64,000 nucleotides of DNA from Verrucomicrobiaceae bacterium (lineage in GTDB: Bacteria > Verrucomicrobiota > Verrucomicrobiia > Verrucomicrobiales > Verrucomicrobiaceae): NCBI GenBank assembly GCA_019694165.1, contig JAIBCL010000023.1, positions 1 through 64,000 on the forward strand. Direction: 5' to 3'. How positions within the stretch are numbered: position 1 is the stretch's first letter; the number at the start of each line of letters is the position of its first letter. Made by a program: the position numbers and the translations under genes. The notes beneath the pieces were generated by a model, which saw nothing but the letters and a program-made list of their open reading frames with translations, was not told the DNA's origin and made no database searches. Below, one piece after another: positions 1-64,000 of this stretch.

Positions 1-1366
1 TTTCGCCGCGAGTCGCCCCAGCGCTGCATGATCGGGGTGGGTCATGCCGCCTACAGATAACCATCCTACAGAGGGTACAACCACTAAAATCCAGGGCTCT
101 GATTTTTATTGGTGCGTTTGCCCTGCCGCGCCATGACAGGGCATACGCACCAAAACCGTGGAAAATGAGACGTGCAGCTTCTGTTCTCAGGGAGGGGTCG
201 AGAGCGCAACGTTTGCGCAGCGAGCGTGTCGAGCCTTTGAGCTGGCTGCTCTTGAGCACTTTGGCGGAGAGTTCGCGCAGCAGGCTGAGGTTGTGCGCGG
301 CGTTTCGGTCTCGCACTTGGCAGTGGTCTTCGTGATAGGTGCCGTCTAGCAGGTGATGACATGAGTTCTCCACACCCCAATGGTTGGGAATGTGCCTGCC
401 CAACTCCTCCGCGCTCGCGCTCCGACTGCTCAGGTAGTAGTGCATCTCCACGGCGGGTGTTTCGGCGCTGTAGCGTTGGCGCATGGTTTCGCGCCGCACG
501 CAGATGACGCTTTGCAGCCCGGCCCACTTCCATGAGCGCGGCCACCAGCTCATCTCACGGCTCACGACCACTTCACGCTGCTCGTAGCGCCCACGGTTTT
601 GCTCGCATGTGGTGCTCACTTCGCAGTGCTCGGCCCAGGTGGCGGCGCGGTGGATTTGTTCTTCCGGCGTGGCACTGCGCAGGGCGACAAAGTGGTCGAT
701 GAGGGCTTGATGCGCGTCTTTTTCGTTGGCTTTGAGCGCGAGGATGTAATCGGCTCCGGCTTCTTGGATCAGGCGGACGACTTCGGGATGGCCGCCCATC
801 GCGACGATGCTCACGATGGCTCCGTGGAGCTGGAGCTTGGCAAGGAGTCGGGGCAGCGCCGAGAGTTCGTTGCCTTTTTCTTCGCAGACTTCCTGGCCGA
901 CGCTCAAGCCGGCCTCGCTGGCCCAGGCTCGCAGGATGTGCAGGGTGCTCTTTCCCGTGGTGGTATCCTTGGCTCCTCGGCTGACTTTGCCGTCGATGGC
1001 GATGTGTTTGCCACTGAGTTCGCCGACACATGGCTCAAGGATTCCCAAGAGCGCGTCGGGTCGCAGGGCGTGCAGGACGTTGCCGAACACGTCGTGGGAG
1101 GGGGTGCCGTTGGGCGGTGGCATGAACTGTCGCAACCACTGGAGCTGGGAACGTGCGAAGTCGCCCGTGTCGGTGTAGTCTTCGCAGTCGCTGAGCATGG
1201 CGCAGAGGGCGATGAGCAGCACCTCGGGCAGCGGGTGCAGCACCCGTCCGAGCACACGAGAGTCGGGCAGGGAGTGGAAGAGTCCTTTGAGCCGTAAAAC
1301 GCGGCGCAAGTCGTCGGTGGCTTCGGTGCTGGTCGATGAGGTTGTCGTGATAGGAGCCGGTTCCAT
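1..1366 (-). CDS. ISAs1-family transposase, C-terminus beyond left edge, probably inactive
   Basis: Reading the minus strand from an ATG at 1366 gives an uninterrupted frame to the window edge, at least 455 codons. It matches the ISAs1 plan: an N-terminal helper region (residues about 30-80, LPEVLLIALCAMLSD and PSHDVFGNV), then a DDE domain with AIDGK (Asp125), YILALKANEKD (about 205) and HWGVENS (Glu333). The second catalytic Asp, normally in an IDAMG motif, is Val188 (SIVAMG, codon GTC at 803-805). A single GAC to GTC change would explain this and should abolish transposition. ISAs1 transposases are usually near 370-400 residues, so the frame reads out through the element's end into flanking DNA. 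Family assignment is firm; loss of activity is inference. Confidence 0.85.
   Translation of the reverse strand, partial: MEPAPITTTSSTSTEATDDLRRVLRLKGLFHSLPDSRVLGRVLHPLPEVLLIALCAMLSDCEDYTDTGDFARSQLQWLRQFMPPPNGTPSHDVFGNVLHALRPDALLGILEPCVGELSGKHIAIDGKVSRGAKDTTTGKSTLHILRAWASEAGLSVGQEVCEEKGNELSALPRLLAKLQLHGAIVSIVAMGGHPEVVRLIQEAGADYILALKANEKDAHQALIDHFVALRSATPEEQIHRAATWAEHCEVSTTCEQNRGRYEQREVVVSREMSWWPRSWKWAGLQSVICVRRETMRQRYSAETPAVEMHYYLSSRSASAEELGRHIPNHWGVENSCHHLLDGTYHEDHCQVRDRNAAHNLSLLRELSAKVLKSSQLKGSTRSLRKRCALDPSLRTEAARLIFHGFGAYALSWRGRANAPIKIRALDFSGCTLCRMVICRRHDPPRSCSAGATRGE
110..152. repeat. Inverted pair of IS-end-like sequences (hairpin)
   Basis: Positions 110-125 (TGGTGCGTTTGCCCTG) and 137-152 (CAGGGCATACGCACCA) are inverted copies matching at 15 of 16 bases around an 11-base loop (126-136). 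The right arm coincides with the inferred left terminus of the ISAs1 element. The pair could be two abutting IS ends or a subterminal hairpin of one element. Confidence 0.7.
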
Positions 1367-1459
1367 TCACACCCTCATCAGTGGTCATGGCAATTTGTAG
1401 AGCGATCTTCTCGCCGCCAATTCACCATAGCCAGTACCGCATTTCATGCGTAGGCCCTA
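137..1459. mobile_element. ISAs1-type insertion sequence with short imperfect inverted ends
   Basis: The outer sequence at 138-149 (AGGGCATACGCA) and the reverse complement of 1447-1458 (AGGGCCTACGCA) agree at 11 of 12 positions. They bracket the transposase frame, giving an element of about 1.32 kb, normal for ISAs1. The boundaries are inferred from this match alone; no target duplication was confirmed. An inverted copy of the left end lies just outside at 110-125, so the true left boundary could be further out. Confidence 0.5.
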
Positions 1460-1743
1460 CCTCGCGCTTGGTCACGTGCTGTTGGGCTGAGCTGAGACGG
1501 CGTTGGCCGGTTCATCCATCAATGCAGCGGTGAGTTCGCCACGGGGCTTGGTGTGCGAACGGGCGCAAAAGGTCGAGGCGAATCTGTCGTCCTGCGAGTG
1601 TCATGGGGTTTCCAAGCCCGCTGAAAACGGTGCCGGCTGCGGAACGGCCAGTGCCAATCGACTGATCCAGCGTCGGCGGCTTCGCGTGGATCGCTTCTGC
1701 CGTCCCATACCCCCGGCGAGGAAGTGAAGATTTTCCTTTAACT
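1460..1743. other. Intergenic DNA without a supportable gene
   Basis: Between the right end of the insertion sequence and the promoter-like DNA ahead of the lipoprotein gene there is no frame with recognisable protein features. A 74-codon open frame at 1503-1727 has a low-complexity, Arg/Ser-rich product without motif or signal peptide and is treated as chance. No RNA gene was recognised. Confidence 0.5.
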
Positions 1744-1772
1744 TTGGCAAATCATATGATAGTATTTATAAA
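1744..1772 (+). promoter_or_regulatory. Possible sigma70-type promoter of the lipoprotein gene
   Basis: TTGGCA at 1744-1749 and TATAAA at 1767-1772 are separated by 17 bases in an AT-rich island that contrasts with the GC-rich surroundings. Transcription would start only a few bases before the ATG at 1784, leaving almost no leader. An alternative -10 is TATGAT at 1755-1760. This is pattern matching only. Confidence 0.3.
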
Positions 1773-1783
1773 AGTTATTGTTT

Positions 1784-3310
1784 ATGAAGAACTCACTGCC
1801 CGCACTTTCTCTTGTCTCCAGCCAAGCGCTTCTGCCTGGAGTGCTCATGCTCGCGCTCAGTGGTTGCCAGCTCGCCGACATCGCCAAGCGTGACGGCAAG
1901 TCGAAGAACAAGGACGAGGTGGATGAACTTTACCTCCAGCCCAAGGCTGCCAGCCTCCCGCCTGAGGCACAGGAGACGACCGACATCGCGCGGCTCTTGG
2001 CGGGCCTGCCTTCGCTCTCGGACCAAGATGCAAACAAGAAATGGCGGAGTGAAAGCTTCTGGCGGACCCACGCATCGGGAATGAACAAGATGTGGAAGGA
2101 GTTCGGTGCCAAGCGCGGGATCAAGGTGAGAAACTGGTCTGTCGCGGAACTCTCGGATGTGGCTTCGATTCCAGTTGTTTTCCAACCGTTCGGCGGCCCG
2201 AATTTTGTGTTCTCACATCTGCTGATTCCAAATGCCGAAACGTTTGTCGTGTGCGGCAAGGCACCCTGTCTCGACATCCCCAAGTTCGATACCATCCCGG
2301 AAGGGGTCCTGGCCGACACCATTTTCCAACTGCGCCAGGCTTCCGCAAACATCCTCGGGCTGGAGTCTGAGGCGACTTCACCGAGACCCGGCCCTGAAGG
2401 CCAGTCCCTGCCTGGAGCCATGCCAATGCTGCTCGCGCTCGCTGCACGAACGGGCCATGTGATCGAGGCTGTGGAACTCATGCCGACCGACGGTGGCGGC
2501 TCGGCAACGGTGGTGGATCCAAGCCAGATTCCGCTCGATCCGACGGCAGAAGCCGCGCCGTCGTCAAAGCAGGCACATCCAACCTCGGCGTGCGTCATCA
2601 CCATGCGCTCGGGCGATGGCCGGCAGAAGCGGCTGTTTTACTTCCAGCAGGACATGCGTGACGAGGGGCTGCCGGAAAGCGCCGCGCTTCTCCAGTACTT
2701 GAACAAGCAGAGCCGGGTGGTGGTGGTGGTGCACGAGAGCGCGCACGAACTCCATCAACCAAACACCATGCGCATCCAGCGGTACATCGCCAAGCACGCG
2801 GCGGCGCTCATCCAGGACCCGTCAGGTGTTCCTTTCCGTCATTTCAGCCCCGAGGCATGGAACGTCCAGAAGTATGGCAGCTACGCCGGCGCGCCGTCGG
2901 AATACCGCAATTTCGACCAGCCCGAATTGATCTTTGCCTACAGCGACAAGAGTTCGACGCCTCAGGCCCTGCCCTTTGGAACCGGCCTGCTCCACAAGGA
3001 ACTGCCGACGGCCTTGATGGTCGTGCGTCCCCTGGTCACCAGGACCTCGGAGCTGCCCGTGAATGTCGATGTCACACCCTTGCCCGAACCTCCTGCCGTC
3101 GATCAGGCTGAAGTGGCCGCACTGCGAAATACTCCCGCATCCCAGGAAACGGGGGAACAGAAGGCAGGAGCGACGGCGGCCGGTGCCGCAGGGGTGTCCC
3201 CACCTGCGCCAGCACCAGCAGCGGCTGCACCGGAACCAGCCGCTACTTCCGCATTGGAGGCATCACTGGCTCCTCCTCTGGCACCCGTGGATTTGACGCC
3301 GAAGCCGTAG
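1784..3310 (+). CDS. Lipoprotein of unknown function
   Basis: A 508-residue protein begins at ATG 1784; a TTG two codons earlier is also possible. Residues 1-28 form a lipoprotein signal (LMLALSGC, Cys28 the likely lipidated residue), so the protein should be anchored to the outer membrane or periplasmic face. The first mature residues are Lys/Asp-rich. The body (about 60-420) shows no motif I recognise. It includes a Val-rich strand followed by HESAHELH (about 315-325). A weak HExxH-like reading of that segment does not fit, because the spacing is HESAH without a supporting context. The last 70 residues are Ala/Pro-rich and probably disordered. It stands alone, with an insertion sequence upstream and convergent tatD downstream. 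Confidence 0.75.
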   Translation: MKNSLPALSLVSSQALLPGVLMLALSGCQLADIAKRDGKSKNKDEVDELYLQPKAASLPPEAQETTDIARLLAGLPSLSDQDANKKWRSESFWRTHASGMNKMWKEFGAKRGIKVRNWSVAELSDVASIPVVFQPFGGPNFVFSHLLIPNAETFVVCGKAPCLDIPKFDTIPEGVLADTIFQLRQASANILGLESEATSPRPGPEGQSLPGAMPMLLALAARTGHVIEAVELMPTDGGGSATVVDPSQIPLDPTAEAAPSSKQAHPTSACVITMRSGDGRQKRLFYFQQDMRDEGLPESAALLQYLNKQSRVVVVVHESAHELHQPNTMRIQRYIAKHAAALIQDPSGVPFRHFSPEAWNVQKYGSYAGAPSEYRNFDQPELIFAYSDKSSTPQALPFGTGLLHKELPTALMVVRPLVTRTSELPVNVDVTPLPEPPAVDQAEVAALRNTPASQETGEQKAGATAAGAAGVSPPAPAPAAAAPEPAATSALEASLAPPLAPVDLTPKP

Positions 3311-3353
3311 GTGCCACGCGGGCGGTCTCCTCCTGTGCACCCGGCCCAGGTCA

Positions 3354-4154
3354 CTACTCGTCGGCTGCAGGCAGCCTGAAGAAGTCGCGGGCTGCCTCGG
3401 CGGTGGAGGCGATGATTTGATCGAAGTCCACACCCCGTAATGCGGCCACCGCCCTCGCCGTGTCCGCCACATGGGCGGGCTCGCAGCGTTTTCCACGATG
3501 GGGCACGGGAGCGAGATATGGGCTGTCGGTCTCCAGCATGTAGGCACCGTCAGGCACATCTCTTGCGGTTTGCCGGACGACCTCGGCATTCTTGAAGGTG
3601 ACGATGCCCGTAAAGGAAAGGAGATGTCCCGCGTCGAGCAGCGGGCGCGCCTGCTCGACGGTGCCGGTGTAGCAATGAAGCACCGCGCGCAGCCTGCCGC
3701 TGAAAGGTGTGACCAGCGCAATCAAATCGTCCCAACTCTCCCGATTGTGAAGGATCACGTTCAGCCCGAGTTCGACGGCCAGTTCGAGCTGTCGTGCCAA
3801 GACCTCGGCTTGGTGTTTCTTCCATGTGGCCGCGTCGAAGCCGTCCGGCGGTGGGTGAAAATAGTCCAGGCCGATCTCGCCGATCGCCACCACCTTCGGC
3901 ATCATGGCAAACTCCCTCAGCCTGCCGGTCCATTCGTCGCCGCTGACGGTGTGCGCATCGCAAGGGTGGATGCCAGAGGCCATGAACACTTCATCGTGCG
4001 CCTCGCAGATGGCGGCCAGTTTCGCGCAATCGTCAAGATCCGTGGCCGGCGCAATGACTCTCTGCACGCCGCAGTCTTTCGCGTGCCGGAGCACGGCTTC
4101 GCGATCATTGTCAAACTGGCGGCTGGCGATGTGGCAGTGGGTGTCGATGAGCAC
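3354..4154 (-). CDS. tatD: TatD-family metal-dependent deoxyribonuclease
   Basis: The product (266 residues from the GTG at 4154) carries every TatD metal ligand: DTHCH (His6, His8), GEIGLDY (Glu93), ILHNRES (His136), LHCYTG (His160) and ETDSPY (Asp210). TatD enzymes are cytosolic two-metal 3'-5' exonucleases of the amidohydrolase fold, implicated in DNA repair and turnover. The frame is open upstream to an ATG at 4220, but that extension has no family match. The GTG places the protein start exactly where TatD proteins begin (LIDTHCH), so I prefer it. The gene converges with the lipoprotein gene and lies downstream of the TraB-like gene on the same strand. Confidence 0.92.
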   Translation of the reverse strand: MLIDTHCHIASRQFDNDREAVLRHAKDCGVQRVIAPATDLDDCAKLAAICEAHDEVFMASGIHPCDAHTVSGDEWTGRLREFAMMPKVVAIGEIGLDYFHPPPDGFDAATWKKHQAEVLARQLELAVELGLNVILHNRESWDDLIALVTPFSGRLRAVLHCYTGTVEQARPLLDAGHLLSFTGIVTFKNAEVVRQTARDVPDGAYMLETDSPYLAPVPHRGKRCEPAHVADTARAVAALRGVDFDQIIASTAEAARDFFRLPAADE

Positions 4155-4256
4155 GGGCGGAATGGTCGAAGTTCGGCGGCGGCAAGACACGAAGAGACTG
4201 GCTCCATCTCGACGAGTCAACCGTCAGGTGCTCACGTCTCGCCGCCCGTGCGCGGC

Positions 4257-5243
4257 TCACGGCATTGGTTTCGCCTGCGACCGGCCCGCCGGCTTCTCGT
4301 CCGCCTTCTGGCCCGGGGCACCCGGCTGCCGCGGCAGTTCCGGTGACGGCTCCGGAGGAAGGTCCCAGGCCGCGAGCCACTCCGTCGCGAACTTTTTGAA
4401 ACCCTTCGACGCCAGCCGCTCCTCCATGTCAGGCAGATGGGCGGCTCCGTAGAAAATGGCGATCTTCCGCCGGCCTTTTGCCATCTCCCGGTCCAGCACT
4501 TCGAGCGCCACCCGGTTGCGCTCGCCGATGAGCACCGTTCCTCCGCCCGCCTCGACGCCCGCTATTATCCTCTCAACCTGATCGAACTCACGCCCAACGA
4601 GTCGCTTCAGCTCCGTCGGGCTGTCCTTCCGGCACATGATTTCGAGAATCTTCACCAACCCCGGCTGGTCAGGCATGTCCCCCGTGGCTTCCAGCGCCAT
4701 CTGTGCCGACCACGCCTTCAGCAGCAGGCCGACGAAGGACTCCCGCTTCTTTTCCTGCGTACCGAAAAACTCACCCACGCTCATATCGGCGTGCACGAAG
4801 TTTTTCGCCGTGTAGTCGATGCCCTCGAGCTGTCCCGTCAGCGCGAGCGAGCGCTTCATCGTCTCCTGTAGCCAGCCCACCCACTTCATCCGGTCCGCGT
4901 CGGCCGTTCCCTTGACATTATTCCTGTCCTTGAACTCACCGCCCACCAGCTCATAAAGCACCACTTCGAACTTCTTGAAGCGCTCGTTCAGCACCTCGTA
5001 GTAGGCCTTGTCGGCAATGTGCACGGCACCGATCAGCTCCACACTCACTCCCTTTGAGTTCTGAAAACGAGCCGCTGCCGTCTCTAGGCGCGCACCCTTC
5101 TCATCTTCCTGAAAACGCACGTAGTCAGCCGGCGCGCCAGCTCCTTCTTTCCCGGCCGCCTTTGCATCAGCGGCCCGCACGGAACACCAGCACAGCACAC
5201 CGAGTGCGGCGATGAGACAGGTGCCTGGCTTGCGGAGCTTCAT
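4257..5243 (-). CDS. Secreted TraB/GumN (Tiki-superfamily) protein
   Basis: From ATG 5243 the protein is 328 residues with a cleavable signal peptide (hydrophobic residues 8-24, cleavage near VRA-AD). It has the two signature segments of the TraB/GumN/Tiki superfamily: GAVHIADKAYYEVL near residue 72 (His75) and FYGAAHLPDMEERL at 264-277 (His269). GERNRVAL lies between them. Animal members act as metalloproteases; bacterial ones are mostly uncharacterised. The last 30 residues are Pro/Gly-rich. An in-frame ATG 18 bases upstream (5261) is an alternative start. The gene follows lpxA in the same direction with a 97-base gap, so cotranscription is possible but functional linkage is not shown. Confidence 0.75.
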   Translation of the reverse strand: MKLRKPGTCLIAALGVLCWCSVRAADAKAAGKEGAGAPADYVRFQEDEKGARLETAAARFQNSKGVSVELIGAVHIADKAYYEVLNERFKKFEVVLYELVGGEFKDRNNVKGTADADRMKWVGWLQETMKRSLALTGQLEGIDYTAKNFVHADMSVGEFFGTQEKKRESFVGLLLKAWSAQMALEATGDMPDQPGLVKILEIMCRKDSPTELKRLVGREFDQVERIIAGVEAGGGTVLIGERNRVALEVLDREMAKGRRKIAIFYGAAHLPDMEERLASKGFKKFATEWLAAWDLPPEPSPELPRQPGAPGQKADEKPAGRSQAKPMP

Positions 5244-5340
5244 GAACTGAGGTTGCTCCATGCTATCATCGGCCCTCTCCTCCTGCCAGCGCGGAAGCAC
5301 GCGCCTGCTCATCACGTTCATCCGATCCATCCGCGACGGC

Positions 5341-6132
5341 TTATTCCTCGCCGCTGTTCTTGCCTGCGCTGACGAAGCCACGCTTCGCGCCCGCGATGAA
5401 ATCCACGAACTGCTCCACCTCGAGCGTCATCGGCCGGCCGCGGATCTCCTCGATGGCCTGCGTCGTGTTCAGCCCCTTCCGGTAGAGCGTGCGGTAGGCC
5501 GAGTAGAGCGCCTTGACCTGCGCCTCCCCCAACCCGTGGCGCTTGAGGCCCGTCTCATTGAGTCCGCGTGCGCGGGCCGGATTACCATCCACCGTCGTGA
5601 ATGGAGGGATGTCCTGTACGATCTTCGAGCAGCCTCCCGTGAAGCTGTGCCGGCCGATGCGGCAGAACTGATGCACGGCGCTCAGGCCGCCGAGGATGAC
5701 GTGGTCCTCCACGATCACATGGCCTGCCAGCGTGCCGTTGTTCGAGAAGATGCAGTGGCTGCCCACGATGCAGTCGTGGGCGATGTGGCAGTAGGCCAGA
5801 AAGTTGTTGTGACTGCCGATGGCCGTCTTCTCACCCGGCGAGGTCGCCCGGTTCACGGTGCAAAACTCGCGGAATGTATTGCCGTCACCGATCTCGAGGA
5901 AGGTGGGCTCCGCCTTGTACTTCAAATCCTGCGACTGCTGGCCGATCGAACAGTAGGCGAAGAAGCGGTTGCACTTGCCGGTCTTCGTCGGCCCCAGAAT
6001 CGTCACATGATGCTGGATCCAGCAGCCGTCGCCGATCTCCACATCCGAGCCGATGATCGAGTACGGGCCGATCTCCACGTCGGATCCAATGCGTGCGGAG
6101 GGGTCGATGATGGCTGTGGGGTGAATTGGCAT
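5341..6132 (-). CDS. lpxA: Acyl-[ACP]-UDP-N-acetylglucosamine O-acyltransferase
   Basis: A 263-residue left-handed beta-helix protein catalyses the first step of lipid A synthesis, moving a 3-hydroxyacyl group from ACP to UDP-GlcNAc in the cytosol. Hexapeptide repeats start at once (MPIHPTAIIDPSARIGSDVEI). The catalytic histidine sits in LAYCHIAHDC, followed by GHVIVEDHVILGGLSAVHQF, the HSFTGG segment and the C-terminal helical domain. Length matches the usual 255-265. The ATG at 6132 begins exactly at the family N-terminus; the longer open frame to 6180 overlaps the ferredoxin gene. It is downstream of ferredoxin and lpxC-fabZ on the same strand, the classic lipid A grouping. Confidence 0.95.
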   Translation of the reverse strand: MPIHPTAIIDPSARIGSDVEIGPYSIIGSDVEIGDGCWIQHHVTILGPTKTGKCNRFFAYCSIGQQSQDLKYKAEPTFLEIGDGNTFREFCTVNRATSPGEKTAIGSHNNFLAYCHIAHDCIVGSHCIFSNNGTLAGHVIVEDHVILGGLSAVHQFCRIGRHSFTGGCSKIVQDIPPFTTVDGNPARARGLNETGLKRHGLGEAQVKALYSAYRTLYRKGLNTTQAIEEIRGRPMTLEVEQFVDFIAGAKRGFVSAGKNSGEE

Positions 6133-6176
6133 GGAACAGGGAGAACGGAGTAATGGACAATTTATGCGATCACGCT

Positions 6177-6500
6177 TCAAACAGAATCGGCTCTTGAGGC
6201 ATCACAGTGAGAGCACGCTTTCTTGCTTCGTGGCAACAAGGAGTTCGGGTGAAAAACGAGCGCGTCACCATCGGCGTGGATCGCATCGCACGGGCAGCCC
6301 ATAAGCGACTCAAGAGCCAGCAGCAATTCGGTTTCCCCAACGGGTTGCTTGAAGACAAAAGCCGCGCCACTGGAATCATTTCGTTTGAACACCATCGGCG
6401 CGATGTCGCAGCAAAGATCGCAATCCAGGCACTGGTCGGTCACGTAAAACCGGCCGGGAACGTTGGCCGGCAATCGAGCCTGAAGCGTCGTGTAGCTCAT
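6177..6500 (-). CDS. Single-cluster ferredoxin-like protein
   Basis: A 107-residue acidic protein with CLDCDLC (Cys24, 27, 30) and a later CPCDAI (Cys69), the CxxCxxC...CP pattern of a [4Fe-4S] or [3Fe-4S] ferredoxin of about 65-80 residues. An additional CC pair (30-31) and a C-terminal CSHC (Cys96, Cys99) extend it beyond typical single-cluster ferredoxins. The extra tail could hold another metal or be disordered. It lies between lpxC-fabZ and lpxA on the same strand, with 97 bases to the former and 44 to the latter. No redox partner is adjacent, so its electron acceptor is unknown. Confidence 0.8.
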   Translation of the reverse strand: MSYTTLQARLPANVPGRFYVTDQCLDCDLCCDIAPMVFKRNDSSGAAFVFKQPVGETELLLALESLMGCPCDAIHADGDALVFHPNSLLPRSKKACSHCDASRADSV

Positions 6501-6597
6501 GGGGCAGCGTTTCGAGTCGCCGGTTCTGATCTTCTGTCTTTTGTCTTCAAGTCTTCGGGCTGCCCGCACCGGAAAACCGAAAACGAGCCAAGGTTCC

Positions 6598-7917
6598 TTA
6601 CCGATCCACCAGCGTGAACATCAAGTCCGCCTCGCTCACCACCTGGCCGTTCACGATGCAGCGACCGCGGGCCTGGGCGATGTTGCGGCGTGTCTTGAGA
6701 AGCTCGGTTTCGATGAAGAGAATGTCGCCGGGCATCACAGGCTTGCGCCACTTCACGTCGTTCGCGCTCATGAAGTAGCCCAGCTTCCCCTGGTATTCCG
6801 GCCTGCGCAGCACGGCGATGCTGGCCACCTGGGCCATGGCCTCGAGCTGAAGCACGCCGGGCATGATCGGATGACCGGGAAAGTGGCCCTGGAAGTACGG
6901 CTCGTTGATCGTCACGCACTTTACGCCCGTGCACTTGTTCTCGCCCTCGAATCCGACGATGCGGTCCACCATGAGGAAGGGATACCGGTGAGGCAGCACC
7001 TTCATCACCTCGTCCACGTCCATCACGGCGTCGCCCGTGGGGATGTTCATGATGGGCACCATCGAGCGCATCTGGTCGTACTGCTTCACGATCTCGCGCG
7101 CCAGCTCGGTGTTCGGCCCGTGGCCGGGCCGCACGGCGATGACGTGGCCGAGGATGCGCTTGCCGGAGAGCATCAGGTCGCCCACGATGTCGAGAATCTT
7201 GTGCCGCACGAATTCGTCGGCGAAGCGCAACGGCTGCTTCGAGAGCAGCGTGTCACCGCGGATGACCACCGCCGCCTCCAGCGTGCCGCCCTTGATCAGG
7301 CCCTTCTCCAACAGCGGGGCGATATCCTCGTAATAAACAAAGGTGCGGGCCGGGGCGATCTCCTTCTCGTAGATCTCCGGCGTGATCTCCGTGGAGAAAT
7401 ACTGCGTGTGCCGGCCCTGCGGCCCCACATTCGTGCATGAGATGCGGAATTTCTTGTCCGGCACGATATGCAGGATCGTGCCATCACGCGTCTCCTGGTA
7501 GATCGGCTCGCGCACCTCGAAGACCTTGCGCGCCTCCTTCTGCTCCTGCAGTCCCGCCTTCTTGATCAGCTCCACGTAGGGCTGCGCGCTGCCGTCCACG
7601 ATGGGCGGCTCGTTCGCGTCCATCTCGATGATCGCATTGTCCACGCCCATCGCGGAAAGGGCGGAGAGCATGTGCTCCACGGTGTGCACGTTCACGCCGC
7701 CTTCCGCGATGGTCGTAGCGCGCTCCACCTTCTGCACCTTCTCCACCAGCGCGGGGATGAAGGGCTTGTCCTCGATGTCGATGCGCCGGAACTTGATGCC
7801 AAAGCCCTCCGGCGCCGGCTGCAAAGTAAGCGTCACCTGCTCACCGGTATGCAGCGACGTACCCGTCAGTGAGGCGGGCTTCGCCACGGTGTGCTGGCGG
7901 TCGGAGGCGGCGGACAT
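6598..7917 (-). CDS. lpxC-fabZ: LpxC-FabZ fusion: UDP-acyl-GlcNAc deacetylase / 3-hydroxyacyl-ACP dehydratase
   Basis: One 439-residue chain carries two enzymes. Residues 1-285 are LpxC, the zinc deacetylase committing to lipid A: HTVEH (His82) and HKILD (His239, Asp243) are zinc ligands and His265 (GHG) is the catalytic base. Residues about 295-439 are FabZ, the beta-hydroxyacyl-ACP dehydratase of fatty acid elongation: LPHRYPFLMVDR (308-319), catalytic His345 in GHFPGHP and Glu359. The fusion is known from Bacteroidetes and Verrucomicrobia/Chlamydiae relatives and couples lipid A and fatty acid synthesis, which compete for 3-hydroxyacyl-ACP. Here it heads the run to ferredoxin and lpxA. Both active sites look intact. 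Confidence 0.95.
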   Translation of the reverse strand: MSAASDRQHTVAKPASLTGTSLHTGEQVTLTLQPAPEGFGIKFRRIDIEDKPFIPALVEKVQKVERATTIAEGGVNVHTVEHMLSALSAMGVDNAIIEMDANEPPIVDGSAQPYVELIKKAGLQEQKEARKVFEVREPIYQETRDGTILHIVPDKKFRISCTNVGPQGRHTQYFSTEITPEIYEKEIAPARTFVYYEDIAPLLEKGLIKGGTLEAAVVIRGDTLLSKQPLRFADEFVRHKILDIVGDLMLSGKRILGHVIAVRPGHGPNTELAREIVKQYDQMRSMVPIMNIPTGDAVMDVDEVMKVLPHRYPFLMVDRIVGFEGENKCTGVKCVTINEPYFQGHFPGHPIMPGVLQLEAMAQVASIAVLRRPEYQGKLGYFMSANDVKWRKPVMPGDILFIETELLKTRRNIAQARGRCIVNGQVVSEADLMFTLVDR

Positions 7918-8126
7918 AGGCGCGGTTGTTAGCCTTTTCGGCAGGATGGGTCAAAGAGAAATTGGCCCGCCATTCAGCCCGTTCGGAGCAGTTGGAACAC
8001 GGGCGGAAAAGACCTCCATGCTTCCAGCTTCACACCACCGCCACCGCCTGGGGACGCCCCCGTCCGGCTGCTTCTGACGACCGAGCTGGACGCGACGGGG
8101 CGCGTCAGCGGGCCGTTTCCTCCACC

Positions 8127-8786
8127 TCACCGTTGCTGTTGGCGTGCCTTGTCTTCGATGGCGCGCCTCGTCTCCGGGTAGATGACCCTCTCGTTCAGGA
8201 ATTTTCTGGCGAGTTCCACGGTGGCGGCGTTCACGCGTTCCGTCGTGATGTTGCGGACGCTTTCCGGCACCAGGCGCAGATTTGGGATGGCGAAGGCGGC
8301 TTCGGGCGCGAGCACGGGCGAGAGAATGTTTGTCACCACCAGCGGCTCGTCCTCCCAGCCCTTTGCTGTGATCACGGGCGGCTCCCCACGCTCCATCTTC
8401 ATGGCGTTGGGCGGACTGGAGAAGACGCCCATTGACTTGGCGAACTGCATGTTCTCGTGAACGGAGCTGCCGATGCGTCCGACCTCCCCGGCATCCGCGC
8501 CTGCCGCAGCGGCTGCCTGTTTCACCGTGTCCGTAGCGTTGTAACCATTCTCCGCAGCCTCCCACGCCTGATAGACGATGGCCAGGTAGGTGCTCTCACC
8601 CGCCTTTGCGCCGTCCGCCACACCAGCACCGGAGCCTGGGCCGAGGTGCAGCTTGATGAGCGGCGCCATGCGCGCGACCCAGGGATTGCGCGATTGGCGC
8701 TGCCGCTCCTGGTGCTCCATAAAAAGGACGTAGCTGCCGTAGAGCGCAGCGACGATCAGCACGGTGGCGAGAATCTTTTGGATCAT
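8127..8786 (-). CDS. Membrane-anchored protein of unknown function
   Basis: A 219-residue protein with one N-terminal transmembrane helix (about residues 5-25, KILATVLIVAALYGSYVLF) followed by a basic, Gln/Arg-rich stretch and a soluble domain. It is rich in Ala with several predicted helices. No catalytic motif is recognisable. Topology suggests a bitopic inner-membrane protein with a periplasmic body. It sits between lpxC-fabZ (209 bases away) and the pilT pair (84 bases away), all on the minus strand. Neither neighbour gives a clear functional clue. Confidence 0.7.
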   Translation of the reverse strand: MIQKILATVLIVAALYGSYVLFMEHQERQRQSRNPWVARMAPLIKLHLGPGSGAGVADGAKAGESTYLAIVYQAWEAAENGYNATDTVKQAAAAAGADAGEVGRIGSSVHENMQFAKSMGVFSSPPNAMKMERGEPPVITAKGWEDEPLVVTNILSPVLAPEAAFAIPNLRLVPESVRNITTERVNAATVELARKFLNERVIYPETRRAIEDKARQQQR

Positions 8787-8870
8787 GGGAAAGTGGCGCG
8801 GCCCTCCGGTGGAATTTCGCCGACATGCTAGCGCGCAGACCTATGGCTTGCCAAGCTTCGATTGCGCCTT

Positions 8871-9971
8871 TCAGCGCTTTTTCCCGGCAAGACCGCGCTC
8901 CTTCATGGCCTTGGCGAAGTTCTGATGGATGAAGTCCTTGTCGCGGCAGTGGGCGAGGGCATCATCCAGCAGGATGTAGTCGTGGGTGAGCAGGTGCAGC
9001 AGGCTGTCGTCGATGGTGTGCATGCCATCCTTCGCGCCGATCTGCATGAGACCCGGCATCATGGAGAAGCGGCGGTCCCGGATGCAGCGGGCCATGGCGT
9101 GATTCATGGTGAGCACTTCGGTGGCAAGCACGCGGCCCTCGGCGTCAGCGCGCTTGATCAGATGCTGGCAGACCACGGCCTTCAGGCAGTTCGCGAGCTG
9201 GGCGGCCACGTAGTCCTGCTGCTCCTCGGGGAAGGCATCGAAGATGCGCGTCATCGTGGCGGTGGCCTCGGTGGTGTGCAGGGTGCTGACGACCAGATGT
9301 CCGGTCTCCGCAGCGGTGATGGCGGTGCGCATGGTTTCCAGATCCCGCAGTTCGCTGACCACGATGACGTCGGCGTCCTGGCGCAGGGCGCTCTTGAGCG
9401 CCTGTGCAAAACTTTGCGTGTCCGCGCCCACCTGGCGCTGGCGGATGAGACTGTTGCTGTGGGAGAAGACGAACTCGATGGGATCCTCGATGGAGACGAC
9501 GTTCGCCGCTCGCTCGCGGGCGATGCGCTGCGTGAGGCTGCACAGCGTGGTGGTCTTCCCCGAGCCGGTGACGCCGGTGACGAGGACAAGACCCTCGCGC
9601 AGCTTGCTGAGATTCTCCACCGTCTCGCCGTGGCCGAGATCGCGCAGCTCGGGGATGGTGTCAGGGATGTAGCGGAAGTTCGCCTCGATGCGGCCGAGCA
9701 CGTAGCACGCATTGCCGCGGAAGCGGCCGAGATTCTCCACCTGGATGGCAAAGTCCAGCTCCCACTCGTGCTCCAGCTTGGCGCGCTGGCTTTCCTTGAG
9801 CACGGCGAGGACCATCTCGCGCGTGTCATTGGAGTCGAGGATCTCGTCCGTGATGGGCTGCAGCGCACCGTGGATGCGGGCGTAAGGCGGCGCGCCCACG
9901 CTCAGGTGCAGATCGGAGCCGCCGCGCTCGGTGACCATCGAGAGGTATTCAATGAGGTCGTAGGAATGCAT
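8871..9971 (-). CDS. pilT: PilT-type twitching motility ATPase
   Basis: A 366-residue hexameric retraction ATPase of type IV pili acting at the cytoplasmic face of the inner membrane. It shows an N-terminal PAS-like region (GGSDLHLSVGAPPYAR), Walker A GVTGSGKTTT (133-142), the Asp box SIEDPIEF (160-167), Walker B DVIVVSELRD (201-210) and the His box HLVVSTLHTTEA (225-236). The usual GEMRD of PilT reads SELRD here, a mild departure. It lies 6 bases downstream of a second pilT-like gene, so the two are almost certainly cotranscribed. Confidence 0.9.
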   Translation of the reverse strand: MHSYDLIEYLSMVTERGGSDLHLSVGAPPYARIHGALQPITDEILDSNDTREMVLAVLKESQRAKLEHEWELDFAIQVENLGRFRGNACYVLGRIEANFRYIPDTIPELRDLGHGETVENLSKLREGLVLVTGVTGSGKTTTLCSLTQRIARERAANVVSIEDPIEFVFSHSNSLIRQRQVGADTQSFAQALKSALRQDADVIVVSELRDLETMRTAITAAETGHLVVSTLHTTEATATMTRIFDAFPEEQQDYVAAQLANCLKAVVCQHLIKRADAEGRVLATEVLTMNHAMARCIRDRRFSMMPGLMQIGAKDGMHTIDDSLLHLLTHDYILLDDALAHCRDKDFIHQNFAKAMKERGLAGKKR

Positions 9972-9977
9972 GATCGG

Positions 9978-11027
9978 TCAACTCGACACACCGCGCGCGG
10001 CGCGGCGGAACTCGGTCTCGCTCCCCGTGGCGCCGATGGCCACGTCCTCGTCGATGAGGCCGGCCTCGTAGGCGCGGAGGATGGAGCGCAGGAAATTCAC
10101 CGCATTCGGGTCGCTGCCGCGCGCGAGGTATTCCTGGATGTGGTCCACGTCACGGCGGCCGATCCAGTCGCGCACCGCGCCGCCATTTTCGAGGTGCTCC
10201 ACCAGGAGCATGAGATGGCCGTCCTTCTTCGGCACCAGCTTCTGGCACACGAGGCCGATGAGCTGGTGGGAGAGCAGATGCAGGCCGAGATTCACCTGGT
10301 CCGGCGGGAACAAATTCAGGAAGCGCTCCATCGTGTCCGACACGCGCTCGGAGTGCAGCGAGGCCAGCACGAGATGGCCCGTCTCCGATGCCTGCAAGGC
10401 GATGAGCGCCGTCTCGTAGTCGCGGACTTCGCCGACGAAAATGACGTCCGGGGCCTGGCGGATGGCGCTGCGCAGCCCTCGCGCGAAAGTGTCTGTGTCA
10501 CGGCCCACCTCGCGCTGCGTGAAGAGGCTCATCTCGTTCTTGAAGATGTATTCCACCGGGTCCTCGATGGTCACCACATGGCGGGCGAGGTTCTCGTTCA
10601 TCCATTGCAGCAGCGCGGCCAGCGTGGTGGACTTCCCCGTGCCCGTCGGGCCGGTGATGAGGATGATGCCATAGGGCCGCATGGCCCACTTGGTGAGCAG
10701 ATGCTCCGGCGCACCGAGCGTCTCCAGGCGCGGGATGTCCGTGCGGATGCGACGCAGCACCGCACCGAGCCGGCCCATGACCTTGTGCAAGTTCACGCGG
10801 AAGCGCGTGTGCGTGTGCGAGATGAGGCCCGAGTCCTTGTCATGCGTCTGCCCCGGGTCCGCCGAGCACACCTGCCAGAGTCCCGTCATCTGGGCCAGCG
10901 ACACCGGCTCCTCGCCGAAGAGCATGATCTGCTCGTTGATCTTCAGGCGCGGAACTTCATCCTCCTGCAAAAAGACATCGCTGGCCTTGTGCTCGTCCGC
11001 TGCTGCGAGGATGTCGTCGATGCTCAT
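9978..11027 (-). CDS. PilT/PilU-like secretion ATPase, second copy
   Basis: A 349-residue GspE/PilT-family ATPase with Walker A GPTGTGKSTT (126-135), Asp box TIEDPVEY, Walker B VIFVGEVRDYET and His box HLVLASLHSERVSDT. In many type IV pilus bacteria a PilT is paired with an accessory PilU-type ATPase. The tight spacing here suggests the same arrangement, this gene being first. Its N-terminus is shorter and more diverged (ASDVFLQEDEVPRLKIN) than that of its neighbour. No pilin or pilus assembly gene occurs in the window. Which copy is the primary retraction motor cannot be decided from sequence. Confidence 0.88.
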   Translation of the reverse strand: MSIDDILAAADEHKASDVFLQEDEVPRLKINEQIMLFGEEPVSLAQMTGLWQVCSADPGQTHDKDSGLISHTHTRFRVNLHKVMGRLGAVLRRIRTDIPRLETLGAPEHLLTKWAMRPYGIILITGPTGTGKSTTLAALLQWMNENLARHVVTIEDPVEYIFKNEMSLFTQREVGRDTDTFARGLRSAIRQAPDVIFVGEVRDYETALIALQASETGHLVLASLHSERVSDTMERFLNLFPPDQVNLGLHLLSHQLIGLVCQKLVPKKDGHLMLLVEHLENGGAVRDWIGRRDVDHIQEYLARGSDPNAVNFLRSILRAYEAGLIDEDVAIGATGSETEFRRAARGVSS

Positions 11028-11078
11028 GCGCGCCGGCCTTATACCACGGCACGCCGCATTCTGGCAAGCGGGCAGCGG

Positions 11079-11969
11079 TCAATTTCTCCGCCGCCACAAG
11101 TCCATGCAGAAGATGGCCACGCCGAGCCAAATGAAGCCGAAGGAAGCCTGCGCGGCGCGGCTCACCGGCTCGTGGTAGATCACCGCACCGGTGAGGAACT
11201 GACCCGTCGGAGCGAGGAATTGCAGCAGGCCGAGCATGGCGAAGGGCAGCTTCCGCGCCGCGTGCGCGAAGCCGAGCAGCGGCACCGCCGTGATGATGCC
11301 GAGGCCAAGCAGCAAAGCGATGTCACTCCAGCGTGCGGGGCCGAAGATCGGCACCGCCTTCGATTGCATCCAGAACAAATAAGCCGCGGCCAGCGGTGCC
11401 GTGACGAGCGTCTCCGTCGCCAGCCCCGAGAGCGAACCCTCCGGCGACTGCCGCCGTGCCAGCGCGTAGAACGCCATGCTGAACGCCAGCGCCAGGGCGA
11501 TCCAAGGCAGGTGACCGATGAGCGCGATCTGCATCGTCACGCCGGCGCCCGCAAGGATGATGCTCGCCATCTGGAGCCGGTTCACACGCTCGCCCAGCAA
11601 GACAAAGCCGATCAGCACGTTGAGCATCGGATTGATGAAGTAGCCCACGCTGCACTCCACGATGTGCCCGTGATGCGCCGCCCAGACGAAGGTGCTCCAG
11701 TTGATCCCGAGCAGCAGCGCCGCCCAAGCATGAATGCCCACGATGCGCGGCCGCCGCAGCGTCGCCGCCCATGTGCGGAACTCCCCGCGCCACACCAACA
11801 GCGGCACCACGGTGGCGAGCGTCCACACCACCCGGTGCGCCACCGCCAGATCCGAGCCGATGTGAGCGATGGCCTTCCAATAAACCGGCAGCACGCCCCA
11901 CAGCCCGAACGCCGTCACCGCACCCAGCACCGCCGACGCGGGCGGACCGTCCTTTTTTCCTTCCTCCAT
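11079..11969 (-). CDS. RarD-like EamA-family permease
   Basis: A 296-residue inner-membrane protein with about ten hydrophobic helices in two EamA repeats. It begins at ATG 11969, giving the family-typical short N-terminus before GAVTAFGLWGVLPVYWKA. Diagnostic RarD features are the first-helix GLWGVLPVYWK, GINWSTFVWAAHHGH and SVGYFINPMLNVLIGF. RarD is named from chloramphenicol sensitivity in E. coli and belongs to the drug/metabolite transporter superfamily; substrate unknown. It ends 51 bases upstream of the pilT-type pair, on the same strand. A longer start at 12023 is possible but adds an unrelated 18 residues. Confidence 0.88.
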   Translation of the reverse strand: MEEGKKDGPPASAVLGAVTAFGLWGVLPVYWKAIAHIGSDLAVAHRVVWTLATVVPLLVWRGEFRTWAATLRRPRIVGIHAWAALLLGINWSTFVWAAHHGHIVECSVGYFINPMLNVLIGFVLLGERVNRLQMASIILAGAGVTMQIALIGHLPWIALALAFSMAFYALARRQSPEGSLSGLATETLVTAPLAAAYLFWMQSKAVPIFGPARWSDIALLLGLGIITAVPLLGFAHAARKLPFAMLGLLQFLAPTGQFLTGAVIYHEPVSRAAQASFGFIWLGVAIFCMDLWRRRN

Positions 11970-12160
11970 GCGCGCATGTTCAGCCAGTGAGGCAGGAAGA
12001 GCAAAACGAAGATCGCAGGGCATGTTGTGACGGCCTCATGAGAAAGCCTTGCCAGCGCCAGCCGCCGCCGTTCTTGTGTGCGCATGCAGGTTCTAGCAAG
12101 CCCTCGCCCGAGAGCCTTAGCCGTTTTACTTTCGGCAGTCACCCCGCTATCCATTGAGCC

Positions 12161-13408
12161 ATGAAGCCACGTTCCATTGATCCTCCGCGCATCGAATATC
12201 TGCGCGTGCAAAACTACCGTGCCTTAAAGGACATTGAATTGAAAGGGCTGACGCCATTGACGGTCTTCCTCGGACCTAACGGCAGCGGCAAATCCACGAT
12301 CTTTGACGTGTTCGCCTTCTTGTCGGAGAGCTTTCAGAGCGGGCTGCGCAAGGCGTGGGACAAACGTGGGCGCTTCAAGGAACTGCGTTCGCGTGGCGCC
12401 GAGGGAAACATCACCTTTGAAGTCAAATACCGTGAGAAGAGGTCCTCGCCACTGATCACCTATCACTTGGAGATCGGCGAGGACATCAAGGGGCCGTTCG
12501 TCGCGCGTGAGTCGTTGAGCTGGAAACGTGGATCGCATGGGCGGCCCTTTTGTTTCCTGGACTTTGGAAAGGAAGTGCCAGGCAGCGGTGAAGTGGTGAC
12601 AGGTGACATGCCAGATGAGGAGGACACGCGAACCTCGGAACGGCTGGACTCTCGCGAGCTGCTGGCGGTGAACACGCTGGGACAGCTCGCGAAGCATCCG
12701 CGGGTCGGCGCTCTGCGGCGCTTCATCGCCGGCTGGTATCTATCGTATTTGAGCGCTGACAACACACGCGGCGTGCCGGAGGCCGGGCCGCAAGAGCGGC
12801 TGAGCATGACCGGGGACAATCTGCCCAACGTCGTGCAATATTTGAAGGAAGGCCACGAGGAGAGGCTGGGCATGATCTTGCATAAGCTGGCCGAGCGCGT
12901 GCCCAGGTTGGAGAAGGTGGACGCATCGGTGATGCCGGATGGACGCCTGCTGCTCCAAGTGAAGGACGCGCCGTTTGAAAAGCCGGTGATGGCCAAGTTT
13001 GCATCGGACGGAACCTTGAAGATGCTGGCTTACCTGACGCTCCTTTACGATCCAGAGCCGCCGCAGCTCATCGGGATCGAGGAGCCGGAGAATCAACTGC
13101 ATCCTCGCCTGCTGCCAGAGCTGGCGGAGGAGTGCCGGACGGCATCGGGAGCATCTCAATTGATGGTGACCACGCATTCACCGTTTTTTGTGAATGCGCT
13201 GCGACCTGAAGATGTTTGGGTGCTCTTCCGGTCAGAAGATGGCTACACGCAGGCGCGACGTGCCTCTGATATGCAGGGAATCCATGAGTTCATGGAGCAC
13301 GGAGCATTGCTCGGACAGCTCTGGATGGAGGGGCACTTCGAAGTCGGCGATCCCCTGACCAACAGCGGTGCCGAGAAGCGGGTAGCGAGGAAACCGAGCC
13401 GGCGCTGA
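12161..13408 (+). CDS. AAA-family (SMC/ABC-like, AAA15 type) ATPase, candidate defence component
   Basis: A 415-residue soluble P-loop ATPase of the RecF/OLD-like group. It begins with the typical strand-turn [16 protein letters not shown] and Walker [12 protein letters not shown] (37-46). A coiled or helical middle follows. Near the C-terminus are the Walker [14 protein letters not shown] (about 304-316) and the switch [11 protein letters not shown] (about 337-347). It lacks its own TOPRIM nuclease domain. The next gene, three bases downstream and in the same direction, supplies a TOPRIM-like protein. The pair therefore resembles a split OLD nuclease or the ATPase/effector couples of phage defence (as in PARIS). 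Neighbours are housekeeping genes, compatible with an inserted cargo. Defence is inference. Confidence 0.8.
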
Positions 13409-13411
13409 ACC

Positions 13412-14029
13412 ATGCACATCGAGTTCCTTCTTGAAGAGCCGTCAGCCGAGGCATTTCTCTCTGACTTCGTGCCCAAAATCGCGCCTGCCGGTACGACCTG
13501 CAATTTCATCCGGTTTCAGGGGAAGTCCGATCTTCTGGCGAACTTGACGAACCGCCTGAAGGGCTATCGTGACTGGTTGCCGGAGGACTGGCGGATCGTG
13601 GTCCTGATCGATGAAGACCGGCAAGACTGCGTGAAGCTCAAGGAAGCGCTCGACTCGGCGGCCGGCGCAGCGGGATTGAAAACCAAAAGCAAGGCCGGGA
13701 CGGGGGCTTTCGTCGTACTCAACCGCATCGCGGTGGAGGAATTGGAAGCTTGGTTCCTCGGTGATGTCGAAGCTCTTCGTGAGGCGTATCCTGGAGTGCC
13801 GGCGGGCCTTGGGAGCCGGGCAAATTTTCGTGATCCGGATGCTGTGGCTGGCGGAACTTGGGAAGCGTTGGAGCGTGTGCTGCAAAGGGCGGGGCACTTT
13901 CCGGGAGGCATCGGGAAGATCGAATTGGCGCGAACCATGGCGCAGCACTTGGAGCCTGGACGCAATCGATCTCGGAGCTTCCGCTGCTTCGTTGACGGGA
14001 TCGCGGCGCTATCACCAGCCTCCCGATGA
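13412..14029 (+). CDS. DUF4276-like TOPRIM-fold partner of the ATPase
   Basis: A 205-residue protein starting three bases after the ATPase stop codon. It shows the two TOPRIM hallmarks: an N-terminal acidic loop after the first strand (FLLEEPSAEAFL, Glu8/Glu9/Glu13) and a DxD on a later strand (VVLIDEDRQD, Asp67/Asp69). A third segment, AVEELEAWFLGD (about residues 110-121), is characteristic of DUF4276 proteins. In OLD nucleases these acids bind metal for DNA or RNA cleavage, so this is a likely effector regulated by the ATPase. Length is typical for DUF4276 (about 200). Nuclease activity and target are not shown. Confidence 0.75.
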   Translation: MHIEFLLEEPSAEAFLSDFVPKIAPAGTTCNFIRFQGKSDLLANLTNRLKGYRDWLPEDWRIVVLIDEDRQDCVKLKEALDSAAGAAGLKTKSKAGTGAFVVLNRIAVEELEAWFLGDVEALREAYPGVPAGLGSRANFRDPDAVAGGTWEALERVLQRAGHFPGGIGKIELARTMAQHLEPGRNRSRSFRCFVDGIAALSPASR

Positions 14030-14122
14030 ACAGACCCGAGTCCGACGCCTTGCCAACCTCTGATCAGTCTCAGCAGGCAGCGTGAGAGGGCTCGCACCGA
14101 AGCGAGGCTCGGATTTGCATTT

Positions 14123-14890
14123 TCAGCGCGGGAGATTCAACTCCATCTCCACCGGACAGTGATCCGAGCCATGGACGTCGCTGCGGATGGTGCAGGATTT
14201 GAACCTGGGTTTCAGCGATTCGGAGGCCAGCCAGTAGTCGATGCGCCAGCCGATGTTCTTTTCCCGAGCGGAGCCGCCGGTCCGCATGGTCCACCAGGTG
14301 TAGCGGCCGGGGCTCTTGTCGAAGTGACGGAAGACATCGACGAAGCCGGCGTCGAGGTGCCTGCTGAAGCTGGCACGCTCCTCGTCGCTGAATCCGGCGT
14401 TCTTGCGATTGGACTTCGGATTGGCAAGGTCGATTTCTTCGTGCGCGCAGTTGAGGTCGCCGCAGACGAGGACGGGCTTGGTCTTGTCGAGCTTCTTGAT
14501 GAACTTCCGAAAGGCGTCGTCCCACTCCATGCGGTAGGGCAGGCGGGCGAGTTCGGCCTTTGAGTTGGGGGTGTAAACATTGACGAGGAAGAAGCCGGGA
14601 TACTCGAGGGTGACGACGCGGCCTTCGTCGTCGTGCCCGGCCTTGCCGATGCCGAGCATGGATTTGATGAAGGGAGCGCGCGTGAGCACACAGGTGCCGG
14701 AGTAGCCCTTCTTCACCGCCGTGCTCCACACTGCCTCGTAGCCGGAAAGCCATGAGAGATCGACCTGCTCGGGTGCCGCCTTCGTTTCCTGGAGGCAGAA
14801 GACATCGCAGCCGGAGGTCTCAAGGTACTGGCGCAGCCCCTTGCCGAGCGCGGCGCGGATGCCATTGACGTTCCAGGTGGAGAGTTTCAT
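14123..14890 (-). CDS. xth: Exodeoxyribonuclease III (AP endonuclease)
   Basis: A 255-residue Xth/ExoA-type enzyme of the endonuclease/exonuclease/phosphatase fold that cleaves abasic sites in base excision repair. All motifs are present: STWNVNGIRA at the start, QETK (metal-binding Glu), SGTCVLTR, the DLNCAHEEIDLANP loop, GWRIDYW and SDHCPV. It starts at ATG 14890 with the family N-terminus MKLSTWNVNG; an ATG 18 bases upstream is also in frame. It converges with the ATPase/DUF4276 pair and diverges from the beta-barrel gene. Confidence 0.95.
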   Translation of the reverse strand: MKLSTWNVNGIRAALGKGLRQYLETSGCDVFCLQETKAAPEQVDLSWLSGYEAVWSTAVKKGYSGTCVLTRAPFIKSMLGIGKAGHDDEGRVVTLEYPGFFLVNVYTPNSKAELARLPYRMEWDDAFRKFIKKLDKTKPVLVCGDLNCAHEEIDLANPKSNRKNAGFSDEERASFSRHLDAGFVDVFRHFDKSPGRYTWWTMRTGGSAREKNIGWRIDYWLASESLKPRFKSCTIRSDVHGSDHCPVEMELNLPR

Positions 14891-15042
14891 GCGGCGCGAC
14901 GAAAGCACGGCCTGAGACGGCGTGCCACGCGTTTTGCCGCGGGCTTTTCAGTCACGCTCTCACCATCGAAAACAGCAAAAGATTACTCAATGACAAGAAT
15001 CGTCGTTCACATGCACACATTGTTGTGCGTTAATACCAACGC

Positions 15043-15963
15043 ATGAAGAAACCAACTCACTTCTCTCTCCGTTGGCTCCTGGCACTCGCTGTCTGTGGAG
15101 TCGTCTCCGCCACCACTTCGCAGGCCGGTACCGCCGTCTCCGCGAAGGCTCCGAAAAACCCCGTCCCGATGGCCGCAGTGGACTGGAAGGAAAACACCAT
15201 CTCCCCGGTCGCCAATCCGATCTTCTTCGAAGACCCGATCATCCGCAGCGAGATCAGGCCGATCTTCGCCTACCACCGCATCGACCCCGGTTTCGTGACC
15301 GGCGACGGTGATGCCGAGCTTTACGCCCTCCAGCTTCGTTACGCGATCACCGACCGCCTCGCGTTCATTGCCACGCAGGACGGCTACTTCAATGTGCATA
15401 CCGACAATCTCGGTGACCTTGATGGCTGGATGGACGTGGCCGCCGGCTTCAAGTATGCGCTCATCGACGATCCGGCCAACCAGTTCATCCTCACCCCGGG
15501 CTTCACCTTCTTCATCCCGATGGGCAATGAGGAAGTGTTCCAAGGCCGCGGTTCAGGTGAGTGGAATGTGTTCGTGTCCGCTGAGAAAGGCTTCAATGAC
15601 CTGCACCTCACCACGAATGTAGGCGTCCGCTTCCCGAACGACACGAGCGAGCAGAGCACCATCCTCCACTACAGCCTCCAGGCCGACTACTATGCCTCCC
15701 GCTGGTTCATCCCCTTCGTGGTGGCCAATGGCTGGACGGTGCTGGCTGACGGCAATGGCCTGCCCCTTACCACGGAAGGTTATGACGTGATCAACTTCGG
15801 CGCTTCCCGCTCCAGCGGCAGCACGGTGATGACCGTCGGCGGCGGTTTCCGCTCGCGTCTCACAAAGAACATCGACTTCGGTGCCGCCTATGAAGTCGCG
15901 GTCATCAGCCCGGAAGGTCTGACTGACGACCGGTTCACCTTCGACTTCTCGATCCGCTTCTAA
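15043..15963 (+). CDS. Outer-membrane beta-barrel protein, function unknown
   Basis: A 306-residue exported protein. Residues 1-28 are a signal peptide (LLALAVCGVVSATTSQA). The mature chain is a run of alternating amphipathic strands (YALQLRYAITDRLAFIATQ, FILTPGFTFFIP, DYYASRWFIPFVV). It ends with a terminal aromatic strand FTFDFSIRF, the phenylalanine signature recognised by the Bam complex. Size suggests a barrel of 10-12 strands. No porin loop or ligand motif is recognisable. It is monocistronic: a strong intrinsic terminator follows 77 bases downstream. Confidence 0.8.
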   Translation: MKKPTHFSLRWLLALAVCGVVSATTSQAGTAVSAKAPKNPVPMAAVDWKENTISPVANPIFFEDPIIRSEIRPIFAYHRIDPGFVTGDGDAELYALQLRYAITDRLAFIATQDGYFNVHTDNLGDLDGWMDVAAGFKYALIDDPANQFILTPGFTFFIPMGNEEVFQGRGSGEWNVFVSAEKGFNDLHLTTNVGVRFPNDTSEQSTILHYSLQADYYASRWFIPFVVANGWTVLADGNGLPLTTEGYDVINFGASRSSGSTVMTVGGGFRSRLTKNIDFGAAYEVAVISPEGLTDDRFTFDFSIRF

Positions 15964-16039
15964 TTTGTGGCCGGATCGAACACCTGCCCGTTTCTTTTTT
16001 GTCAGTAGTTCAGTAGTAATACAGGGTTGGTTAGAAGAG

Positions 16040-16075
16040 AACCGCATGAGGGCGCAAGTCCTCATGCGGTTTTTT
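16040..16075 (+). terminator. Rho-independent terminator of the beta-barrel gene
   Basis: AACCGCATGAGG (16040-16051) pairs with CCTCATGCGGTT (16060-16071), a perfect 12-bp stem with an 8-base loop, followed by a run of Ts to 16075. This is the clearest intrinsic terminator in the window. Confidence 0.9.
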
Positions 16076-16164
16076 CATGTTTGGCTTCGTGCCTTGCCAC
16101 GGACGATTTGCCCGGTGGATCCGCCCGTGCCCCCGCCGCATCGGACCGGAGAGCCAGGCAGGCA

Positions 16165-17013
16165 TCACGCCCACTGGAGCCGCACCATGTAGAAAGTCGC
16201 ATAAACGAAGATCGCCAACCCCACGAAGAAGAACGACCACCGGACCCTTGTTTTAAACACCAGGCCGATGCCGGCCAGCGCGAGGCTGATGGTGAAAAAC
16301 ACACTCGCCAGCGAGAACTGATCACCCACCGTCGAGGTGGAACTGGCCTGGCTTATGATCTCCTGCGCCTTGTCGCTCTCTGCGCGACTCGCACGATACA
16401 TGGCCTCATAATACTCGGGAGTCAGTTCCGATTGCGTCAGCGGACTGAGGTCTTCCTCGGCAATATCGTCGCTGCCGACTACCTTCGCGGTGCGCTCGGC
16501 CTCGGAGGGCAGCTTCAGGTCCTTGTATGCCACCGGTCCCAGTTCGTGCAGCAGAAGCAACGCCGCCTGATGCATGAAGACGTCCCTCTCAGGCGAATCC
16601 CTCTTGCTGAGCAATCCCTGCCAGATGATCCGTTTGGCTTCGATGTAAACATGCAGGTCGTGGCTGATAAATGCGTTTGCCATCGCCGCGGACGATGCAG
16701 CTTTCGTGGTCTGGACGGACGCCTTCGTGAACTGCGCCACGGCATTGCCGTTCCAGAGGCCGTTCTGATAACCAGCCAGCCCTGCGCAAATCGCGCCGCA
16801 CGCCAGCAGGACGGCGGTGCACAGTTCGAAGAGTTCAATGGACGCCTTCGCCTCCGCGGCAGCGGCTTCCATTTTTTCCACCGCGATCCGCGCATCCCTC
16901 GCGGCGGCTTCAGCGTGGAGCGCCGACTCCTCTGCAGCCTCGGCCTCTGCGGCGGCAATCCCGGCCTGTTCGACAGCCGACTTCAAATCACTTGTTGCTT
17001 TGTTGGTGTTCAT
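16165..17013 (-). CDS. DUF4337-like membrane protein
   Basis: A 282-residue protein starting at ATG 17013. Residues 10-55 are an Ala/Glu/Lys heptad-rich coiled coil (AEAAEESALHAEAAARDAR). A transmembrane helix follows (about 62-82, LCTAVLLACGAICAGLAGY), then a helical domain (85-225). Two closing transmembrane helices (about 230-250 and 258-278) flank a short basic loop. The pattern of N-terminal coiled coil, membrane hairpin and late membrane pair resembles DUF4337 proteins, whose function is unknown. Convergent with the beta-barrel gene and divergent from the first sulfatase. Assignment to the family is tentative. Confidence 0.65.
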   Translation of the reverse strand: MNTNKATSDLKSAVEQAGIAAAEAEAAEESALHAEAAARDARIAVEKMEAAAAEAKASIELFELCTAVLLACGAICAGLAGYQNGLWNGNAVAQFTKASVQTTKAASSAAMANAFISHDLHVYIEAKRIIWQGLLSKRDSPERDVFMHQAALLLLHELGPVAYKDLKLPSEAERTAKVVGSDDIAEEDLSPLTQSELTPEYYEAMYRASRAESDKAQEIISQASSTSTVGDQFSLASVFFTISLALAGIGLVFKTRVRWSFFFVGLAIFVYATFYMVRLQWA

Positions 17014-17182
17014 TCGCGTCGGACGCGGAGAATCCTGTGCCGGCACCGTCTTGCAAGCAGATCAATATGTTTGAGACCATGGACCGGCGCGGCTGCCCCA
17101 CTCCAAAGTGCTCCGCGGAACTTTCATTTCGCCGCCAAAAATCCGTGCGCTCATCGTTCCCTATCGCGCACAAATTCCGTCC

Positions 17183-19108
17183 ATGCACTCCTCGCTTCGC
17201 TCTCTCCTCATTGCTTCGGCCGTCGTCCTCTCCGCCCACGCGGAGACGAGGCCGAACATCGTCTTCATCCTTGCCGACGATCTCGGCGCGCATGATCCGC
17301 ATTGCTTCGGCAGCACCTATCATGAGACGCCGAACATCGACCGCCTCGCCGCGCGTGGCGTGAAGATGATGCAGGCGTATGCCGCGAGTCCGCTTTGCTC
17401 GCCGACGCGCAGCAGCATTCTGGCGGGCATTTATCCGGCGCGCTCGGGGATCACGACGCCATCCTGCCACGAGGTGCGCGTGAATTTGGAAAAGAAGCTC
17501 GTCGCAAAGGCGACGCCGCAGATGCGCGCGATCAATTCCGACAGCCTCACGCGATTGAAGCCCGATTACTTCACGCTGGCGGAGTCGCTAAAAGAGGCCG
17601 GATACGCGACGGCTCACTTCGGCAAATGGCATCTGGGGCACAACCTGCCCGATCATCCCGAGGATCACTACGAGCCGAAAGATCAGGGCTTTGACTTCGA
17701 CTTTCCGCACACGCCGAGCGCGCCGGGACCAGGCGGCGGTTACCTCGCACCGTGGACGAAGTTCATCAAAGATCCAAATATCACGGGCAAGCCGGGCGAG
17801 CACATCGAGGATCGCATGTCACAGGAGGCGGCGAAATACATCCGCGAGCACGAAGACTCGCCGTTTTACGTGAACTACTGGGCCTACTCCGTGCATTCGC
17901 CGTGGAATGCGCGGCAGGATTACATCGACTACTTCAAGCCCAAGACTGACAAGAAAAACCCGCAGCACAATCCGCTCTACGCCGCGATGGTGCGCAGTCT
18001 CGACGACGGCGTCGGCCGACTGCTCGATGCGATCGACGAGGCTGGTGTCGCCGATCGCACCATCATCGTCTTTTTCTCCGACAACGGCGGCTGGGCGTAT
18101 CCGCCGAAGGCCACCGATCCCGATGGCTACGCCGACGAACCAGCGACGAGCAATCTGCCGCAGCGCAGCGGCAAGGCCTCGCTCTACGAAGGCGGCACAC
18201 GCGAGCCGTGCATCATCGTGTGGCCAGGCAAAACGAAGGCTGGCAGTGAGAACGATGCGCTTTTCCAGAGCACGGATTTTTACCCGACGCTGCTCTCGAT
18301 GTGCGGCATCAAACCGCACGCTGATGTGAAGCTCGATGGATTCGATCAATCGCGCACGCTGCTCGGAGAGGTGTCGCCGCGCGATCGCGTCTTCTGCCAT
18401 TTCCCGCATGGCACGCCGAATCAGGCCGAGAGCATTCCTGGAATGCTGCCCGGCACGTATGTGCGCAAGGGCGACTGGAAGCTACTGCGTTTCTACGCCG
18501 ACAATGACGACGGCAGCGATCGCTTCGAACTCTACAACCTGAAGGACGATCCCGGCGAATCGAAGAACCTCGCCGCACAAAAGCCCGAACTCGTGCGCGA
18601 GCTGAACAACCTCATCACCGGCTTCCTCAAGGATACCGAAGCCGTCGTACCGGTGCGCAATCCGGACTACGGTAAAGTCGTCGCGAAAGCTGGCGCGAAG
18701 AAGATCGACGAGGAATTCCCCGGCCTCGAAGGCTGGAAGGCGCGGAGCTGCGAGGCGAAAGCGAAGAACGGCATCGTGACCGTCACAGGCAACGGCGGCG
18801 CGCCATTTCTCGGCTACGGCATCGGCAAGGACAAAGGTCCGGCCGTCGTGAAGCTGCGGGCGCGCTGTGCGAGTGGCGGCGACGGCAAGATCGAGTGGAT
18901 TCCCAGCGGCAAGGCAACCAAGGATGCCGACATGCACTCAGTGCCGTTCAAACTCACCGGTGGCGACTGGCAGGAGGTGAGCGTCAACGTCCCGGCAAAA
19001 GGCGAGATCGGCATCATACGCGTCTATTTGCCCGCGATCTCCCAGCCAGTCGAACTGGACTGGATCGAATTCAAAGCCGCCGGCAAACCGAAGCGCTGGA
19101 ACTTTTAA
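17183..19108 (+). CDS. Secreted type I sulfatase with extra C-terminal domain
   Basis: A 641-residue arylsulfatase-type enzyme cleaving sulfate esters, probably in the periplasm. Signal peptide at residues 1-20 (ends SAHA-E). Metal ligands DD in FILADDLG (32-33), formylglycine site CSPTR (Cys72, converted after translation), GKWHLGH, and SDNGGW supply the active site. The body ends near residue 490. The rest is a beta-rich domain (VTVTGNGGAPFLGYGIG onward), possibly a carbohydrate-binding or jelly-roll fold, also seen at the end of the fifth sulfatase in this window. GTG at 17108 gives a longer frame but the ATG at 17183 restores a clean signal peptide. First gene of a two-sulfatase unit. Substrate unknown. 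Confidence 0.92.
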   Translation: MHSSLRSLLIASAVVLSAHAETRPNIVFILADDLGAHDPHCFGSTYHETPNIDRLAARGVKMMQAYAASPLCSPTRSSILAGIYPARSGITTPSCHEVRVNLEKKLVAKATPQMRAINSDSLTRLKPDYFTLAESLKEAGYATAHFGKWHLGHNLPDHPEDHYEPKDQGFDFDFPHTPSAPGPGGGYLAPWTKFIKDPNITGKPGEHIEDRMSQEAAKYIREHEDSPFYVNYWAYSVHSPWNARQDYIDYFKPKTDKKNPQHNPLYAAMVRSLDDGVGRLLDAIDEAGVADRTIIVFFSDNGGWAYPPKATDPDGYADEPATSNLPQRSGKASLYEGGTREPCIIVWPGKTKAGSENDALFQSTDFYPTLLSMCGIKPHADVKLDGFDQSRTLLGEVSPRDRVFCHFPHGTPNQAESIPGMLPGTYVRKGDWKLLRFYADNDDGSDRFELYNLKDDPGESKNLAAQKPELVRELNNLITGFLKDTEAVVPVRNPDYGKVVAKAGAKKIDEEFPGLEGWKARSCEAKAKNGIVTVTGNGGAPFLGYGIGKDKGPAVVKLRARCASGGDGKIEWIPSGKATKDADMHSVPFKLTGGDWQEVSVNVPAKGEIGIIRVYLPAISQPVELDWIEFKAAGKPKRWNF

Positions 19109-19126
19109 CCGTCACTCGTCATCATC

Positions 19127-20545
19127 ATGAAAACACTCGCCGCCTGGCTCATTCTCTCCGCCCTTTGCACTCCGCTCTTCGCGACTGCAAAGCAGCCAAA
19201 CGTCCTCGTCATCTTCGCCGACGATCTCGGCTATGCCGACATCGGCGTGCAAGGCGGCAAAGACGTTCCGACGCCAAACATCGATGCGCTCGCCGCGTCC
19301 GGCGTGCGCTGCACGAACGGCTACGTGTCGGCACCGTATTGCAGTCCGTCGCGCGCGGGTTTTCTCACGGGCCGCTACCAGACCCACTTCGGTCATGAGT
19401 TTAATCCGCACGTCGGCGATGAAAAGACCCTCGGCCTGCCTCTGACGGAGAAGACGATCGCCGATCATCTTCGCGCGGCTGGCTACGCGACGGGGCTCAT
19501 CGGCAAATGGCATCAGGGATTCAATGAAGCGCATCATCCGCAGTCACGCGGATTCGACGACTACTTCGGCTTCCTCGTCGGCGGTCACAATTACCTGCTG
19601 CACAAGGACGCCGAGCCTGAGTTCGGTTCCGCCCATTCGCACAACATGATCTACCGCAGCCGCGAGCTGCAAAAGCTCGACGGTTACACCACCGACCTCT
19701 TCACCGACGAAGCGCTCGGCTTCATGGACCGTCACAGGGACAAACCGTGGTTTCTCTACCTCGCCTACAATGCCGTCCACACGCCATTGGAGATCAAGGA
19801 GAGCCTCAAAGCGCGCATCCCCGCCAGCGTGACCGATGAAGACCGACGCGGCTATCTCTCGCTGCTGCTCGGCCTCGACGACAATCTCGGCCGCGTCGTC
19901 GAGCATCTGAAGAAGACCGGCATCGACAAAGACACGCTCATCTTCTTCGTCAGTGACAACGGCGGCTCCGGTCACAAACCCTACTTCGCCTACAACACCG
20001 GCGTGAACAAACCGCTGCGCGGTGACAAAGGTCAGACGCTGGAAGGCGGCATCCACGTTCCTTTCTTCGTCGTGTGGCCAGGCAAGCTGCCGGCTGGCAA
20101 GGTTTACGAGCAACCTGTCATCACGCTCGACATCCTGCCGACTGCGCTTGCGGTCGCGAACAGCAAGACCGACGCGCCGCTCGACGGCGTGAACCTTTTC
20201 CCGTTCCTCACCGGCGAGAACACAACCGCTCCGCACGACATGCTGTTCTGGCGATTCAGTCCGCAAAAGGCCGTGCGCAAAGGCAAATGGAAGCTGGTCG
20301 ATTGGCGCGACTTTGACGCGAAGAAACAAAGCGGCTGGCAACTCTACGATCTCGAAGCCGACATCGGCGAGGACCACGACCTCTCCGCCCAGCATCCAGA
20401 AATCGTCGCCGAGTTGTCGAAGGCATGGGACAAGTGGAACGAGAAAAACATCACGCCGCTCTGGCACGGAGCCGCGAACGAAGATCCAACCGCTCCGCAG
20501 CCAGCGAAGCAGAAACAGGATAAGAAGGCGGCGAAGAAAAAATAG
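19127..20545 (+). CDS. Secreted type I sulfatase
   Basis: A 472-residue sulfatase with signal peptide (1-20, LFATA), metal-binding FADDLGYAD (Asp32, Asp33), formylglycine Cys72 in CSPSR, GKWHQG and SDNGGSGHKP. The serine at the fourth motif position (CSPSR) is permitted. The C-terminus is a Lys-rich tail. It lies 18 bases after the first sulfatase, so the two are likely cotranscribed. It converges with the nucleoside hydrolase operon, only seven bases separating the stop codons, with no evident terminator between. Confidence 0.93.
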   Translation: MKTLAAWLILSALCTPLFATAKQPNVLVIFADDLGYADIGVQGGKDVPTPNIDALAASGVRCTNGYVSAPYCSPSRAGFLTGRYQTHFGHEFNPHVGDEKTLGLPLTEKTIADHLRAAGYATGLIGKWHQGFNEAHHPQSRGFDDYFGFLVGGHNYLLHKDAEPEFGSAHSHNMIYRSRELQKLDGYTTDLFTDEALGFMDRHRDKPWFLYLAYNAVHTPLEIKESLKARIPASVTDEDRRGYLSLLLGLDDNLGRVVEHLKKTGIDKDTLIFFVSDNGGSGHKPYFAYNTGVNKPLRGDKGQTLEGGIHVPFFVVWPGKLPAGKVYEQPVITLDILPTALAVANSKTDAPLDGVNLFPFLTGENTTAPHDMLFWRFSPQKAVRKGKWKLVDWRDFDAKKQSGWQLYDLEADIGEDHDLSAQHPEIVAELSKAWDKWNEKNITPLWHGAANEDPTAPQPAKQKQDKKAAKKK

Positions 20546-20552
20546 TCGTCGT

Positions 20553-21572
20553 TCACTTCGCCTTCGACGGCGGAGCGATGCTGAGCTGCACGATCGCCTC
20601 ACGCACCTTCGCGGTTTGCTCGGGGCTCATCACGAGGAAGCGGTGGCGCCCTTTGCCGTCCTTGCTCGGACGGAAGACAGTGCCCGCGTCGGCATCAACC
20701 GTCACATTGCCAGCGGGCGACAAATCGAAGTAACCGCGATCCGGCATCACCGCGTAGAGCACCGCGGTCGGGTCCCACGTCGGACGATCATGCGGTGGTG
20801 GATTGTAGAGGTAGTAGGCTTCCTTCAGCGGATGATGCGGCACGTAGTTGAGATCCTGCTCGATGACGACGTGCGGAAAGGCTGCCGCCACACCGATCTC
20901 GTAGCCGCTCCACACGAGCTGCGTCGGCCACTCCTTCGCGAGCTTCTGCGCGGCGGGGATGTCGAGCTTCACGTTGTATTCCAGGTGTCGCGTATTCCAC
21001 TGCACGGTCTGAAACGCGCCGGCCATGATGCTGAGCACCTTGACCTTTTGCTTGATGAGATCGCGACCACTCAAGGGCGAATTCGCATCAGCCTTCGAGT
21101 CCAGCAGACGCGCGAGGTTCGTGAAGAAGCCGACCTGCGCGATGGCCACGGAATTGTCCGGCTGTGCGGCGAGAATCTTGCGGATCAAGCCGACGGCCTC
21201 GGGCGCATCCTTGCCGCTGAGCAAATCGTGCGGGTAGCGGAAGGAGCCGTCCGGATTCTTTTCGTCCGCGAGCAGATTGAACTTCCCAGCTTCCTTCGCC
21301 GCGCCGTCATGCACAACACCAATGGGTGTGTCTGGATGACCAAACATCGTGTTCACCGCATCGACAAACGGCGCAGCCTGCGGATGATCCTTTGTGATTG
21401 TCACCGCGAGCAAATCGACTGTGCCGCGCGATTGCAGGTTGTTGATCATGCACAACGCCATGAGGTCATCGACATCATTGCCCATGTCCGTGTCGAAGAT
21501 GAGCTTCACGGGCTCTGCCGAAATGACGAAAGACGAATGAAGAATGACGAAGGCGGCGAAGAGTCGTTTCAT
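20553..21572 (-). CDS. Secreted nucleoside hydrolase-family protein, last gene of operon
   Basis: A 339-residue protein with a signal peptide (residues 1-19, ending VISA) and the nucleoside hydrolase signature IFDTDMGNDVDDLMAL. The Asp cluster binds Ca2+ that activates water for N-glycosidic cleavage. Further family marks are a central MAGAFQ and WSGYEIG segment. The DxDxGxDxDD spacing is the variant frequent in Bacteroidetes and Planctomycetes proteins, not the DTDPGIDD of cytosolic enzymes, so the substrate may not be a standard nucleoside. Its ATG overlaps the upstream gene's stop as ATGA (21569-21572), showing translational coupling. About 40 percent-level resemblance to the upstream paralogue is visible by eye. 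Confidence 0.85.
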   Translation of the reverse strand: MKRLFAAFVILHSSFVISAEPVKLIFDTDMGNDVDDLMALCMINNLQSRGTVDLLAVTITKDHPQAAPFVDAVNTMFGHPDTPIGVVHDGAAKEAGKFNLLADEKNPDGSFRYPHDLLSGKDAPEAVGLIRKILAAQPDNSVAIAQVGFFTNLARLLDSKADANSPLSGRDLIKQKVKVLSIMAGAFQTVQWNTRHLEYNVKLDIPAAQKLAKEWPTQLVWSGYEIGVAAAFPHVVIEQDLNYVPHHPLKEAYYLYNPPPHDRPTWDPTAVLYAVMPDRGYFDLSPAGNVTVDADAGTVFRPSKDGKGRHRFLVMSPEQTAKVREAIVQLSIAPPSKAK

Positions 21573-22555
21573 TTTCGAGGTGGTTGGATGGTGAGTTGCA
21601 TGATGGCTTCGAGTGCGCGCGCTTGCTGCACGGAACTCATCGTGAGGAAACGGTCGCGAGTGCTGACCTGTGTCTTGCCTTTGGGTGTGAAGCGCGTGAA
21701 GCCGTCATCTAGCACCTTCACGCGGCCGGGCTGCGACAGACCGAAGAAATCGCGTTCGGGAAACACGGCATACAACACGCTGCTCTCGTCCCAGCACGGC
21801 CGGTCGTGCTCGGGGCCGCTGTGCAGCAGGTAGGCTTCCTTCACGATGTGATGCGGTGTGTAGTCGAGATCGCGCTGGATGACCACACGCGGAAACGGCA
21901 GCGCCTCGCCAATCTCGTAGCCGCTCCACACGATGGGCACGTCCTCTGGCCACTGATCGGACACGGTTTGCATGAAGCCGACGCCGTTGATGACATTCGC
22001 TTCGAGGTGGTAGTTCGTATGGTTACAGAACGCGAACGCACCCGCCATGATCGAGAGCAGCTTCACCTTTTGTTTGATCAAGGCGACGCCGCCGGGCGAC
22101 TTGACCAGGTTCGCCATGTTCGATGCGATGCCGACGCTGATGATGCTCACGCTGTGATCAGGTTGCTTCGTGAGCAGCTCGCGCAAAAGCTCCACTGCGT
22201 CGCGTGCTTGGTCGTTGCTGCGCAGATCGTGCGGATAGTCGGGTGAGTCGGCGAGCTTCAGGTATTTGCTCTGGCGCTTCTGCGCCGAGGGATCGCGTGT
22301 CACACCGATCGGCAGATCGGGGCGACCATAGAAAGTGTTCTCCGCATCGACGAAGCTGGCGGTGAGGGGATCGACCTTCGAGATCGTGACGCCGAGCAAC
22401 TCACACGCACCGCGATCCGCAAGTGAGTGACACATCGCGAGCGCAAGCACATCGTCCACGTCTCCGGTAATGTCGGTGTCGAAGATGATCTTCGGCTTCT
22501 CGGCGAAGAGCGAAGAGCAAAGGGCGAAGAGGACGAGGCTGGTGCGCATGATCAT
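21569..22555 (-). CDS. Secreted nucleoside hydrolase-family protein, paralogue
   Basis: A 328-residue paralogue of the next gene with a signal peptide (MRTSLVLFALCSSLFA) and metal motif IIFDTDITGDVDDVLALA. It keeps the same conserved blocks: LGVTISKVDPLTASFVDAENT, LSIMAGAF and WSGYEIGEALPFPRVV. The ATG at 22555 overlaps the permease stop as ATGA, so this start is preferred over the long upstream frame, which is the permease read in another phase. Export of both hydrolases next to a sugar transporter suggests N-ribosyl or similar glycosides are split outside the cytoplasm and the sugar is then imported. This is inference. Confidence 0.85.
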   Translation of the reverse strand: MIMRTSLVLFALCSSLFAEKPKIIFDTDITGDVDDVLALAMCHSLADRGACELLGVTISKVDPLTASFVDAENTFYGRPDLPIGVTRDPSAQKRQSKYLKLADSPDYPHDLRSNDQARDAVELLRELLTKQPDHSVSIISVGIASNMANLVKSPGGVALIKQKVKLLSIMAGAFAFCNHTNYHLEANVINGVGFMQTVSDQWPEDVPIVWSGYEIGEALPFPRVVIQRDLDYTPHHIVKEAYLLHSGPEHDRPCWDESSVLYAVFPERDFFGLSQPGRVKVLDDGFTRFTPKGKTQVSTRDRFLTMSSVQQARALEAIMQLTIQPPRK

Positions 22556-23475
22556 TTTCTTCTCCAGGTATCCGCCAGCACAGCGGCGACGATGACCGTG
22601 CCGGTGACGACACGCTTCATCGGCTCGCTGGCACCGGTTTGAACGAGACCGGCTTCCAGCGTCGCGATGATGAGCACGCCCATGAAGCTCTTCACGACAG
22701 AGCCGCGCCCGCCCATGAGGCTCGTGCCGCCGACCACCACCGCAGCGATCGCGCTCAACTCGAAGCCGACTCCGGCATTCGGGTCTGCGGAGCCCAGACG
22801 CGAGCAGTTGAAGACAGCCGCGAGTCCGGTCAAGGCACCGAGCGCGGCGTGAGCCAGGATGCGCGGGCGATCCACGGGCACACCGGAGATCATCGCAGCT
22901 TCGCGGTTCGCGCCGATGGTGATCAAGTGGCGACCGAAGGCGGTATGCGAGAGCAGCACCTGGCCCGCGATCACAAAGAGCGCGCTGATCACGAACGCGG
23001 GCGAGATGACGAGTCCGGCAAAGGGTGAGCCGAGTGACTCGATGCCTGCGCCGATGTACTTCGTTTGCGAATTCGTTGTGAGGAAGGCCAGCCCGCGCGC
23101 GATCTCCAACATGCCGAGCGATACGATGAACGACGGCAGCCGCAGCTTCACGCTCACCGCACCCGTCGTGCTGCCGATCGCACCACCGACTATAATGCTT
23201 CCCAGCAAGGCAAGCATCAGTCCCCAGTGCCAGTCGGTCATCATCACGCCAACTACAGCCCCGCAAAGCCCAAGCAACGATCCGACCGACAAATCGATCC
23301 CACCCGTGACCATCACCAGCGTCATGCCGGTCGCGACAAGCGCCAGCGCTGGGATGCGATTGGCTACACTGCCGAGCGTGGCCACGCTGAAGAAACTGTC
23401 CCGCAGCGAACCAAACAGCACGACCATTGCGGCGAGCACGGCGATGAGGATGAAGAAGTCAGTCCAGCGGCGCAT
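22552..23475 (-). CDS. RbsC-type sugar ABC transporter permease
   Basis: A 307-residue inner-membrane permease of the BPD_transp_2 (ribose/xylose/AI-2) family. It has about eight to ten helices and the family segments TGGIDLSVGSLLGL, VSLGMLEIARGLAFL and the EAA-like loop region GANREAAMISGVPVDRPRI, which would contact the ATPase. The late GGTSLMGGRGSV is also characteristic. It overlaps the upstream GrpB-like gene by 17 bases and the downstream hydrolase by four. No ATP-binding subunit (RbsA type) is encoded in this operon or in the window, so a shared ATPase from elsewhere must be assumed if it works as an importer. Confidence 0.9.
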   Translation of the reverse strand: MRRWTDFFILIAVLAAMVVLFGSLRDSFFSVATLGSVANRIPALALVATGMTLVMVTGGIDLSVGSLLGLCGAVVGVMMTDWHWGLMLALLGSIIVGGAIGSTTGAVSVKLRLPSFIVSLGMLEIARGLAFLTTNSQTKYIGAGIESLGSPFAGLVISPAFVISALFVIAGQVLLSHTAFGRHLITIGANREAAMISGVPVDRPRILAHAALGALTGLAAVFNCSRLGSADPNAGVGFELSAIAAVVVGGTSLMGGRGSVVKSFMGVLIIATLEAGLVQTGASEPMKRVVTGTVIVAAVLADTWRRK

Positions 23476-24016
23476 GAGAAGAAGCGTGAGAATGCCACCA
23501 CGACAAAGCAGCGGCCTCTATTTCGACAATCCGGTCGCTCTTGCAATCACCGTAGGCATGCGAGTCGTCGGGATGCAACGACTGGCAGCGTCGCTTCTCA
23601 CCGTCGTAAGCCAACGCAATGTCTGGGTGACTCCTCAGGTAATCGCGGAAGGCGAGATGCCGGGCGATGTGTGGCGAGCGTTCGACAAAGCAATGCAACT
23701 GCACCAGTCGCCTGCCCGAAGTAGCATCCGAATTTGAGCAATAGCGACGGCCTTCAATTCCCAGTTCGCCCCACCACTCGTAGCCAAGGGCTTCGACGGC
23801 CTGACGACGGTCATCGAGTTCATCCAACGATGAAACGACAGGCATCAGGTCGAGGATTGATTTGGCGACGATGCCGGGGATGGCAGTGGAGCCGATGTGG
23901 TGAAGAGCAACAAGCGTCGGCCCTATTGCGTCACGGAGCCGCTCGGCTTCGAGTTCGGCCTCGCGAGCCCAAGCAGGATCGTGCGGCACGAGTTCGACTT
24001 TGATCGGCGGAGGCAC
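23459..24016 (-). CDS. GrpB-family nucleotidyltransferase-like protein
   Basis: A 185-residue GrpB/DUF/UPF0157 protein. Family marks are the start VELVPHDPAWA, LHHIGSTAIPGIVAKSILDLMPVV (nucleotidyltransferase-like GS with paired acids) and HCFVERSPHIARHLAFRDYLRSHP. Members are proposed to transfer nucleotides but have no settled function. I chose the GTG at 24016: the open frame to ATG 24067 reads through a palindromic repeat and has no family match. No Shine-Dalgarno is seen. Its placement within a sugar-uptake operon, overlapping the permease start by 17 bases, is unusual. It could be a later insertion that arrived with the repeat. Confidence 0.8.
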   Translation of the reverse strand: MPPPIKVELVPHDPAWAREAELEAERLRDAIGPTLVALHHIGSTAIPGIVAKSILDLMPVVSSLDELDDRRQAVEALGYEWWGELGIEGRRYCSNSDATSGRRLVQLHCFVERSPHIARHLAFRDYLRSHPDIALAYDGEKRRCQSLHPDDSHAYGDCKSDRIVEIEAAALSWWHSHASSHAPLD

Positions 24017-24019
24017 GTT

Positions 24020-24090
24020 AAAGTAGTGAAGGGCTTTAGCCCGCCGGTGATCGAGCGGACCGGTCACGCGCTAAAGCGCATGACTACTTT
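24020..24090. repeat. REP-like imperfect palindrome between two operon genes
   Basis: Arms 24020-24043 and 24067-24090 pair at 20 of 24 positions (AAAGTAGTGAAGGGCTTTAG against CTAAAGCGCATGACTACTTT), with a second short CCGGTGA/TCACG pairing inside. The right arm includes the stop codon of the sugar-binding protein gene (24084-24086). The form suggests a dispersed palindromic unit; I cannot count other copies from this window. Confidence 0.65.
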
Positions 24091-25025
24091 GTGACCACAT
24101 CCACCGGCGTCTGCTGATCCTCTGGCGTTGTCTTGTCCTTCAGAATCTTCAGCGCGGCTTCGATGCCGAAGACGGCGAGCTGATCGCCATGCTGGTCGGC
24201 GGTGGCGAGGACGCGACCATCCGCGAGCAGAGGTTTGATGGCGGCGATGTTGTCGAAGCCGACGATCTGGACTTGGCCAGCTTTACCTGCGGCTTGCACA
24301 GCGGCAGCCGCCCCGAGGGCCATGTTGTCGTTGGCGCAGAGGAGGGCTTTGACGTTCGGGTTCGCGGCGAGGATGCCGCTGGCGACGGTGTTGGCCTTGT
24401 CCATCTCCCACTGGCCGCTCTGCGTACTCACGATCTTCATCCCAGCGGCATTCATCGCGTCCTCAAATCCGGCGCGGCGCTGCTGTCCGTTGAAGGCGGT
24501 GGTGACGCCTTCGATGATGGCGACTTCATCTCCTGCATTGAGCTTCTTCGCGAGTACCTCGGCCACGGCCTTGGCTCCGGCGCGGTTGTCGGGGCCGACG
24601 AAAGGGATCGCAAGCCCAGCTTGCTTGAGCGTGTCCGCATCGAGCTTGTTGTCGATGTTGATGACGAGCACGCCCGCGTCCTTCGCTCGCTTCAAAACGG
24701 TGATCAGCGCCTTCGAGTCAGCGGGCGCGACGACGATGGCCTGCACGCCTTGCGAGATCATTTGCTCGACGAGACCGACTTGCTCCGCGAGATCCGTCTC
24801 GTTCTTGATCCCGTTCACGATGAGATCGTACTCAGCGGCGTGCTCGGCTTGATGCTTCTTCGCACCATTTGCCATCGTCTGGAAGAACTCATTCGCCAGC
24901 GACTTCATCACGAGCGCGACCTTGGGCTTGCCAGCGGCAGATGCGTTTGAAGACGGGGCAGATGGCTTGCACGCCGGGAGACTGATGGCGAAAGCGAGCA
25001 GGAGAGGGAGGCGGATGGTCATCAT
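24084..25025 (-). CDS. Sugar-binding lipoprotein of an RbsB-type ABC importer
   Basis: A 313-residue periplasmic binding protein of the Peripla_BP_4 (ribose/galactose) class with a lipoprotein signal (ISLPAC, Cys19). Canonical segments are VALVMKSLANEFFQTMANGAK, QGVQAIVVAPADSKAL, VINIDNKLD, IPFVGPDNRAGAK and the hinge AIIEGVTTAFNGQQRRAGF, followed by ALLCANDNMALGA. Ligand class is inferred as a pentose or hexose. Start: two adjacent ATGs (25025, 25022) give a clean signal; longer frames are not supported. It is the first gene of the operon and divergent from the secreted esterase gene, with 111 bases between starts where the promoters should lie. Confidence 0.9.
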   Translation of the reverse strand: MMTIRLPLLLAFAISLPACKPSAPSSNASAAGKPKVALVMKSLANEFFQTMANGAKKHQAEHAAEYDLIVNGIKNETDLAEQVGLVEQMISQGVQAIVVAPADSKALITVLKRAKDAGVLVINIDNKLDADTLKQAGLAIPFVGPDNRAGAKAVAEVLAKKLNAGDEVAIIEGVTTAFNGQQRRAGFEDAMNAAGMKIVSTQSGQWEMDKANTVASGILAANPNVKALLCANDNMALGAAAAVQAAGKAGQVQIVGFDNIAAIKPLLADGRVLATADQHGDQLAVFGIEAALKILKDKTTPEDQQTPVDVVTK

Positions 25026-25136
25026 AGAGTGGCTGGAGTTGCTGGAAGAAACGCCGCTATTCTGTCTGCCTTCCACGCGCGGCGCAATGCCGGAGGATGG
25101 CTGACAAATCATCGCGCGGCCCGTCGTTCTGCCTCC

Positions 25137-25997
25137 ATGCTTCGCCATTCACTCTCGCTCTGCATCGTCGTCATCGCGTGCGTTTCATCATTCGCCGCTG
25201 ATCCTGTCTCGCACGTTTACAAGAAGGTCGCTGATCGTGAACTCACGCTCAACACCTTCAATCCGCCCGACTGGAAAGCAGCCGACCAGCGGCCCGCGAT
25301 CGTCTTCTTCCACGGCGGCGGATGGGTCGGTGGTTCGCCGAAGCAGTTCCTCAAACACTGCGAGTATCTCGCGTCGCGCGGCATGGTCGCCATCGAGGCG
25401 GACTACAGGCACATTGCGAAGGGCGACAAAGGTCCGCCTGTCGATTGCGTGCACGATGCGAAGTCCGCGATGCGCTGGGTGCGCGGCCACGCGAAGGAAC
25501 TCGGCATTGATCCGAATCGCATCGCAGCCGGCGGCGGCAGTGCAGGCGGACATCTCGCGGCGTTCGTCGGCATGGTCGATGGACTCGACGATCCGGCGGA
25601 TGATTTGAATGTGTCGGCCAAGGCGAACGCGCTCGCGTTGTTCAATTCCGTCTTCGACAACGGCCCCTATCAAGGCTGGGGCCGCGAGCGCGTCGGTGAT
25701 CGCTTCAAGGAATTCTCGCCAGCGCATAACATCAGCAAGGACGATCCGCCCGCGATCATCTTCCTCGGCACGCAGGACAAGCTGATTCCCGTGAGCGTGG
25801 TCGAGCGCTTCAAGGCGAACATGGAAAAGGCCGGCTTGCGCTGCGAAGCGAAGTTTTACGAAGGCCAGGGCCACGGCTTCTTCAATCCGGGCAAAGGCGG
25901 CACTGACGAATACTTTTATCAGACGCTCCTCGAAACAGACAAGTTCCTCACGTCGCTCGGCTGGCTGAAAGGTGAACCAACTCTTAAGAAGCCATGA
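25137..25997 (+). CDS. Secreted alpha/beta-hydrolase (esterase/acetyl-xylan-esterase-like)
   Basis: A 286-residue exported hydrolase of the hormone-sensitive-lipase/BD-FAE type. Signal peptide at 1-20 (CIVVIACVSSFA). The oxyanion motif HGGGWVGG follows, then the nucleophile elbow GGGSAGGH (catalytic Ser), an Asp in FLGTQDKLIP and the His in GQGHGFFNP complete the triad. Many relatives deacylate plant or algal polysaccharides, which fits neighbouring sulfatases. The stop overlaps the next sulfatase start as ATGA (25994-25997). Substrate is inference. Confidence 0.9.
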   Translation: MLRHSLSLCIVVIACVSSFAADPVSHVYKKVADRELTLNTFNPPDWKAADQRPAIVFFHGGGWVGGSPKQFLKHCEYLASRGMVAIEADYRHIAKGDKGPPVDCVHDAKSAMRWVRGHAKELGIDPNRIAAGGGSAGGHLAAFVGMVDGLDDPADDLNVSAKANALALFNSVFDNGPYQGWGRERVGDRFKEFSPAHNISKDDPPAIIFLGTQDKLIPVSVVERFKANMEKAGLRCEAKFYEGQGHGFFNPGKGGTDEYFYQTLLETDKFLTSLGWLKGEPTLKKP

Positions 25998-27574
25998 AGC
26001 AATCGGTCCTCCGCCCAATGAAACACATCCTCCTCATCCTGCTGCTCGCACTCGGCTGCGTCGTTCACGCGACCACAAAGCCCAACGTCATCATCTTCCT
26101 CGTCGATGACATGGGTGTGATGGACACGTCGCTGCCGTTCCTCACTGACGCGGATGGAAAGCTGCATCGCCATCCTTTGAACGAATTCTACCGCACGCCG
26201 AACATGGAGCGCCTCGCGGCACGCGGCGTGCGCTTCAACAACTTCTGCGCCATGAGCGTGTGCTCGCCGACGCGTGTGTCGATCATGACAGGGCAGAATG
26301 CGGCGCGGCATCGCACAACGAACTGGATCAATCCCGACACTAACAACGCCGGGCCGCAGGGCGCGCCGGACTGGAACTGGACCGGCTTGAAGAAGGGCGA
26401 TGTGACTTTGCCCGGCATCCTGAGCGCGAGCGGCTACGAGACGATCCACGTCGGCAAAGGCCACTTTGGTCCGCGCGACTCGGAAGGCGCGGAGCCGATG
26501 AATCTTGGCTTTGACATCAATGTCGCGGGTTGCTCCATCGGCGCACCGGGCAGCTACTTTGGCAAGATGAACTTCGGTGGCATCGTCGAGGGCAACGCGA
26601 AGGGCAAGAAGGCGAAGCAACCAGATGGGAAACCCAAGGCCGCCGTGCCGGGGCTGGAGAAGTATCACGGTCAGGACATTCATTTGACCGAGGCGCTGAC
26701 GATCGAAGCAAACGCGCGCGTGGCGGAGGCGGTGAAGGCGCAGAAGCCCTTTTATCTCTACCTCGCGCACTACGCCGTGCACGCGCCGCATCAGTCGGAC
26801 CCGCGATTCGCCGATCATTACAAGGACAGCGGCAAGCCGCAGCAGGCGCAGAACTTTGCAACGCTCGTCGAAGGCATGGACAAGTCGCTCGGCGACATGC
26901 TCGATCAACTCGACTCACTTGGCGTCGCGGAGAACACGCTCATTTTCTTCCTCGGCGACAACGGCAGCGATGCACCGCTCGGCCATGAGCACGCCGTCGC
27001 CTGCGCCGCGCCGCTGCGTGGGAAAAAGGGATCGCACTACGAAGGCGGGATGCGCGTGCCGTTCATCGCGGCGTGGGCGAAGCCGAGCGCGGCGAACAAA
27101 AACCAGAAGCGCCTGCCCATTGCGATCAACGCCATCCAGCCACAGCAGGCTGCGGTGTATGACATGTTCCCCACGATCTTGAACCTCGTCGGCGCGGAGA
27201 ATCCGGCAGGCCACATGATCGATGGTCGCAAGCTCGACACGCTGCTCACCGCGAAGCCGGACACGACTCGCGATGAGAAGTTTCTCATGCACTACCCGCA
27301 CGCGCCTCATCGGAGCGACTACTGGACGAGCCTGCGCGATGGCGAGTGGAAGGTCATCTATCACTACTTCCCCAAGGAAGAAGCTTCGGGCGGCAGCCAC
27401 TACCAGCTCTTCAATTTGAAGACCGACCCATACGAGCAGTCCGACCTCGCCAAAACAAATCCTGCCGAATTGAAGCGCATGATGCAGGAACTCATCGACG
27501 GCCTAGAAGCCCAGCACGCCGCGTATCCCGTCGAAAAAGGCACCAGCACGCCGGTAAGACCTCAGCTTCCCTGA
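25994..27574 (+). CDS. Secreted type I sulfatase
   Basis: A 526-residue sulfatase translationally coupled to the esterase by an ATGA overlap. Signal peptide around 9-27 (MKHILLILLLALGCVVHA; the second ATG at 26018 is an alternative start). Metal ligands sit in FLVDDMG, formylglycine Cys90 in CSPTR, and GDNGSD near residue 320. An extra loop between the first strand and the CxPxR motif (DADGKLHRHPLNEFYRTPN) makes Cys90 later than in its neighbours (about 72). It uses GKGHFG where others have GKWHLG. Substrate specificity cannot be told from this. Confidence 0.92.
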   Translation: MKQSVLRPMKHILLILLLALGCVVHATTKPNVIIFLVDDMGVMDTSLPFLTDADGKLHRHPLNEFYRTPNMERLAARGVRFNNFCAMSVCSPTRVSIMTGQNAARHRTTNWINPDTNNAGPQGAPDWNWTGLKKGDVTLPGILSASGYETIHVGKGHFGPRDSEGAEPMNLGFDINVAGCSIGAPGSYFGKMNFGGIVEGNAKGKKAKQPDGKPKAAVPGLEKYHGQDIHLTEALTIEANARVAEAVKAQKPFYLYLAHYAVHAPHQSDPRFADHYKDSGKPQQAQNFATLVEGMDKSLGDMLDQLDSLGVAENTLIFFLGDNGSDAPLGHEHAVACAAPLRGKKGSHYEGGMRVPFIAAWAKPSAANKNQKRLPIAINAIQPQQAAVYDMFPTILNLVGAENPAGHMIDGRKLDTLLTAKPDTTRDEKFLMHYPHAPHRSDYWTSLRDGEWKVIYHYFPKEEASGGSHYQLFNLKTDPYEQSDLAKTNPAELKRMMQELIDGLEAQHAAYPVEKGTSTPVRPQLP

Positions 27575-27577
27575 TTC

Positions 27578-29224
27578 ATGCAACGTCTCGCCATTTTCCT
27601 TTCGTCATTTGCCATTCTGGTTTCGTCATTCGCGGCGCAGCCGCGTCCAAACATCCTCTTCATCCTCTCCGATGATCACAGCTATCCGTTCATCCACTGC
27701 TACGGACGCGAGGAGATGAAGACGCCAAACTTGGATCGCTTCGCTGCGGAGGGCATCATGTGCCGCCGCATGTTCACCGGTGCGCCGCAATGTGTGCCAT
27801 CGCGCGCGACGATCATGACGGGACGCTCGCCCGTCGCGGCCCGCATCACGCGCTTCTCATCACCGCTGCCGAAAGAGGAAATCACGTTCCCGGAAGTGCT
27901 GAGGAAAGAGGGCGGTTACTTCGTCGGCTGTCTCGGTCGCACTTACCATCTCGATGGCTCAGGCAGGCAGCCGGAAGCCACCTCGAAAGTCTTCGATGAG
28001 TATCATCTCACGACCTTCAAAGAACGCTTCAACTACGTCGATGCGAGCGGCCAGGAAGCCGTGCCGGAGAAGATGAAGGAGTTCTTTGATCAGCGCCCCA
28101 AAGATCAGCCATACTTTCTCTGGGTCGGCTTCAGCGATCCGCATCATCCTTGGAACACCGGCAAGAATCCGCCTGATCCTGCGAAGCTGAAGGTGCCCGG
28201 CTTTCTGCCTGATCTGCCCGGCGTGCGCCACGATCTCTCCGAATACGAAGGCGAGATCGAGCACTGCGACGGCGACTTCCAGCGCGTGGTCGACATCGTG
28301 AAGGACCGCGCTGGTTTGGACAACACGCTCGTCATCTTCATGGGCGACAACGGCATGGCCTTCCCCAGCGGCAAAGGTTCGCTGCACGATCCCGGCTTGA
28401 ACGTGCCGCTGCTCGCGTGGTGGCCTGGTGTGATCAAACCGGGCGGTGATTCGAGCGTGCTTATCTCAGGCGAAGACATTGGCCCGACCTGCATCGACGC
28501 TGCCGGACTCAATGTGCCCGAGCGCATGAGCGGCGTGAGTTTCCTGCCGCTGCTCAAAGGCGAGAAGTTCACCAAGGAACGCGAATACATCTTCGCCGAG
28601 CGCGGCCCGCACGGCAGCGCGACTTTCGACGAACACACGACCGCGAGTGGTGTGGACTACAGTCGTTGCGTGCGCAGCCAAGGCTGGAAGCTGATCTACA
28701 ACGTCACACCGAACATGCGCTACACACCGGTGGACAGCGCAGGCGATCCAAGCTGGCAGGACATCACGAAAGCGCATGAGCAGCAGCAACTCGCCAGCGA
28801 GTTCGAGACGCTTTGGTTCACCAGTCCGCGCGCGGTTTACGAACTCTACGATCTCAAAGAAGACCCCAGCGAGCTGCACAATCTCTACGGCGACAAGCGC
28901 CACGCCGACGTGACGATGGAGCTGAAGACCGCACTGCAAAAGAAGATGATCCTCGACTACGACTACCTGCCGCTGCCCATCGCAGGCGACGCGAAGAAAG
29001 GACCGAAAGACAACGCCAAAGGCAAAGCCACCGCGAATCGTGCTGAGATATTCAAGCGCCTGGACACGAATCACGATGGCAAGTTGAGCAAGGAAGAGTT
29101 CAGCGCGAACCGCAACGCAGCGGATGCCGAGGGCTGGTTCAAAGCTCGCGACGTGAACAACGACGGCTTCGTTGAAGAAACCGAATACAAGGCGGGCACC
29201 GTGCCTAATCCGCCCAAGCGCTAA
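27578..29224 (+). CDS. Secreted sulfatase with C-terminal EF-hand pair
   Basis: A 548-residue sulfatase whose start lies three bases after the preceding stop. Signal peptide 1-20, metal motif FILSDDHSYPF, formylglycine Cys72 in CVPSR, and MGDNGMAF. Residues about 487-545 hold two EF-hands: DTNHDGKLSKEE and DVNNDGFVEETE, each with Asp/Asn/Asp/Gly/Glu calcium ligands. EF-hands fused to sulfatases are unusual but known in Planctomycetes/Verrucomicrobia secretomes. They could serve calcium-dependent stability or attachment. The iduronate-2-sulfatase-like SDDHSY block suggests a different subfamily from the first two. Confidence 0.92.
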   Translation: MQRLAIFLSSFAILVSSFAAQPRPNILFILSDDHSYPFIHCYGREEMKTPNLDRFAAEGIMCRRMFTGAPQCVPSRATIMTGRSPVAARITRFSSPLPKEEITFPEVLRKEGGYFVGCLGRTYHLDGSGRQPEATSKVFDEYHLTTFKERFNYVDASGQEAVPEKMKEFFDQRPKDQPYFLWVGFSDPHHPWNTGKNPPDPAKLKVPGFLPDLPGVRHDLSEYEGEIEHCDGDFQRVVDIVKDRAGLDNTLVIFMGDNGMAFPSGKGSLHDPGLNVPLLAWWPGVIKPGGDSSVLISGEDIGPTCIDAAGLNVPERMSGVSFLPLLKGEKFTKEREYIFAERGPHGSATFDEHTTASGVDYSRCVRSQGWKLIYNVTPNMRYTPVDSAGDPSWQDITKAHEQQQLASEFETLWFTSPRAVYELYDLKEDPSELHNLYGDKRHADVTMELKTALQKKMILDYDYLPLPIAGDAKKGPKDNAKGKATANRAEIFKRLDTNHDGKLSKEEFSANRNAADAEGWFKARDVNNDGFVEETEYKAGTVPNPPKR

Positions 29225-29236
29225 CCCGCCCTGCTC

Positions 29237-32200
29237 ATGCGTTTGCTGCTCTCGCTCATCGCGATTTCGTCCGCTGCTTTCGCCGATGACTGGCCCACAT
29301 GGCGGCACGATGCTCAGCGCTCGGGTGCGACGACTCATGCGCTGCCGAAGGAGATGAAGTTCGTGTGGTCGCGTCAGTTGGAGAAGCCTGATCCGGCGTT
29401 CGACTATCACTTTCGTCTCTGCGCGGATCAGGCAAACGAGCCCGTCGCGGCGAAAGGCATTGTCTTCGTTCCCTCGAACACGAACGACAGCGTCACGGCT
29501 TACGACATGCAGAGCGGCGCGGAGAAGTGGCACTTCGTCACGGAAGGGCCGGTGCGGTTTGCTCCGGTGGTGAGCGGGGATCGTGTGATCTTCGGTTCGG
29601 ATGATGGATGGTTGTATTGCGTAGAGGCGAGCAGCGGCTCTTTGAAATGGAAGACACGCAGCGCACCGGAGGATCGCGGGGATTATCGAATGCTGGTGAA
29701 CGCGCGGATGTGCTCGCACTGGCCGGTGCGCGGTGGGCCGGTGGTGCAGGGCGATGTCGTGTTCTTTGGCTGCGGCATCTGGCCGAGTGAAGGCGTGTGG
29801 CTCGTGGCGGTCGATGTCGCGACGGGCAAGGTGAGGTGGCGCAGCGATGAGATCGCGCAGATTGATGACGGACTCGACGAGCACGGTCGCATGGCCGACA
29901 TGGGTTTGCCGCCGCATGGCTATCTGGCGATGCTCGCGGGCAAGGTCGCGATGCCGAGCGGTCGTGCGCTCGCGGCGTTTGTCGATCCGGCGAACGGACA
30001 CCTCGATCCGTATGCCTCGTATTATGCGAAGGTGTATCCCGTGCCGCGCGGCTCGTGGGCGGTGTGCGGGAATGCGGACTATTGGTTTCAAGGCGGAGCC
30101 GTGATGGGCACGAACGCGAGCGCATTGGAGAAGCTGCCCGCAGGGCCGCTGAGTGTGGAAGAGTTCGCGCGGCTCGCGGGCAAGGATGTGGCTTGGGCGA
30201 ATGACATGATCCGTCGCAAGTTCGTCAAGATGAAGGACGGCAAGGTCATGGCGGACCTGAGCGATCCGAGCATTGCGATGTTCATCTCCAAAGGACGCGG
30301 CTACACTCAGGGCCAGCTCTTCCAGATGGCGGAGCGGCCCGTGCTGAACATGGCGCAGATTGGCACGCGTCACGAAGTGGGCGAACGAGGCCAGCCAGTG
30401 TTCACCGACAAGCTGATGTTCCGCAGCGAGTTCGCCGATCCAAAGGGTCTCGAAGTCGAGCGCGGCATGACTCGCATCACCGCTCCGCAGTATGACGTGC
30501 TGCGTGCATACAAGCTCGATGAGGCCGCGTGGAAACTGACGGTGATGCCTTCGAAGCGTGACGAGGTAGTGCAGCGACACCTCGAGTTCCCGATCGCGTG
30601 GGAGCTAAAGGTGAAGGCGTTGACCGTGAAGCTGCTCGCGGGTGATCGCTTGTATCTTGCGGGTGAGAATCAAATCGTCGCCGTCGAGGCGAAGGAGCCG
30701 AAGATCGTGTGGCAGCAAGCAGTGAAGGGCTATCCCGTTGGCATGATCGCAGCGAACGATCATCTCATCGTGAGCACTGATGCGGGCGCGTTGTATTGCT
30801 TCGGCGCGACGACCAACGAGCCGAACATCATCGCTCGCGAGAAACCGCCCGCTTGGGAACGAATCCCGCAATGGCGCGGTCAGATCGCGAAACTCAAAGG
30901 CAATCTTCGCGGCGGCTACGGTCTCGTGCTCGGCTGGAACAGCGGCGAACTCGCGAAGGAACTCGCGTTGCAGACGACGCTGGACGTCATCGTCGCCGAA
31001 CCGGATGCAAGCATCGCAGCGAAGGCACGCGAAGCATTGGCCAAGGAAGGCGCGTGGGCGCGGAGGCTGCACATTGTCACCGGCACGAGCGATGCCTTGA
31101 AGCTGCCGCCTTACTTCGCAGAGATCGTGCTGTGTGAGAGTCTCACCACGCTCGACAACGGCGCTCGTGTCTGGATTCGCATCGCACTCGATGCGCTGCG
31201 GCCCTACACCGGTGTCGCGATGCTGCCGTTGCGTCCGAAGCTGATCGAGCAGGCGAAGGCTCACGTCGAAGCGATGGGCGGCTACGAGTTCGCGACGGAG
31301 AAGAATTTCACGACCATTCGCCGCACCGACGCACCAAAGGGCGCGGACAATTGGACGCACGAAGCCGCGAGCGCGGCGAACACGTTTGCTTCCGGCGACA
31401 AGCTCGCGGTGCCGCCGTTCGGCTTGCTTTGGTATAGCGGCGGCATTGACCGCGAGTTCTCACCTCAGTTCGAGTTTCATCACAATCGCAATCCGTATCC
31501 TACCATCGTGAGTGGCCGCATGTTCATGCTCGCGGCGAATGAGTTGCACGCGGTCGATGCTTACACGGGTCGTCATTTGTGGGAAGCCACGGTGCCCGAG
31601 TCGCCGAAGAGCGAGCGTCGTCTCGGTGATCATCGGCAGTTCTCTCGTCCGACGGATCAAAATCTCATCGCGACGGCGGATCTCGCCTACGTGCTGCGCG
31701 AGAACGATGCGCAAGTCATCGACGCTGCGACGGGCAAGCTGCTGCCAGCGATCACGGTGCCGAAAGATGATGGAGTGTGGGACGAAGCACGCGTCGAGGG
31801 CGAGATGTTGTTTGTCGCAATTGGCAAACGTTTGGTCGCGATGGATCGCACGAGCGGTGCCGTGAAGTGGTCGCACGACGCTGGCAAAGATCACGTCGCG
31901 TTTGGCCTCGGCGATGGACACGTTTTCACCATCGCCTACTCGACCGCTCGCGGTCAGAGTCAGTCGAAGATCGACGCCGAGAAGAACGAACTCGTCGTGC
32001 TCAAAGCCAGCACGGGCGAGAAGCTGTGGAGCGAATCGCTCGATGCACAGGCGCGCAAAGATCAGACGGACCGCAGCGCAGGCAAGCCCGCGTGGAGCGG
32101 CATCTTCCAGGACAATCCTTTGAAGCCCACGCTGCACTACAATGCCGCGCATGGCGTCGTGCTCGCGATCATGGATCGTCACGACTTCCGGGCGTTCAAT

Positions 32201-32665
32201 GCACAGAGCGGCAGCGCTTTGTGGCACTACGACAGCGGCTCGCGACTCACCGACCTGGTTGAATTTGAGCCTCCCACGATCACCAGCGATCGCGCCGTGC
32301 TCGACGACGGCACGCTGCTCGACATCACCACCGGCAAGCCCGACGAACAAGCGGTGGGCGGTCGCGGCACCGGTTGCAATCGCTTCATCGGCAGCGACAC
32401 GCTCATCACCTTCCGCAGTGCGCTCGCGTGCGTGATGAATCTCGAGAGCAAAGAGCGCACCTACCTCACCAGCACGCGCCCCGGTTGCACGAACAGCATG
32501 ATCCCCGCTGCCGGTTTGCTGAACGCACCGAACTACGCGCACGGCTGTGTGTGCAACTACCCCTTCCTCACCAGCTTCGCGCTCTACCATCTCCCCGAGT
32601 CCGCGAAGTGGGCGCCGAAGGAGAAGCCGGACGTGAAGTTCCAGAAGAACCCGAACGCGAATTGA
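29237..32665 (+). CDS. Giant PQQ-type beta-propeller protein with Rossmann/methyltransferase-like insert
   Basis: A 1,142-residue exported protein (signal peptide 1-16). Residues about 18-535 and 700-1090 are PQQ-like propeller blades: repeats such as YDMQSGAEKWHF, VEASSGSLKWKT, VDVATGKVRW, VDAYTGRHLWEA and MDRTSGAVKWSH. Between them, residues about 555-690 form a compact alpha/beta domain with a glycine-rich loop (GYGLVLGWNSGELAKEL), an acidic strand end (DVIVAEPD) and a later IVLCESLTTL. This is the layout of a class I SAM methyltransferase, with a degenerate glycine motif. It follows the EF-hand sulfatase by 12 bases. PQQ-type propellers can be enzymatic with PQQ or simply bind ligands; the ADH Asp/Glu set is not evident. 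Confidence 0.8.
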   Translation: MRLLLSLIAISSAAFADDWPTWRHDAQRSGATTHALPKEMKFVWSRQLEKPDPAFDYHFRLCADQANEPVAAKGIVFVPSNTNDSVTAYDMQSGAEKWHFVTEGPVRFAPVVSGDRVIFGSDDGWLYCVEASSGSLKWKTRSAPEDRGDYRMLVNARMCSHWPVRGGPVVQGDVVFFGCGIWPSEGVWLVAVDVATGKVRWRSDEIAQIDDGLDEHGRMADMGLPPHGYLAMLAGKVAMPSGRALAAFVDPANGHLDPYASYYAKVYPVPRGSWAVCGNADYWFQGGAVMGTNASALEKLPAGPLSVEEFARLAGKDVAWANDMIRRKFVKMKDGKVMADLSDPSIAMFISKGRGYTQGQLFQMAERPVLNMAQIGTRHEVGERGQPVFTDKLMFRSEFADPKGLEVERGMTRITAPQYDVLRAYKLDEAAWKLTVMPSKRDEVVQRHLEFPIAWELKVKALTVKLLAGDRLYLAGENQIVAVEAKEPKIVWQQAVKGYPVGMIAANDHLIVSTDAGALYCFGATTNEPNIIAREKPPAWERIPQWRGQIAKLKGNLRGGYGLVLGWNSGELAKELALQTTLDVIVAEPDASIAAKAREALAKEGAWARRLHIVTGTSDALKLPPYFAEIVLCESLTTLDNGARVWIRIALDALRPYTGVAMLPLRPKLIEQAKAHVEAMGGYEFATEKNFTTIRRTDAPKGADNWTHEAASAANTFASGDKLAVPPFGLLWYSGGIDREFSPQFEFHHNRNPYPTIVSGRMFMLAANELHAVDAYTGRHLWEATVPESPKSERRLGDHRQFSRPTDQNLIATADLAYVLRENDAQVIDAATGKLLPAITVPKDDGVWDEARVEGEMLFVAIGKRLVAMDRTSGAVKWSHDAGKDHVAFGLGDGHVFTIAYSTARGQSQSKIDAEKNELVVLKASTGEKLWSESLDAQARKDQTDRSAGKPAWSGIFQDNPLKPTLHYNAAHGVVLAIMDRHDFRAFNAQSGSALWHYDSGSRLTDLVEFEPPTITSDRAVLDDGTLLDITTGKPDEQAVGGRGTGCNRFIGSDTLITFRSALACVMNLESKERTYLTSTRPGCTNSMIPAAGLLNAPNYAHGCVCNYPFLTSFALYHLPESAKWAPKEKPDVKFQKNPNAN

Positions 32666-32704
32666 GTCGCGGCAAGACGCTGCCTCGTTGCACGTTGAGT
32701 GGCG

Positions 32705-34537
32705 ATGCTGCGTGCCATCACCTCCTTCCTTGTACTGTCAGTTGTCGCTCCGCTCTTCGCAGCGAAGCCAAACATCCTGCTCATCTACTCCGACGACCAC
32801 GGTTGGGCCGACCTCGGCGCCCAGGGTGTGAATGCGGAAATCAAGACACCGAATCTGGATCAACTGGCTCGCGATGGCGTTCGATTCACTCGCGGCTACG
32901 TGAGCGCGCCGCAGTGCGTGCCATCGCGCGCGGGTGTGATCACGGGGCGCTATCAGCAGCGCTTCGGCGTCGAGGACAATGGCAAAGGCCCCTTGCCTCT
33001 CGAAGAGCTCACGATTGCCGAGCGGCTGAAGCCCGCAGGCTACCTCACCGGCCAGGTGGGCAAGTGGCATCTCGACATCGGTGGAGGCAAAGGCACAAAG
33101 AAGGATCTGCGTGTGCAGCTCGATCACATGCCGCACGCGCAGGGCTTCGACGAATACTTTCGCGGCGAGATGCTACGCTACTACGCCTCACACGATCTTA
33201 AGGGCCAGCCGTTCGCGGATGCGCCGCATCTGATCGATGACAAACGATTCCGCGTGGAAGTGCAGACCGAGGCGGCGCTTTCATTTTTCGACCGCCGGGC
33301 CGCGAAGCCGGAGCAGCCGTGGTTTCTCTACCTCGCGTGGTATGCGCCGCATGTGCCGCTCGACTCGCCGGAGCCCTGGTTCAGCCGCACGCCGGCAAAT
33401 CTGCCGAAAGAGCGGCGTCAGGCGCTGTCGATGATCGCGTGCATGGACGATGGCCTTGGGCGAATCCGCCAGAAGCTGCGCGAGATGGGTGCGGAAAGGA
33501 ATACGCTCATCTTTTTCATAGGCGACAACGGCGCACCGCTCGGCGGTGCATGGAACGGCTCGCTCAATCTCCCGCTCATCGGACAAAAAGGCATGTTGGC
33601 CGAAGGCGGCATCCGCACGCCGTTCGTCGCCGCATGGCCGGGCACCCTTCCGTCTGGCGCGACCTATGACAAACCGGTGATCAGTCTCGATGTCGCCGCC
33701 ACTGCCGTCGCGCTTGCGGGCCAGCAGCACGATCAGAAGCTCGACGGCGTGAACCTGATGCCCTTCATCACCGGCGAAGACCAAGCATCCCCTCACGACA
33801 CGCTTTACTGGCGATGGGGCTCGCAGGCGGCGATCCAGGAGATGCCTTACAAGCTCATTCTTCTCGGCGATCGCGAGCGATTGCTCTTCGACATCACAAA
33901 GCCTGAGGGAGAAAACATCGCGCGGAACCTCGCGAAGTCGCACCCCGACATCGCCGCGCGCTTGGAGGAGAAACTCAAAGTGTGGAGCGGCCAACTCAAG
34001 CCGCCCGGCCTTCCGACTTCGTTCGACGAACACCACGAAGGACTCTTCGCCGAGCACGATCTCATCCCGCCACCCGCCGAAGGAAAGAAGCCCGGCCGCA
34101 AAGCCGCGCCGGAAGGCAGCGTGCAGGGCTGGATTTGCCGGAACGGCTCGCTCGTCATCAAAGACGGCGCACTCGTGATCACACCGGATGCGAATGCGAA
34201 GGCACCACCGTTTCTCGCGGTCACAGGACTCGATCTCGCGGCTCCCGCACAGCTCATCATGAGCGTGCGGGCGAAAAAAGCCGGCAAAGGCTTCGCCTCC
34301 TGGCGCACGCAAGAGCAGAAGGATTTTCTGCCGGAGAACAAAATCGATTTCGACTGGCCTGCCGGCGATGCCTGGCAGCAAGTCACCGTCTCCCTGCCCT
34401 TCAAAGGCAAGCTCATTCACCTGCGCGTCGGCACACCGCGCGACAGCAGCGGGATTGAAATGGAGTCCGTCGAATTGAAGAGCGGAGCGTCGAAGAAGCC
34501 GGTGGCGTGGAAGTTCGGTGCTGCTGTCGGCAAGTGA
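32705..34537 (+). CDS. Secreted type I sulfatase with extra C-terminal domain
   Basis: A 610-residue sulfatase: signal peptide 1-20 (VVAPLFAA), YSDDHGWAD metal motif, formylglycine Cys71 in CVPSR, GKWHLD and GDNGAPLGG. A C-terminal tail of about 140 residues (from GSVQGWICRNGSLVIKDG) parallels the tail of the first sulfatase in the window. Both end with a K-W-x-F motif (PKRWNF there, VAWKFG here). ATG 32705 gives a clean signal peptide; a GTG two codons earlier is in frame. Located 39 bases after the propeller gene; likely same transcription unit. Confidence 0.92.
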   Translation: MLRAITSFLVLSVVAPLFAAKPNILLIYSDDHGWADLGAQGVNAEIKTPNLDQLARDGVRFTRGYVSAPQCVPSRAGVITGRYQQRFGVEDNGKGPLPLEELTIAERLKPAGYLTGQVGKWHLDIGGGKGTKKDLRVQLDHMPHAQGFDEYFRGEMLRYYASHDLKGQPFADAPHLIDDKRFRVEVQTEAALSFFDRRAAKPEQPWFLYLAWYAPHVPLDSPEPWFSRTPANLPKERRQALSMIACMDDGLGRIRQKLREMGAERNTLIFFIGDNGAPLGGAWNGSLNLPLIGQKGMLAEGGIRTPFVAAWPGTLPSGATYDKPVISLDVAATAVALAGQQHDQKLDGVNLMPFITGEDQASPHDTLYWRWGSQAAIQEMPYKLILLGDRERLLFDITKPEGENIARNLAKSHPDIAARLEEKLKVWSGQLKPPGLPTSFDEHHEGLFAEHDLIPPPAEGKKPGRKAAPEGSVQGWICRNGSLVIKDGALVITPDANAKAPPFLAVTGLDLAAPAQLIMSVRAKKAGKGFASWRTQEQKDFLPENKIDFDWPAGDAWQQVTVSLPFKGKLIHLRVGTPRDSSGIEMESVELKSGASKKPVAWKFGAAVGK

Positions 34538-34598
34538 AGGAAACTGAAACGCACAGCGCCGCTCGATAGGAGGCCAGTCGGTCGGCGTTCTCCTTGCC

Positions 34599-36431
34599 AT
34601 GCCCGCCGGATCACCATGCCAATCACGCCGCGCCCTGACATTGGCGATCACGCTGATTTGCCCGGGTGCGCTCTGCGCTGCGGATCGCGAACCGATCGAC
34701 TGGGCGAAAGCACGCGAGCACTGGTCGTTCAAAGCGCCGGTCGCCCACCCGCTGCCGAAAGTGAAGGACCCGTCGTGGCCAAAGCAGCGGGTGGATCATT
34801 TCATCCTCGCGCAAATGGAGGCCCATGATTTGACGCCTGCGCGCGAGGCAGCGCGGAACACGTTGATCCGCCGCGTCACGCTGGGACTCACTGGATTGCC
34901 GCCGACTCCGGAGGAGGTGTTTGTGTTTGGCCACGACACTCGGAGCGATGCGTATGAGCGGCTGGTCGATGAGCTGCTGAATCGCCGCGCATTCGGCGAG
35001 CGAATGGCGAGCCTGTGGCTCAATCTCGCCCGCTACGCGGAGGATCAGGCGCATCAGGTCGGGGACAACACCTCGCTCAATTTTCCAAATGCGTGGCTGT
35101 ATCGTGACTGGGTTATCGGCGCCTTCAATGCAGACCTGCCTTACGATGCATTCATCAAGAAACAGCTCGCGGTGGATTTGATCGAGCCGCGGAACAAGGG
35201 AGATCTGGCGGCCCTGGGCTTTCTCGGCCTCGGGCACAAGCTTTACAATCGCAGCCGCACCGATGTGCAGGCGGAGGAGTGGGCGGAGAAGGTGGACACG
35301 GTGTCGCAGACGTTTCTCGGCCTTACCGTGGCCTGCGCGCGCTGCCACGATCACAAGTTCGACCCCATCACGATGCGCGACTACTACGCGATGGCCGGAG
35401 TCTTCGCGTCCGTGCAGATGGTGAACTGGCGGCCTGACGGGCAAGAGGAGAAGAAGGACACCAAGTCCGACAAAATGGACCCGCGCACGCTGCACATCGT
35501 GAAGGAGGACAGCCCGCGCGATCTGCCGGTTTACGAGCGAGGCGATGTCGAGAATCCCGGTGCCCTCGCTCCGCGCGGCTATCTGCAAGTGCTGGGAAAG
35601 GGCGAGCCGGTGCGATTCCACAATGGCAGCGGCAGGGCGGAACTGGCCGCGATGATTGCCGGCCCGGCGAATCCGCTCACGGCCCGCGTCTTGGTGAACC
35701 GCATCTGGGATTTCGTCTTCGGACGTCCGCTCGCACGCACGACCAGCAACTTCGGCGCGATGGGCGAGAAGCCTTCGCATCCGGAATTGCTCGACGATCT
35801 CGCCGTTCGCTTCATACAGAACGGCTGGTCCGTGAAAAGGCTGGTGCGCGAACTGGTGCTGTCGGCGACTTATCGTCAGGACAGCTCGGGCAGCGAAGCG
35901 AATGCGCGGCTCGATCAGGCTAACACGAACTGGTGGCGCATGGAACGCCGCCGCATGAGCGTGGAGCAGTTTCGCGACTCCGTGCTCGCTGTCGCGGGAG
36001 TGCTCGATGGCGAAGGCGGCAAGTCCGCGAACATCGACAGCGCCGGCAACAACCGCCGAACCGTGTACTCCAAAGTCAGCCGCCGCGAGCTGAACAAGAC
36101 GCTCATGCTGTTCGACTATCCGGACGCCAACGTCCACGCAGCGCGCCGCTCATCGAGCACCACGCCGACACAGAAGCTCTTCGTCATGAACAGCCCGTTC
36201 ATGATCGAGCAATCGAGGGCGCTGGCGAAACGCCTCCTCGCACCAGGGGGAGATGCAAGGTCGCGCATCCGTGAGGCCTATCTACTGCTTTTCTCGCGCG
36301 AACCCGAGCCGATGGAAACCGAGTGGGCGGTCGATTTTCTGCGGGAGCCCGGCGCAGGCACGGCGATGTCCGGCTGGGATCAACTCGCGCAGGCGCTGCT
36401 GGCCTCGAATGAGATGCTGTATGTGGATTGA
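34599..36431 (+). CDS. DUF1549/DUF1553-domain protein (PSD1 type, lacking cytochrome c domain)
   Basis: A 610-residue exported protein. The N-terminus ends in a signal ([15 protein letters not shown]), then DUF1549: [36 protein letters not shown] and [15 protein letters not shown]1553 follows, with [38 protein letters not shown] and the closing LNSPF-like [13 protein letters not shown]1 proteins of Planctomycetes/Verrucomicrobia usually open with a cytochrome-c-like domain and are followed by a DUF1501 protein. Neither is present here, making this a short version of about 610 rather than 800-1,000 residues. CxxCH occurs once. Function unknown; often linked to sulfatases in these phyla. Confidence 0.88.
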
Positions 36432-36517
36432 AAAGCGTGATCGCATCATGTGGACGCCCGTGCGACGTGCCAGAAAGCCGAAATGAATCCGCCGAAATTG
36501 AACCAGCGAGTACAAGC

Positions 36518-37582
36518 ATGACCTGCCGCACATTCATCTGTTTCATGAGCACCCTGGTGCTCCCTATCATTTCACTTTCCGCCTTCGGGCGGGAAACCCT
36601 CGACATCTACTGGATCGATTCCGAAGGCGGCGGCTCCACTTTGTTCGTGACTCCCGCAGGCGAGGCGGTGCTGGTGGATACAGGGAATCCTGGAGGGCGG
36701 GACCCACAGCGAATTCGCAAAGTGGTGACGGAGGCCGCCGGGCTGAGCCGCATCGACCACGTCGTCATCACCCACTTTCACGGTGATCACATGGGAGGGC
36801 TTGCGGAGCTGGCGGAACTGATGCCTATCGGGAGCCTGTATGACAAGGGGCTGCCCGACACGAGTCCCGATCCCGGAGTGCCGCCGATCAAGTGGACGCT
36901 CAACAGCCGGCCATACCGCGATGCGAAGGTCGGCCGACGCATCGTCATCGCTGCCGGAGACATGGTGCCGCTAAAGCAGTCCGGCGGGCCGAAGGTTTCG
37001 CTGCGTTGCCTCGGTGCGAACCAGAGATTCATCGCCTCACCTGCGGGTGCGAAGACCAACCCGCTGACCGGCTCGGTGCCGCCAAAGGCACCTGACTCGT
37101 CCGACAATGCAAACAGCGTGTTGTTGCTGCTGGAGTTTGGAGGTTTTCGCTTTTTCGACGGCGGTGATCTTACTTGGAACATGGAGGAGAAGCTCGTGTG
37201 CCCGCACAATCTGGTGGGGGAAGTGGACCTGTATCAGGTGGATCATCACGGCCTCGACGTGAGCAACAATCCGGTGCTCATCAGAAGCCTCGCGCCCACG
37301 GTGTCGGTAATGAACAACGGTCCACGCAAGGGCACGAGCAAGACGGCCATCGACGCGCTCAAGGCGGCGCCATCCTTGGAGGCGATGTATCAGGTGCATG
37401 AGAACGTCCGGGATGACCGGGACAACAACACCGCGCCTGAATTCATCGCCAATGGCGGCGATCTGCCCGACAAATGCGAGGCGAACTACATCAAGTGCTC
37501 CGTGAGCGCGGATGCGGCGCACTACACGATCAGCGTGCCTTCGCGGAAACATGAGAAGACTTTCCTCACACGCGTGAGATAG
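36518..37582 (+). CDS. Secreted metallo-beta-lactamase-fold hydrolase
   Basis: A 354-residue exported MBL-fold protein. Signal peptide 1-25 ([12 protein letters not shown]). Zinc site: [13 protein letters not shown] (HxHxDH), with a later Asp in [10 protein letters not shown] and a His in [11 protein letters not shown]. The strands around [19 protein letters not shown] resemble ComEC-like/competence-type MBL proteins that act on nucleic acids or phosphodiesters. The open frame to 36428 overlaps the previous gene by four bases, but ATG 36518 gives the clean signal peptide. The substrate cannot be deduced. Confidence 0.85.
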
Positions 37583-37607
37583 CGGTGCCGGAAGCGTATG
37601 CCTCCGC

Positions 37608-38939
37608 ATGATGCTTAATCGCCGCTCACTCCTCCAGCAGCTCCCCCTCGCAGCCATCGCTGGCAGTTTCCACATCCACGTCCGCGGTGACGGGACGAGG
37701 AAACCCTGGGTTACCGGCAATCCCGCAATCGACAAGCCGCGGGAGATTGCGCTGAATATTCTGAAACCCACGCAAGCGCAAATCGAGCATGCATGGGAGC
37801 TGCACTTTGGCTCACTGGTCTTTGAGTCGTATGGATTCGCGCCACGTTTCGCGATCGATGGCGAGGCCATCAACCAGGCGATCAAAGAAGGTGCCTCGCG
37901 CGATGAGATCGAGGATCTGCGTGAGAGCACAATGATGAACCGTGGCGCGACCAACGAGCGCGAGCGGAAGGAGTTCCTCGATGCCATGCGGGCCGCCGGA
38001 GTCACATGCATCTTCCAGAACGCGGGCGAGGAGGGGAGCGATCCCCTTCGCCTGCTCAAGCGACTCGCACATTTCACGAATGCCACGGATCTGATGAAAC
38101 CCGCGCTTTCGAAAGTCGTAAGCGCCGGGGAAGTGGAGGCCGTGAAGCAGGCAGGCAACGTGTGCCTTTGTTTTACGGGCAATGGTGTTCCCTTGCGGCA
38201 ACAATGGGACAGCGTGCGCGATGAACTGCGCCTGATTCGCGTCTTCCACGAACTGGGGATACGGATGATGCACCTGACTTACAACCGGCGGAATCCGATC
38301 GGCGACGGTGCAGGAGAGCCGCACGACGGAGGATTGAGCGACTTCGGCACGGCGGTGGTGGCGGAGATGAACAAGACAGGCGTCATCGTAGATGTAGCAC
38401 ACAGCGGCTGGAGCACGGCGCTCGACGCAGCGAGGGCGTCATCAAAGCCGATGGTGGCAAGCCACACAACCTGCGCCGCACTGCACAAACACTTCCGTGG
38501 CAAGCCGGATGACACGATCAAGGCCATCTGTGATACGGACGGGATCGTCGGAATCTGCTGCATCCCGCGGTTCCTGGGCGGCAAGGGGGATGTCACGGCT
38601 TTGCTTGATCACCTCGACCATGTCATCAGAAAATTCGGCGCCGGACACGCAGCCATAGGCTGTGATACCGCGTATGTCTCGCGCTTCGAGAAGGAAGAGC
38701 GCGCGAGAATCCAGAAGCGGGCTGACGGCTCGTCGTGGCTCGGCGGACCGGCGGACCGCTGGGAGCATCTGTGGCCAAAGGATGATTTCCAGACCACTCC
38801 CGAGGCGGAGCAGAGCGTAGCTTGGAGCAACTGGCCGATCTTCACCCTAGGCATGATCATGCGCGGCCACCGCGACGAGGACATCCGGCAGGTCATCGGC
38901 GGCAACGTGATGCGGGTGCTGAAGGCCAATGCCACCTGA
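37608..38939 (+). CDS. Divergent M19 (renal dipeptidase-type) protein with incomplete metal site
   Basis: A 443-residue protein with a Tat-like N-terminus (MMLNRRSLLQQLPLAAIAG). The C-terminal two thirds match peptidase M19: LGIRMMHLTYNRRNPIGDG, GLSDFGTAVVAEMNKTGVIV, DVAHSGW (His ligand), ASHTTCAALHKHFRG (His ligand and substrate Arg) and AIGCDTAYV. The first zinc pair (HxD) at the start of the barrel is replaced by FESYGF, and the bridging glutamate of the IEGG segment reads FTGN. Two histidines remain, so the usual dinuclear centre is unlikely. It follows the MBL gene by 25 bases. Confidence 0.8.
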   Translation: MMLNRRSLLQQLPLAAIAGSFHIHVRGDGTRKPWVTGNPAIDKPREIALNILKPTQAQIEHAWELHFGSLVFESYGFAPRFAIDGEAINQAIKEGASRDEIEDLRESTMMNRGATNERERKEFLDAMRAAGVTCIFQNAGEEGSDPLRLLKRLAHFTNATDLMKPALSKVVSAGEVEAVKQAGNVCLCFTGNGVPLRQQWDSVRDELRLIRVFHELGIRMMHLTYNRRNPIGDGAGEPHDGGLSDFGTAVVAEMNKTGVIVDVAHSGWSTALDAARASSKPMVASHTTCAALHKHFRGKPDDTIKAICDTDGIVGICCIPRFLGGKGDVTALLDHLDHVIRKFGAGHAAIGCDTAYVSRFEKEERARIQKRADGSSWLGGPADRWEHLWPKDDFQTTPEAEQSVAWSNWPIFTLGMIMRGHRDEDIRQVIGGNVMRVLKANAT

Positions 38940-38989
38940 GCCGAACGCGGCATCGCCGTGAAAGATGAAGACGGTTTTGCAGCACCGGC

Positions 38990-39535
38990 TTACCTGACCG
39001 ATGAGGAAACCACCTCACGTGGTGTCTTCTCTGAGATCAGCTTGGAGGCATTGACCTCCACCACGCTCTGGCGACCAAGGAACTCCAGAAGGATGCGAAC
39101 GCGTTCTTCACCGCTGTGGATGCTCTCAACAATCCCGGAGAGTCCACGCATGGGGCCCTCGGCGACCTCAACATTGTCACCAACCTTGATGCCGACCCTG
39201 ATTTCACGCACCTCCGAATAGTCCATTTCCTCGCGCAGGCGTTCGATCGCCGCATCCGGCACGCACACTGGATGACCGCCAAATTCGATGATCCGGATCA
39301 CATTCTGGCTGTGCCTTACTGCCCGGCAAGCTGTGGCCGCGTCGAATCGGGCGAAGAAGTAGCTCGGGAAGAGCGCCTCGACGAACCAGACCTTGCCGCG
39401 TTCCGTGCTACGCTGAAAACGGATGCGTGGACAGAAGGTCTCCACACCGTTGACGTCTCGCAGCACCGCCGCCGCGGAGTGCTCGCATTTGGGTTTGGTG
39501 TGGACGCAATACCACTCGGGCCCAACGTTCTTCAT
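38990..39535 (-). CDS. NusG/RfaH-like (UpxY-type) transcription elongation factor
   Basis: A 181-residue specialised NusG paralogue. The NGN domain begins WYCVHTKPKCEHSAA and includes VETFCPRIRF, LFPSYFFARFD and RHSQNVIRIIEFGG. The KOW part is VGDNVEVAEGPMRGLSGIV. Factors such as RfaH, LoaP or UpxY are recruited by leader elements to boost long operons, often for polysaccharides. No such operon directly follows here: it converges on the M19 gene. Start ATG 39535 gives the family N-terminus; upstream frame to 39571 adds 12 residues. Confidence 0.85.
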   Translation of the reverse strand: MKNVGPEWYCVHTKPKCEHSAAAVLRDVNGVETFCPRIRFQRSTERGKVWFVEALFPSYFFARFDAATACRAVRHSQNVIRIIEFGGHPVCVPDAAIERLREEMDYSEVREIRVGIKVGDNVEVAEGPMRGLSGIVESIHSGEERVRILLEFLGRQSVVEVNASKLISEKTPREVVSSSVR

Positions 39536-39635
39536 CTTCAGGTAATTCGCACCAACCGTGGCACACATCATCGGACGGGCAACCCAGAATGAAAGCCGTG
39601 ACGATCACCCAAAACTCAAACCCTCCCGATCAAAA

Positions 39636-39674
39636 CTGAAACCCCGCTCCAGCCGAGGCAGGAGCGGGGTTCAG
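39636..39674 (-). terminator. Hairpin terminator after the duplicated-domain lipoprotein gene
   Basis: CTGAAACCCCGCTCC (39636-39650) pairs with GGAGCGGGGTTCAG (39661-39674), a stem of 14 with one bulge and a 10-base loop. On the minus strand it is followed by TTTTG, a short T tract. It sits between the lipoprotein gene ending at 39704 and the NusG-like gene starting at 39535. Confidence 0.7.
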
Positions 39675-39703
39675 CAACAATACTCAACACCAATAACGAA
39701 ATC

Positions 39704-40636
39704 TTACTTCTTTTCCGGCGATGCCGTGCTCTGAACCGGAACCTTCCCTTGGGCTTGGTCTTGTGGTGGCACGCGGAAGAGTTTGCCCGTGTAGGGGCAC
39801 TTCACTTCCATTCCGACGGGGAGTCCCGTCACATCTACGAGCTGATGCTTCGCTGCATACGGGCTGTTCACAAATCCGGGTCGGCCGGAGATTGGGGTGC
39901 CGAACGGGATTTCCTGCGACTCTGCTTTTGCCGGCGGAGTCGATGCAATAGGAGTGGCCTGAGGCTTGACTTGAGTCTTCGCTGGAGCAGCAAGCACCGG
40001 GCTCGGGGGATCCGAGGGTTGCGGCTTGGTCATTGAGGCCACGGTCGCTGGCGCAGCCTGCACCGGGCTGAGTGTGGGTGCGACGATTTTGGGTGCCTCA
40101 GGTGCAGGGCTCGGGATTGCGGGGATCGGAGCGGCGGCGACCTTTGGCTCCGTGGCACCAGCAGCGCCGGATGGCACAAGAAACGGCTTGTTCGTAAACG
40201 GGCACACGACTTTCGAACCGGCGCTCATGCCCCTTACGTCAACCAAGCGAGGCGGCGAAGTGTAAGGTGTGCGAACATAGCCTGACAGCCCCGGTACCGC
40301 CTGCGCGACCGGCAGGCTCTTGGCATCGATCATCGCCGGGGATGGCGTGGTGTTCACAACAACGGAGGGAGGCCCAATGACGTTGCCGGTGCTCGTGGAG
40401 GAGGCGACCGAACCCGAACTCGGCACCTGTTGCTTGTTGGTATGCGCCAGCATCTGCTGACTGCCCTGAGTCGGCGCAGCAGATGGCGAAGGCTCTCCGT
40501 TCCACTGGGTGGCGACGAACGGAATCAACCCATCCCGCTGAATCTGCCTCCACGCCTCGCGTGGAGGCAGGCTGCATGAAGTCACGGTGACCACGGCAAT
40601 GGTCCCAGCGGCGAGGAAGCGAGGTTTGTTTGACAT
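39704..40636 (-). CDS. Lipoprotein with duplicated CPxTxKxF domain
   Basis: A 310-residue lipoprotein (TVTSC, Cys21). It contains two copies of a 37-residue unit at 119-155 and 254-290, identical at 18 positions. Each ends in C-P-[FY]-T-x-K-x-F-x-V-P and includes LVDV and a Gly-rich turn. Long Ala/Pro/Ser-rich linkers (50-110, 156-245) separate them. Each copy has a single cysteine (145, 280), so an intramolecular or intermolecular disulfide, or a shared metal, is conceivable. I do not recognise the domain. It resembles small Verrucomicrobia proteins by eye only. Same strand as the NusG-like gene downstream, with a terminator between; divergent from rlmH. Confidence 0.75.
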   Translation of the reverse strand: MSNKPRFLAAGTIAVVTVTSCSLPPREAWRQIQRDGLIPFVATQWNGEPSPSAAPTQGSQQMLAHTNKQQVPSSGSVASSTSTGNVIGPPSVVVNTTPSPAMIDAKSLPVAQAVPGLSGYVRTPYTSPPRLVDVRGMSAGSKVVCPFTNKPFLVPSGAAGATEPKVAAAPIPAIPSPAPEAPKIVAPTLSPVQAAPATVASMTKPQPSDPPSPVLAAPAKTQVKPQATPIASTPPAKAESQEIPFGTPISGRPGFVNSPYAAKHQLVDVTGLPVGMEVKCPYTGKLFRVPPQDQAQGKVPVQSTASPEKK

Positions 40637-40862
40637 AGTCGTAGATTAGTTGCGAGAATATTTTTGAATTCGCGTCGCAATTCTAAACAAGTTTTTAGAT
40701 TGGGCAACAACAATCACTCAAAATTACCGAATTTTTCAATTCGTTGGCTGTTATTCATAATCAGCAGAGTGGTTGGTGCGTTCGCTCTGCTTCATTGCTC
40801 GCGACGGCTGCCACTGAAGAAATTACTCCATACTCGTGTCCGCCAAATGCTATCATACAACA

Positions 40863-41303
40863 ATGAGATGGAGAATTGTTGCCGTTGGAAAACCAGCTCT
40901 CCCGTGGGCTCGCGATGCGGTGTCGGACTACCAGTCACGAATCAACAGAACCACGAAGATTGAGTTGATCTATCTCCGGGACGAGGGCCGTGATCGCACC
41001 GAAAGGGCCATGCTTGCACTTGTGGAGAAGTCCTTGTGCGTCGTTCTCGACGAGCGAGGAAAGCACATGCGAAGTACTGCCCTCGCAAAATGGATCGAAG
41101 ATCAAGAACTAACCGGCACAAAGAATGTCAGCATGCTTATCGGCGGTGCCGACGGACTGGGCGAGAGAATTCGGTCCGCAGGCCACGCGGTGTGGGCACT
41201 GTCTCATTTCACCTTGCAGCACGAACTCGCACTGGCAGTCTGTCTCGAACAAATTTACCGGGCTTACGCGATCATTCGGGGAGGTCCCTATCACCGCGAG
41301 TGA
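40863..41303 (+). CDS. rlmH: 23S rRNA (pseudouridine1915-N3)-methyltransferase
   Basis: A 146-residue SPOUT methyltransferase modifying helix 69 of 23S rRNA in assembled ribosomes. Diagnostic features are the start WRIVAVGKPALPWA, the SAM-binding knot LIGGADGLGE and SHFTLQHELALAVCLEQIYRA, and the C-terminal RGGPYHRE. Length and terminus match the family. Start ATG 40863; an upstream start at 40836 adds nine unrelated residues. Upstream DNA to 40637 is AT-rich and probably holds the divergent promoters. Confidence 0.95.
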   Translation: MRWRIVAVGKPALPWARDAVSDYQSRINRTTKIELIYLRDEGRDRTERAMLALVEKSLCVVLDERGKHMRSTALAKWIEDQELTGTKNVSMLIGGADGLGERIRSAGHAVWALSHFTLQHELALAVCLEQIYRAYAIIRGGPYHRE

Positions 41304-41423
41304 GGGCACTTCGGGTTGCCCCGAAATCGTTCCTGCATACCAAGATTTTCGGCAGCACGCGCGGTTTCGCCTTGTTGAGAAGGTTCGCGGTAATTAGATT
41401 CACAATTATAAAATATTTTGCCC

Positions 41424-44354
41424 ATGCCGCCTCCGCCCTCATCAGTTCTCCGCACCGTCGTTCAACCGAGGCAAACCCCGAGCACCGCGCCCGATTCCGC
41501 GATGAGCGTGGATCGTGCCCAGGAACCAGAACCTCCGAACGATCGCGAGGGGCAGCTTTCCCTCCTCGTGGAAAACGCTCCGGTTGCCCTGTCGATGTTT
41601 GACGAACAGATGCGTTACCTGGTTGCAAACCGGCTTTGGATCGAAGAGTTCGGACTTCAGCATGTCCAGCCTCTGGTAGGAAGAAGTCAATACGAGATTT
41701 TTCCGGGGCTTCATCCTGGCTGGAGACAGGTCTATGATCGCGCGTTACAGGGGCACATCGTCCGCAGCGAGCATGATGCAATCAGCGGCCAGGATGGGAA
41801 ACCAATCATTTATCGTTGGGAAGTCCGTCCGTGGAGACGAAAGGGTGACGCCTCAGTGGGCGGGCTCATGGTCATGTGTGAAAAGTTTTCGACAGACCTC
41901 GCACCAGCGGTGATCTCGAGACCGGAATCCTCGTCAGAAACAGTACTGGCGGAGTTCCTGGCCGAGTCAGCGCTACCAGTAGTGGTCCTTGATTTTCAGG
42001 GAACGATTTTGCACGCAAACTCTGCAGCGGCCGCCGCATCGCTTGCACGGGGAATTCGAGAAGGTGTCACGACGTTCTGGGAGGCATTCGGTGACGGACG
42101 TGACGACACTGCGCTGCGCCATCAGACTATGGCGGCTGTTGAGAGACTTAGCTACCAGACGCCGCCTGGAGGCGTGCAGGTGGTGACCGCCATGCCGGTT
42201 GAACATGGGAGCGAAGACAGCTCGCATTCAGTCGAAATGCCAGCGCGTTGGGTTGTATCTCGAGCCGGGAGGCAGGAAACCGGAAGACTCGTCGCCGTGG
42301 CAATGCCGGGTGGGTCGCCGTTCGAGCCGGGACCGGTGGACTCGGAGGCACGACGGGAACCTTCCGTTCCGCCTGGGCAGAGTCCGACCCGGCCGCCGTC
42401 GCAAGGCATTCCAGAGGCAGCAATGTTGATCGAACTGCAAGAGGATCTCAATCGGGCGCACCAAGAGGCGGCCGTATTGCGCGAGGCCGAACAAGCGTTT
42501 GCGAAGCGCGAGAGCCGTCAGCGCGCGGTGTTGGAGTCGCTTCCCTGCGGGCTGCTCGTACTGGATGAGCGTGGCACTCCGATCTACCAGAATGAGAACG
42601 TTGTCGCGTTGCTCGGGCGCAGCATACAACGAGGAGAGTCAGTCGAGCAGTGGCTCATGCCGGCCTGTCATGGTGAAGATCACAAAGCAGCCGTCGCGCG
42701 CATCTGGGCACAGGACATTTGGAGCAGGCAACTCAAAAAAGTCATTTCCCTGGTCCGTGCGGACGGCCTTGTTAGGGAGATCGAATTCAGGCCCGTGACG
42801 TTACCGGGTGGCGGTGTCCTGATCAATGTGACCGACGTCACCGATCAATGTCGCATTGAGGAACAACTACAGTCATCAGAGGCGAAGTACAGGGCGTTGC
42901 TAAACGAGACTTCCGCCGCAGTCCTCCTCACCGACGCTACAGGTGGGGTGTTTGATGCAAACCCCGCTGCCGAGCGGCTGCTCGCACGCTCGAAGGCCGA
43001 TCTCCGGCGACTGTTGCTTGGAGACTGGTTGGAAGCGGAAAGTCTTGCCGCGCGGAAGGCGACGCTGCATTTGATGCACGAGACTGGCCGGCATTCTGGT
43101 GTGTTGCAGGTGTGTCTGGTCATGCCGGATGGCAGGACTGCACCCGTCAGCATGAAACTCGCCTTGGTGGCGAATAGCGATGGCCAACCGCACAGCGTCA
43201 TTCATCTCCTGGAGGAAGATGATCCTGCCGACCGTCAAATCGCCCACGAGTCGAGAGAAGCTGCCGATAGCAGCTGCGAAGTACCAGCCAAGGTCCAAGC
43301 GCTAAATGCACCGATGACCAGGCCGGCTGTCACCGTCCGCTACTTGCTTCAGACCGATCCGGGAGGCCACATTGCAAGTTGGTCGGCCGATGCGCGAGAC
43401 CTGTTCGGTTTTGAAGCAGTCGAAGCGACGGGAAACTGGTTGCACGGGCTTTTCCGGCCCTCCGATCCTTCTGGATTCTACTCCGAACTCCAGGCTTGCG
43501 TCACCCAGCCTGACGCGGCGGTATTATGGTCATTCTTCGGAAAGAATGGCCGACGGGGGTCGGCGAGGTTCTTCGTGAAACCGTCTGCGAGTGGCGGCAT
43601 GGCAGTCGATCTTTATGAAGAATGCGCGACGACAGACATGCCGGTACCGCCTGCCTATGCGCCTACGGCATCGGCTCCGCGCGCGCTTCTGGTCAAGCCC
43701 TCGCAGCTTTGGCCTGTGGCCGATCTGGATCGCGAGAAGCTACTTTTGAGTGAAACGCATCACCGCATCAAGAACCATCTCCAGATCATATCGAGCATGT
43801 TGAACCTGCAGCTTAATGCGCTCGCGGATCAAGGTGCCCGTTCGGCGTTGCGGTCGAGCCAGAATCGCGTGCGTTCGATCGCCGCGCTTCATCAGCACCT
43901 CTACCAGCTTGCGCTCGGCGAAGGGCCGGGATTCGACGAATTCGCCCGCGGCTTGGCACAACGCCTGCGTGAATGCTACGAGGTGGCCGAAGATCAGGTC
44001 ACGCTGCAATTGCATATCGAAGGCGGCCACTTGCAGCAGGAGTGGATGATGCCGCTCGCGCTTATTCTGAACGAAACGCTCTCGAATGCCTTTGAGCACG
44101 CCTTCCCGACCGGCAGAAAGGGATCCGTCATGGTTCGTCTTACGTTCAACGATGGCATGGGTGAGTTCGATGTCAGCGATGACGGGGTTGGTCTGCCTGA
44201 AGCGTTCGATCCCTCCATCGCCCCAGGTTTGGGTTTGAAGATTTTGGGAGTCTTTGCCGATCAGATGCGCGGCGAGTTGCGCCTGTCGGCGACATCTCCG
44301 GAAGGGGGCACCAAGTTTAATTTGCGTTTTCCTATGGCATATGTTGATAATTAG
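41424..44354 (+). CDS. Multi-PAS sensor histidine kinase (HisKA_2/HWE-like)
   Basis: A 976-residue cytosolic kinase without transmembrane helices. PAS-like domains lie at about 48-165 (LLVENAPVALSMFDEQMRY), 180-280, 370-480 (VLESLPCGLLVLDERGTP), 490-610 (LLNETSAAVLLTDATGG) and 640-740 (DLFGFEAVEATGN). The kinase core has ETHHRIKNHLQIISSMLNLQ near residue 780 (HisKA_2 phospho-His) and an HATPase with NETLSNAFEHAF, DDGVGLPEAF and GLGLKIL. A disordered Pro/Ser-rich segment around 310-340 splits the PAS array. No REC domain is present; the next gene begins with one, 24 bases downstream, so the pair may form a phosphorelay. The start used is ATG 41424, preferred over a TTG two codons earlier. Confidence 0.9.
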   Translation: MPPPPSSVLRTVVQPRQTPSTAPDSAMSVDRAQEPEPPNDREGQLSLLVENAPVALSMFDEQMRYLVANRLWIEEFGLQHVQPLVGRSQYEIFPGLHPGWRQVYDRALQGHIVRSEHDAISGQDGKPIIYRWEVRPWRRKGDASVGGLMVMCEKFSTDLAPAVISRPESSSETVLAEFLAESALPVVVLDFQGTILHANSAAAAASLARGIREGVTTFWEAFGDGRDDTALRHQTMAAVERLSYQTPPGGVQVVTAMPVEHGSEDSSHSVEMPARWVVSRAGRQETGRLVAVAMPGGSPFEPGPVDSEARREPSVPPGQSPTRPPSQGIPEAAMLIELQEDLNRAHQEAAVLREAEQAFAKRESRQRAVLESLPCGLLVLDERGTPIYQNENVVALLGRSIQRGESVEQWLMPACHGEDHKAAVARIWAQDIWSRQLKKVISLVRADGLVREIEFRPVTLPGGGVLINVTDVTDQCRIEEQLQSSEAKYRALLNETSAAVLLTDATGGVFDANPAAERLLARSKADLRRLLLGDWLEAESLAARKATLHLMHETGRHSGVLQVCLVMPDGRTAPVSMKLALVANSDGQPHSVIHLLEEDDPADRQIAHESREAADSSCEVPAKVQALNAPMTRPAVTVRYLLQTDPGGHIASWSADARDLFGFEAVEATGNWLHGLFRPSDPSGFYSELQACVTQPDAAVLWSFFGKNGRRGSARFFVKPSASGGMAVDLYEECATTDMPVPPAYAPTASAPRALLVKPSQLWPVADLDREKLLLSETHHRIKNHLQIISSMLNLQLNALADQGARSALRSSQNRVRSIAALHQHLYQLALGEGPGFDEFARGLAQRLRECYEVAEDQVTLQLHIEGGHLQQEWMMPLALILNETLSNAFEHAFPTGRKGSVMVRLTFNDGMGEFDVSDDGVGLPEAFDPSIAPGLGLKILGVFADQMRGELRLSATSPEGGTKFNLRFPMAYVDN

Positions 44355-44378
44355 AATTATTGTCCGAGGTTTCGTGGA

Positions 44379-46796
44379 ATGAGCGCTCTGGACAAAATTC
44401 GAATACTGATCGTCGAGAATGAAGGCTTGGTTGGCTGCGACATGGCGGCCACGCTGGGAAAACTTGATTATGACGTGGTTGGTATTTGTGCTTCTGGAGA
44501 AGAGGCCCTGGAGAAATTCGACGAACTGCACCCGGATCTCGTGCTCATGGACGTGCATCTTGCCGGCCAGATCGACGGCATTGATGCGGCGCGCAAGCTG
44601 CACGAGAAAGGCCCCGTGGCGGTTGTTTACGTCACTGCTTGCGCAGACTTGGAGACCGTCGCCCGTGCGCGCGAGACTCAGCCGCACGGCTACCTGCTCA
44701 AGCCGTTCAACGAAGACGAGCTGCGCCTCACTGTCGAAGTTGCCGCCACCCGCTACCTGGAGGACATTGAACGCCGCCGCCGTGAGCACAGCTATTTTGA
44801 TGCCTTTCAAAGCCTCGCCGATGGCGTCATCGCTGCCGATCTCGCCGGCGTGGTGACATTTCTCAATCCAGCCGCAGCACGAATCACTGGCTGGATGCCA
44901 CAAGAAGCCGTGGGCCGCTCTCTCAACGAAATCTTCCGCATCTTCCTCCCTGGCGGCGAGCAGGCTGAGATCAAGCTTGCCGACGAGTCTGGGAAGACGG
45001 AGGAACGCACCGTCTGGCTCACCACCCGACACGGTGAACGCGTGGCCATTCAGGACCGCACCGCCGCCATGCGCGATCAGAGGAACAGCCTCTCGGGCCT
45101 CATCATCCTCTTCCGCCGGCTCGCTCCACCATCGACTGCCGAAGCCCAGGCAGAGACACCATCGGACGCCTTGGCCGTGTCCATCGATCAGGCGTTGCCG
45201 ATTCCCGGCCAGCAAGTGCTCGCTTCGCCGCTCACGGCCCCGCTCACAAAACCGGCTATGGCACCCGCAGCCGGTCCGGCACCCGCCCCGCTCATTGACG
45301 TCGTCGAGAGCATTTCGGACCCTCTCATTGCGCTCGACGGACGCTGGCGCCTCATCTACGCAAACGGCAGCGCTCAGCGCCTCTTCGAGAAAACCCGCCA
45401 GGCGCTGCTCGGCACCAATTTCTGGGAACTCTTGCCCGCCGCCACCCGTGAAGCTCATCACGAAGCCCTCGCCCACGCGATGCTGCACCGCGAGGCTGTG
45501 AACCGCGAACTCTACTTCGAGGAAAAGCAGGCATGGCTCGAGTTGCGCGGCTATCCGTTTGGCGAAGGCCTGCTGCTCCTTGTAAAAGACGTCACCTCAC
45601 GCCGTGAGGAGGCCGAGAGGAAGAGCCGCATGGATCGTCTCGAATCCCTCGGCCTGCTGGCCCGCGGCTTCGCGCACGACTTCAACAACCTCCTCACCGT
45701 CCTCCTCGGCAATCTCTCCCTCGCCGAGATGCGCCTGCGCGGCAACACCGAGCGCGTGCCCGAGCTACAGACGGCGAAACAGGCCACACTCCAGGCGCAG
45801 AGTCTCGTCCAGCAGCTTCTCACCTTCGCCCGTGGCGGAGCACCCATCAAAAGGCTCACCAGTTTCAGCGAACTCATCGAAAAATTCTTCCAGAATCACT
45901 CGCGCGCCAACCAGATCCAGTATCGCGTCGAAGTTCAGGACGGCGTGCCGGGCGTCGCGGTCGATCCCGCGCAAATCCGCCGCCTGCTTGGCAATCTGGT
46001 GCGCAATGCCGAGCAGTCGATGCCCGCCGGCGGCGAGATTGTCGTCCGCTGCTTTGCTCCCGATCCGTCGGAGATGTTCCCAAATGAAATGGTCCTCGAC
46101 GCCCCGGTCCAGCCTACCGGCGTGGTCATCGAGGTGCAGGACAATGGCGAAGGCATCGCCCCGGAGCACCTGCCACACATCTTCGAACCCTACTTCAGCA
46201 CGCGTAAGGCGGATAATGCCACCGGCTTGGGTCTCACCGTCTGCGAGTCCATCGCCAAGGCACACGGCGGCTCCATCTCCGTGCGATCTGATGCAGGCCA
46301 GGGCACCTCCGTCCGCTTCTATCTCCCGGTCGATTCGGATGGCGAGGAGGTCGATGCGCTGGGACTCAGCAAGGCATTCGACACTGCACCCGCCCCCTCT
46401 TCACGCATCCTCGTGCTCGAGGATGATCCGCTCGTGCGCAGTCTCATCACCCGCAATCTCACCAGCCAAGGCTTTGACGTGGGTGAGAGCGCGGAAGGAT
46501 CCGAGACCGTGCGCCTCTACCAGGAGGCCATGCACGAAGGCCGGCCCTACGACCTCGTTGTACTCGACCTCTCCATCCCCAACGGCATGGGCGGTGTACG
46601 TGCCATGGAGAAGCTCCGTTCCTTCGACCCCAACGTCCTCGCCATCGTCTCATCCGGCTACTCCGACGATCCAGTAATGGCGAAACCAGCCGCCTACGGC
46701 TTTGCCGCCGTGCTGCCAAAGCCCTACGAGCCTGTCGATCTCCTGCGTTTGGTCAAAAACGTCCTCTCCGCCCGCGGCGTCAAGCGCGCAGGCTGA
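44379..46796 (+). CDS. REC-PAS-PAS-HisKA-HATPase-REC hybrid histidine kinase
   Basis: An 805-residue cytosolic hybrid. REC 1 (1-120) has the acidic pair EN/DE site and phospho-Asp in DLVLMDVHLAGQIDG, with KPFNEDEL after. PAS domains lie at about 135-240 (FQSLADGVIAADLAGVV) and 305-415 (SISDPLIALDGRWRLIY), joined by a Pro/Ala linker. HisKA carries GLLARGFAHDFNNLLTVLLGN (phospho-His), the ATPase QDNGEGIAPEHLP and TGLGLTVCES, and the C-terminal REC 2 DLVVLDLSIPNGMGG with KPYEPVDL. It follows the multi-PAS kinase at 24 bases and could receive phosphate at REC 1. No DNA-binding output domain is encoded nearby. Confidence 0.9.
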   Translation: MSALDKIRILIVENEGLVGCDMAATLGKLDYDVVGICASGEEALEKFDELHPDLVLMDVHLAGQIDGIDAARKLHEKGPVAVVYVTACADLETVARARETQPHGYLLKPFNEDELRLTVEVAATRYLEDIERRRREHSYFDAFQSLADGVIAADLAGVVTFLNPAAARITGWMPQEAVGRSLNEIFRIFLPGGEQAEIKLADESGKTEERTVWLTTRHGERVAIQDRTAAMRDQRNSLSGLIILFRRLAPPSTAEAQAETPSDALAVSIDQALPIPGQQVLASPLTAPLTKPAMAPAAGPAPAPLIDVVESISDPLIALDGRWRLIYANGSAQRLFEKTRQALLGTNFWELLPAATREAHHEALAHAMLHREAVNRELYFEEKQAWLELRGYPFGEGLLLLVKDVTSRREEAERKSRMDRLESLGLLARGFAHDFNNLLTVLLGNLSLAEMRLRGNTERVPELQTAKQATLQAQSLVQQLLTFARGGAPIKRLTSFSELIEKFFQNHSRANQIQYRVEVQDGVPGVAVDPAQIRRLLGNLVRNAEQSMPAGGEIVVRCFAPDPSEMFPNEMVLDAPVQPTGVVIEVQDNGEGIAPEHLPHIFEPYFSTRKADNATGLGLTVCESIAKAHGGSISVRSDAGQGTSVRFYLPVDSDGEEVDALGLSKAFDTAPAPSSRILVLEDDPLVRSLITRNLTSQGFDVGESAEGSETVRLYQEAMHEGRPYDLVVLDLSIPNGMGGVRAMEKLRSFDPNVLAIVSSGYSDDPVMAKPAAYGFAAVLPKPYEPVDLLRLVKNVLSARGVKRAG

Positions 46797-46837
46797 ACGC
46801 CCTGCCCTGCAAAGAAATTCGACATGGCAGGGAGCGA

Positions 46838-47791
46838 TCAATCCCGCACGACCGCAGCCTCAATCGCTTTTTTGAAGTCCGCGTAGGCAGCATCAAGTCC
46901 CGTGCGCAACGGCGTCCTTGCCTTCCAGCCGAACGAGCCGAGCAGCGACACGTCGAGCAATTTCCGGGGCGTGCCGTCTGGCTTCGTCGTATCGAAGCGC
47001 AACGCACCGCGGAAGCCGACCACTTCCTGAATGAGTGCGGCCAGCTCGCCGATGGTGACTTCCTGACTGGATCCCACGTTGACCCAATCCGGGGGATTCT
47101 CGACCGCGAGCAGATGCAGGCAGGCGCTGGCGAGATCATCGACGTGCAAAAACTCGCGCTTGGGCGTGCCGGTGCCCCAGATGGTCACGTCGCTCGCGCC
47201 GCTCGCTTTTGCCTCGTGAAAGCGGCGGATGAGGCCGGGAATGACGTGCGAGTTCTCGGGGTGGTAGTTGTCGCCGGGGCCGTAAAGATTGGTCGGCATG
47301 GCGGAGTGAAAGAGCGCGCCGTATTGCGAGCGGTAGTGCTGGCAGAGCTTCAGGCCGGCGATCTTCGCCAGCGCGTAGGCTTCGTTGGTTTTCTCCAGCG
47401 GACTCGTGAGCAGGCAATCCTCCGGCATCGGCTGTGGAGCCTCGCGCGGATAAATGCAAGAGCTGCCGAGAAAGAGCAGCCGCTTCACTCCGGCGCGATG
47501 CGCGGCGTGAATGAGGTTCGCCGCGATCATGAGGTTCTCGTACATGAACTCGGCCGGATACGCGCTGTTCGCGTGAATGCCGCCGACCTTGGCCGCCGCG
47601 ACGATGACCACATCGGGCTTCTTCGTCGAAATGAAATCCTCGACCGGCTGCTGCCTCGTGAGGTCCACCTCGCTCCGCGAAGCCGTGATGATCTGCCGCT
47701 GGCCGCGTTTTTCCAATGCCCGCACCAGCGCACTGCCCACCATGCCGCGATGGCCGGTGACAAAGACGGAGTGCGAAGGCTGGAGAGTCAT
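46838..47791 (-). CDS. fcl: GDP-L-fucose synthase
   Basis: A 317-residue short-chain dehydrogenase/epimerase converting GDP-4-keto-6-deoxymannose to GDP-L-fucose with NADPH. Rossmann motif [18 protein letters not shown] (residues 8-25), catalytic [10 protein letters not shown] (YxxxK), and the fucose synthase SSCIYPR and [26 protein letters not shown] blocks are intact. Its usual partner gmd (GDP-mannose dehydratase) is not in the window. The open frame continues to 47920, but the ATG at 47791 matches the family start. Converges with the hybrid kinase gene: a weak inverted repeat lies at 46800-46832. Provides GDP-fucose for surface polysaccharides. Confidence 0.95.
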
Positions 47792-47892
47792 GGGCGGCGA
47801 GTATGGCGGAGGGAACGGGTGAGGCAACAGCGAAACCTTGGTGGCATTTGAGAAGTGGAAAACTGGAAGAATGGAGAGGTAATTGCAAAACC

Positions 47893-47959
47893 CATTCTCC
47901 TGCCACCATTCTCCTGTCATTCCAAACCATGATGACAGGAGAATGGGGGCAGGAGAATG
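47893..47959. repeat. Near-perfect 28-bp hairpin upstream of the antiporter gene
   Basis: Arm 47893-47920 (starting CATTCTCCTGCCACCATTCT) and arm 47932-47959 are inverted and match at 27 of 28 bases, with an 11-base loop (47921-47931). Each arm holds two tandem CATTCTCCTG units. The surrounding 47850-48070 also contains short GGAATG/CATTCC repeats. No T tract follows, so it is not a standard terminator. Confidence 0.8.
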
Positions 47960-48070
47960 AATTCAACAAATCTGACTTCCAAACTCCGAGGTTTTGCAAC
48001 TGGCTCTGGAATGCTGGAATAGAACGCGCTTCTCCACCAACATTCCAGCTTTCCATCATTCCACCTCTCA

Positions 48071-49774
48071 ATGCCCATCCTCGCCGCCACCACCATGCCG
48101 CCGCTGTTCGCGTTGCTCGCGATCATGCTCGTAGGCGTGGTCGTGGTGTCGCTGTTGCTCTCGCGCATCCGTCAGTCGCTGCTCGTCGGCTATTTCCTCT
48201 GCGGCGTTTTTATCGCGAACAGCGGAGTGCTGGCGTCACTCGGCTCGGCGAACACGGAGGCTGGAATCTCGCAGATGGCCGAGTTCGGCGTGATTCTGCT
48301 GCTCTTCACGCTGGGACTGGAGTTTTCCCTGAGCGAGCTGCGCTTTCTGCGACGGCTGGCGTTTGTGGGAGGCTCGGTGCAGATGGTGCTCTGCACACTG
48401 CCGATCACGGTGGCGGCTGTGTTTTTCGGCGTGCCTGTCTCGCAGGCAATCGTGCTCGGTGTCGCGATGGCTCTGAGCTCGACCGCGATCAGCCTCAAGA
48501 CATTTCAAGATATGGAACTCAGCGGCAGTCCCGGCGCCAGGCTTGCGGTGGGTGTGGCGATCTTCCAGGACATCTTCGTCATCGCCTTCTTCCTCGTGCT
48601 GCCGCTGCTCTTTCCGGCGGCCGCTGGTGCGTCGGCAGGGATGATGCCCACGCTGCTGCTGCTCGTGGGCAAGGGGCTGCTCTTCGTGGGGTTGTCGTTT
48701 GCACTGGCCAAATGGGTGATCCCCCGGCTGCTGCACGCTGTGGCAGACACACGGAGCCGCGAGCTTTTCACTCTCACCGTCGTCGGGTTGTGTGTGGGCC
48801 TCGCCTTTCTCGGCGGCATGCTGGAGCTGAGCCTGGCTCTCGGTGCGTTCGTGGCGGGTCTGGCGGTGAGTGACTCGATCTACCGCCACCGCATTCTCGC
48901 GGACGTGATGCCGCTCAAGGATTTGTTCCTCACGCTCTTCTTCGTCTCCGTGGGCCTCATGATCGATCTGCGCGTGGCGCTGCGCTGGTGGCCGCAGATT
49001 CTGCTCGCGACGACGGCGCTGATGTTTTTCAAATCCACCATCATCACACTTATCGGCCGCGGTCTGAGTCTGCGTACACGGCCGGCGCTGCTCGGTGCGC
49101 TGAGCTTGTCGGGCGCGGGCGAGTTTGGCCTCGTGCTGATGCAACGGGCGGGTGAGTTGCAGCCGTGGTCGCCTGCCGTGCAGCAGGTCATGCTCGCGAG
49201 CACTGCGCTCTCGATGGGCCTGATTCCTTTTGCGATGAAAATGGGCGATCCCATCGCCGATCTGCTCAAGCGTCTCGGCCTCTCTGGCAAGGCAACGCCC
49301 ATGCCGCTCGACGTGAAACCCAGCGAGCGCATCAAGGCCATGAGCGATCACGCCATCGTCTGCGGCTACGGCCCCGTCGGCCAGCGGCTGGTCGAGGCCC
49401 TGGATGAATCGGGCGTGCCGAGCATCATCGTTGATCTCAATGCCGAAACCGTGCGCCGCCTGCACAAAGCAGGCCGTCAGGTGCTCTTCGCCGACGCAGC
49501 GCACAGCGAAACGTGGGATCTCGCCGGCATCGAGCGCGCACGCCTCATCGCGTTTACCTTCCCCGACACGAACACGACCACCGCCGCCCTGCCGATCATC
49601 CTCCAGCACAACCGCGAAGTAACCGTGATAGCCCGCGCGAAGTTTGCGCCTGAGGCCGAAGCGCTCCTGCAAAAAGGCGTGCACGCCGTGATTCACGACG
49701 AAGCCGAGAGCGGCCGCGCCGTCGTGCGCGAGGCGCTGCATGTTTATGAGGAAGGGCAGGACAGACGGACTTGA
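48071..49774 (+). CDS. KefB/YbaL-type monovalent cation:proton antiporter (CPA2)
   Basis: A 567-residue inner-membrane antiporter. The first 390 residues form about 12-13 helices of the Na+/H+ exchanger fold with GVILLLFTLGLEFSL, MALSSTAISLKTFQDMEL and VGVAIFQDIFVIAFF (the acidic residues typical of CPA2). The cytosolic end (about 415-560) is a TrkA-N/RCK nucleotide-binding domain: HAIVCGYGPVGQRLVEAL, then IVDLNAETVRRL and FADAAHSETWDLAGIE. Such proteins regulate K+ efflux and cytoplasmic pH. No KefG/F-type ancillary gene is adjacent. Start could also be the ATG eight codons in. Confidence 0.9.
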   Translation: MPILAATTMPPLFALLAIMLVGVVVVSLLLSRIRQSLLVGYFLCGVFIANSGVLASLGSANTEAGISQMAEFGVILLLFTLGLEFSLSELRFLRRLAFVGGSVQMVLCTLPITVAAVFFGVPVSQAIVLGVAMALSSTAISLKTFQDMELSGSPGARLAVGVAIFQDIFVIAFFLVLPLLFPAAAGASAGMMPTLLLLVGKGLLFVGLSFALAKWVIPRLLHAVADTRSRELFTLTVVGLCVGLAFLGGMLELSLALGAFVAGLAVSDSIYRHRILADVMPLKDLFLTLFFVSVGLMIDLRVALRWWPQILLATTALMFFKSTIITLIGRGLSLRTRPALLGALSLSGAGEFGLVLMQRAGELQPWSPAVQQVMLASTALSMGLIPFAMKMGDPIADLLKRLGLSGKATPMPLDVKPSERIKAMSDHAIVCGYGPVGQRLVEALDESGVPSIIVDLNAETVRRLHKAGRQVLFADAAHSETWDLAGIERARLIAFTFPDTNTTTAALPIILQHNREVTVIARAKFAPEAEALLQKGVHAVIHDEAESGRAVVREALHVYEEGQDRRT

Positions 49775-49803
49775 AATCGCACAATCGCGGCGGAAACGCT
49801 GAA

Positions 49804-50946
49804 CTAATCGGCACGGACGAAGCTTGCAAAGCTGCATAAAGCACTCGTCTGGTGGGCGAACTCGCCAGCATGGAACATCAAGGCTACTTTGCCCAGGCCG
49901 AGTAAGCCCGGAAGAAGAAAATCGCCCGGCGCGACACTTCGAAGAACAAGACAAGCGAGCGCGACCCGGAACAGGAGTGCAGCGGAGATAGCCAGCGTGA
50001 CTTTGCCTTTGAACAATGCTGGCAAATGCACCAGACAAAGAAAAGCAACCGGTGGCATTTCGCCATGAAGGCGCACGAGCTGTTGCACGGCCAGGAGCAG
50101 ACCTCCAGCCAGTCCTTCATGCCGCATACCCCATTCATGAAATTGACGCAGGCCTTCTCGGCGATGATGTAGGTCAGGCTGCGCTCCTCGAACGCGCTCA
50201 AAATGTCATTGGTGTAAGTGCCGCAACCGAGCGGCGAGGCAGCCATCCGCAGGCTGCCACAAAGCGGTGAGCGCCGTGAGGCGGCGGTTGAGCCAATCGC
50301 CGGGGTGCAGCCACGCTTTGGCCACCATGCGCGTCTGGCTGATGAAGGCGATGAGCGGATGGCGCAAGTTGCGTCCCTTGCAGTTGGGGTTTCAGCCTTT
50401 GGCTGATCCCCGCCGGCTTCCCTTGCGGATGACGGCGGTGCTGTCGAAGTCCACCGTCACCGCGCCGATGTTGATCTGCTCGAAGAACCAGCGCTGCAAG
50501 GCCGTGAACACGGCCGGGTTGCGTGCCAGTGAGAAGCGCCCGAAGAACTCGCTGTAGTTGCTTTGGCTCGGCTGGCGCATGTAGCCGAAAATCGCGGCGA
50601 GCGTCCCGTCCTGCCGCAGCAAGTCGCAGTCGATGTAGTGGCTGGCTCCCGTCCAAATGCCCATCCAAAAGCCTTCGATGACGTGGACCGGACGTCGGCG
50701 CAGTTGGAACCGCCCCCGGGGCAAGTCCAGCGTGACGAGATGCTCGCGGATACCCGTCCGATCGACAAAGCGCTTCATCAACGCCAAGTCGCCAAAGGGC
50801 GTCACAGGCTTGCCAGAGTATTCAACCGGCAGGTTCACCATCCTGGTGGTTTTGCCATGCTCGTCAATCCCCCCACCTGACTGGCCTGCCGCTCTCAACT
50901 GAATTTTCGCGGCATGATTCGGGTTGAACGCATCCGATCCGAACAT
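49804..50946 (-). pseudogene. Decayed IS1380-type transposase
   Basis: The first part (50946-50395) reads as an IS1380 N-terminal and catalytic region: VEYSGKPVTPFGDLALMKRF, GFWMGIWTGASHYIDCDLLRQD, LARNPAVFTALQRWFF and TVDFDSTAVIRKG, a DDE-type Asp. A TGA at 50392-50394 sits where the family has Tyr in the GYNP motif. After it the frame continues NPNCKGRNLRHPLIAFISQ. Further on the match moves to another phase (CGTYTNDILSAFEERSLTY, 50246-50150) and then back (49804-50127, VAFLCLVHLPALFKGKV). A nonsense change plus two frameshifts make this a dead element. IS ends were not identified. Confidence 0.65.
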
Positions 50947-51186
50947 CTGACTTCTGAGAATAGCCCAAGGACACAGCGTGCCGGTGGTGCGTGGTTTTCA
51001 ACGTTCCATCGAGGTGCACTCTGCGAACGAAAGCTGTACGCCTCTCCCGGCGAACCCTGGGAACTGTGGCTCCAAGCTGGGCTTGTTCCGGAGTCTCTCT
51101 CAGTTTTGTGAGTCAGAAAACATGAGAATAACAAAATTAAGGTTGTCCAAACAATCGGGATTTGCTAAAAATCAAATATTTCCGCT
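50947..51186. promoter_or_regulatory. AT-rich region with possible promoter of the hybrid kinase
   Basis: The last 75 bases before the kinase ATG are AT-rich. TTGTCC at 51143-51148 and TAAAAA at 51166-51171 are 17 bases apart and could be -35 and -10 elements. The remainder of the interval has no recognisable feature. Confidence 0.3.
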
Positions 51187-52851
51187 ATGGCACTTCCCAC
51201 AACTCCCGCTCAAGACCCCATCCAGCGGCAGGATCATGCCGTGGAGCAACTTAAGATCGCCAACTATTACCTCCGCGTGGCCCTCGACCAGGTGCCCGAT
51301 GCGGTCGTCATCTTTGAAGCCCAGCCGCTCGAAGGCACGGGACCCCGGGTGATTTTCAGCAACACTCCCGCAGCCTGCCTCACCGGCGCTGATCCCGGAA
51401 AAGGGCTGCGTGGTCTACAGCTCAACGACCTGATGGCGACCGAAGCCGAGACGCACAAGCTTCTGAGTGCGCTGCGGGACGCGGCAAGCGACGGGTCCGC
51501 CGATTGCGAATGCGAGATGCAAACGCTCTACGACACCGCGCCGAAACGATGCCGTATGTCGATCCGCGCCGTGGCGAACAGCATGAAGAAGCTGCTGAAC
51601 TTCACGGTCACGTTCCACGCGGTGACGCAGCCAGCCGTGGCCGCCGTGCCGGCTGCTGCGGAAAAGAAGGCGGACGACCTCGACGCCCAGGCTGAACGTC
51701 TGCGCACGGAGAATTTGGCGGCACTTGCCCAGGGCATCGCCCACGATGTCAACAATCTTCTCGGTCCGATCGCCGCAAGACTGTCGGAGATCATTCCGGC
51801 ACTGCCGCCGGACTCCTCCCTCGCTGAACAGCTCACGCTGGCATTCGCCGGCGTAAAACGGGCGAAGATATTCACCAGTCAGGTCGTCCGCGCCTGCAAG
51901 GCCCAGTCAGGGAAGCGCGAACCTGCCGATCTCGGTGTCATCATCCCCGACACCGTTCAACTCTCCCAGGCCGGTGCCAATGTCTCCGTGAGGACCCATG
52001 TGCCCGACGACCTCGACTGGCCCGTCGCAGATTCCGTACGGATCAGCCAGGTGATTCAGAACCTCGTGATGAACGGCATCCAGGCCATGCCCCACGGCGG
52101 CTACATGGATGTGGAGGCGAAGAACGTGAACATCGCCCCCGGCAAGGATTTCGTTTTGAAACCCGGCCGCTATGTCGAGGTCATCGTCCGGGATCGAGGC
52201 ACGGGCATCGCCCCCGAGAATCTCGAACGGCTTTTTCACGAGGTGTTTTCCACCAAGGCCGACGGCAACGGCATCGGCCTCACCACCTGCAAACGGTTTG
52301 TCGAGGAAAACGAAGGTGATATCCGGGTGACCTCCAAGCTCAACGTGGGTACTGAATTCCGCGTGCTCCTCCCCTCGGTGCCACGTCCCGCCTCGGCATT
52401 GCCGAAGTCGAAAGCCAGCAGTTCGGCCTCACCGCTTCCATTGCAAATGGGGTCCGGCACCGTGCTCATCGTCGATGACGAGGATGAACTCCGTCGCATT
52501 GCCGCCGCCATCCTGCAGCGCTGTGGCTATCAGGTGTTCCATTGTGACAATGGCCAGGAAGCAGTCGAAACCTACCGCCGCCTCGCGCGGCAGGCGGGTG
52601 CGCCCGATGTCGTGCTCATGGATCTCACCCTCCGCGGCGGGATGAGCGGCACTGAGACCACGGCGGAGATACTCCGCTTTGATCCCGACGCACGCGTCGT
52701 CGTCACCAGCGGCAGCGTCAGCGAGGATGTCCAGATGGCATTTCTAGAGCAAGGCTTTGTCGATGTCCTCTCGAAGCCCTACGAGGCTGGAGAGCTGTCT
52801 CTGATGGTGAAGAAGGTCGCTTCCATGCCGGCTGCCGCGCGGCGGGCATGA
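51187..52851 (+). CDS. PAS-HATPase-REC hybrid histidine kinase
   Basis: A 554-residue cytosolic protein. Residues 20-150 are a PAS-like sensor (YLRVALDQVPDAVVIFEAQ). The dimerisation helix carries ALAQGIAHDVNNLLGPIAA (phospho-His, NtrB/ZraS style). The HATPase has QNLVMNGIQAMPHGG, VRDRGTGIAPENLERLF and GNGIGLTTC. After a Ser/Pro linker, a REC domain (about 425-550) contains VLIVDDEDELRR and phospho-Asp VVLMDLTLRGGMSG, KPYEAGEL. The layout matches the end of the other hybrid kinase at 44379-46796, to which it is visibly similar (HDxNNLL, KPYE). No response regulator with output domain is adjacent. Confidence 0.9.
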   Translation: MALPTTPAQDPIQRQDHAVEQLKIANYYLRVALDQVPDAVVIFEAQPLEGTGPRVIFSNTPAACLTGADPGKGLRGLQLNDLMATEAETHKLLSALRDAASDGSADCECEMQTLYDTAPKRCRMSIRAVANSMKKLLNFTVTFHAVTQPAVAAVPAAAEKKADDLDAQAERLRTENLAALAQGIAHDVNNLLGPIAARLSEIIPALPPDSSLAEQLTLAFAGVKRAKIFTSQVVRACKAQSGKREPADLGVIIPDTVQLSQAGANVSVRTHVPDDLDWPVADSVRISQVIQNLVMNGIQAMPHGGYMDVEAKNVNIAPGKDFVLKPGRYVEVIVRDRGTGIAPENLERLFHEVFSTKADGNGIGLTTCKRFVEENEGDIRVTSKLNVGTEFRVLLPSVPRPASALPKSKASSSASPLPLQMGSGTVLIVDDEDELRRIAAAILQRCGYQVFHCDNGQEAVETYRRLARQAGAPDVVLMDLTLRGGMSGTETTAEILRFDPDARVVVTSGSVSEDVQMAFLEQGFVDVLSKPYEAGELSLMVKKVASMPAAARRA

Positions 52852-52987
52852 GAATGACCCATTTCATGAACTTGCACGCGGGACGGCCCGGCTGACCGCC
52901 GCGCCCGGGGCTTGGAGATGAAACCGGAATCCAGCCTCCTGTCCTGAAGTCCACACGGTCGCGCCGACCTTCTCCGTTTCGCCAGCC

Positions 52988-53839
52988 TCAGGACTCGAAC
53001 CTCACGCCGGACGGATACGATCCCAAGCTTCGGATGGACGCGGCCTCGGCACCTGCCTTGAATAGCGCTTCTGCCACCCGCGGCTCCGCGATGGAACCTT
53101 CCACCTCGACGTAAAACTTGTACTTGTTCGGCTGCCCGCGAATCGGGCGGGACTCCAGCCGTTTCATATTCACGCCCGCTTCGGCCAGCGGCGTGAGGAA
53201 TCGGCACAGGCTGCCCGGCCGATCGGGCAGCTCCACGACGAGCGCCGTGCGATTGTTCTGCGTGGACACCTCGTTCGGGGTGTGCGCCAGCAGGAAGAAC
53301 TGGGTGACATTGGGCACCTCGCCCGCGATGGGAAAGTGCAGAACCTCGATGCCGTGGCGCTCCGCATTCTGCCGCGGCCCGATGGCTGCGGCGTTTGGAT
53401 CGATGGCTGCCTTCGCCGCAGCTGCAGAAGTGCTCGGCTCGCTTTTGCGTCGCGCATCCGGGTGATGCCCGCGCAGCCATTCGTCGCAGTGGAAGAATGG
53501 CATCGGGTGCGAATAGATTACATCGATACGATGACCACCGTGTCCGAGCAGCGCCAGCTTCACGTCCAGGGTGAGTTCCTCCACGATGTTCAGCCGGCAG
53601 CGCTCATCGACGAGCCGGTCCACCGTGTCGATGATGAAGCCGCCGGACGAATTCTCGATGGGCACGATGCCGAGCGCCTGCTGCTCGGAGTGCAGGAAAT
53701 CAAAAACTTCGCCGACATTCCCGAGCAGCTTCACCTCCGCGTCAGGAAAACGCTTCTCCGTCAGCAAGTGCGAGAAGCTCCCGTCCGGTCCCAGACAGGC
53801 GATGAGACTTGAAGATGCTGGAGAGAGATTCCCGCTCAT
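52988..53839 (-). CDS. pheA: Prephenate dehydratase with ACT domain
   Basis: A 283-residue monofunctional enzyme converting prephenate to phenylpyruvate for phenylalanine. PDT domain 1-185: GPDGSFSHLLTEKRF, IVPIENSSGGFIIDTVD, and the catalytic segment NVTQFFLL near residue 178. The ACT domain follows (about 198-275) with TALVVELPDRPGSL and LESRPIRG, the GALV and ESRP motifs that bind inhibitory Phe. The catalytic block usually reads TRF; here it is TQF. The essential Thr is kept. No chorismate mutase domain is fused. Confidence 0.92.
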   Translation of the reverse strand: MSGNLSPASSSLIACLGPDGSFSHLLTEKRFPDAEVKLLGNVGEVFDFLHSEQQALGIVPIENSSGGFIIDTVDRLVDERCRLNIVEELTLDVKLALLGHGGHRIDVIYSHPMPFFHCDEWLRGHHPDARRKSEPSTSAAAAKAAIDPNAAAIGPRQNAERHGIEVLHFPIAGEVPNVTQFFLLAHTPNEVSTQNNRTALVVELPDRPGSLCRFLTPLAEAGVNMKRLESRPIRGQPNKYKFYVEVEGSIAEPRVAEALFKAGAEAASIRSLGSYPSGVRFES

Positions 53840-53926
53840 GACTGCAAAGCACCCACATGCTTCCGCCGCATCGTGCGCGGGTCAAGCGCCCCGGCGTCCC
53901 CGTGCTTCACTTTGCATCGACCTGCG

Positions 53927-54613
53927 TCACCTGGCTTTCCAAATGCGGACGTCGTCAAAGAGCACGCCTTTCCCGTTCACGGTGAAGTGGAAGCTGCTCT
54001 TCGTCTCGTGCGCGAGCCCTGGCGACTTCAGCTGGCCGAGGGGCTTGCCGTCGTAGCAGACGCGCATCTGATCGCCGATGACTTCGATGATCACATCGTG
54101 CCACTTGGCCCCGTCGAGATCCATCTTCACGACCGAACTCCGGCCCACGAGCAGCTTCGCGATCTCCGCCTTCTTCGACGGGTCCTTGCGCATGGCGTCG
54201 ATGTCGTTCCTCATCGCTCCTTCTTTGTCGTCGCCCAGAAGCGTCTGTTTCGGGGTGAAAGCCACGCGGCAGATGTGCCCCGCGTGCGAGCCTTTGAACT
54301 TTTGATCGTCAAACACCGCATTGAAGCCGGTGGAACCATCAAGCTTGAATTTGAATTCGACGATCACGTCCTTCATCGGCCGGTACACACGCCCGACCGC
54401 ACCATGATCGTCCCGCGTCTGCCAGCCCTTCAGCGTTCCCTTTTCGACCGCGAAGGAAGGGATCAGCGGCTTCCATTCGCCCAAATCGTTGCGCTCGAAG
54501 TCATCGGAGAACAGCATCTCGCCCTTCTGAGCGAGCGGTTGTGAAGGAGCGTCCGCGGCGTGCAGGAGGCTGCTGACTAACAAAGACAAAGCGATGGCGA
54601 TGGATGATTTCAT
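53927..54613 (-). CDS. Secreted DUF1080/LamG-like protein
   Basis: A 228-residue exported protein. Signal peptide 1-20 (LSLLVSSLLHA). The rest is a beta-sandwich typical of DUF1080 (3-keto-disaccharide hydrolase/concanavalin-like) proteins: FSDDFERNDLGEWKPL, FAVEKGTLKGWQTRDDHGA, VIVEFKFKLDGSTGFNAVF and KWHDVIIEVIGDQMRVCYDGKPLG. Some DUF1080 proteins cleave 3-keto-glycosides, others only bind sugar. A paralogue lies at 63073-63792. Start ATG 54613 gives a clean signal. Divergent from recD2. Confidence 0.78.
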   Translation of the reverse strand: MKSSIAIALSLLVSSLLHAADAPSQPLAQKGEMLFSDDFERNDLGEWKPLIPSFAVEKGTLKGWQTRDDHGAVGRVYRPMKDVIVEFKFKLDGSTGFNAVFDDQKFKGSHAGHICRVAFTPKQTLLGDDKEGAMRNDIDAMRKDPSKKAEIAKLLVGRSSVVKMDLDGAKWHDVIIEVIGDQMRVCYDGKPLGQLKSPGLAHETKSSFHFTVNGKGVLFDDVRIWKAR

Positions 54614-54746
54614 GGGGCGGGTGCAATCATACGCACTCGTCGCCAACTTCATTGCCTTTGCCTGCTGCCCTCTTGCAGTCTCCAGGCTCCCCACCACGAG
54701 AGATGACGACTGCTATTGTCCGTGCCGCAGTCTTCGCTAGTCTCGC

Positions 54747-56930
54747 ATGATGCCACCGCCTTCACGTCGCCCCACCAGCAAACTCCGCGGCATCGTGGAG
54801 CGGGTGGTGTTTCACACGGAGGACACGGGCTACTGCGTCCTTCGGGTGCAGCCGGAAGGCGCGCGCGAGGTGGTCACCGTGCTGGGCACGGCACCGCGCG
54901 TGGTGGCTGGCGAGCAATGCGAGGCCGAGGGGCAGTGGACGCAGAACGCGGAGTACGGGCGGCAGTTCAAGGCGGACGCGCTGAAGCTCTCGCGACCGGA
55001 TTCGCTGGAGGGCATCGAGAGGTATCTGGCGAGCGGGTTGATTGAAGGCATCGGCGCAAAGTATGCGAAGCGCCTCGTGGAGAAGTTTGGCAAGGACGTC
55101 TTCGAGATGATCGAAAACTACTCCGCTCGGCTTGAGGAAGTGGAAGGCGTGGGGCGGAAGCGGCGGAAGGAGATCCGCGAGAGCTGGATGAAGCAGAAGA
55201 CGGTGCACAACATCATGCTCTTCCTGCATCAGCACGGCATCAGCACCTCGCGCGCACAACGGATTTTCAAGACGTATGGCGAGGAGTCGCTCGAAGTGCT
55301 GCGCGCGAATCCGTACCGGCTGGCCGCCGACATCGCGGGGATCGGTTTCAAGACGGCGGACGACATCGCTCGGAAGGTCGGCGTCGCGCGCGACTCACCG
55401 GAGCGGATCCGCGCGGGGATCATCTACGCGCTCGAGAGCGCGGCGGGAAACGGGCACTGCTGCCTGCCGGAGCCGATGCTGCTTAAACAGGCGGCGGAGC
55501 TGCTCGCTGCGGATGCGGCGCAGGTGGAGCTGCAGGTGGCGCATCTCGTCTTCGCGCAGGAACTCGTGCGACACGAGATCGAAGGGGAACCCTTTCTCTA
55601 CCTGCCGCACCTGCGCTCGGCGGAGAAAAGTGTCGCCGACAAGCTGCGCTCGCTGGTTGCACGGCCACCGGCGTATCCGGTGATCGACGCGGACAAGGCG
55701 ATCACATGGGCGGCGAAGAAAACCGGCAAGCCTCTAGCCGAGAGCCAGCAGCACGCAGTGCGCGAGGCTTTGCAAAACCGCGTGCTCATCATCACCGGCG
55801 GGCCGGGAGTGGGGAAGACGACGATCCTCAACACGATCCTCCACATCCTCGAAGCGAAGGATGTGAAGATCGTGCTCGCCGCGCCGACGGGCCGCGCGGC
55901 GAAGCGGATGAACGAGAGCACGCACATGGAGGCGAAGACGATCCATCGCCTGCTCGAATACCAGGGCGAGGGCCAGTGGGGCCGGCATCGCGGCCGTCCG
56001 CTGGAGGGCGATCTCTTCGTGCTCGACGAGTCGTCGATGATCGACGTGCGGCTGATGGCGCAGTTTCTTGCCGCGCTGCCGTTTGACGCGCATCTGCTCG
56101 TCGTTGGTGATGCCGATCAGCTTCCGTCCGTCGGCCCGGGCATGGTGCTTGCCGATCTCATCGCGAGCGGCCGGGTGCTGTGCGTGAAGCTGACGGAAAT
56201 CTTCCGCCAGGCCGCGAACAGCCGCATCGTCACCAGCGCGCACGAGGTGAACCGCGGCCAGATTCCCGATCTCAAGCCACACGCAAAGAGCGACTTCTTC
56301 TTCATCGAGTGCACGGAACCGGAGGAAATCCGCGAGACGATCATCGGCCTCGTTCGCGACCGATTGCCGGCGAAGTATCGCTTCGATCCCGTGCAGCACA
56401 TCCAGGTGCTGACGCCGATGAACCGCCACCTGCTCGGCACGCAATCTCTCAATCAGGCGCTTCAATCCGCGCTCAATCCGCCGAACGAACTGAAGTTCGA
56501 GATCGAGCGCTTCGGCACCACCTTCCGCGTCGGCGACAAGGTCATCCAGACGCACAACAACTACGACAAGGAGGTCTTCAATGGCGACATCGGCTACATC
56601 GTGGCCATCGAGACCGATCCGATGAAGCTGCAGGTGCGCTACGACACGCGCGTGGTCGATTACGAGCCCGGCGAGCTGGACGAGCTGCAGCTCGCCTATG
56701 CGCTCACGATTCACAAGTCGCAGGGCAGCGAGTTTCCGTGCGTGATCATCCCTCTGACCACGCAGCATTACGTCCTGCTGGAGCGCAGCCTGCTTTACAC
56801 GGCGATCACGCGGGCAAAGCGGCTGGTGGTGTTGGTCGGCGACGAGAGAGCGCTGTCGCTCGCGGTGCGGAAGCAGGAAAACCGGCGGCGCTTCACCGGG
56901 CTGCGGGCAGAGCTGATGACTCCCGTTTGA
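54747..56930 (+). CDS. recD2: RecD2-type 5'-3' DNA helicase
   Basis: A 727-residue SF1B helicase of the RecBC-independent RecD2 class, acting in DNA repair and replication fork maintenance. N-terminal OB-like region (RGIVERVVFHTEDTGYCVLRV), then helix-hairpin-helix segments (GLIEGIGAKYAKRLVEKFG, VEGVGRKRRKEI). Helicase motifs: Walker A ITGGPGVGKTTI near residue 348, AAPTGRAAKRM, LDESSMID (Walker B), GDADQLPSVGPG, LTEIFRQA and the late AYALTIHKSQGSEF, with TAITRAK. Length and order match RecD2 (700-750). No recB or recC nearby. Confidence 0.95.
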   Translation: MMPPPSRRPTSKLRGIVERVVFHTEDTGYCVLRVQPEGAREVVTVLGTAPRVVAGEQCEAEGQWTQNAEYGRQFKADALKLSRPDSLEGIERYLASGLIEGIGAKYAKRLVEKFGKDVFEMIENYSARLEEVEGVGRKRRKEIRESWMKQKTVHNIMLFLHQHGISTSRAQRIFKTYGEESLEVLRANPYRLAADIAGIGFKTADDIARKVGVARDSPERIRAGIIYALESAAGNGHCCLPEPMLLKQAAELLAADAAQVELQVAHLVFAQELVRHEIEGEPFLYLPHLRSAEKSVADKLRSLVARPPAYPVIDADKAITWAAKKTGKPLAESQQHAVREALQNRVLIITGGPGVGKTTILNTILHILEAKDVKIVLAAPTGRAAKRMNESTHMEAKTIHRLLEYQGEGQWGRHRGRPLEGDLFVLDESSMIDVRLMAQFLAALPFDAHLLVVGDADQLPSVGPGMVLADLIASGRVLCVKLTEIFRQAANSRIVTSAHEVNRGQIPDLKPHAKSDFFFIECTEPEEIRETIIGLVRDRLPAKYRFDPVQHIQVLTPMNRHLLGTQSLNQALQSALNPPNELKFEIERFGTTFRVGDKVIQTHNNYDKEVFNGDIGYIVAIETDPMKLQVRYDTRVVDYEPGELDELQLAYALTIHKSQGSEFPCVIIPLTTQHYVLLERSLLYTAITRAKRLVVLVGDERALSLAVRKQENRRRFTGLRAELMTPV

Positions 56931-57076
56931 AGACGCGCCGCGCGCCGGTCGGATGCTCCCGCCGCTCCCGGGAACTGGAGCGTCGCCGAGGCGACGCGGG
57001 CCTGCATGTGCCCTCTCTCCTGCATCAGCACGCAAGACCGCCAGTTTCAGCCAGGCAATCGCGTTTTCTCTCCGCC

Positions 57077-58309
57077 ATGAAGCTCATCGCCATCTGCTCC
57101 GCACTTGTCATCCTCAGCACGCGCGCGCCTGCTCTCGTAGTCGAGACGAACTTCGAGGGTGCGTCCGCTGCCGATGTGAAGATCGACGAGTCTGCGCACA
57201 GTGTCAGCTTCAGACCCGCCGGTGATCCGATGCGCGGATGGCCATGCTGGTGGTACTTCAAGGTGAGCGATCTCAAGCCCGATGAAACGCTCACGCTGCG
57301 TCTCCGTGGTTCCTCCGCGCTGATGCCGCGCTCAGAGCCAAAGGCGCCGCTCGCCGCTTCGTGGGCGATGCCGGATCAGGCGACGTATTCCACCGACGGC
57401 AAAACCTGGCTGCACACAGAACCGGGCAAACGCGAGAAGGAGTGGATGATCTACACACTGAAGCCGGGCGCGGCGTCCGCCTTCGTGGCGTGGGGGCCGC
57501 CTTACACGCCGGAGACAGCGACGGAATTTGTGCGTGCGATGAGCGCGAAGTCGCCTCACGCGAAGGCACAGGAGCTTTGCCAGTCACGCGGAGGCCGCCC
57601 CGTGCCGATGCTGCGCGTGGCGGAGGGTGACCGTCCGGTGGAGAAGCGCTTCGGCGTCTGGGTCGAGGCACGGCAGCACGCCTGGGAGAGCGGATCGAGC
57701 TGGGTGGCGCAGGGTTTTACCGAGTGGCTTCTCGGTGCCGAAGCCGATGCCGCGTGGCTGCGGCAGCACGCGGAAATTTTCATCGTGCCCGTCATGGACG
57801 TGGACAACACCGCCGCCGGCAACGGCGGCAAGGACGAGCTGCCGCAGGATCACAATCGCGACTGGTCGGACGCTCCGCATTGGACCGAGGTGGCCACCGC
57901 GCAGAGGAAGATCGGCGACTGGGTGAAGCAGGGCCGCATGGATGTTTTTCTCGATTTGCACAACCCCGCGCCCGGCGACAAAAAGGCGTTCTTCTACGCG
58001 CTGCCAGCCGATCTCATGAAGGAGCCGATGCTCGGCCTGCGCGATCATTTCATCCAAGTGGCAACGCAGCGCATCGGCGAAGTCTTCCCCATGCTCGACG
58101 CGCCGAAGAACGACGGCCCAAAGTACCATCCGCTCTGGCGGCAGATCAGCGGCACATGGGTGAGCATGAACGGCAATCCGCACACCGTCGGCGTCTGCCT
58201 CGAGACGTCATGGAACACGCCGTCGAGCACGACGACCGGCTACCGGTCCGTCGGCACCAGGCTCGCGAGCGCGGTGCGCGCCTATCTCGGGGAGCGTCCG
58301 GTGCGGTAA
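57077..58309 (+). CDS. Secreted M14-family zinc carboxypeptidase (CCP-like)
   Basis: A 410-residue exported peptidase. Signal peptide 1-18 (AICSALVILSTRAPA). An N-terminal beta domain (20-165) precedes the catalytic domain, the order found in cytosolic-carboxypeptidase-type M14 enzymes. Zinc ligands: EARQHAWESGSSW (HxxE; the family consensus is HPGE, so Pro-Gly is Ala-Trp here) and DLHNPAPG (third ligand His). DHNRDW supplies substrate Arg, and CLETSW the general-base Glu. The frame is open far upstream inside recD2, but the ATG at 57077 begins the signal peptide. Specificity unknown; the HAWE change is worth noting. Confidence 0.85.
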   Translation: MKLIAICSALVILSTRAPALVVETNFEGASAADVKIDESAHSVSFRPAGDPMRGWPCWWYFKVSDLKPDETLTLRLRGSSALMPRSEPKAPLAASWAMPDQATYSTDGKTWLHTEPGKREKEWMIYTLKPGAASAFVAWGPPYTPETATEFVRAMSAKSPHAKAQELCQSRGGRPVPMLRVAEGDRPVEKRFGVWVEARQHAWESGSSWVAQGFTEWLLGAEADAAWLRQHAEIFIVPVMDVDNTAAGNGGKDELPQDHNRDWSDAPHWTEVATAQRKIGDWVKQGRMDVFLDLHNPAPGDKKAFFYALPADLMKEPMLGLRDHFIQVATQRIGEVFPMLDAPKNDGPKYHPLWRQISGTWVSMNGNPHTVGVCLETSWNTPSSTTTGYRSVGTRLASAVRAYLGERPVR

Positions 58310-58457
58310 CGGGCGGGTGCGCCGGCACACCCTGCTTGCGGCAGGGTACGCAGGGCGTGCGTGCGGCCGCCGCCACGCACACCGTCACAATTCCGATCTA
58401 CATGAGGACGGGCAGGCCGGACATCGTGCGCCATCTGGCACCCTTCGCAAAAGGGGC

Positions 58458-58775
58458 CTACGGCTTCACCGACTCGCTCACCCACCGGTCGTACCGCTCG
58501 CTCACATGCCCGGGCTTCACGGCCACGATCTCAGGTACCTCGTAAGGATGCAGCGCGCGGAGCTTCTCTTCAAACTCCGGCAGTGCATGGGCGGTCGTCT
58601 TGAATATGGCGAGCACTTCGGCGTCAGTCGTCACCTTGCCCTGCCAGCGGTAGATGGACTCGACGGCGGGGATGAGATTCACACACGCGGCGAGTTGAGA
58701 TTCCACGAGCGTCGTGCCAATCTGCCGCGCCTTCTCGACATCAGGGAAAGTGGAAATCACCAGGAGAGTAGTCAT
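58458..58775 (-). CDS. cutA: CutA divalent-ion tolerance protein
   Basis: A 105-residue trimeric CutA protein. Motifs: VISTFPDVEKARQIGTTLVE, AACVNLIPAVESIYRWQGKV and LHPYEVPEIVAVKPGHV, all family-diagnostic, with Cys and Tyr residues in place. Length is normal (about 105). ATG 58775 begins MTTLLVISTFP; the much longer open frame upstream is the antisense of the kinase gene and is not coding. It is divergent from that kinase with 12 bases between the start codons, so their promoters must overlap each other's coding regions or be very compact. Confidence 0.93.
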   Translation of the reverse strand: MTTLLVISTFPDVEKARQIGTTLVESQLAACVNLIPAVESIYRWQGKVTTDAEVLAIFKTTAHALPEFEEKLRALHPYEVPEIVAVKPGHVSERYDRWVSESVKP

Positions 58776-58787
58776 GCCGGCCAGCTT

Positions 58788-59966
58788 ATGAGATCTGCGT
58801 TCATCGACAAGCTCATCAAACGCATGGATCGCCTCGAACCCGGGGAGGTGCAGGGCGTGGTGCTCGAGCTGCTGCGCGAGAAAGGGTTGTTGGAAAAAGT
58901 CTTCGAGGCATTGCAGGAAGGCGTCATCCTGCTCGATACCGAAGGCAAGGTGACTTACGTAAACCGCGCGGCATGCCAGTTTTTCGGCATCAATGGAGAG
59001 CAGGCCATCGGGCAGCGCCTCGGTCAGGGCCTGCGGGATCTGGACTGGAACGAGCTGTTGAAGCCGGGCACCGTGGTCACGCGTGACATCGAGGTGCTCT
59101 ACCCGGAGAACCGCTTCCTGAATTTTTACATCACCAGCATCGCCGATGACCAGCAGCTTGGCTTCGTGATGCTGATCCGTGATGTGACCGAGTCGCGCAG
59201 GCGCACCGAACAGCAGATCGAGAGCGAGCGGCTGAATGCCTTCACGCTGCTCGCCGCCGGCGTGGCGCACGAGCTGGGAAATCCGCTGAACTCGCTCACC
59301 ATCCACCTGCAGCTCCTCGAGCGGCGCATCCGCAAGCTCGGCAAGCAGGGCGAGAATCTGCGGGAGCATCTCGATGTGGCCACGGGCGAGATCAAGCGGC
59401 TGGACTTCATCATCAGCCAGTTCCTCTCGGCCATCCGTCCCACGCAGCCGCAGATGCAGCGCGCGCGGATCAACGAGATCATCGAAGAGTCGCTCGCCTT
59501 CCTGAAGCCCGAGATCGAGAAGGCGAAGGTCGCCGTCACCTGCGAGCTGCGCGCTGACATGCCCGCGATGCCCCTCGACGCGGCGCAGATGAAGCAGGCG
59601 TTTTACAATCTCATCCGCAATGCCTGCCAGGCCATGCCCGAAGGCGGCAGCCTGAAGGTGGCGGGCACGTTCAATGACTTCGAGGTGCGTGTGAGTTTTG
59701 AGGACACCGGCAAGGGCATCAGCCCCGAGCAGATGGGCAAGCTCTTTCAACCCTTCTCGACCACACGCCCCACCGGCACCGGCCTGGGCCTGCTCATCGT
59801 CCGCCGCATCGTCCGCGAGCACGGCGGCGAGATCGACGTCGAGAGCCGCGAGGGCAAAGGCACGCGCATCAGCCTCTGGCTGCCGCTCGTGGAGAAAAAG
59901 GTGCGCTTGCTCGAAGGCGCCGTGGTGGACAGCCAGCCGGCCGAGCCCCAGCGCCCCGCCGTCTGA
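58788..59966 (+). CDS. PAS histidine kinase (NtrB/ZraS-like)
   Basis: A 392-residue soluble kinase. PAS domain at about 35-140 (FEALQEGVILLDTEGKVTYV). HisKA with LLAAGVAHELGNPLNSLTIHLQ (phospho-His), and HATPase with NLIRNACQAMPEGGSL, FEDTGKGISPEQMGKLFQPF and TGLGLLIVRRIVREHGGEI. The AHELGNPLN box is typical of NtrB-type kinases partnering sigma54 activators. No response regulator gene is adjacent. Start ATG 58788 is chosen because the longer frame (to 58317) overlaps cutA in antisense and has no match. Confidence 0.9.
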   Translation: MRSAFIDKLIKRMDRLEPGEVQGVVLELLREKGLLEKVFEALQEGVILLDTEGKVTYVNRAACQFFGINGEQAIGQRLGQGLRDLDWNELLKPGTVVTRDIEVLYPENRFLNFYITSIADDQQLGFVMLIRDVTESRRRTEQQIESERLNAFTLLAAGVAHELGNPLNSLTIHLQLLERRIRKLGKQGENLREHLDVATGEIKRLDFIISQFLSAIRPTQPQMQRARINEIIEESLAFLKPEIEKAKVAVTCELRADMPAMPLDAAQMKQAFYNLIRNACQAMPEGGSLKVAGTFNDFEVRVSFEDTGKGISPEQMGKLFQPFSTTRPTGTGLGLLIVRRIVREHGGEIDVESREGKGTRISLWLPLVEKKVRLLEGAVVDSQPAEPQRPAV

Positions 59967-60035
59967 GTCGTCGGGAAACATCGCGGCTTGAAGCCCGCTG
60001 AATTGTGGGGCAGAGATGCCGCCCTTCGCAGCGCC

Positions 60036-60764
60036 ATGACCACGTCTCGCTTCCTCACTCACCTCGTCGCAGTCTGCCTGGCCCTGGCTCTCCATCAGGG
60101 CGCCGCCTCCGCGCAACAATCCGAGTACATCATCGTCAGCGGCGGCCCCGCGCTGCGGCAGTGGGAAAATCTGCGCAAGCCCGGTGAGCAGCACGACCGC
60201 TGGTGGGGAAACTTCGTCCGCACCGCCCGCGTGCGCATCGAGGAGATCCAGAAGCAGCAGCCGCCCGGCACCCTCATCACCTGGCTCGTCTATCGCGATT
60301 CCTATCTGCGTCGCACCGCTGAGGACAAGCAGCCGCTGATCAGCAACGTCGAATCCGTTCGCGACAAATACAAAATCCGCCTCGTATGGTTTCACACCGG
60401 TGACGATGTCATCAACTACATCAACGGCGGCCTCAACCGCGGCAGCACCAAGATCAGCGGCTTCGAATACTTCGGCCACTCGAACAAGTTCTGCTTCATG
60501 TTCGACTACAGCTCCGACACCTACGGCGTGTCATCGTGCTGGCTGCACGAGGCGGATTTGAAGAAAATCCATCGCGGTGCCTTCGCCCGGAATGCTTACT
60601 GCCAGAGCTGGGGCTGTCACACCGGCGAGAGCATGAGCGCGCTTTGGAAAAAGGCCACCGGCGTGCCGATGGTGGGCGCCTTCGGCAAGACCGACTACTC
60701 CGACATGCATCTGCGCAACTGGCACGTCGGCCTCTCGCCCGGCAGCCACTGGCGCAAAGGTTGA
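60036..60764 (+). CDS. Small secreted protein, possible caspase-fold (clan CD) hydrolase
   Basis: A 242-residue exported protein with a signal peptide (residues 6-26, LVAVCLALALHQGAASA). A central alpha/beta core shows strand-like TLITWLVYRDSYLR and YKIRLVWFHTGD. ISGFEYFGHSN (His148) and AYCQSWGCHTGES (Cys194) follow, the spacing and order of the His and Cys of clan CD cysteine peptidases (caspase/gingipain/C11). The usual HG is HS here and the QACRG-like block is WGCHTG, so this is a weak match. I recognise no other family. It lies between the PAS kinase (70 bases) and bioB (25 bases). Confidence 0.6.
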   Translation: MTTSRFLTHLVAVCLALALHQGAASAQQSEYIIVSGGPALRQWENLRKPGEQHDRWWGNFVRTARVRIEEIQKQQPPGTLITWLVYRDSYLRRTAEDKQPLISNVESVRDKYKIRLVWFHTGDDVINYINGGLNRGSTKISGFEYFGHSNKFCFMFDYSSDTYGVSSCWLHEADLKKIHRGAFARNAYCQSWGCHTGESMSALWKKATGVPMVGAFGKTDYSDMHLRNWHVGLSPGSHWRKG

Positions 60765-60789
60765 TCCGGCGGCATTTCTCCTTCGCGTC

Positions 60790-61791
60790 ATGACCTTCAC
60801 CGACCTCCATCGCATCTACCACCAGCCCTTCTTTGACCTGCTCAAGCAGGCCCGCGCCGTGCATGACGAGCACTGGCCCGAGAATGAAGTGCAGCTCTGC
60901 ACCCTGCTCTCCATCAAGACCGGCGGCTGCAGCGAAGACTGCGGCTACTGCGCCCAGAGCGCCCGCTACTCCACCGGCGTGCAGCGCGAGCAGCTCATGG
61001 AAAAGGAACAGGTCATGGAGAAGGCCCGCGCAGCGAAAGCCGGCGGCTCCACGCGTTTCTGCATGGGCGCAGCCTGGAAGGGCGTGCGCGGCGGCACCGA
61101 GAAATTCGACCAAGTGCTCGGCATCGTGCGCGATGTCTCCACGCTCGGCATGGAAGTTTGCGTAACGCTTGGGGAACTGGGTGCTGACGAAGCCCGCGCC
61201 CTGCGCGAGGCCGGCGTCACCGCCTACAATCACAACATCGACACCTCGCCCGAACACTACCCGAACGTCGTCACCACCCACACGTTCGACGACCGCCTCC
61301 GCACCATCCGCCACGCACAAGATGCCGGCATGAGCGTTTGCTGCGGCGGCATCCTCGGCCTCGGCGAGACGCTCGAAGACCGCCTGCGGATGCTCGAGGT
61401 GCTCAGCAATTTCAATCCGCATCCAGAGAGCGTGCCGATCAACATGCTCATGCCCATCAAAGGCACTCCCATGGAGGAGAACGAGCAGATCGACACCTTC
61501 ACGATGATCCGCATGATCGCCACCGCGCGCATCGCGATGCCGCGTGCCAAAGTGCGCCTGAGCGCCGGCCGCACCGCCATGAGCAAGGAAGCACAAGCCC
61601 TCTGCTTCTTCGCCGGCGCGAACTCCATTTTCTACGGCGACAAACTTCTCACCGCCGCCAATCCGCGCGCGAATGAAGACATGGCGCTCCTGCGCGATCT
61701 CGGACTCACCGCCCAAGAGCCGAATCCGCAAATGGAAGCCCCCGTCATCGAACACGACCGCCCGCTCGCGCCGACCGCGTGCTGCCTGTAG
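60790..61791 (+). CDS. bioB: Biotin synthase
   Basis: A 333-residue radical-SAM enzyme inserting sulfur into dethiobiotin. The cluster motif GGCSEDCGYCAQS (CxxxCxxC) is intact. RFCMGAAW, VCVTLGELG, YNHNIDTSPEHYPNVVTTHTFDDRL and CCGGILGLGET contain the conserved Asn/Asp/Cys residues binding the substrate and the [2Fe-2S] cluster. RLSAGRTAMSKEAQALCFFAGANSIF is the closing family block. No other bio gene (A, D, F) is near. Start ATG 60790. Confidence 0.95.
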   Translation: MTFTDLHRIYHQPFFDLLKQARAVHDEHWPENEVQLCTLLSIKTGGCSEDCGYCAQSARYSTGVQREQLMEKEQVMEKARAAKAGGSTRFCMGAAWKGVRGGTEKFDQVLGIVRDVSTLGMEVCVTLGELGADEARALREAGVTAYNHNIDTSPEHYPNVVTTHTFDDRLRTIRHAQDAGMSVCCGGILGLGETLEDRLRMLEVLSNFNPHPESVPINMLMPIKGTPMEENEQIDTFTMIRMIATARIAMPRAKVRLSAGRTAMSKEAQALCFFAGANSIFYGDKLLTAANPRANEDMALLRDLGLTAQEPNPQMEAPVIEHDRPLAPTACCL

Positions 61792-61851
61792 CGTGGCGCC
61801 CTGGGATACGCCACAGCACCGCACGGCAGCCATGCCATCGGCGGTTGTTTC

Positions 61852-62150
61852 AGAGCCTGTCCGGTAAATCACTCGAACCACGAGAACTCTACCCCCTCAC
61901 CCCAGCCCTCTCCCACAGGGAGAGGGAGCAAAGCGAGCTGCTGCTCGAATGACAAAACACTATTTTCGCTGTGGCGCGGGAGCGCCCTCGTCTCCCTCTC
62001 CCCTGGGGAACCGAGCGACAGCGAGATGGCTGGAGAAGATGCTTCAAAAGAAGTCCAGCAAAGGGCTGGGGTGAGGGGGACGTCTCTGTTTGCTCTCACG
62101 CTTTCGTTTGCCTGGATATGATGATTCAGGGCATTTGCCGGACAGGCTCT
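61852..62150. mobile_element. MITE-like nested palindromic element
   Basis: Outer ends 61852-61869 (AGAGCCTGTCCGGTAAAT) and 62133-62150 are inverted and match at 17 of 18 bases. Inside them, 61892-61909 (CCCCCTCACCCCAGCCCT) and 62063-62080 are a perfect 18-base inverted pair, and 61906-61926 forms a 9-bp hairpin (CCCTCTCCC-ACA-GGGAGAGGG). The 299-bp unit has no coding frame. It looks like a miniature transposable element, perhaps mobilised by the neighbouring IS. Confidence 0.75.
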
Positions 62151-62203
62151 CAGTCTTGGCGGCCCGTCAGCAGTGATGCATGGGTCGGGGACCACTCCAG
62201 GGC

Positions 62204-62936
62204 TTATGCATGAAGACTGCTCGAGCATCTTGAGCATCGGGGACACGCGGCATCGCATGGGGACAAGGCGTCCCGCCTGATGGCGCAGCCGTGACGGCCG
62301 CGCCCCATGCGGGTCACGCAGCACGACGACGCCAAGGCGCAGCTCCAGCTCGGGCGCGGCGCTGACATCGTTCTTGCTTGAAGGGTCGATGCTGAAGGCC
62401 TCAAAGCCCATGTTCTCTTGAGGTCATGGGCAGCCTGGATGCGGGCGTCGCACACCTGGTACGCGCCGTTGGCCGCGCCGTAGAAGGGGTCAAACAACCA
62501 GCCTGGCAGTTCGACGATGGTGCTGTCCTGCACCAGCACGCGTGAGCAAGGATCAAGATCCCCTGCGCAGGCACTTCCTCCTGCATCGAAGCAGCGACGC
62601 GCCTGTCGATGGCCAGGCGCGGCACGGTTTGGATCATCTGCAAACAAGGCTGCGCGAATCCCTCCGCCACGGACTGTCTGGAAGGCTGGCGACCCGAAGC
62701 GGTGTCCAGCGCCGTGGCGATGTCGTTGAAGCTGGCGGTGCCACCGAGGCATCGAGCACACAGCAAACTGAGCAGGGGGCGGCGGCGGTGATCTCTCCCG
62801 GCGAGTGCTGCTGCAAGCCTGTGACGATGGCGATCAACTCAAGCTCCTGGCCGGAGATGCCAAGGGCTTTGATGAACTGCGCCGCATCACGAGGTTCCTG
62901 GAGTGTCACGTCGGCAGCTTGGCCGGGGTCTCTCAT
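62204..62936 (-). pseudogene. Remnant of an IS4-type transposase, multiple frameshifts
   Basis: Translating the minus strand in shifting phases gives the ordered blocks of an IS4-family transposase. LQEPRDAAQFIKALGISGQE comes first. GTASFNDIATALDTASGRQP and RQSVAEG follow in a second phase. VLVQDSTIVELPGWLFDPFY (the DST catalytic Asp) is in a third, then SIDPSSKNDVSAAPELEL in a fourth. Three frame changes are needed, and the C-terminal half including the catalytic Glu region is absent. The remnant ends close to the MITE-like element. Confidence 0.65.
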
Positions 62937-63072
62937 TGACTCTCACTGACAGACCAATGCCTGGATTTCAAACATCCTAAACTTATCCTGACGCGCCTGC
63001 GCGCGAGGGACATGTCACGTTTTGGTTGCCGGTCTCGTTCGTTGTCCGCCAAACCCTGAGCGGGCCATCGAG
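62937..63072. other. Short intergenic stretch
   Basis: No gene or clear regulatory signal is visible between the IS4 remnant and the convergent end of the DUF1080-like gene at 63073. Confidence 0.4.
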
Positions 63073-63792
63073 TCAATTCTTCTTGCCAGCTTTTCCGGCG
63101 GCTTTTGCGCGTACCGGACCGGCGGGTGCAGCCGGTTCGCCTTTGGGCAGGGCGGTCTTCACTTTTTCCCAATCGGGGTTCAGCGTGGCCTCGGTGATCT
63201 TGATGTTGCGGAATTCGGCGGACTGGCCTGCTACGGTGAAGCCGGGTGCCATGCGGTCTTGTTTGAAGAGCGCATTGCTGCCGGTGGCGATGATTTCATC
63301 GACCTGGCCGAGCATGGTGTCGCCGACCATTTCCATGCGCACCTTGTGCCAGGTGCCGGGTTTGATGTCGGCCTTGAAGCGACCGAAGACCACGGCCTTG
63401 TCGGGGCCTTCGTGATCATTGTCGTCACGCTGCACCTGCACGTAGGTCGGAGCGATGATGATGCGCGCCATGTGGTCTTTCACCGCGTTTATCGTGAAGG
63501 TGCTGGTATTCGCACCGTCGAGCTTCACTTCGTATTCAGCGATGAAGTCGCCCAGTTTGTTGGGAAGTCTGGCCACGGCACCATGCTTGTCCTCGGGCTT
63601 CTCGGCTCCGCGAAGGGCGCCTTCGGCGGTGTCCCATTTTCCTTTCGCGGCCTTCCAGGGCGCAGTGAGGCCAGAGTCGAGCTTGTTCTCGTAGATCACC
63701 TTGCCCGGGACTCCGAGCATGGGCGCATCGCCTGCATGGGCGAATGTGAACGTGGCGGCCGAGGCACAGGAGAGAAGAATGCGGATGTTCAT
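63073..63792 (-). CDS. Secreted DUF1080/LamG-like protein, second copy
   Basis: A 239-residue exported protein with signal peptide 1-20 (LLSCASAATFTFAHA). A beta-sandwich follows: VIYENKLDSGLTAPWKAAKG, ALRGAEKPEDKHGAVARLP, FIAEYEVKLDGANTSTF and TWHKVRMEMVGDTMLGQVDE, aligning by eye block for block with the protein at 53927-54613. It differs in a Lys/Ala/Gly-rich C-terminal tail (KAAGKAGKKN), probably disordered. ATG 63792 gives the signal peptide; the open frame to 63855 is unsupported. The last 200 bases of the window hold no recognised gene. Confidence 0.75.
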   Translation of the reverse strand: MNIRILLSCASAATFTFAHAGDAPMLGVPGKVIYENKLDSGLTAPWKAAKGKWDTAEGALRGAEKPEDKHGAVARLPNKLGDFIAEYEVKLDGANTSTFTINAVKDHMARIIIAPTYVQVQRDDNDHEGPDKAVVFGRFKADIKPGTWHKVRMEMVGDTMLGQVDEIIATGSNALFKQDRMAPGFTVAGQSAEFRNIKITEATLNPDWEKVKTALPKGEPAAPAGPVRAKAAGKAGKKN

Positions 63793-64000
63793 AGGCCGCA
63801 GAGAACGGGCCGCAACGCGGCAAATTTCAAGGAGACTGCCAGGGAACCGCGGCAAGAAGAGGCATGCTGCCGTTGCTTCCGTCAGGACCTGGCGGGGTTC
63901 GCAAGCTCTCCATCCACAGCCCCTGGCAGCGCGCCGAGACTAGGCGCATTCGTCGGGCACACAAGCAGGAATCTGCGGTGGCTCAAACTGAGGGTGCCTG

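Follow-up and report, generated by a model that had tools for sequence, protein, structure and literature searches.

Putative exported nucleosidases and an RbsC-type importer of Verrucomicrobiaceae, probably powered in trans by a shared XylG-type ATPase

Multitask ATPases, shared by several sugar importers, are described for the CUT1 family, with MsmK and MsmX as examples (excerpts of PMC7658222 and PMC8579813). C. bescii is reported to have dedicated ATPases for its CUT2 systems (excerpt of PMC8579813). In Pseudomonas aeruginosa, the nucleoside hydrolase Nuh is periplasmic, and ribose is taken up after extracytoplasmic nucleoside cleavage (PMC5522865 and excerpts of PMC5437708). Among the papers listed in searches of the open-licence PMC literature, there was no report of a shared CUT2 ATPase, or of such an arrangement in Verrucomicrobia.

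The window analyzed here, a stretch of 64,000 nucleotides from a Verrucomicrobiaceae genome, lies on a contig of 97,637 bases (C31). It carries a cluster of five genes, given below with two genes from other contigs of the same genome.

24084..25025, minus strand: sugar-binding lipoprotein of the RbsB/AlsB type (Peripla_BP_4, 1.1e-55; lipobox LPAC, by eye)
23459..24067, minus strand: GrpB-like gene (PF04229, 4e-42; GTG start)
22552..23475, minus strand: RbsC-type (CUT2) permease without an adjoining ATPase (BPD_transp_2, 2.6e-43)
22861..22938, minus strand: presumed ATPase-coupling loop of the RbsC-type permease, residues 180-205
21569..22555, minus strand: nucleoside hydrolase 1 (NH1), probably exported (IU_nuc_hydro, 3.7e-12)
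20553..21572, minus strand: nucleoside hydrolase 2 (NH2), probably exported (IU_nuc_hydro, 2.4e-17)
Contig C38, 6694-8229: XylG-type two-domain ATPase, adjoining a XylH permease in the window's genome
Contig C52, 32024-33373: third CUT2 permease, 450 residues, orphan

The first-pass annotation had described all five genes as co-oriented, and Pfam matches and coordinates bear this out, with a 17-base overlap between the GrpB-like gene and the permease, and ATGA overlaps between permease and NH1 and between NH1 and NH2. The operon has no ABC ATPase, as had also been noted; the whole 97.6-kb contig gave 0 ABC_tran matches. Among the compared permease loci, a GrpB gene is found only in the window and in one other genome (G011), and it is therefore a variable insert rather than a conserved part of the transporter. 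The gaps of other loci are filled by different genes. GrpB as a stand-in for the missing ATPase was rejected on the same distribution. The hydrolases adjoin the window-type permease in 25 of the 27 family loci, and one of the remaining two is cut by a contig end. For the permease, five family pairs gave a dN of 0.049-0.157 and a dS of 0.64-1.76, while one further pair was saturated at synonymous sites. With dN well below dS in the pairs compared, selection is purifying, and a decayed operon was rejected.

From the sequence data, it is likely that exported nucleosidases feed a CUT2 importer powered in trans by a shared XylG-type ATPase. Nucleosides or closely related N-ribosides in the periplasm would be split by the two hydrolases, and the freed sugar would be caught by the lipoprotein and imported via the RbsC-type permease. 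This permease would be driven by the single two-domain XylG-type ATPase of the genome, which would also serve the adjoining XylH and the 450-residue orphan permease. The ATPase gene adjoins none of the three permeases in most family genomes, where its product would act as their common motor.

Both hydrolases are probably exported nucleosidases. The signal peptides ascribed to them in the first pass were recognized again, by eye, as signal-peptide-like N-termini, which recur in the orthologues of both NH1 and NH2. Residues D8, D10, D14, D16, D17, N55, N133, E179, N181 and D248 are invariant in 42/42 hydrolase sequences; we take the aspartate cluster and the other invariant residues to be of the catalytic type. 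The predicted structure of NH2 (pLDDT 94.4) matched the solved nucleoside hydrolase 2mas with a Z of 29.9 and an rmsd of 2.9 over 283 residues. Thus, the NH2 model has the fold of the inosine-uridine nucleoside hydrolases (PF01156), and the aspartate cluster and catalytic-type residues of that family are present. The export-signal-like starts, the catalytic residues, the modeled fold and the conserved linkage to this transporter lend indirect support to a cleavage of N-ribosides outside the cytoplasm, and from them we infer both export and enzyme activity.

The substrate could be a different one. The hydrolases may cut other N-glycosides, such as modified ribosides or ribosides derived from NAD, and the transported sugar may not be ribose, a reading that we consider possible, if rather unlikely. 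It would agree with the low Pfam scores of the hydrolases (47 and 64 bits, although above the cut-off of 34.2), with their motif D-T-D-x3-D-x-D-D and with a phmmer search against solved structures, which found no sequence relative for either. The lipoprotein, whose closest solved chain is 4yle_A (E 2.8e-115), followed by allose- and ribose-binding proteins, is closer to AlsB of E. coli (35% identity) than to RbsB (30%). However, the fold and residues of the hydrolases are typical of nucleoside hydrolases, and the genome has two ribokinase-like genes, though both are below the ribokinase cut-off.

A genome-wide ABC_tran scan gave 68 matches, many of them from single-domain ATPases and none on C31. 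The first pass had proposed looking for an orphan RbsA-type ATPase elsewhere in the genome. Exhaustive scoring, applied to the window's genome only, found exactly one XylG/RbsA-type two-domain ATPase, on contig C38 (586 bits; next best, 99). It clusters with XylG of E. coli (96*), and its neighboring binding protein is XylF-like (50.7% identity). Its top NCBIfam models are two-domain CUT2 ATPases, the xylose type being best (661.6 bits, cut-off 699), which places it outside the MsmX/MalK (CUT1) family. Five BPD_transp_2 permeases are encoded in the genome, three of the CUT2 type and two forming a LivH/LivM-like pair beside single-domain ATPases. The window's permease is 37% identical to RbsC of E. 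coli, and a sequence search of solved structures gave no match for it. Of the parts of a CUT2 importer, the operon supplies the permease (BPD_transp_2) and the binding protein (Peripla_BP_4 type), but no two-domain ATPase; the cell has one available, the XylG-type ATPase of C38.

At 7/7 loci in proteobacterial MAGs, the window-type permease is directly followed by an ATPase of the C38 clade. These ATPases are 60-64% identical to that of C38, whereas other clades have a median identity of 43%, and in four of the five such genomes searched, the C38-clade ATPase was the only XylG/RbsA-type match. The ATPase and permease trees showed the same partition, each with a clade support of 100/99. A related permease of Caballeronia (51%) adjoins an ATPase of a different clade, so pairing with a XylG-type ATPase is not the ancestral state of every related permease. 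We infer that the window's permease and the C38 ATPase pair physically and that the ATPase is used in common. Another, single-domain ABC ATPase (LivG/F-like or MsmX/MalK-like) might instead drive the permease, with the XylG-type ATPase serving XylH only. Such ATPases abound among the 68 matches, and CUT1 importers are known to share them (excerpt of PMC7658222). The proteobacterial gene order, the matching trees and the pairing of related Verrucomicrobiota and Caballeronia permeases with two-domain ATPases make this improbable.

The family census comprised 59 genomes; in each, 15 candidates were scored and ATPases counted at E <= 1e-60. Since many of the assemblies are fragmented drafts, a contig end may conceal a neighbor in some. 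The window-type permease was found in 27/59 genomes, with an RbsA-type ATPase adjoining in none and elsewhere in all 27. The 450-residue permease (38 genomes) had an adjoining ATPase in 0/38 and one somewhere in 38/38; for XylH (48 genomes), these numbers were 3/48 and 47/48. Of 13 genomes from outside the family, seven encode a dedicated ATPase beside the 450-residue permease. All three permeases occur together in 22 family genomes, 20 of which have exactly one ATPase match among the 15 candidates scored, usually adjoining none of the three. For example, in a genome of six contigs (G040), XylH shares a contig with the ATPase but at a distance of 225 kb, and a second contig carries the remaining two permeases. 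At 13 inspected ATPase loci, XylF adjoins in four and a permease in none. The operon is also present in a named isolate, Brevifollis gellanilyticus NBRC 108608, which gave just one XylG-type ATPase match. One genome (G019, 85% complete) counts against sharing, because it has XylH and no ATPase match among the 15 candidates scored. The ATPase was present in 31/31 genomes with the permease and 43/65 without it (Fisher p 5.6e-5, kinship ignored), which we do not take as proof, since relatedness confounds co-occurrence.

The census shows one feature of MsmX/MsmK-type multitask ATPases, namely a single ATPase gene placed away from several importers that have none, although in the window's genome it adjoins XylH. 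The first-pass annotation had offered sharing or recent loss as explanations of the missing ATPase. Sharing appears well supported by the genome census, the gene order and the matching trees, and it extends beyond the first-pass proposal, since three permeases per genome appear to depend on one XylG-type ATPase. Recent loss, or a local rearrangement, was rejected by the comparison of synteny in relatives: 0/27 family loci, from several genera, have an ATPase beside the permease, and its absence, being common to the whole family, is not peculiar to the window. That absence would also suit an ATP-free lipoprotein and permease, acting as a sensor or facilitator for the hydrolase-freed sugar, but we regard this as very unlikely, given the preserved coupling-loop motif, the purifying selection on the permease and the RbsA-type ATPase elsewhere in every permease-bearing family genome, those placed on the tree falling in the matching clade.

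Residues 180-205 of the permease are presumably the loop that couples it to the ATPase. Position 195, Met in the window's permease, is nearly always Arg in permeases with their own non-XylG ATPase. R or K was found there in 35/36 permeases beside an other-clade ATPase, against 3/76 family orphans of all three types, and in 10/10 family permeases with their own other-clade ATPase. The counts omit the named loci L115-L138, largely duplicates of other genomes in the set; three seeming duplicates (L143, L149, L156) were kept in the "named" rows only. Permease matches under about 170 residues were omitted, and the G061 row is gapped at the loop. With identical rows dropped, supported branches yielded just 4 independent pairs for this contrast (on average 2.7 in the same direction and 0.0 in the opposite one; sign test p 0.25), and with so few pairs the arginine falls short of independent statistical proof. 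There were also exceptions: AlsC of E. coli, with its own ATPase, has Phe; XylH of E. coli, partnered with XylG, has Arg; the third permease of G001 keeps Arg with a XylG-type ATPase as the sole one present; and 2/7 proteobacterial permeases keep it. On the ATPase side, residues 58, 312 and 419 are among those that distinguish the C38 clade from the others.

For the family as a whole, we lean towards a merging of CUT2 importers onto one mostly separate XylG-type ATPase, which would drive the RbsC-, XylH- and 450-residue permeases, their loops having changed in concert upon the loss of their dedicated ATPases. If so, one gene would control the uptake of several sugars in Verrucomicrobiaceae, annotation of these importers as "incomplete" would be wrong, and the multitask ATPases known from CUT1 would have a counterpart in CUT2. 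Permeases with a dedicated ATPase and orphans from the same genomes would then form a natural set for finding the determinants of permease-ATPase pairing.

As with MsmK/MsmX in the excerpts cited above, a separately located ATPase gene goes together with several importers that are incomplete for want of one. MsmX and MsmK are single-domain ATPases of the CUT1/MalK type, whereas the candidate here has two domains, is of the XylG type and would serve CUT2 permeases. The E. coli RbsABC system, with RbsK, has a binding protein and a single permease of the same families as here. It differs in having RbsA within the operon, while the candidate ATPase of the present system is of the XylG type and encoded at another site, and the present operon includes hydrolases with export-signal-like starts. 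E. coli XylFGH resembles the C38 locus in its ATPase and binding protein, but few family genomes (3/48) still have the ATPase beside XylH. Nuh of P. aeruginosa matches the proposed order of events, with nucleosides cut outside the cytoplasm before ribose uptake; here, two putative hydrolases share one overlapping operon with a sugar permease.

The first-pass annotation placed five operon genes on one strand, with permease and hydrolase starts overlapping the preceding stops; positions and overlaps were borne out, and all five genes are on the minus strand. Pfam assigns the lipoprotein to Peripla_BP_4, the permease to BPD_transp_2 and both hydrolases (NH1 and NH2) to IU_nuc_hydro; the remaining product is GrpB-like. 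In the four genes compared, dN was well below dS. The claim that the operon has no ABC ATPase also held, as the ABC ATPase model gave 68 matches genome-wide and zero on the window's contig. The suggested genome search (7.8 Mb, 66 contigs, 96% complete) for an orphan RbsA-type ATPase revealed a single two-domain protein of the XylG/RbsA type, with 586 bits (next match, 99 bits). It is flanked by a XylF-like binding protein and a XylH-like permease, the latter being one of five BPD_transp_2 permeases in this genome.

Window 20553-25025, minus strand: the operon
Window 23459-24067, minus strand: GrpB gene, an insert in an operon gap
C38:6694-8229: XylG/RbsA-type ATPase (C38 ATPase), beside XylH
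G000:C52:32024-33373 (L012:8022-9374; G000 is the window's own genome): P52, an orphan CUT2 permease of 450 residues
C22, neighbouring pair: two BPD_transp_2 permeases with single-domain ATPases adjacent
L047:7942-9123, L122:833-2014 and L124:6731-7912: operon-gap inserts in relatives, with gaps in L050, L062 and L063

From its arrangement, we read the C22 pair as LivH/LivM-like. The other three permeases are XylH, the window's permease and P52. P52 carries ~110 extra residues between membrane segments 1 and 2, a stretch that looks like part of a sugar-binding lobe; only its permease domain exceeds the Pfam cut-off. It is widespread in the order (51/96 genomes). A ribulose-phosphate-epimerase-like reading frame, named by eye, lies near it.

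The C38 ATPase is a candidate common motor for these three permeases. We searched 96 genomes, 59 of them in the same family (the window's own included), and counted an ATPase as beside a permease when within 3 kb. Within the family, the window-type permease occurred in 27 genomes, with an ATPase beside it in 0/27 and anywhere in the genome in 27/27. P52 gave 0/38 and 38/38, respectively, and XylH 3/48 and 47/48; the XylH-bearing genome lacking a match (G019) is 85% complete. All three permeases were present in 22 genomes, 20 with one ATPase match and two with two. At least two of the three, yet no ATPase within 3 kb of any, were found in 39 genomes. Around the 13 ATPase loci inspected, a permease was beside none and XylF beside four. 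Contig ends are not the cause of the separation in G040, because this genome has 6 contigs and 225 kb separates its ATPase from XylH. The relatives that carry a name belong to the Verrucomicrobiaceae; Prosthecobacter MAGs are among them, as is the isolate Brevifollis gellanilyticus NBRC 108608, whose genome gave just one XylG-type match. Outside the family, P52 had its own adjacent ATPase in 7/13 genomes.

Seven loci in MAGs named Proteobacteria/Burkholderiales (L139, L140, L141, L142, L144, L145 and L146) carry a 69-75% identical permease plus an ATPase, in the order binding protein, permease, ATPase and without hydrolases, which suggests transfer between phyla. The adjoining ATPase was the sole match in 4/5 of these MAGs searched. 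It is 60-64% identical to the C38 ATPase, whereas other-clade ATPases reach at most 46% (median 43%). In the ATPase tree, the family's C38-type ATPases group with the proteobacterial ones and with the XylH neighbours in a single clade (100/99), into which E. coli XylG falls (96*). The permease tree unites family permeases with those of the same proteobacterial loci in a single clade (100/99), with one exception outside it, the G022 permease (f1, 56% identical). The more divergent permeases of Pedosphaera and others, and of Caballeronia, adjoin a different ATPase clade. By the pairing and the trees, then, a single ATPase clade adjoins RbsC-type permeases in one lineage and XylH in a second.

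The presumed coupling loop was scored at residue X of GxNxxAA-X-[LIV]-SG. X was Arg or Lys in 35/36 permeases adjoining an other-clade ATPase, and Arg in 3/76 family orphans (RbsC type 1/27, P52 1/38, XylH 1/11 fetched). The residue was kept in 10/10 family permeases paired with an other-clade ATPase of their own and in 11/12 P52 outside the family; permeases adjoining XylG-type ATPases had Arg in 2/9. E. coli provides exceptions, AlsC having Phe despite its own ATPase and XylH having Arg with XylG. On the tree, only four independent contrasts were left, of which on average 2.7 went in the expected direction and 0.0 the opposite way (p 0.25), so the difference between orphan and ATPase-paired permeases is a hint and not a proof. 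A further exception is the P52 of G001 (L166, G001:C81), the sole other searched genome in the window's genus, with the loop Arg kept. It groups in the tree with another family's permeases having their own ATPase, and was perhaps acquired separately.

At least one hydrolase lay inside the operon in 25/27 family loci; G044 had none and G058 ends at a contig end. The hydrolase-permease linkage predates the family, as indicated by permeases of 56-64% identity and by one locus from Phycisphaeraceae. The hydrolases had been described as exported, and signal-peptide-like N-termini were present in the orthologues listed (putative export). Five Asp of D-T-D-x3-D-x-D-D, N55, N133, E179, N181 and D248 (mature NH2 numbering) were invariant in 42 sequences; we take these residues to be catalytic in nucleoside hydrolases. 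The NH2 model (pLDDT 94.4) matched solved nucleoside hydrolases along its length (Z 29.9, rmsd 2.9, 283 residues). Besides three PF01156 proteins, two of them in the operon, the genome encodes two ribokinase-like kinases, which score 265 and 258 bits (cut-off 299.65). The lipoprotein's closest solved chain was 4yle_A, followed by allose- and ribose-binding proteins.

Operon gaps were filled differently among genomes, by a protein of 393 residues containing the P-loop-like GPRRSGKT, by a 301-415-residue protein of another kind, or by GrpB in the window. Inserts seem to be tolerated or attracted by the operon. Plus-strand sulfatase-like genes (named by eye) lie on both sides of it (window 15000-29300), and sulfatase-like matches also adjoin it in some relatives.

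In excerpts of earlier work, MsmK and MsmX are shared ATPases of CUT1 importers (PMC7658222, PMC8579813, PMC4746261, PMC11212667), C. bescii CUT2 systems each have a dedicated ATPase (PMC8579813), and Sulfobacillus CUT2 subunits are described as adjacent (PMC13226494). Search listings of open-licence papers contained no account of a shared CUT2 ATPase. An exported nucleosidase together with ribose uptake is already known for P. aeruginosa Nuh (PMC5437708, in excerpt; PMC5522865), and the chemistry itself, such an enzyme supplying a sugar importer, is of a known type. What is unusual is that, family-wide, three CUT2 importers appear to have collapsed onto a single XylG-type ATPase, for which the genomic case is good.
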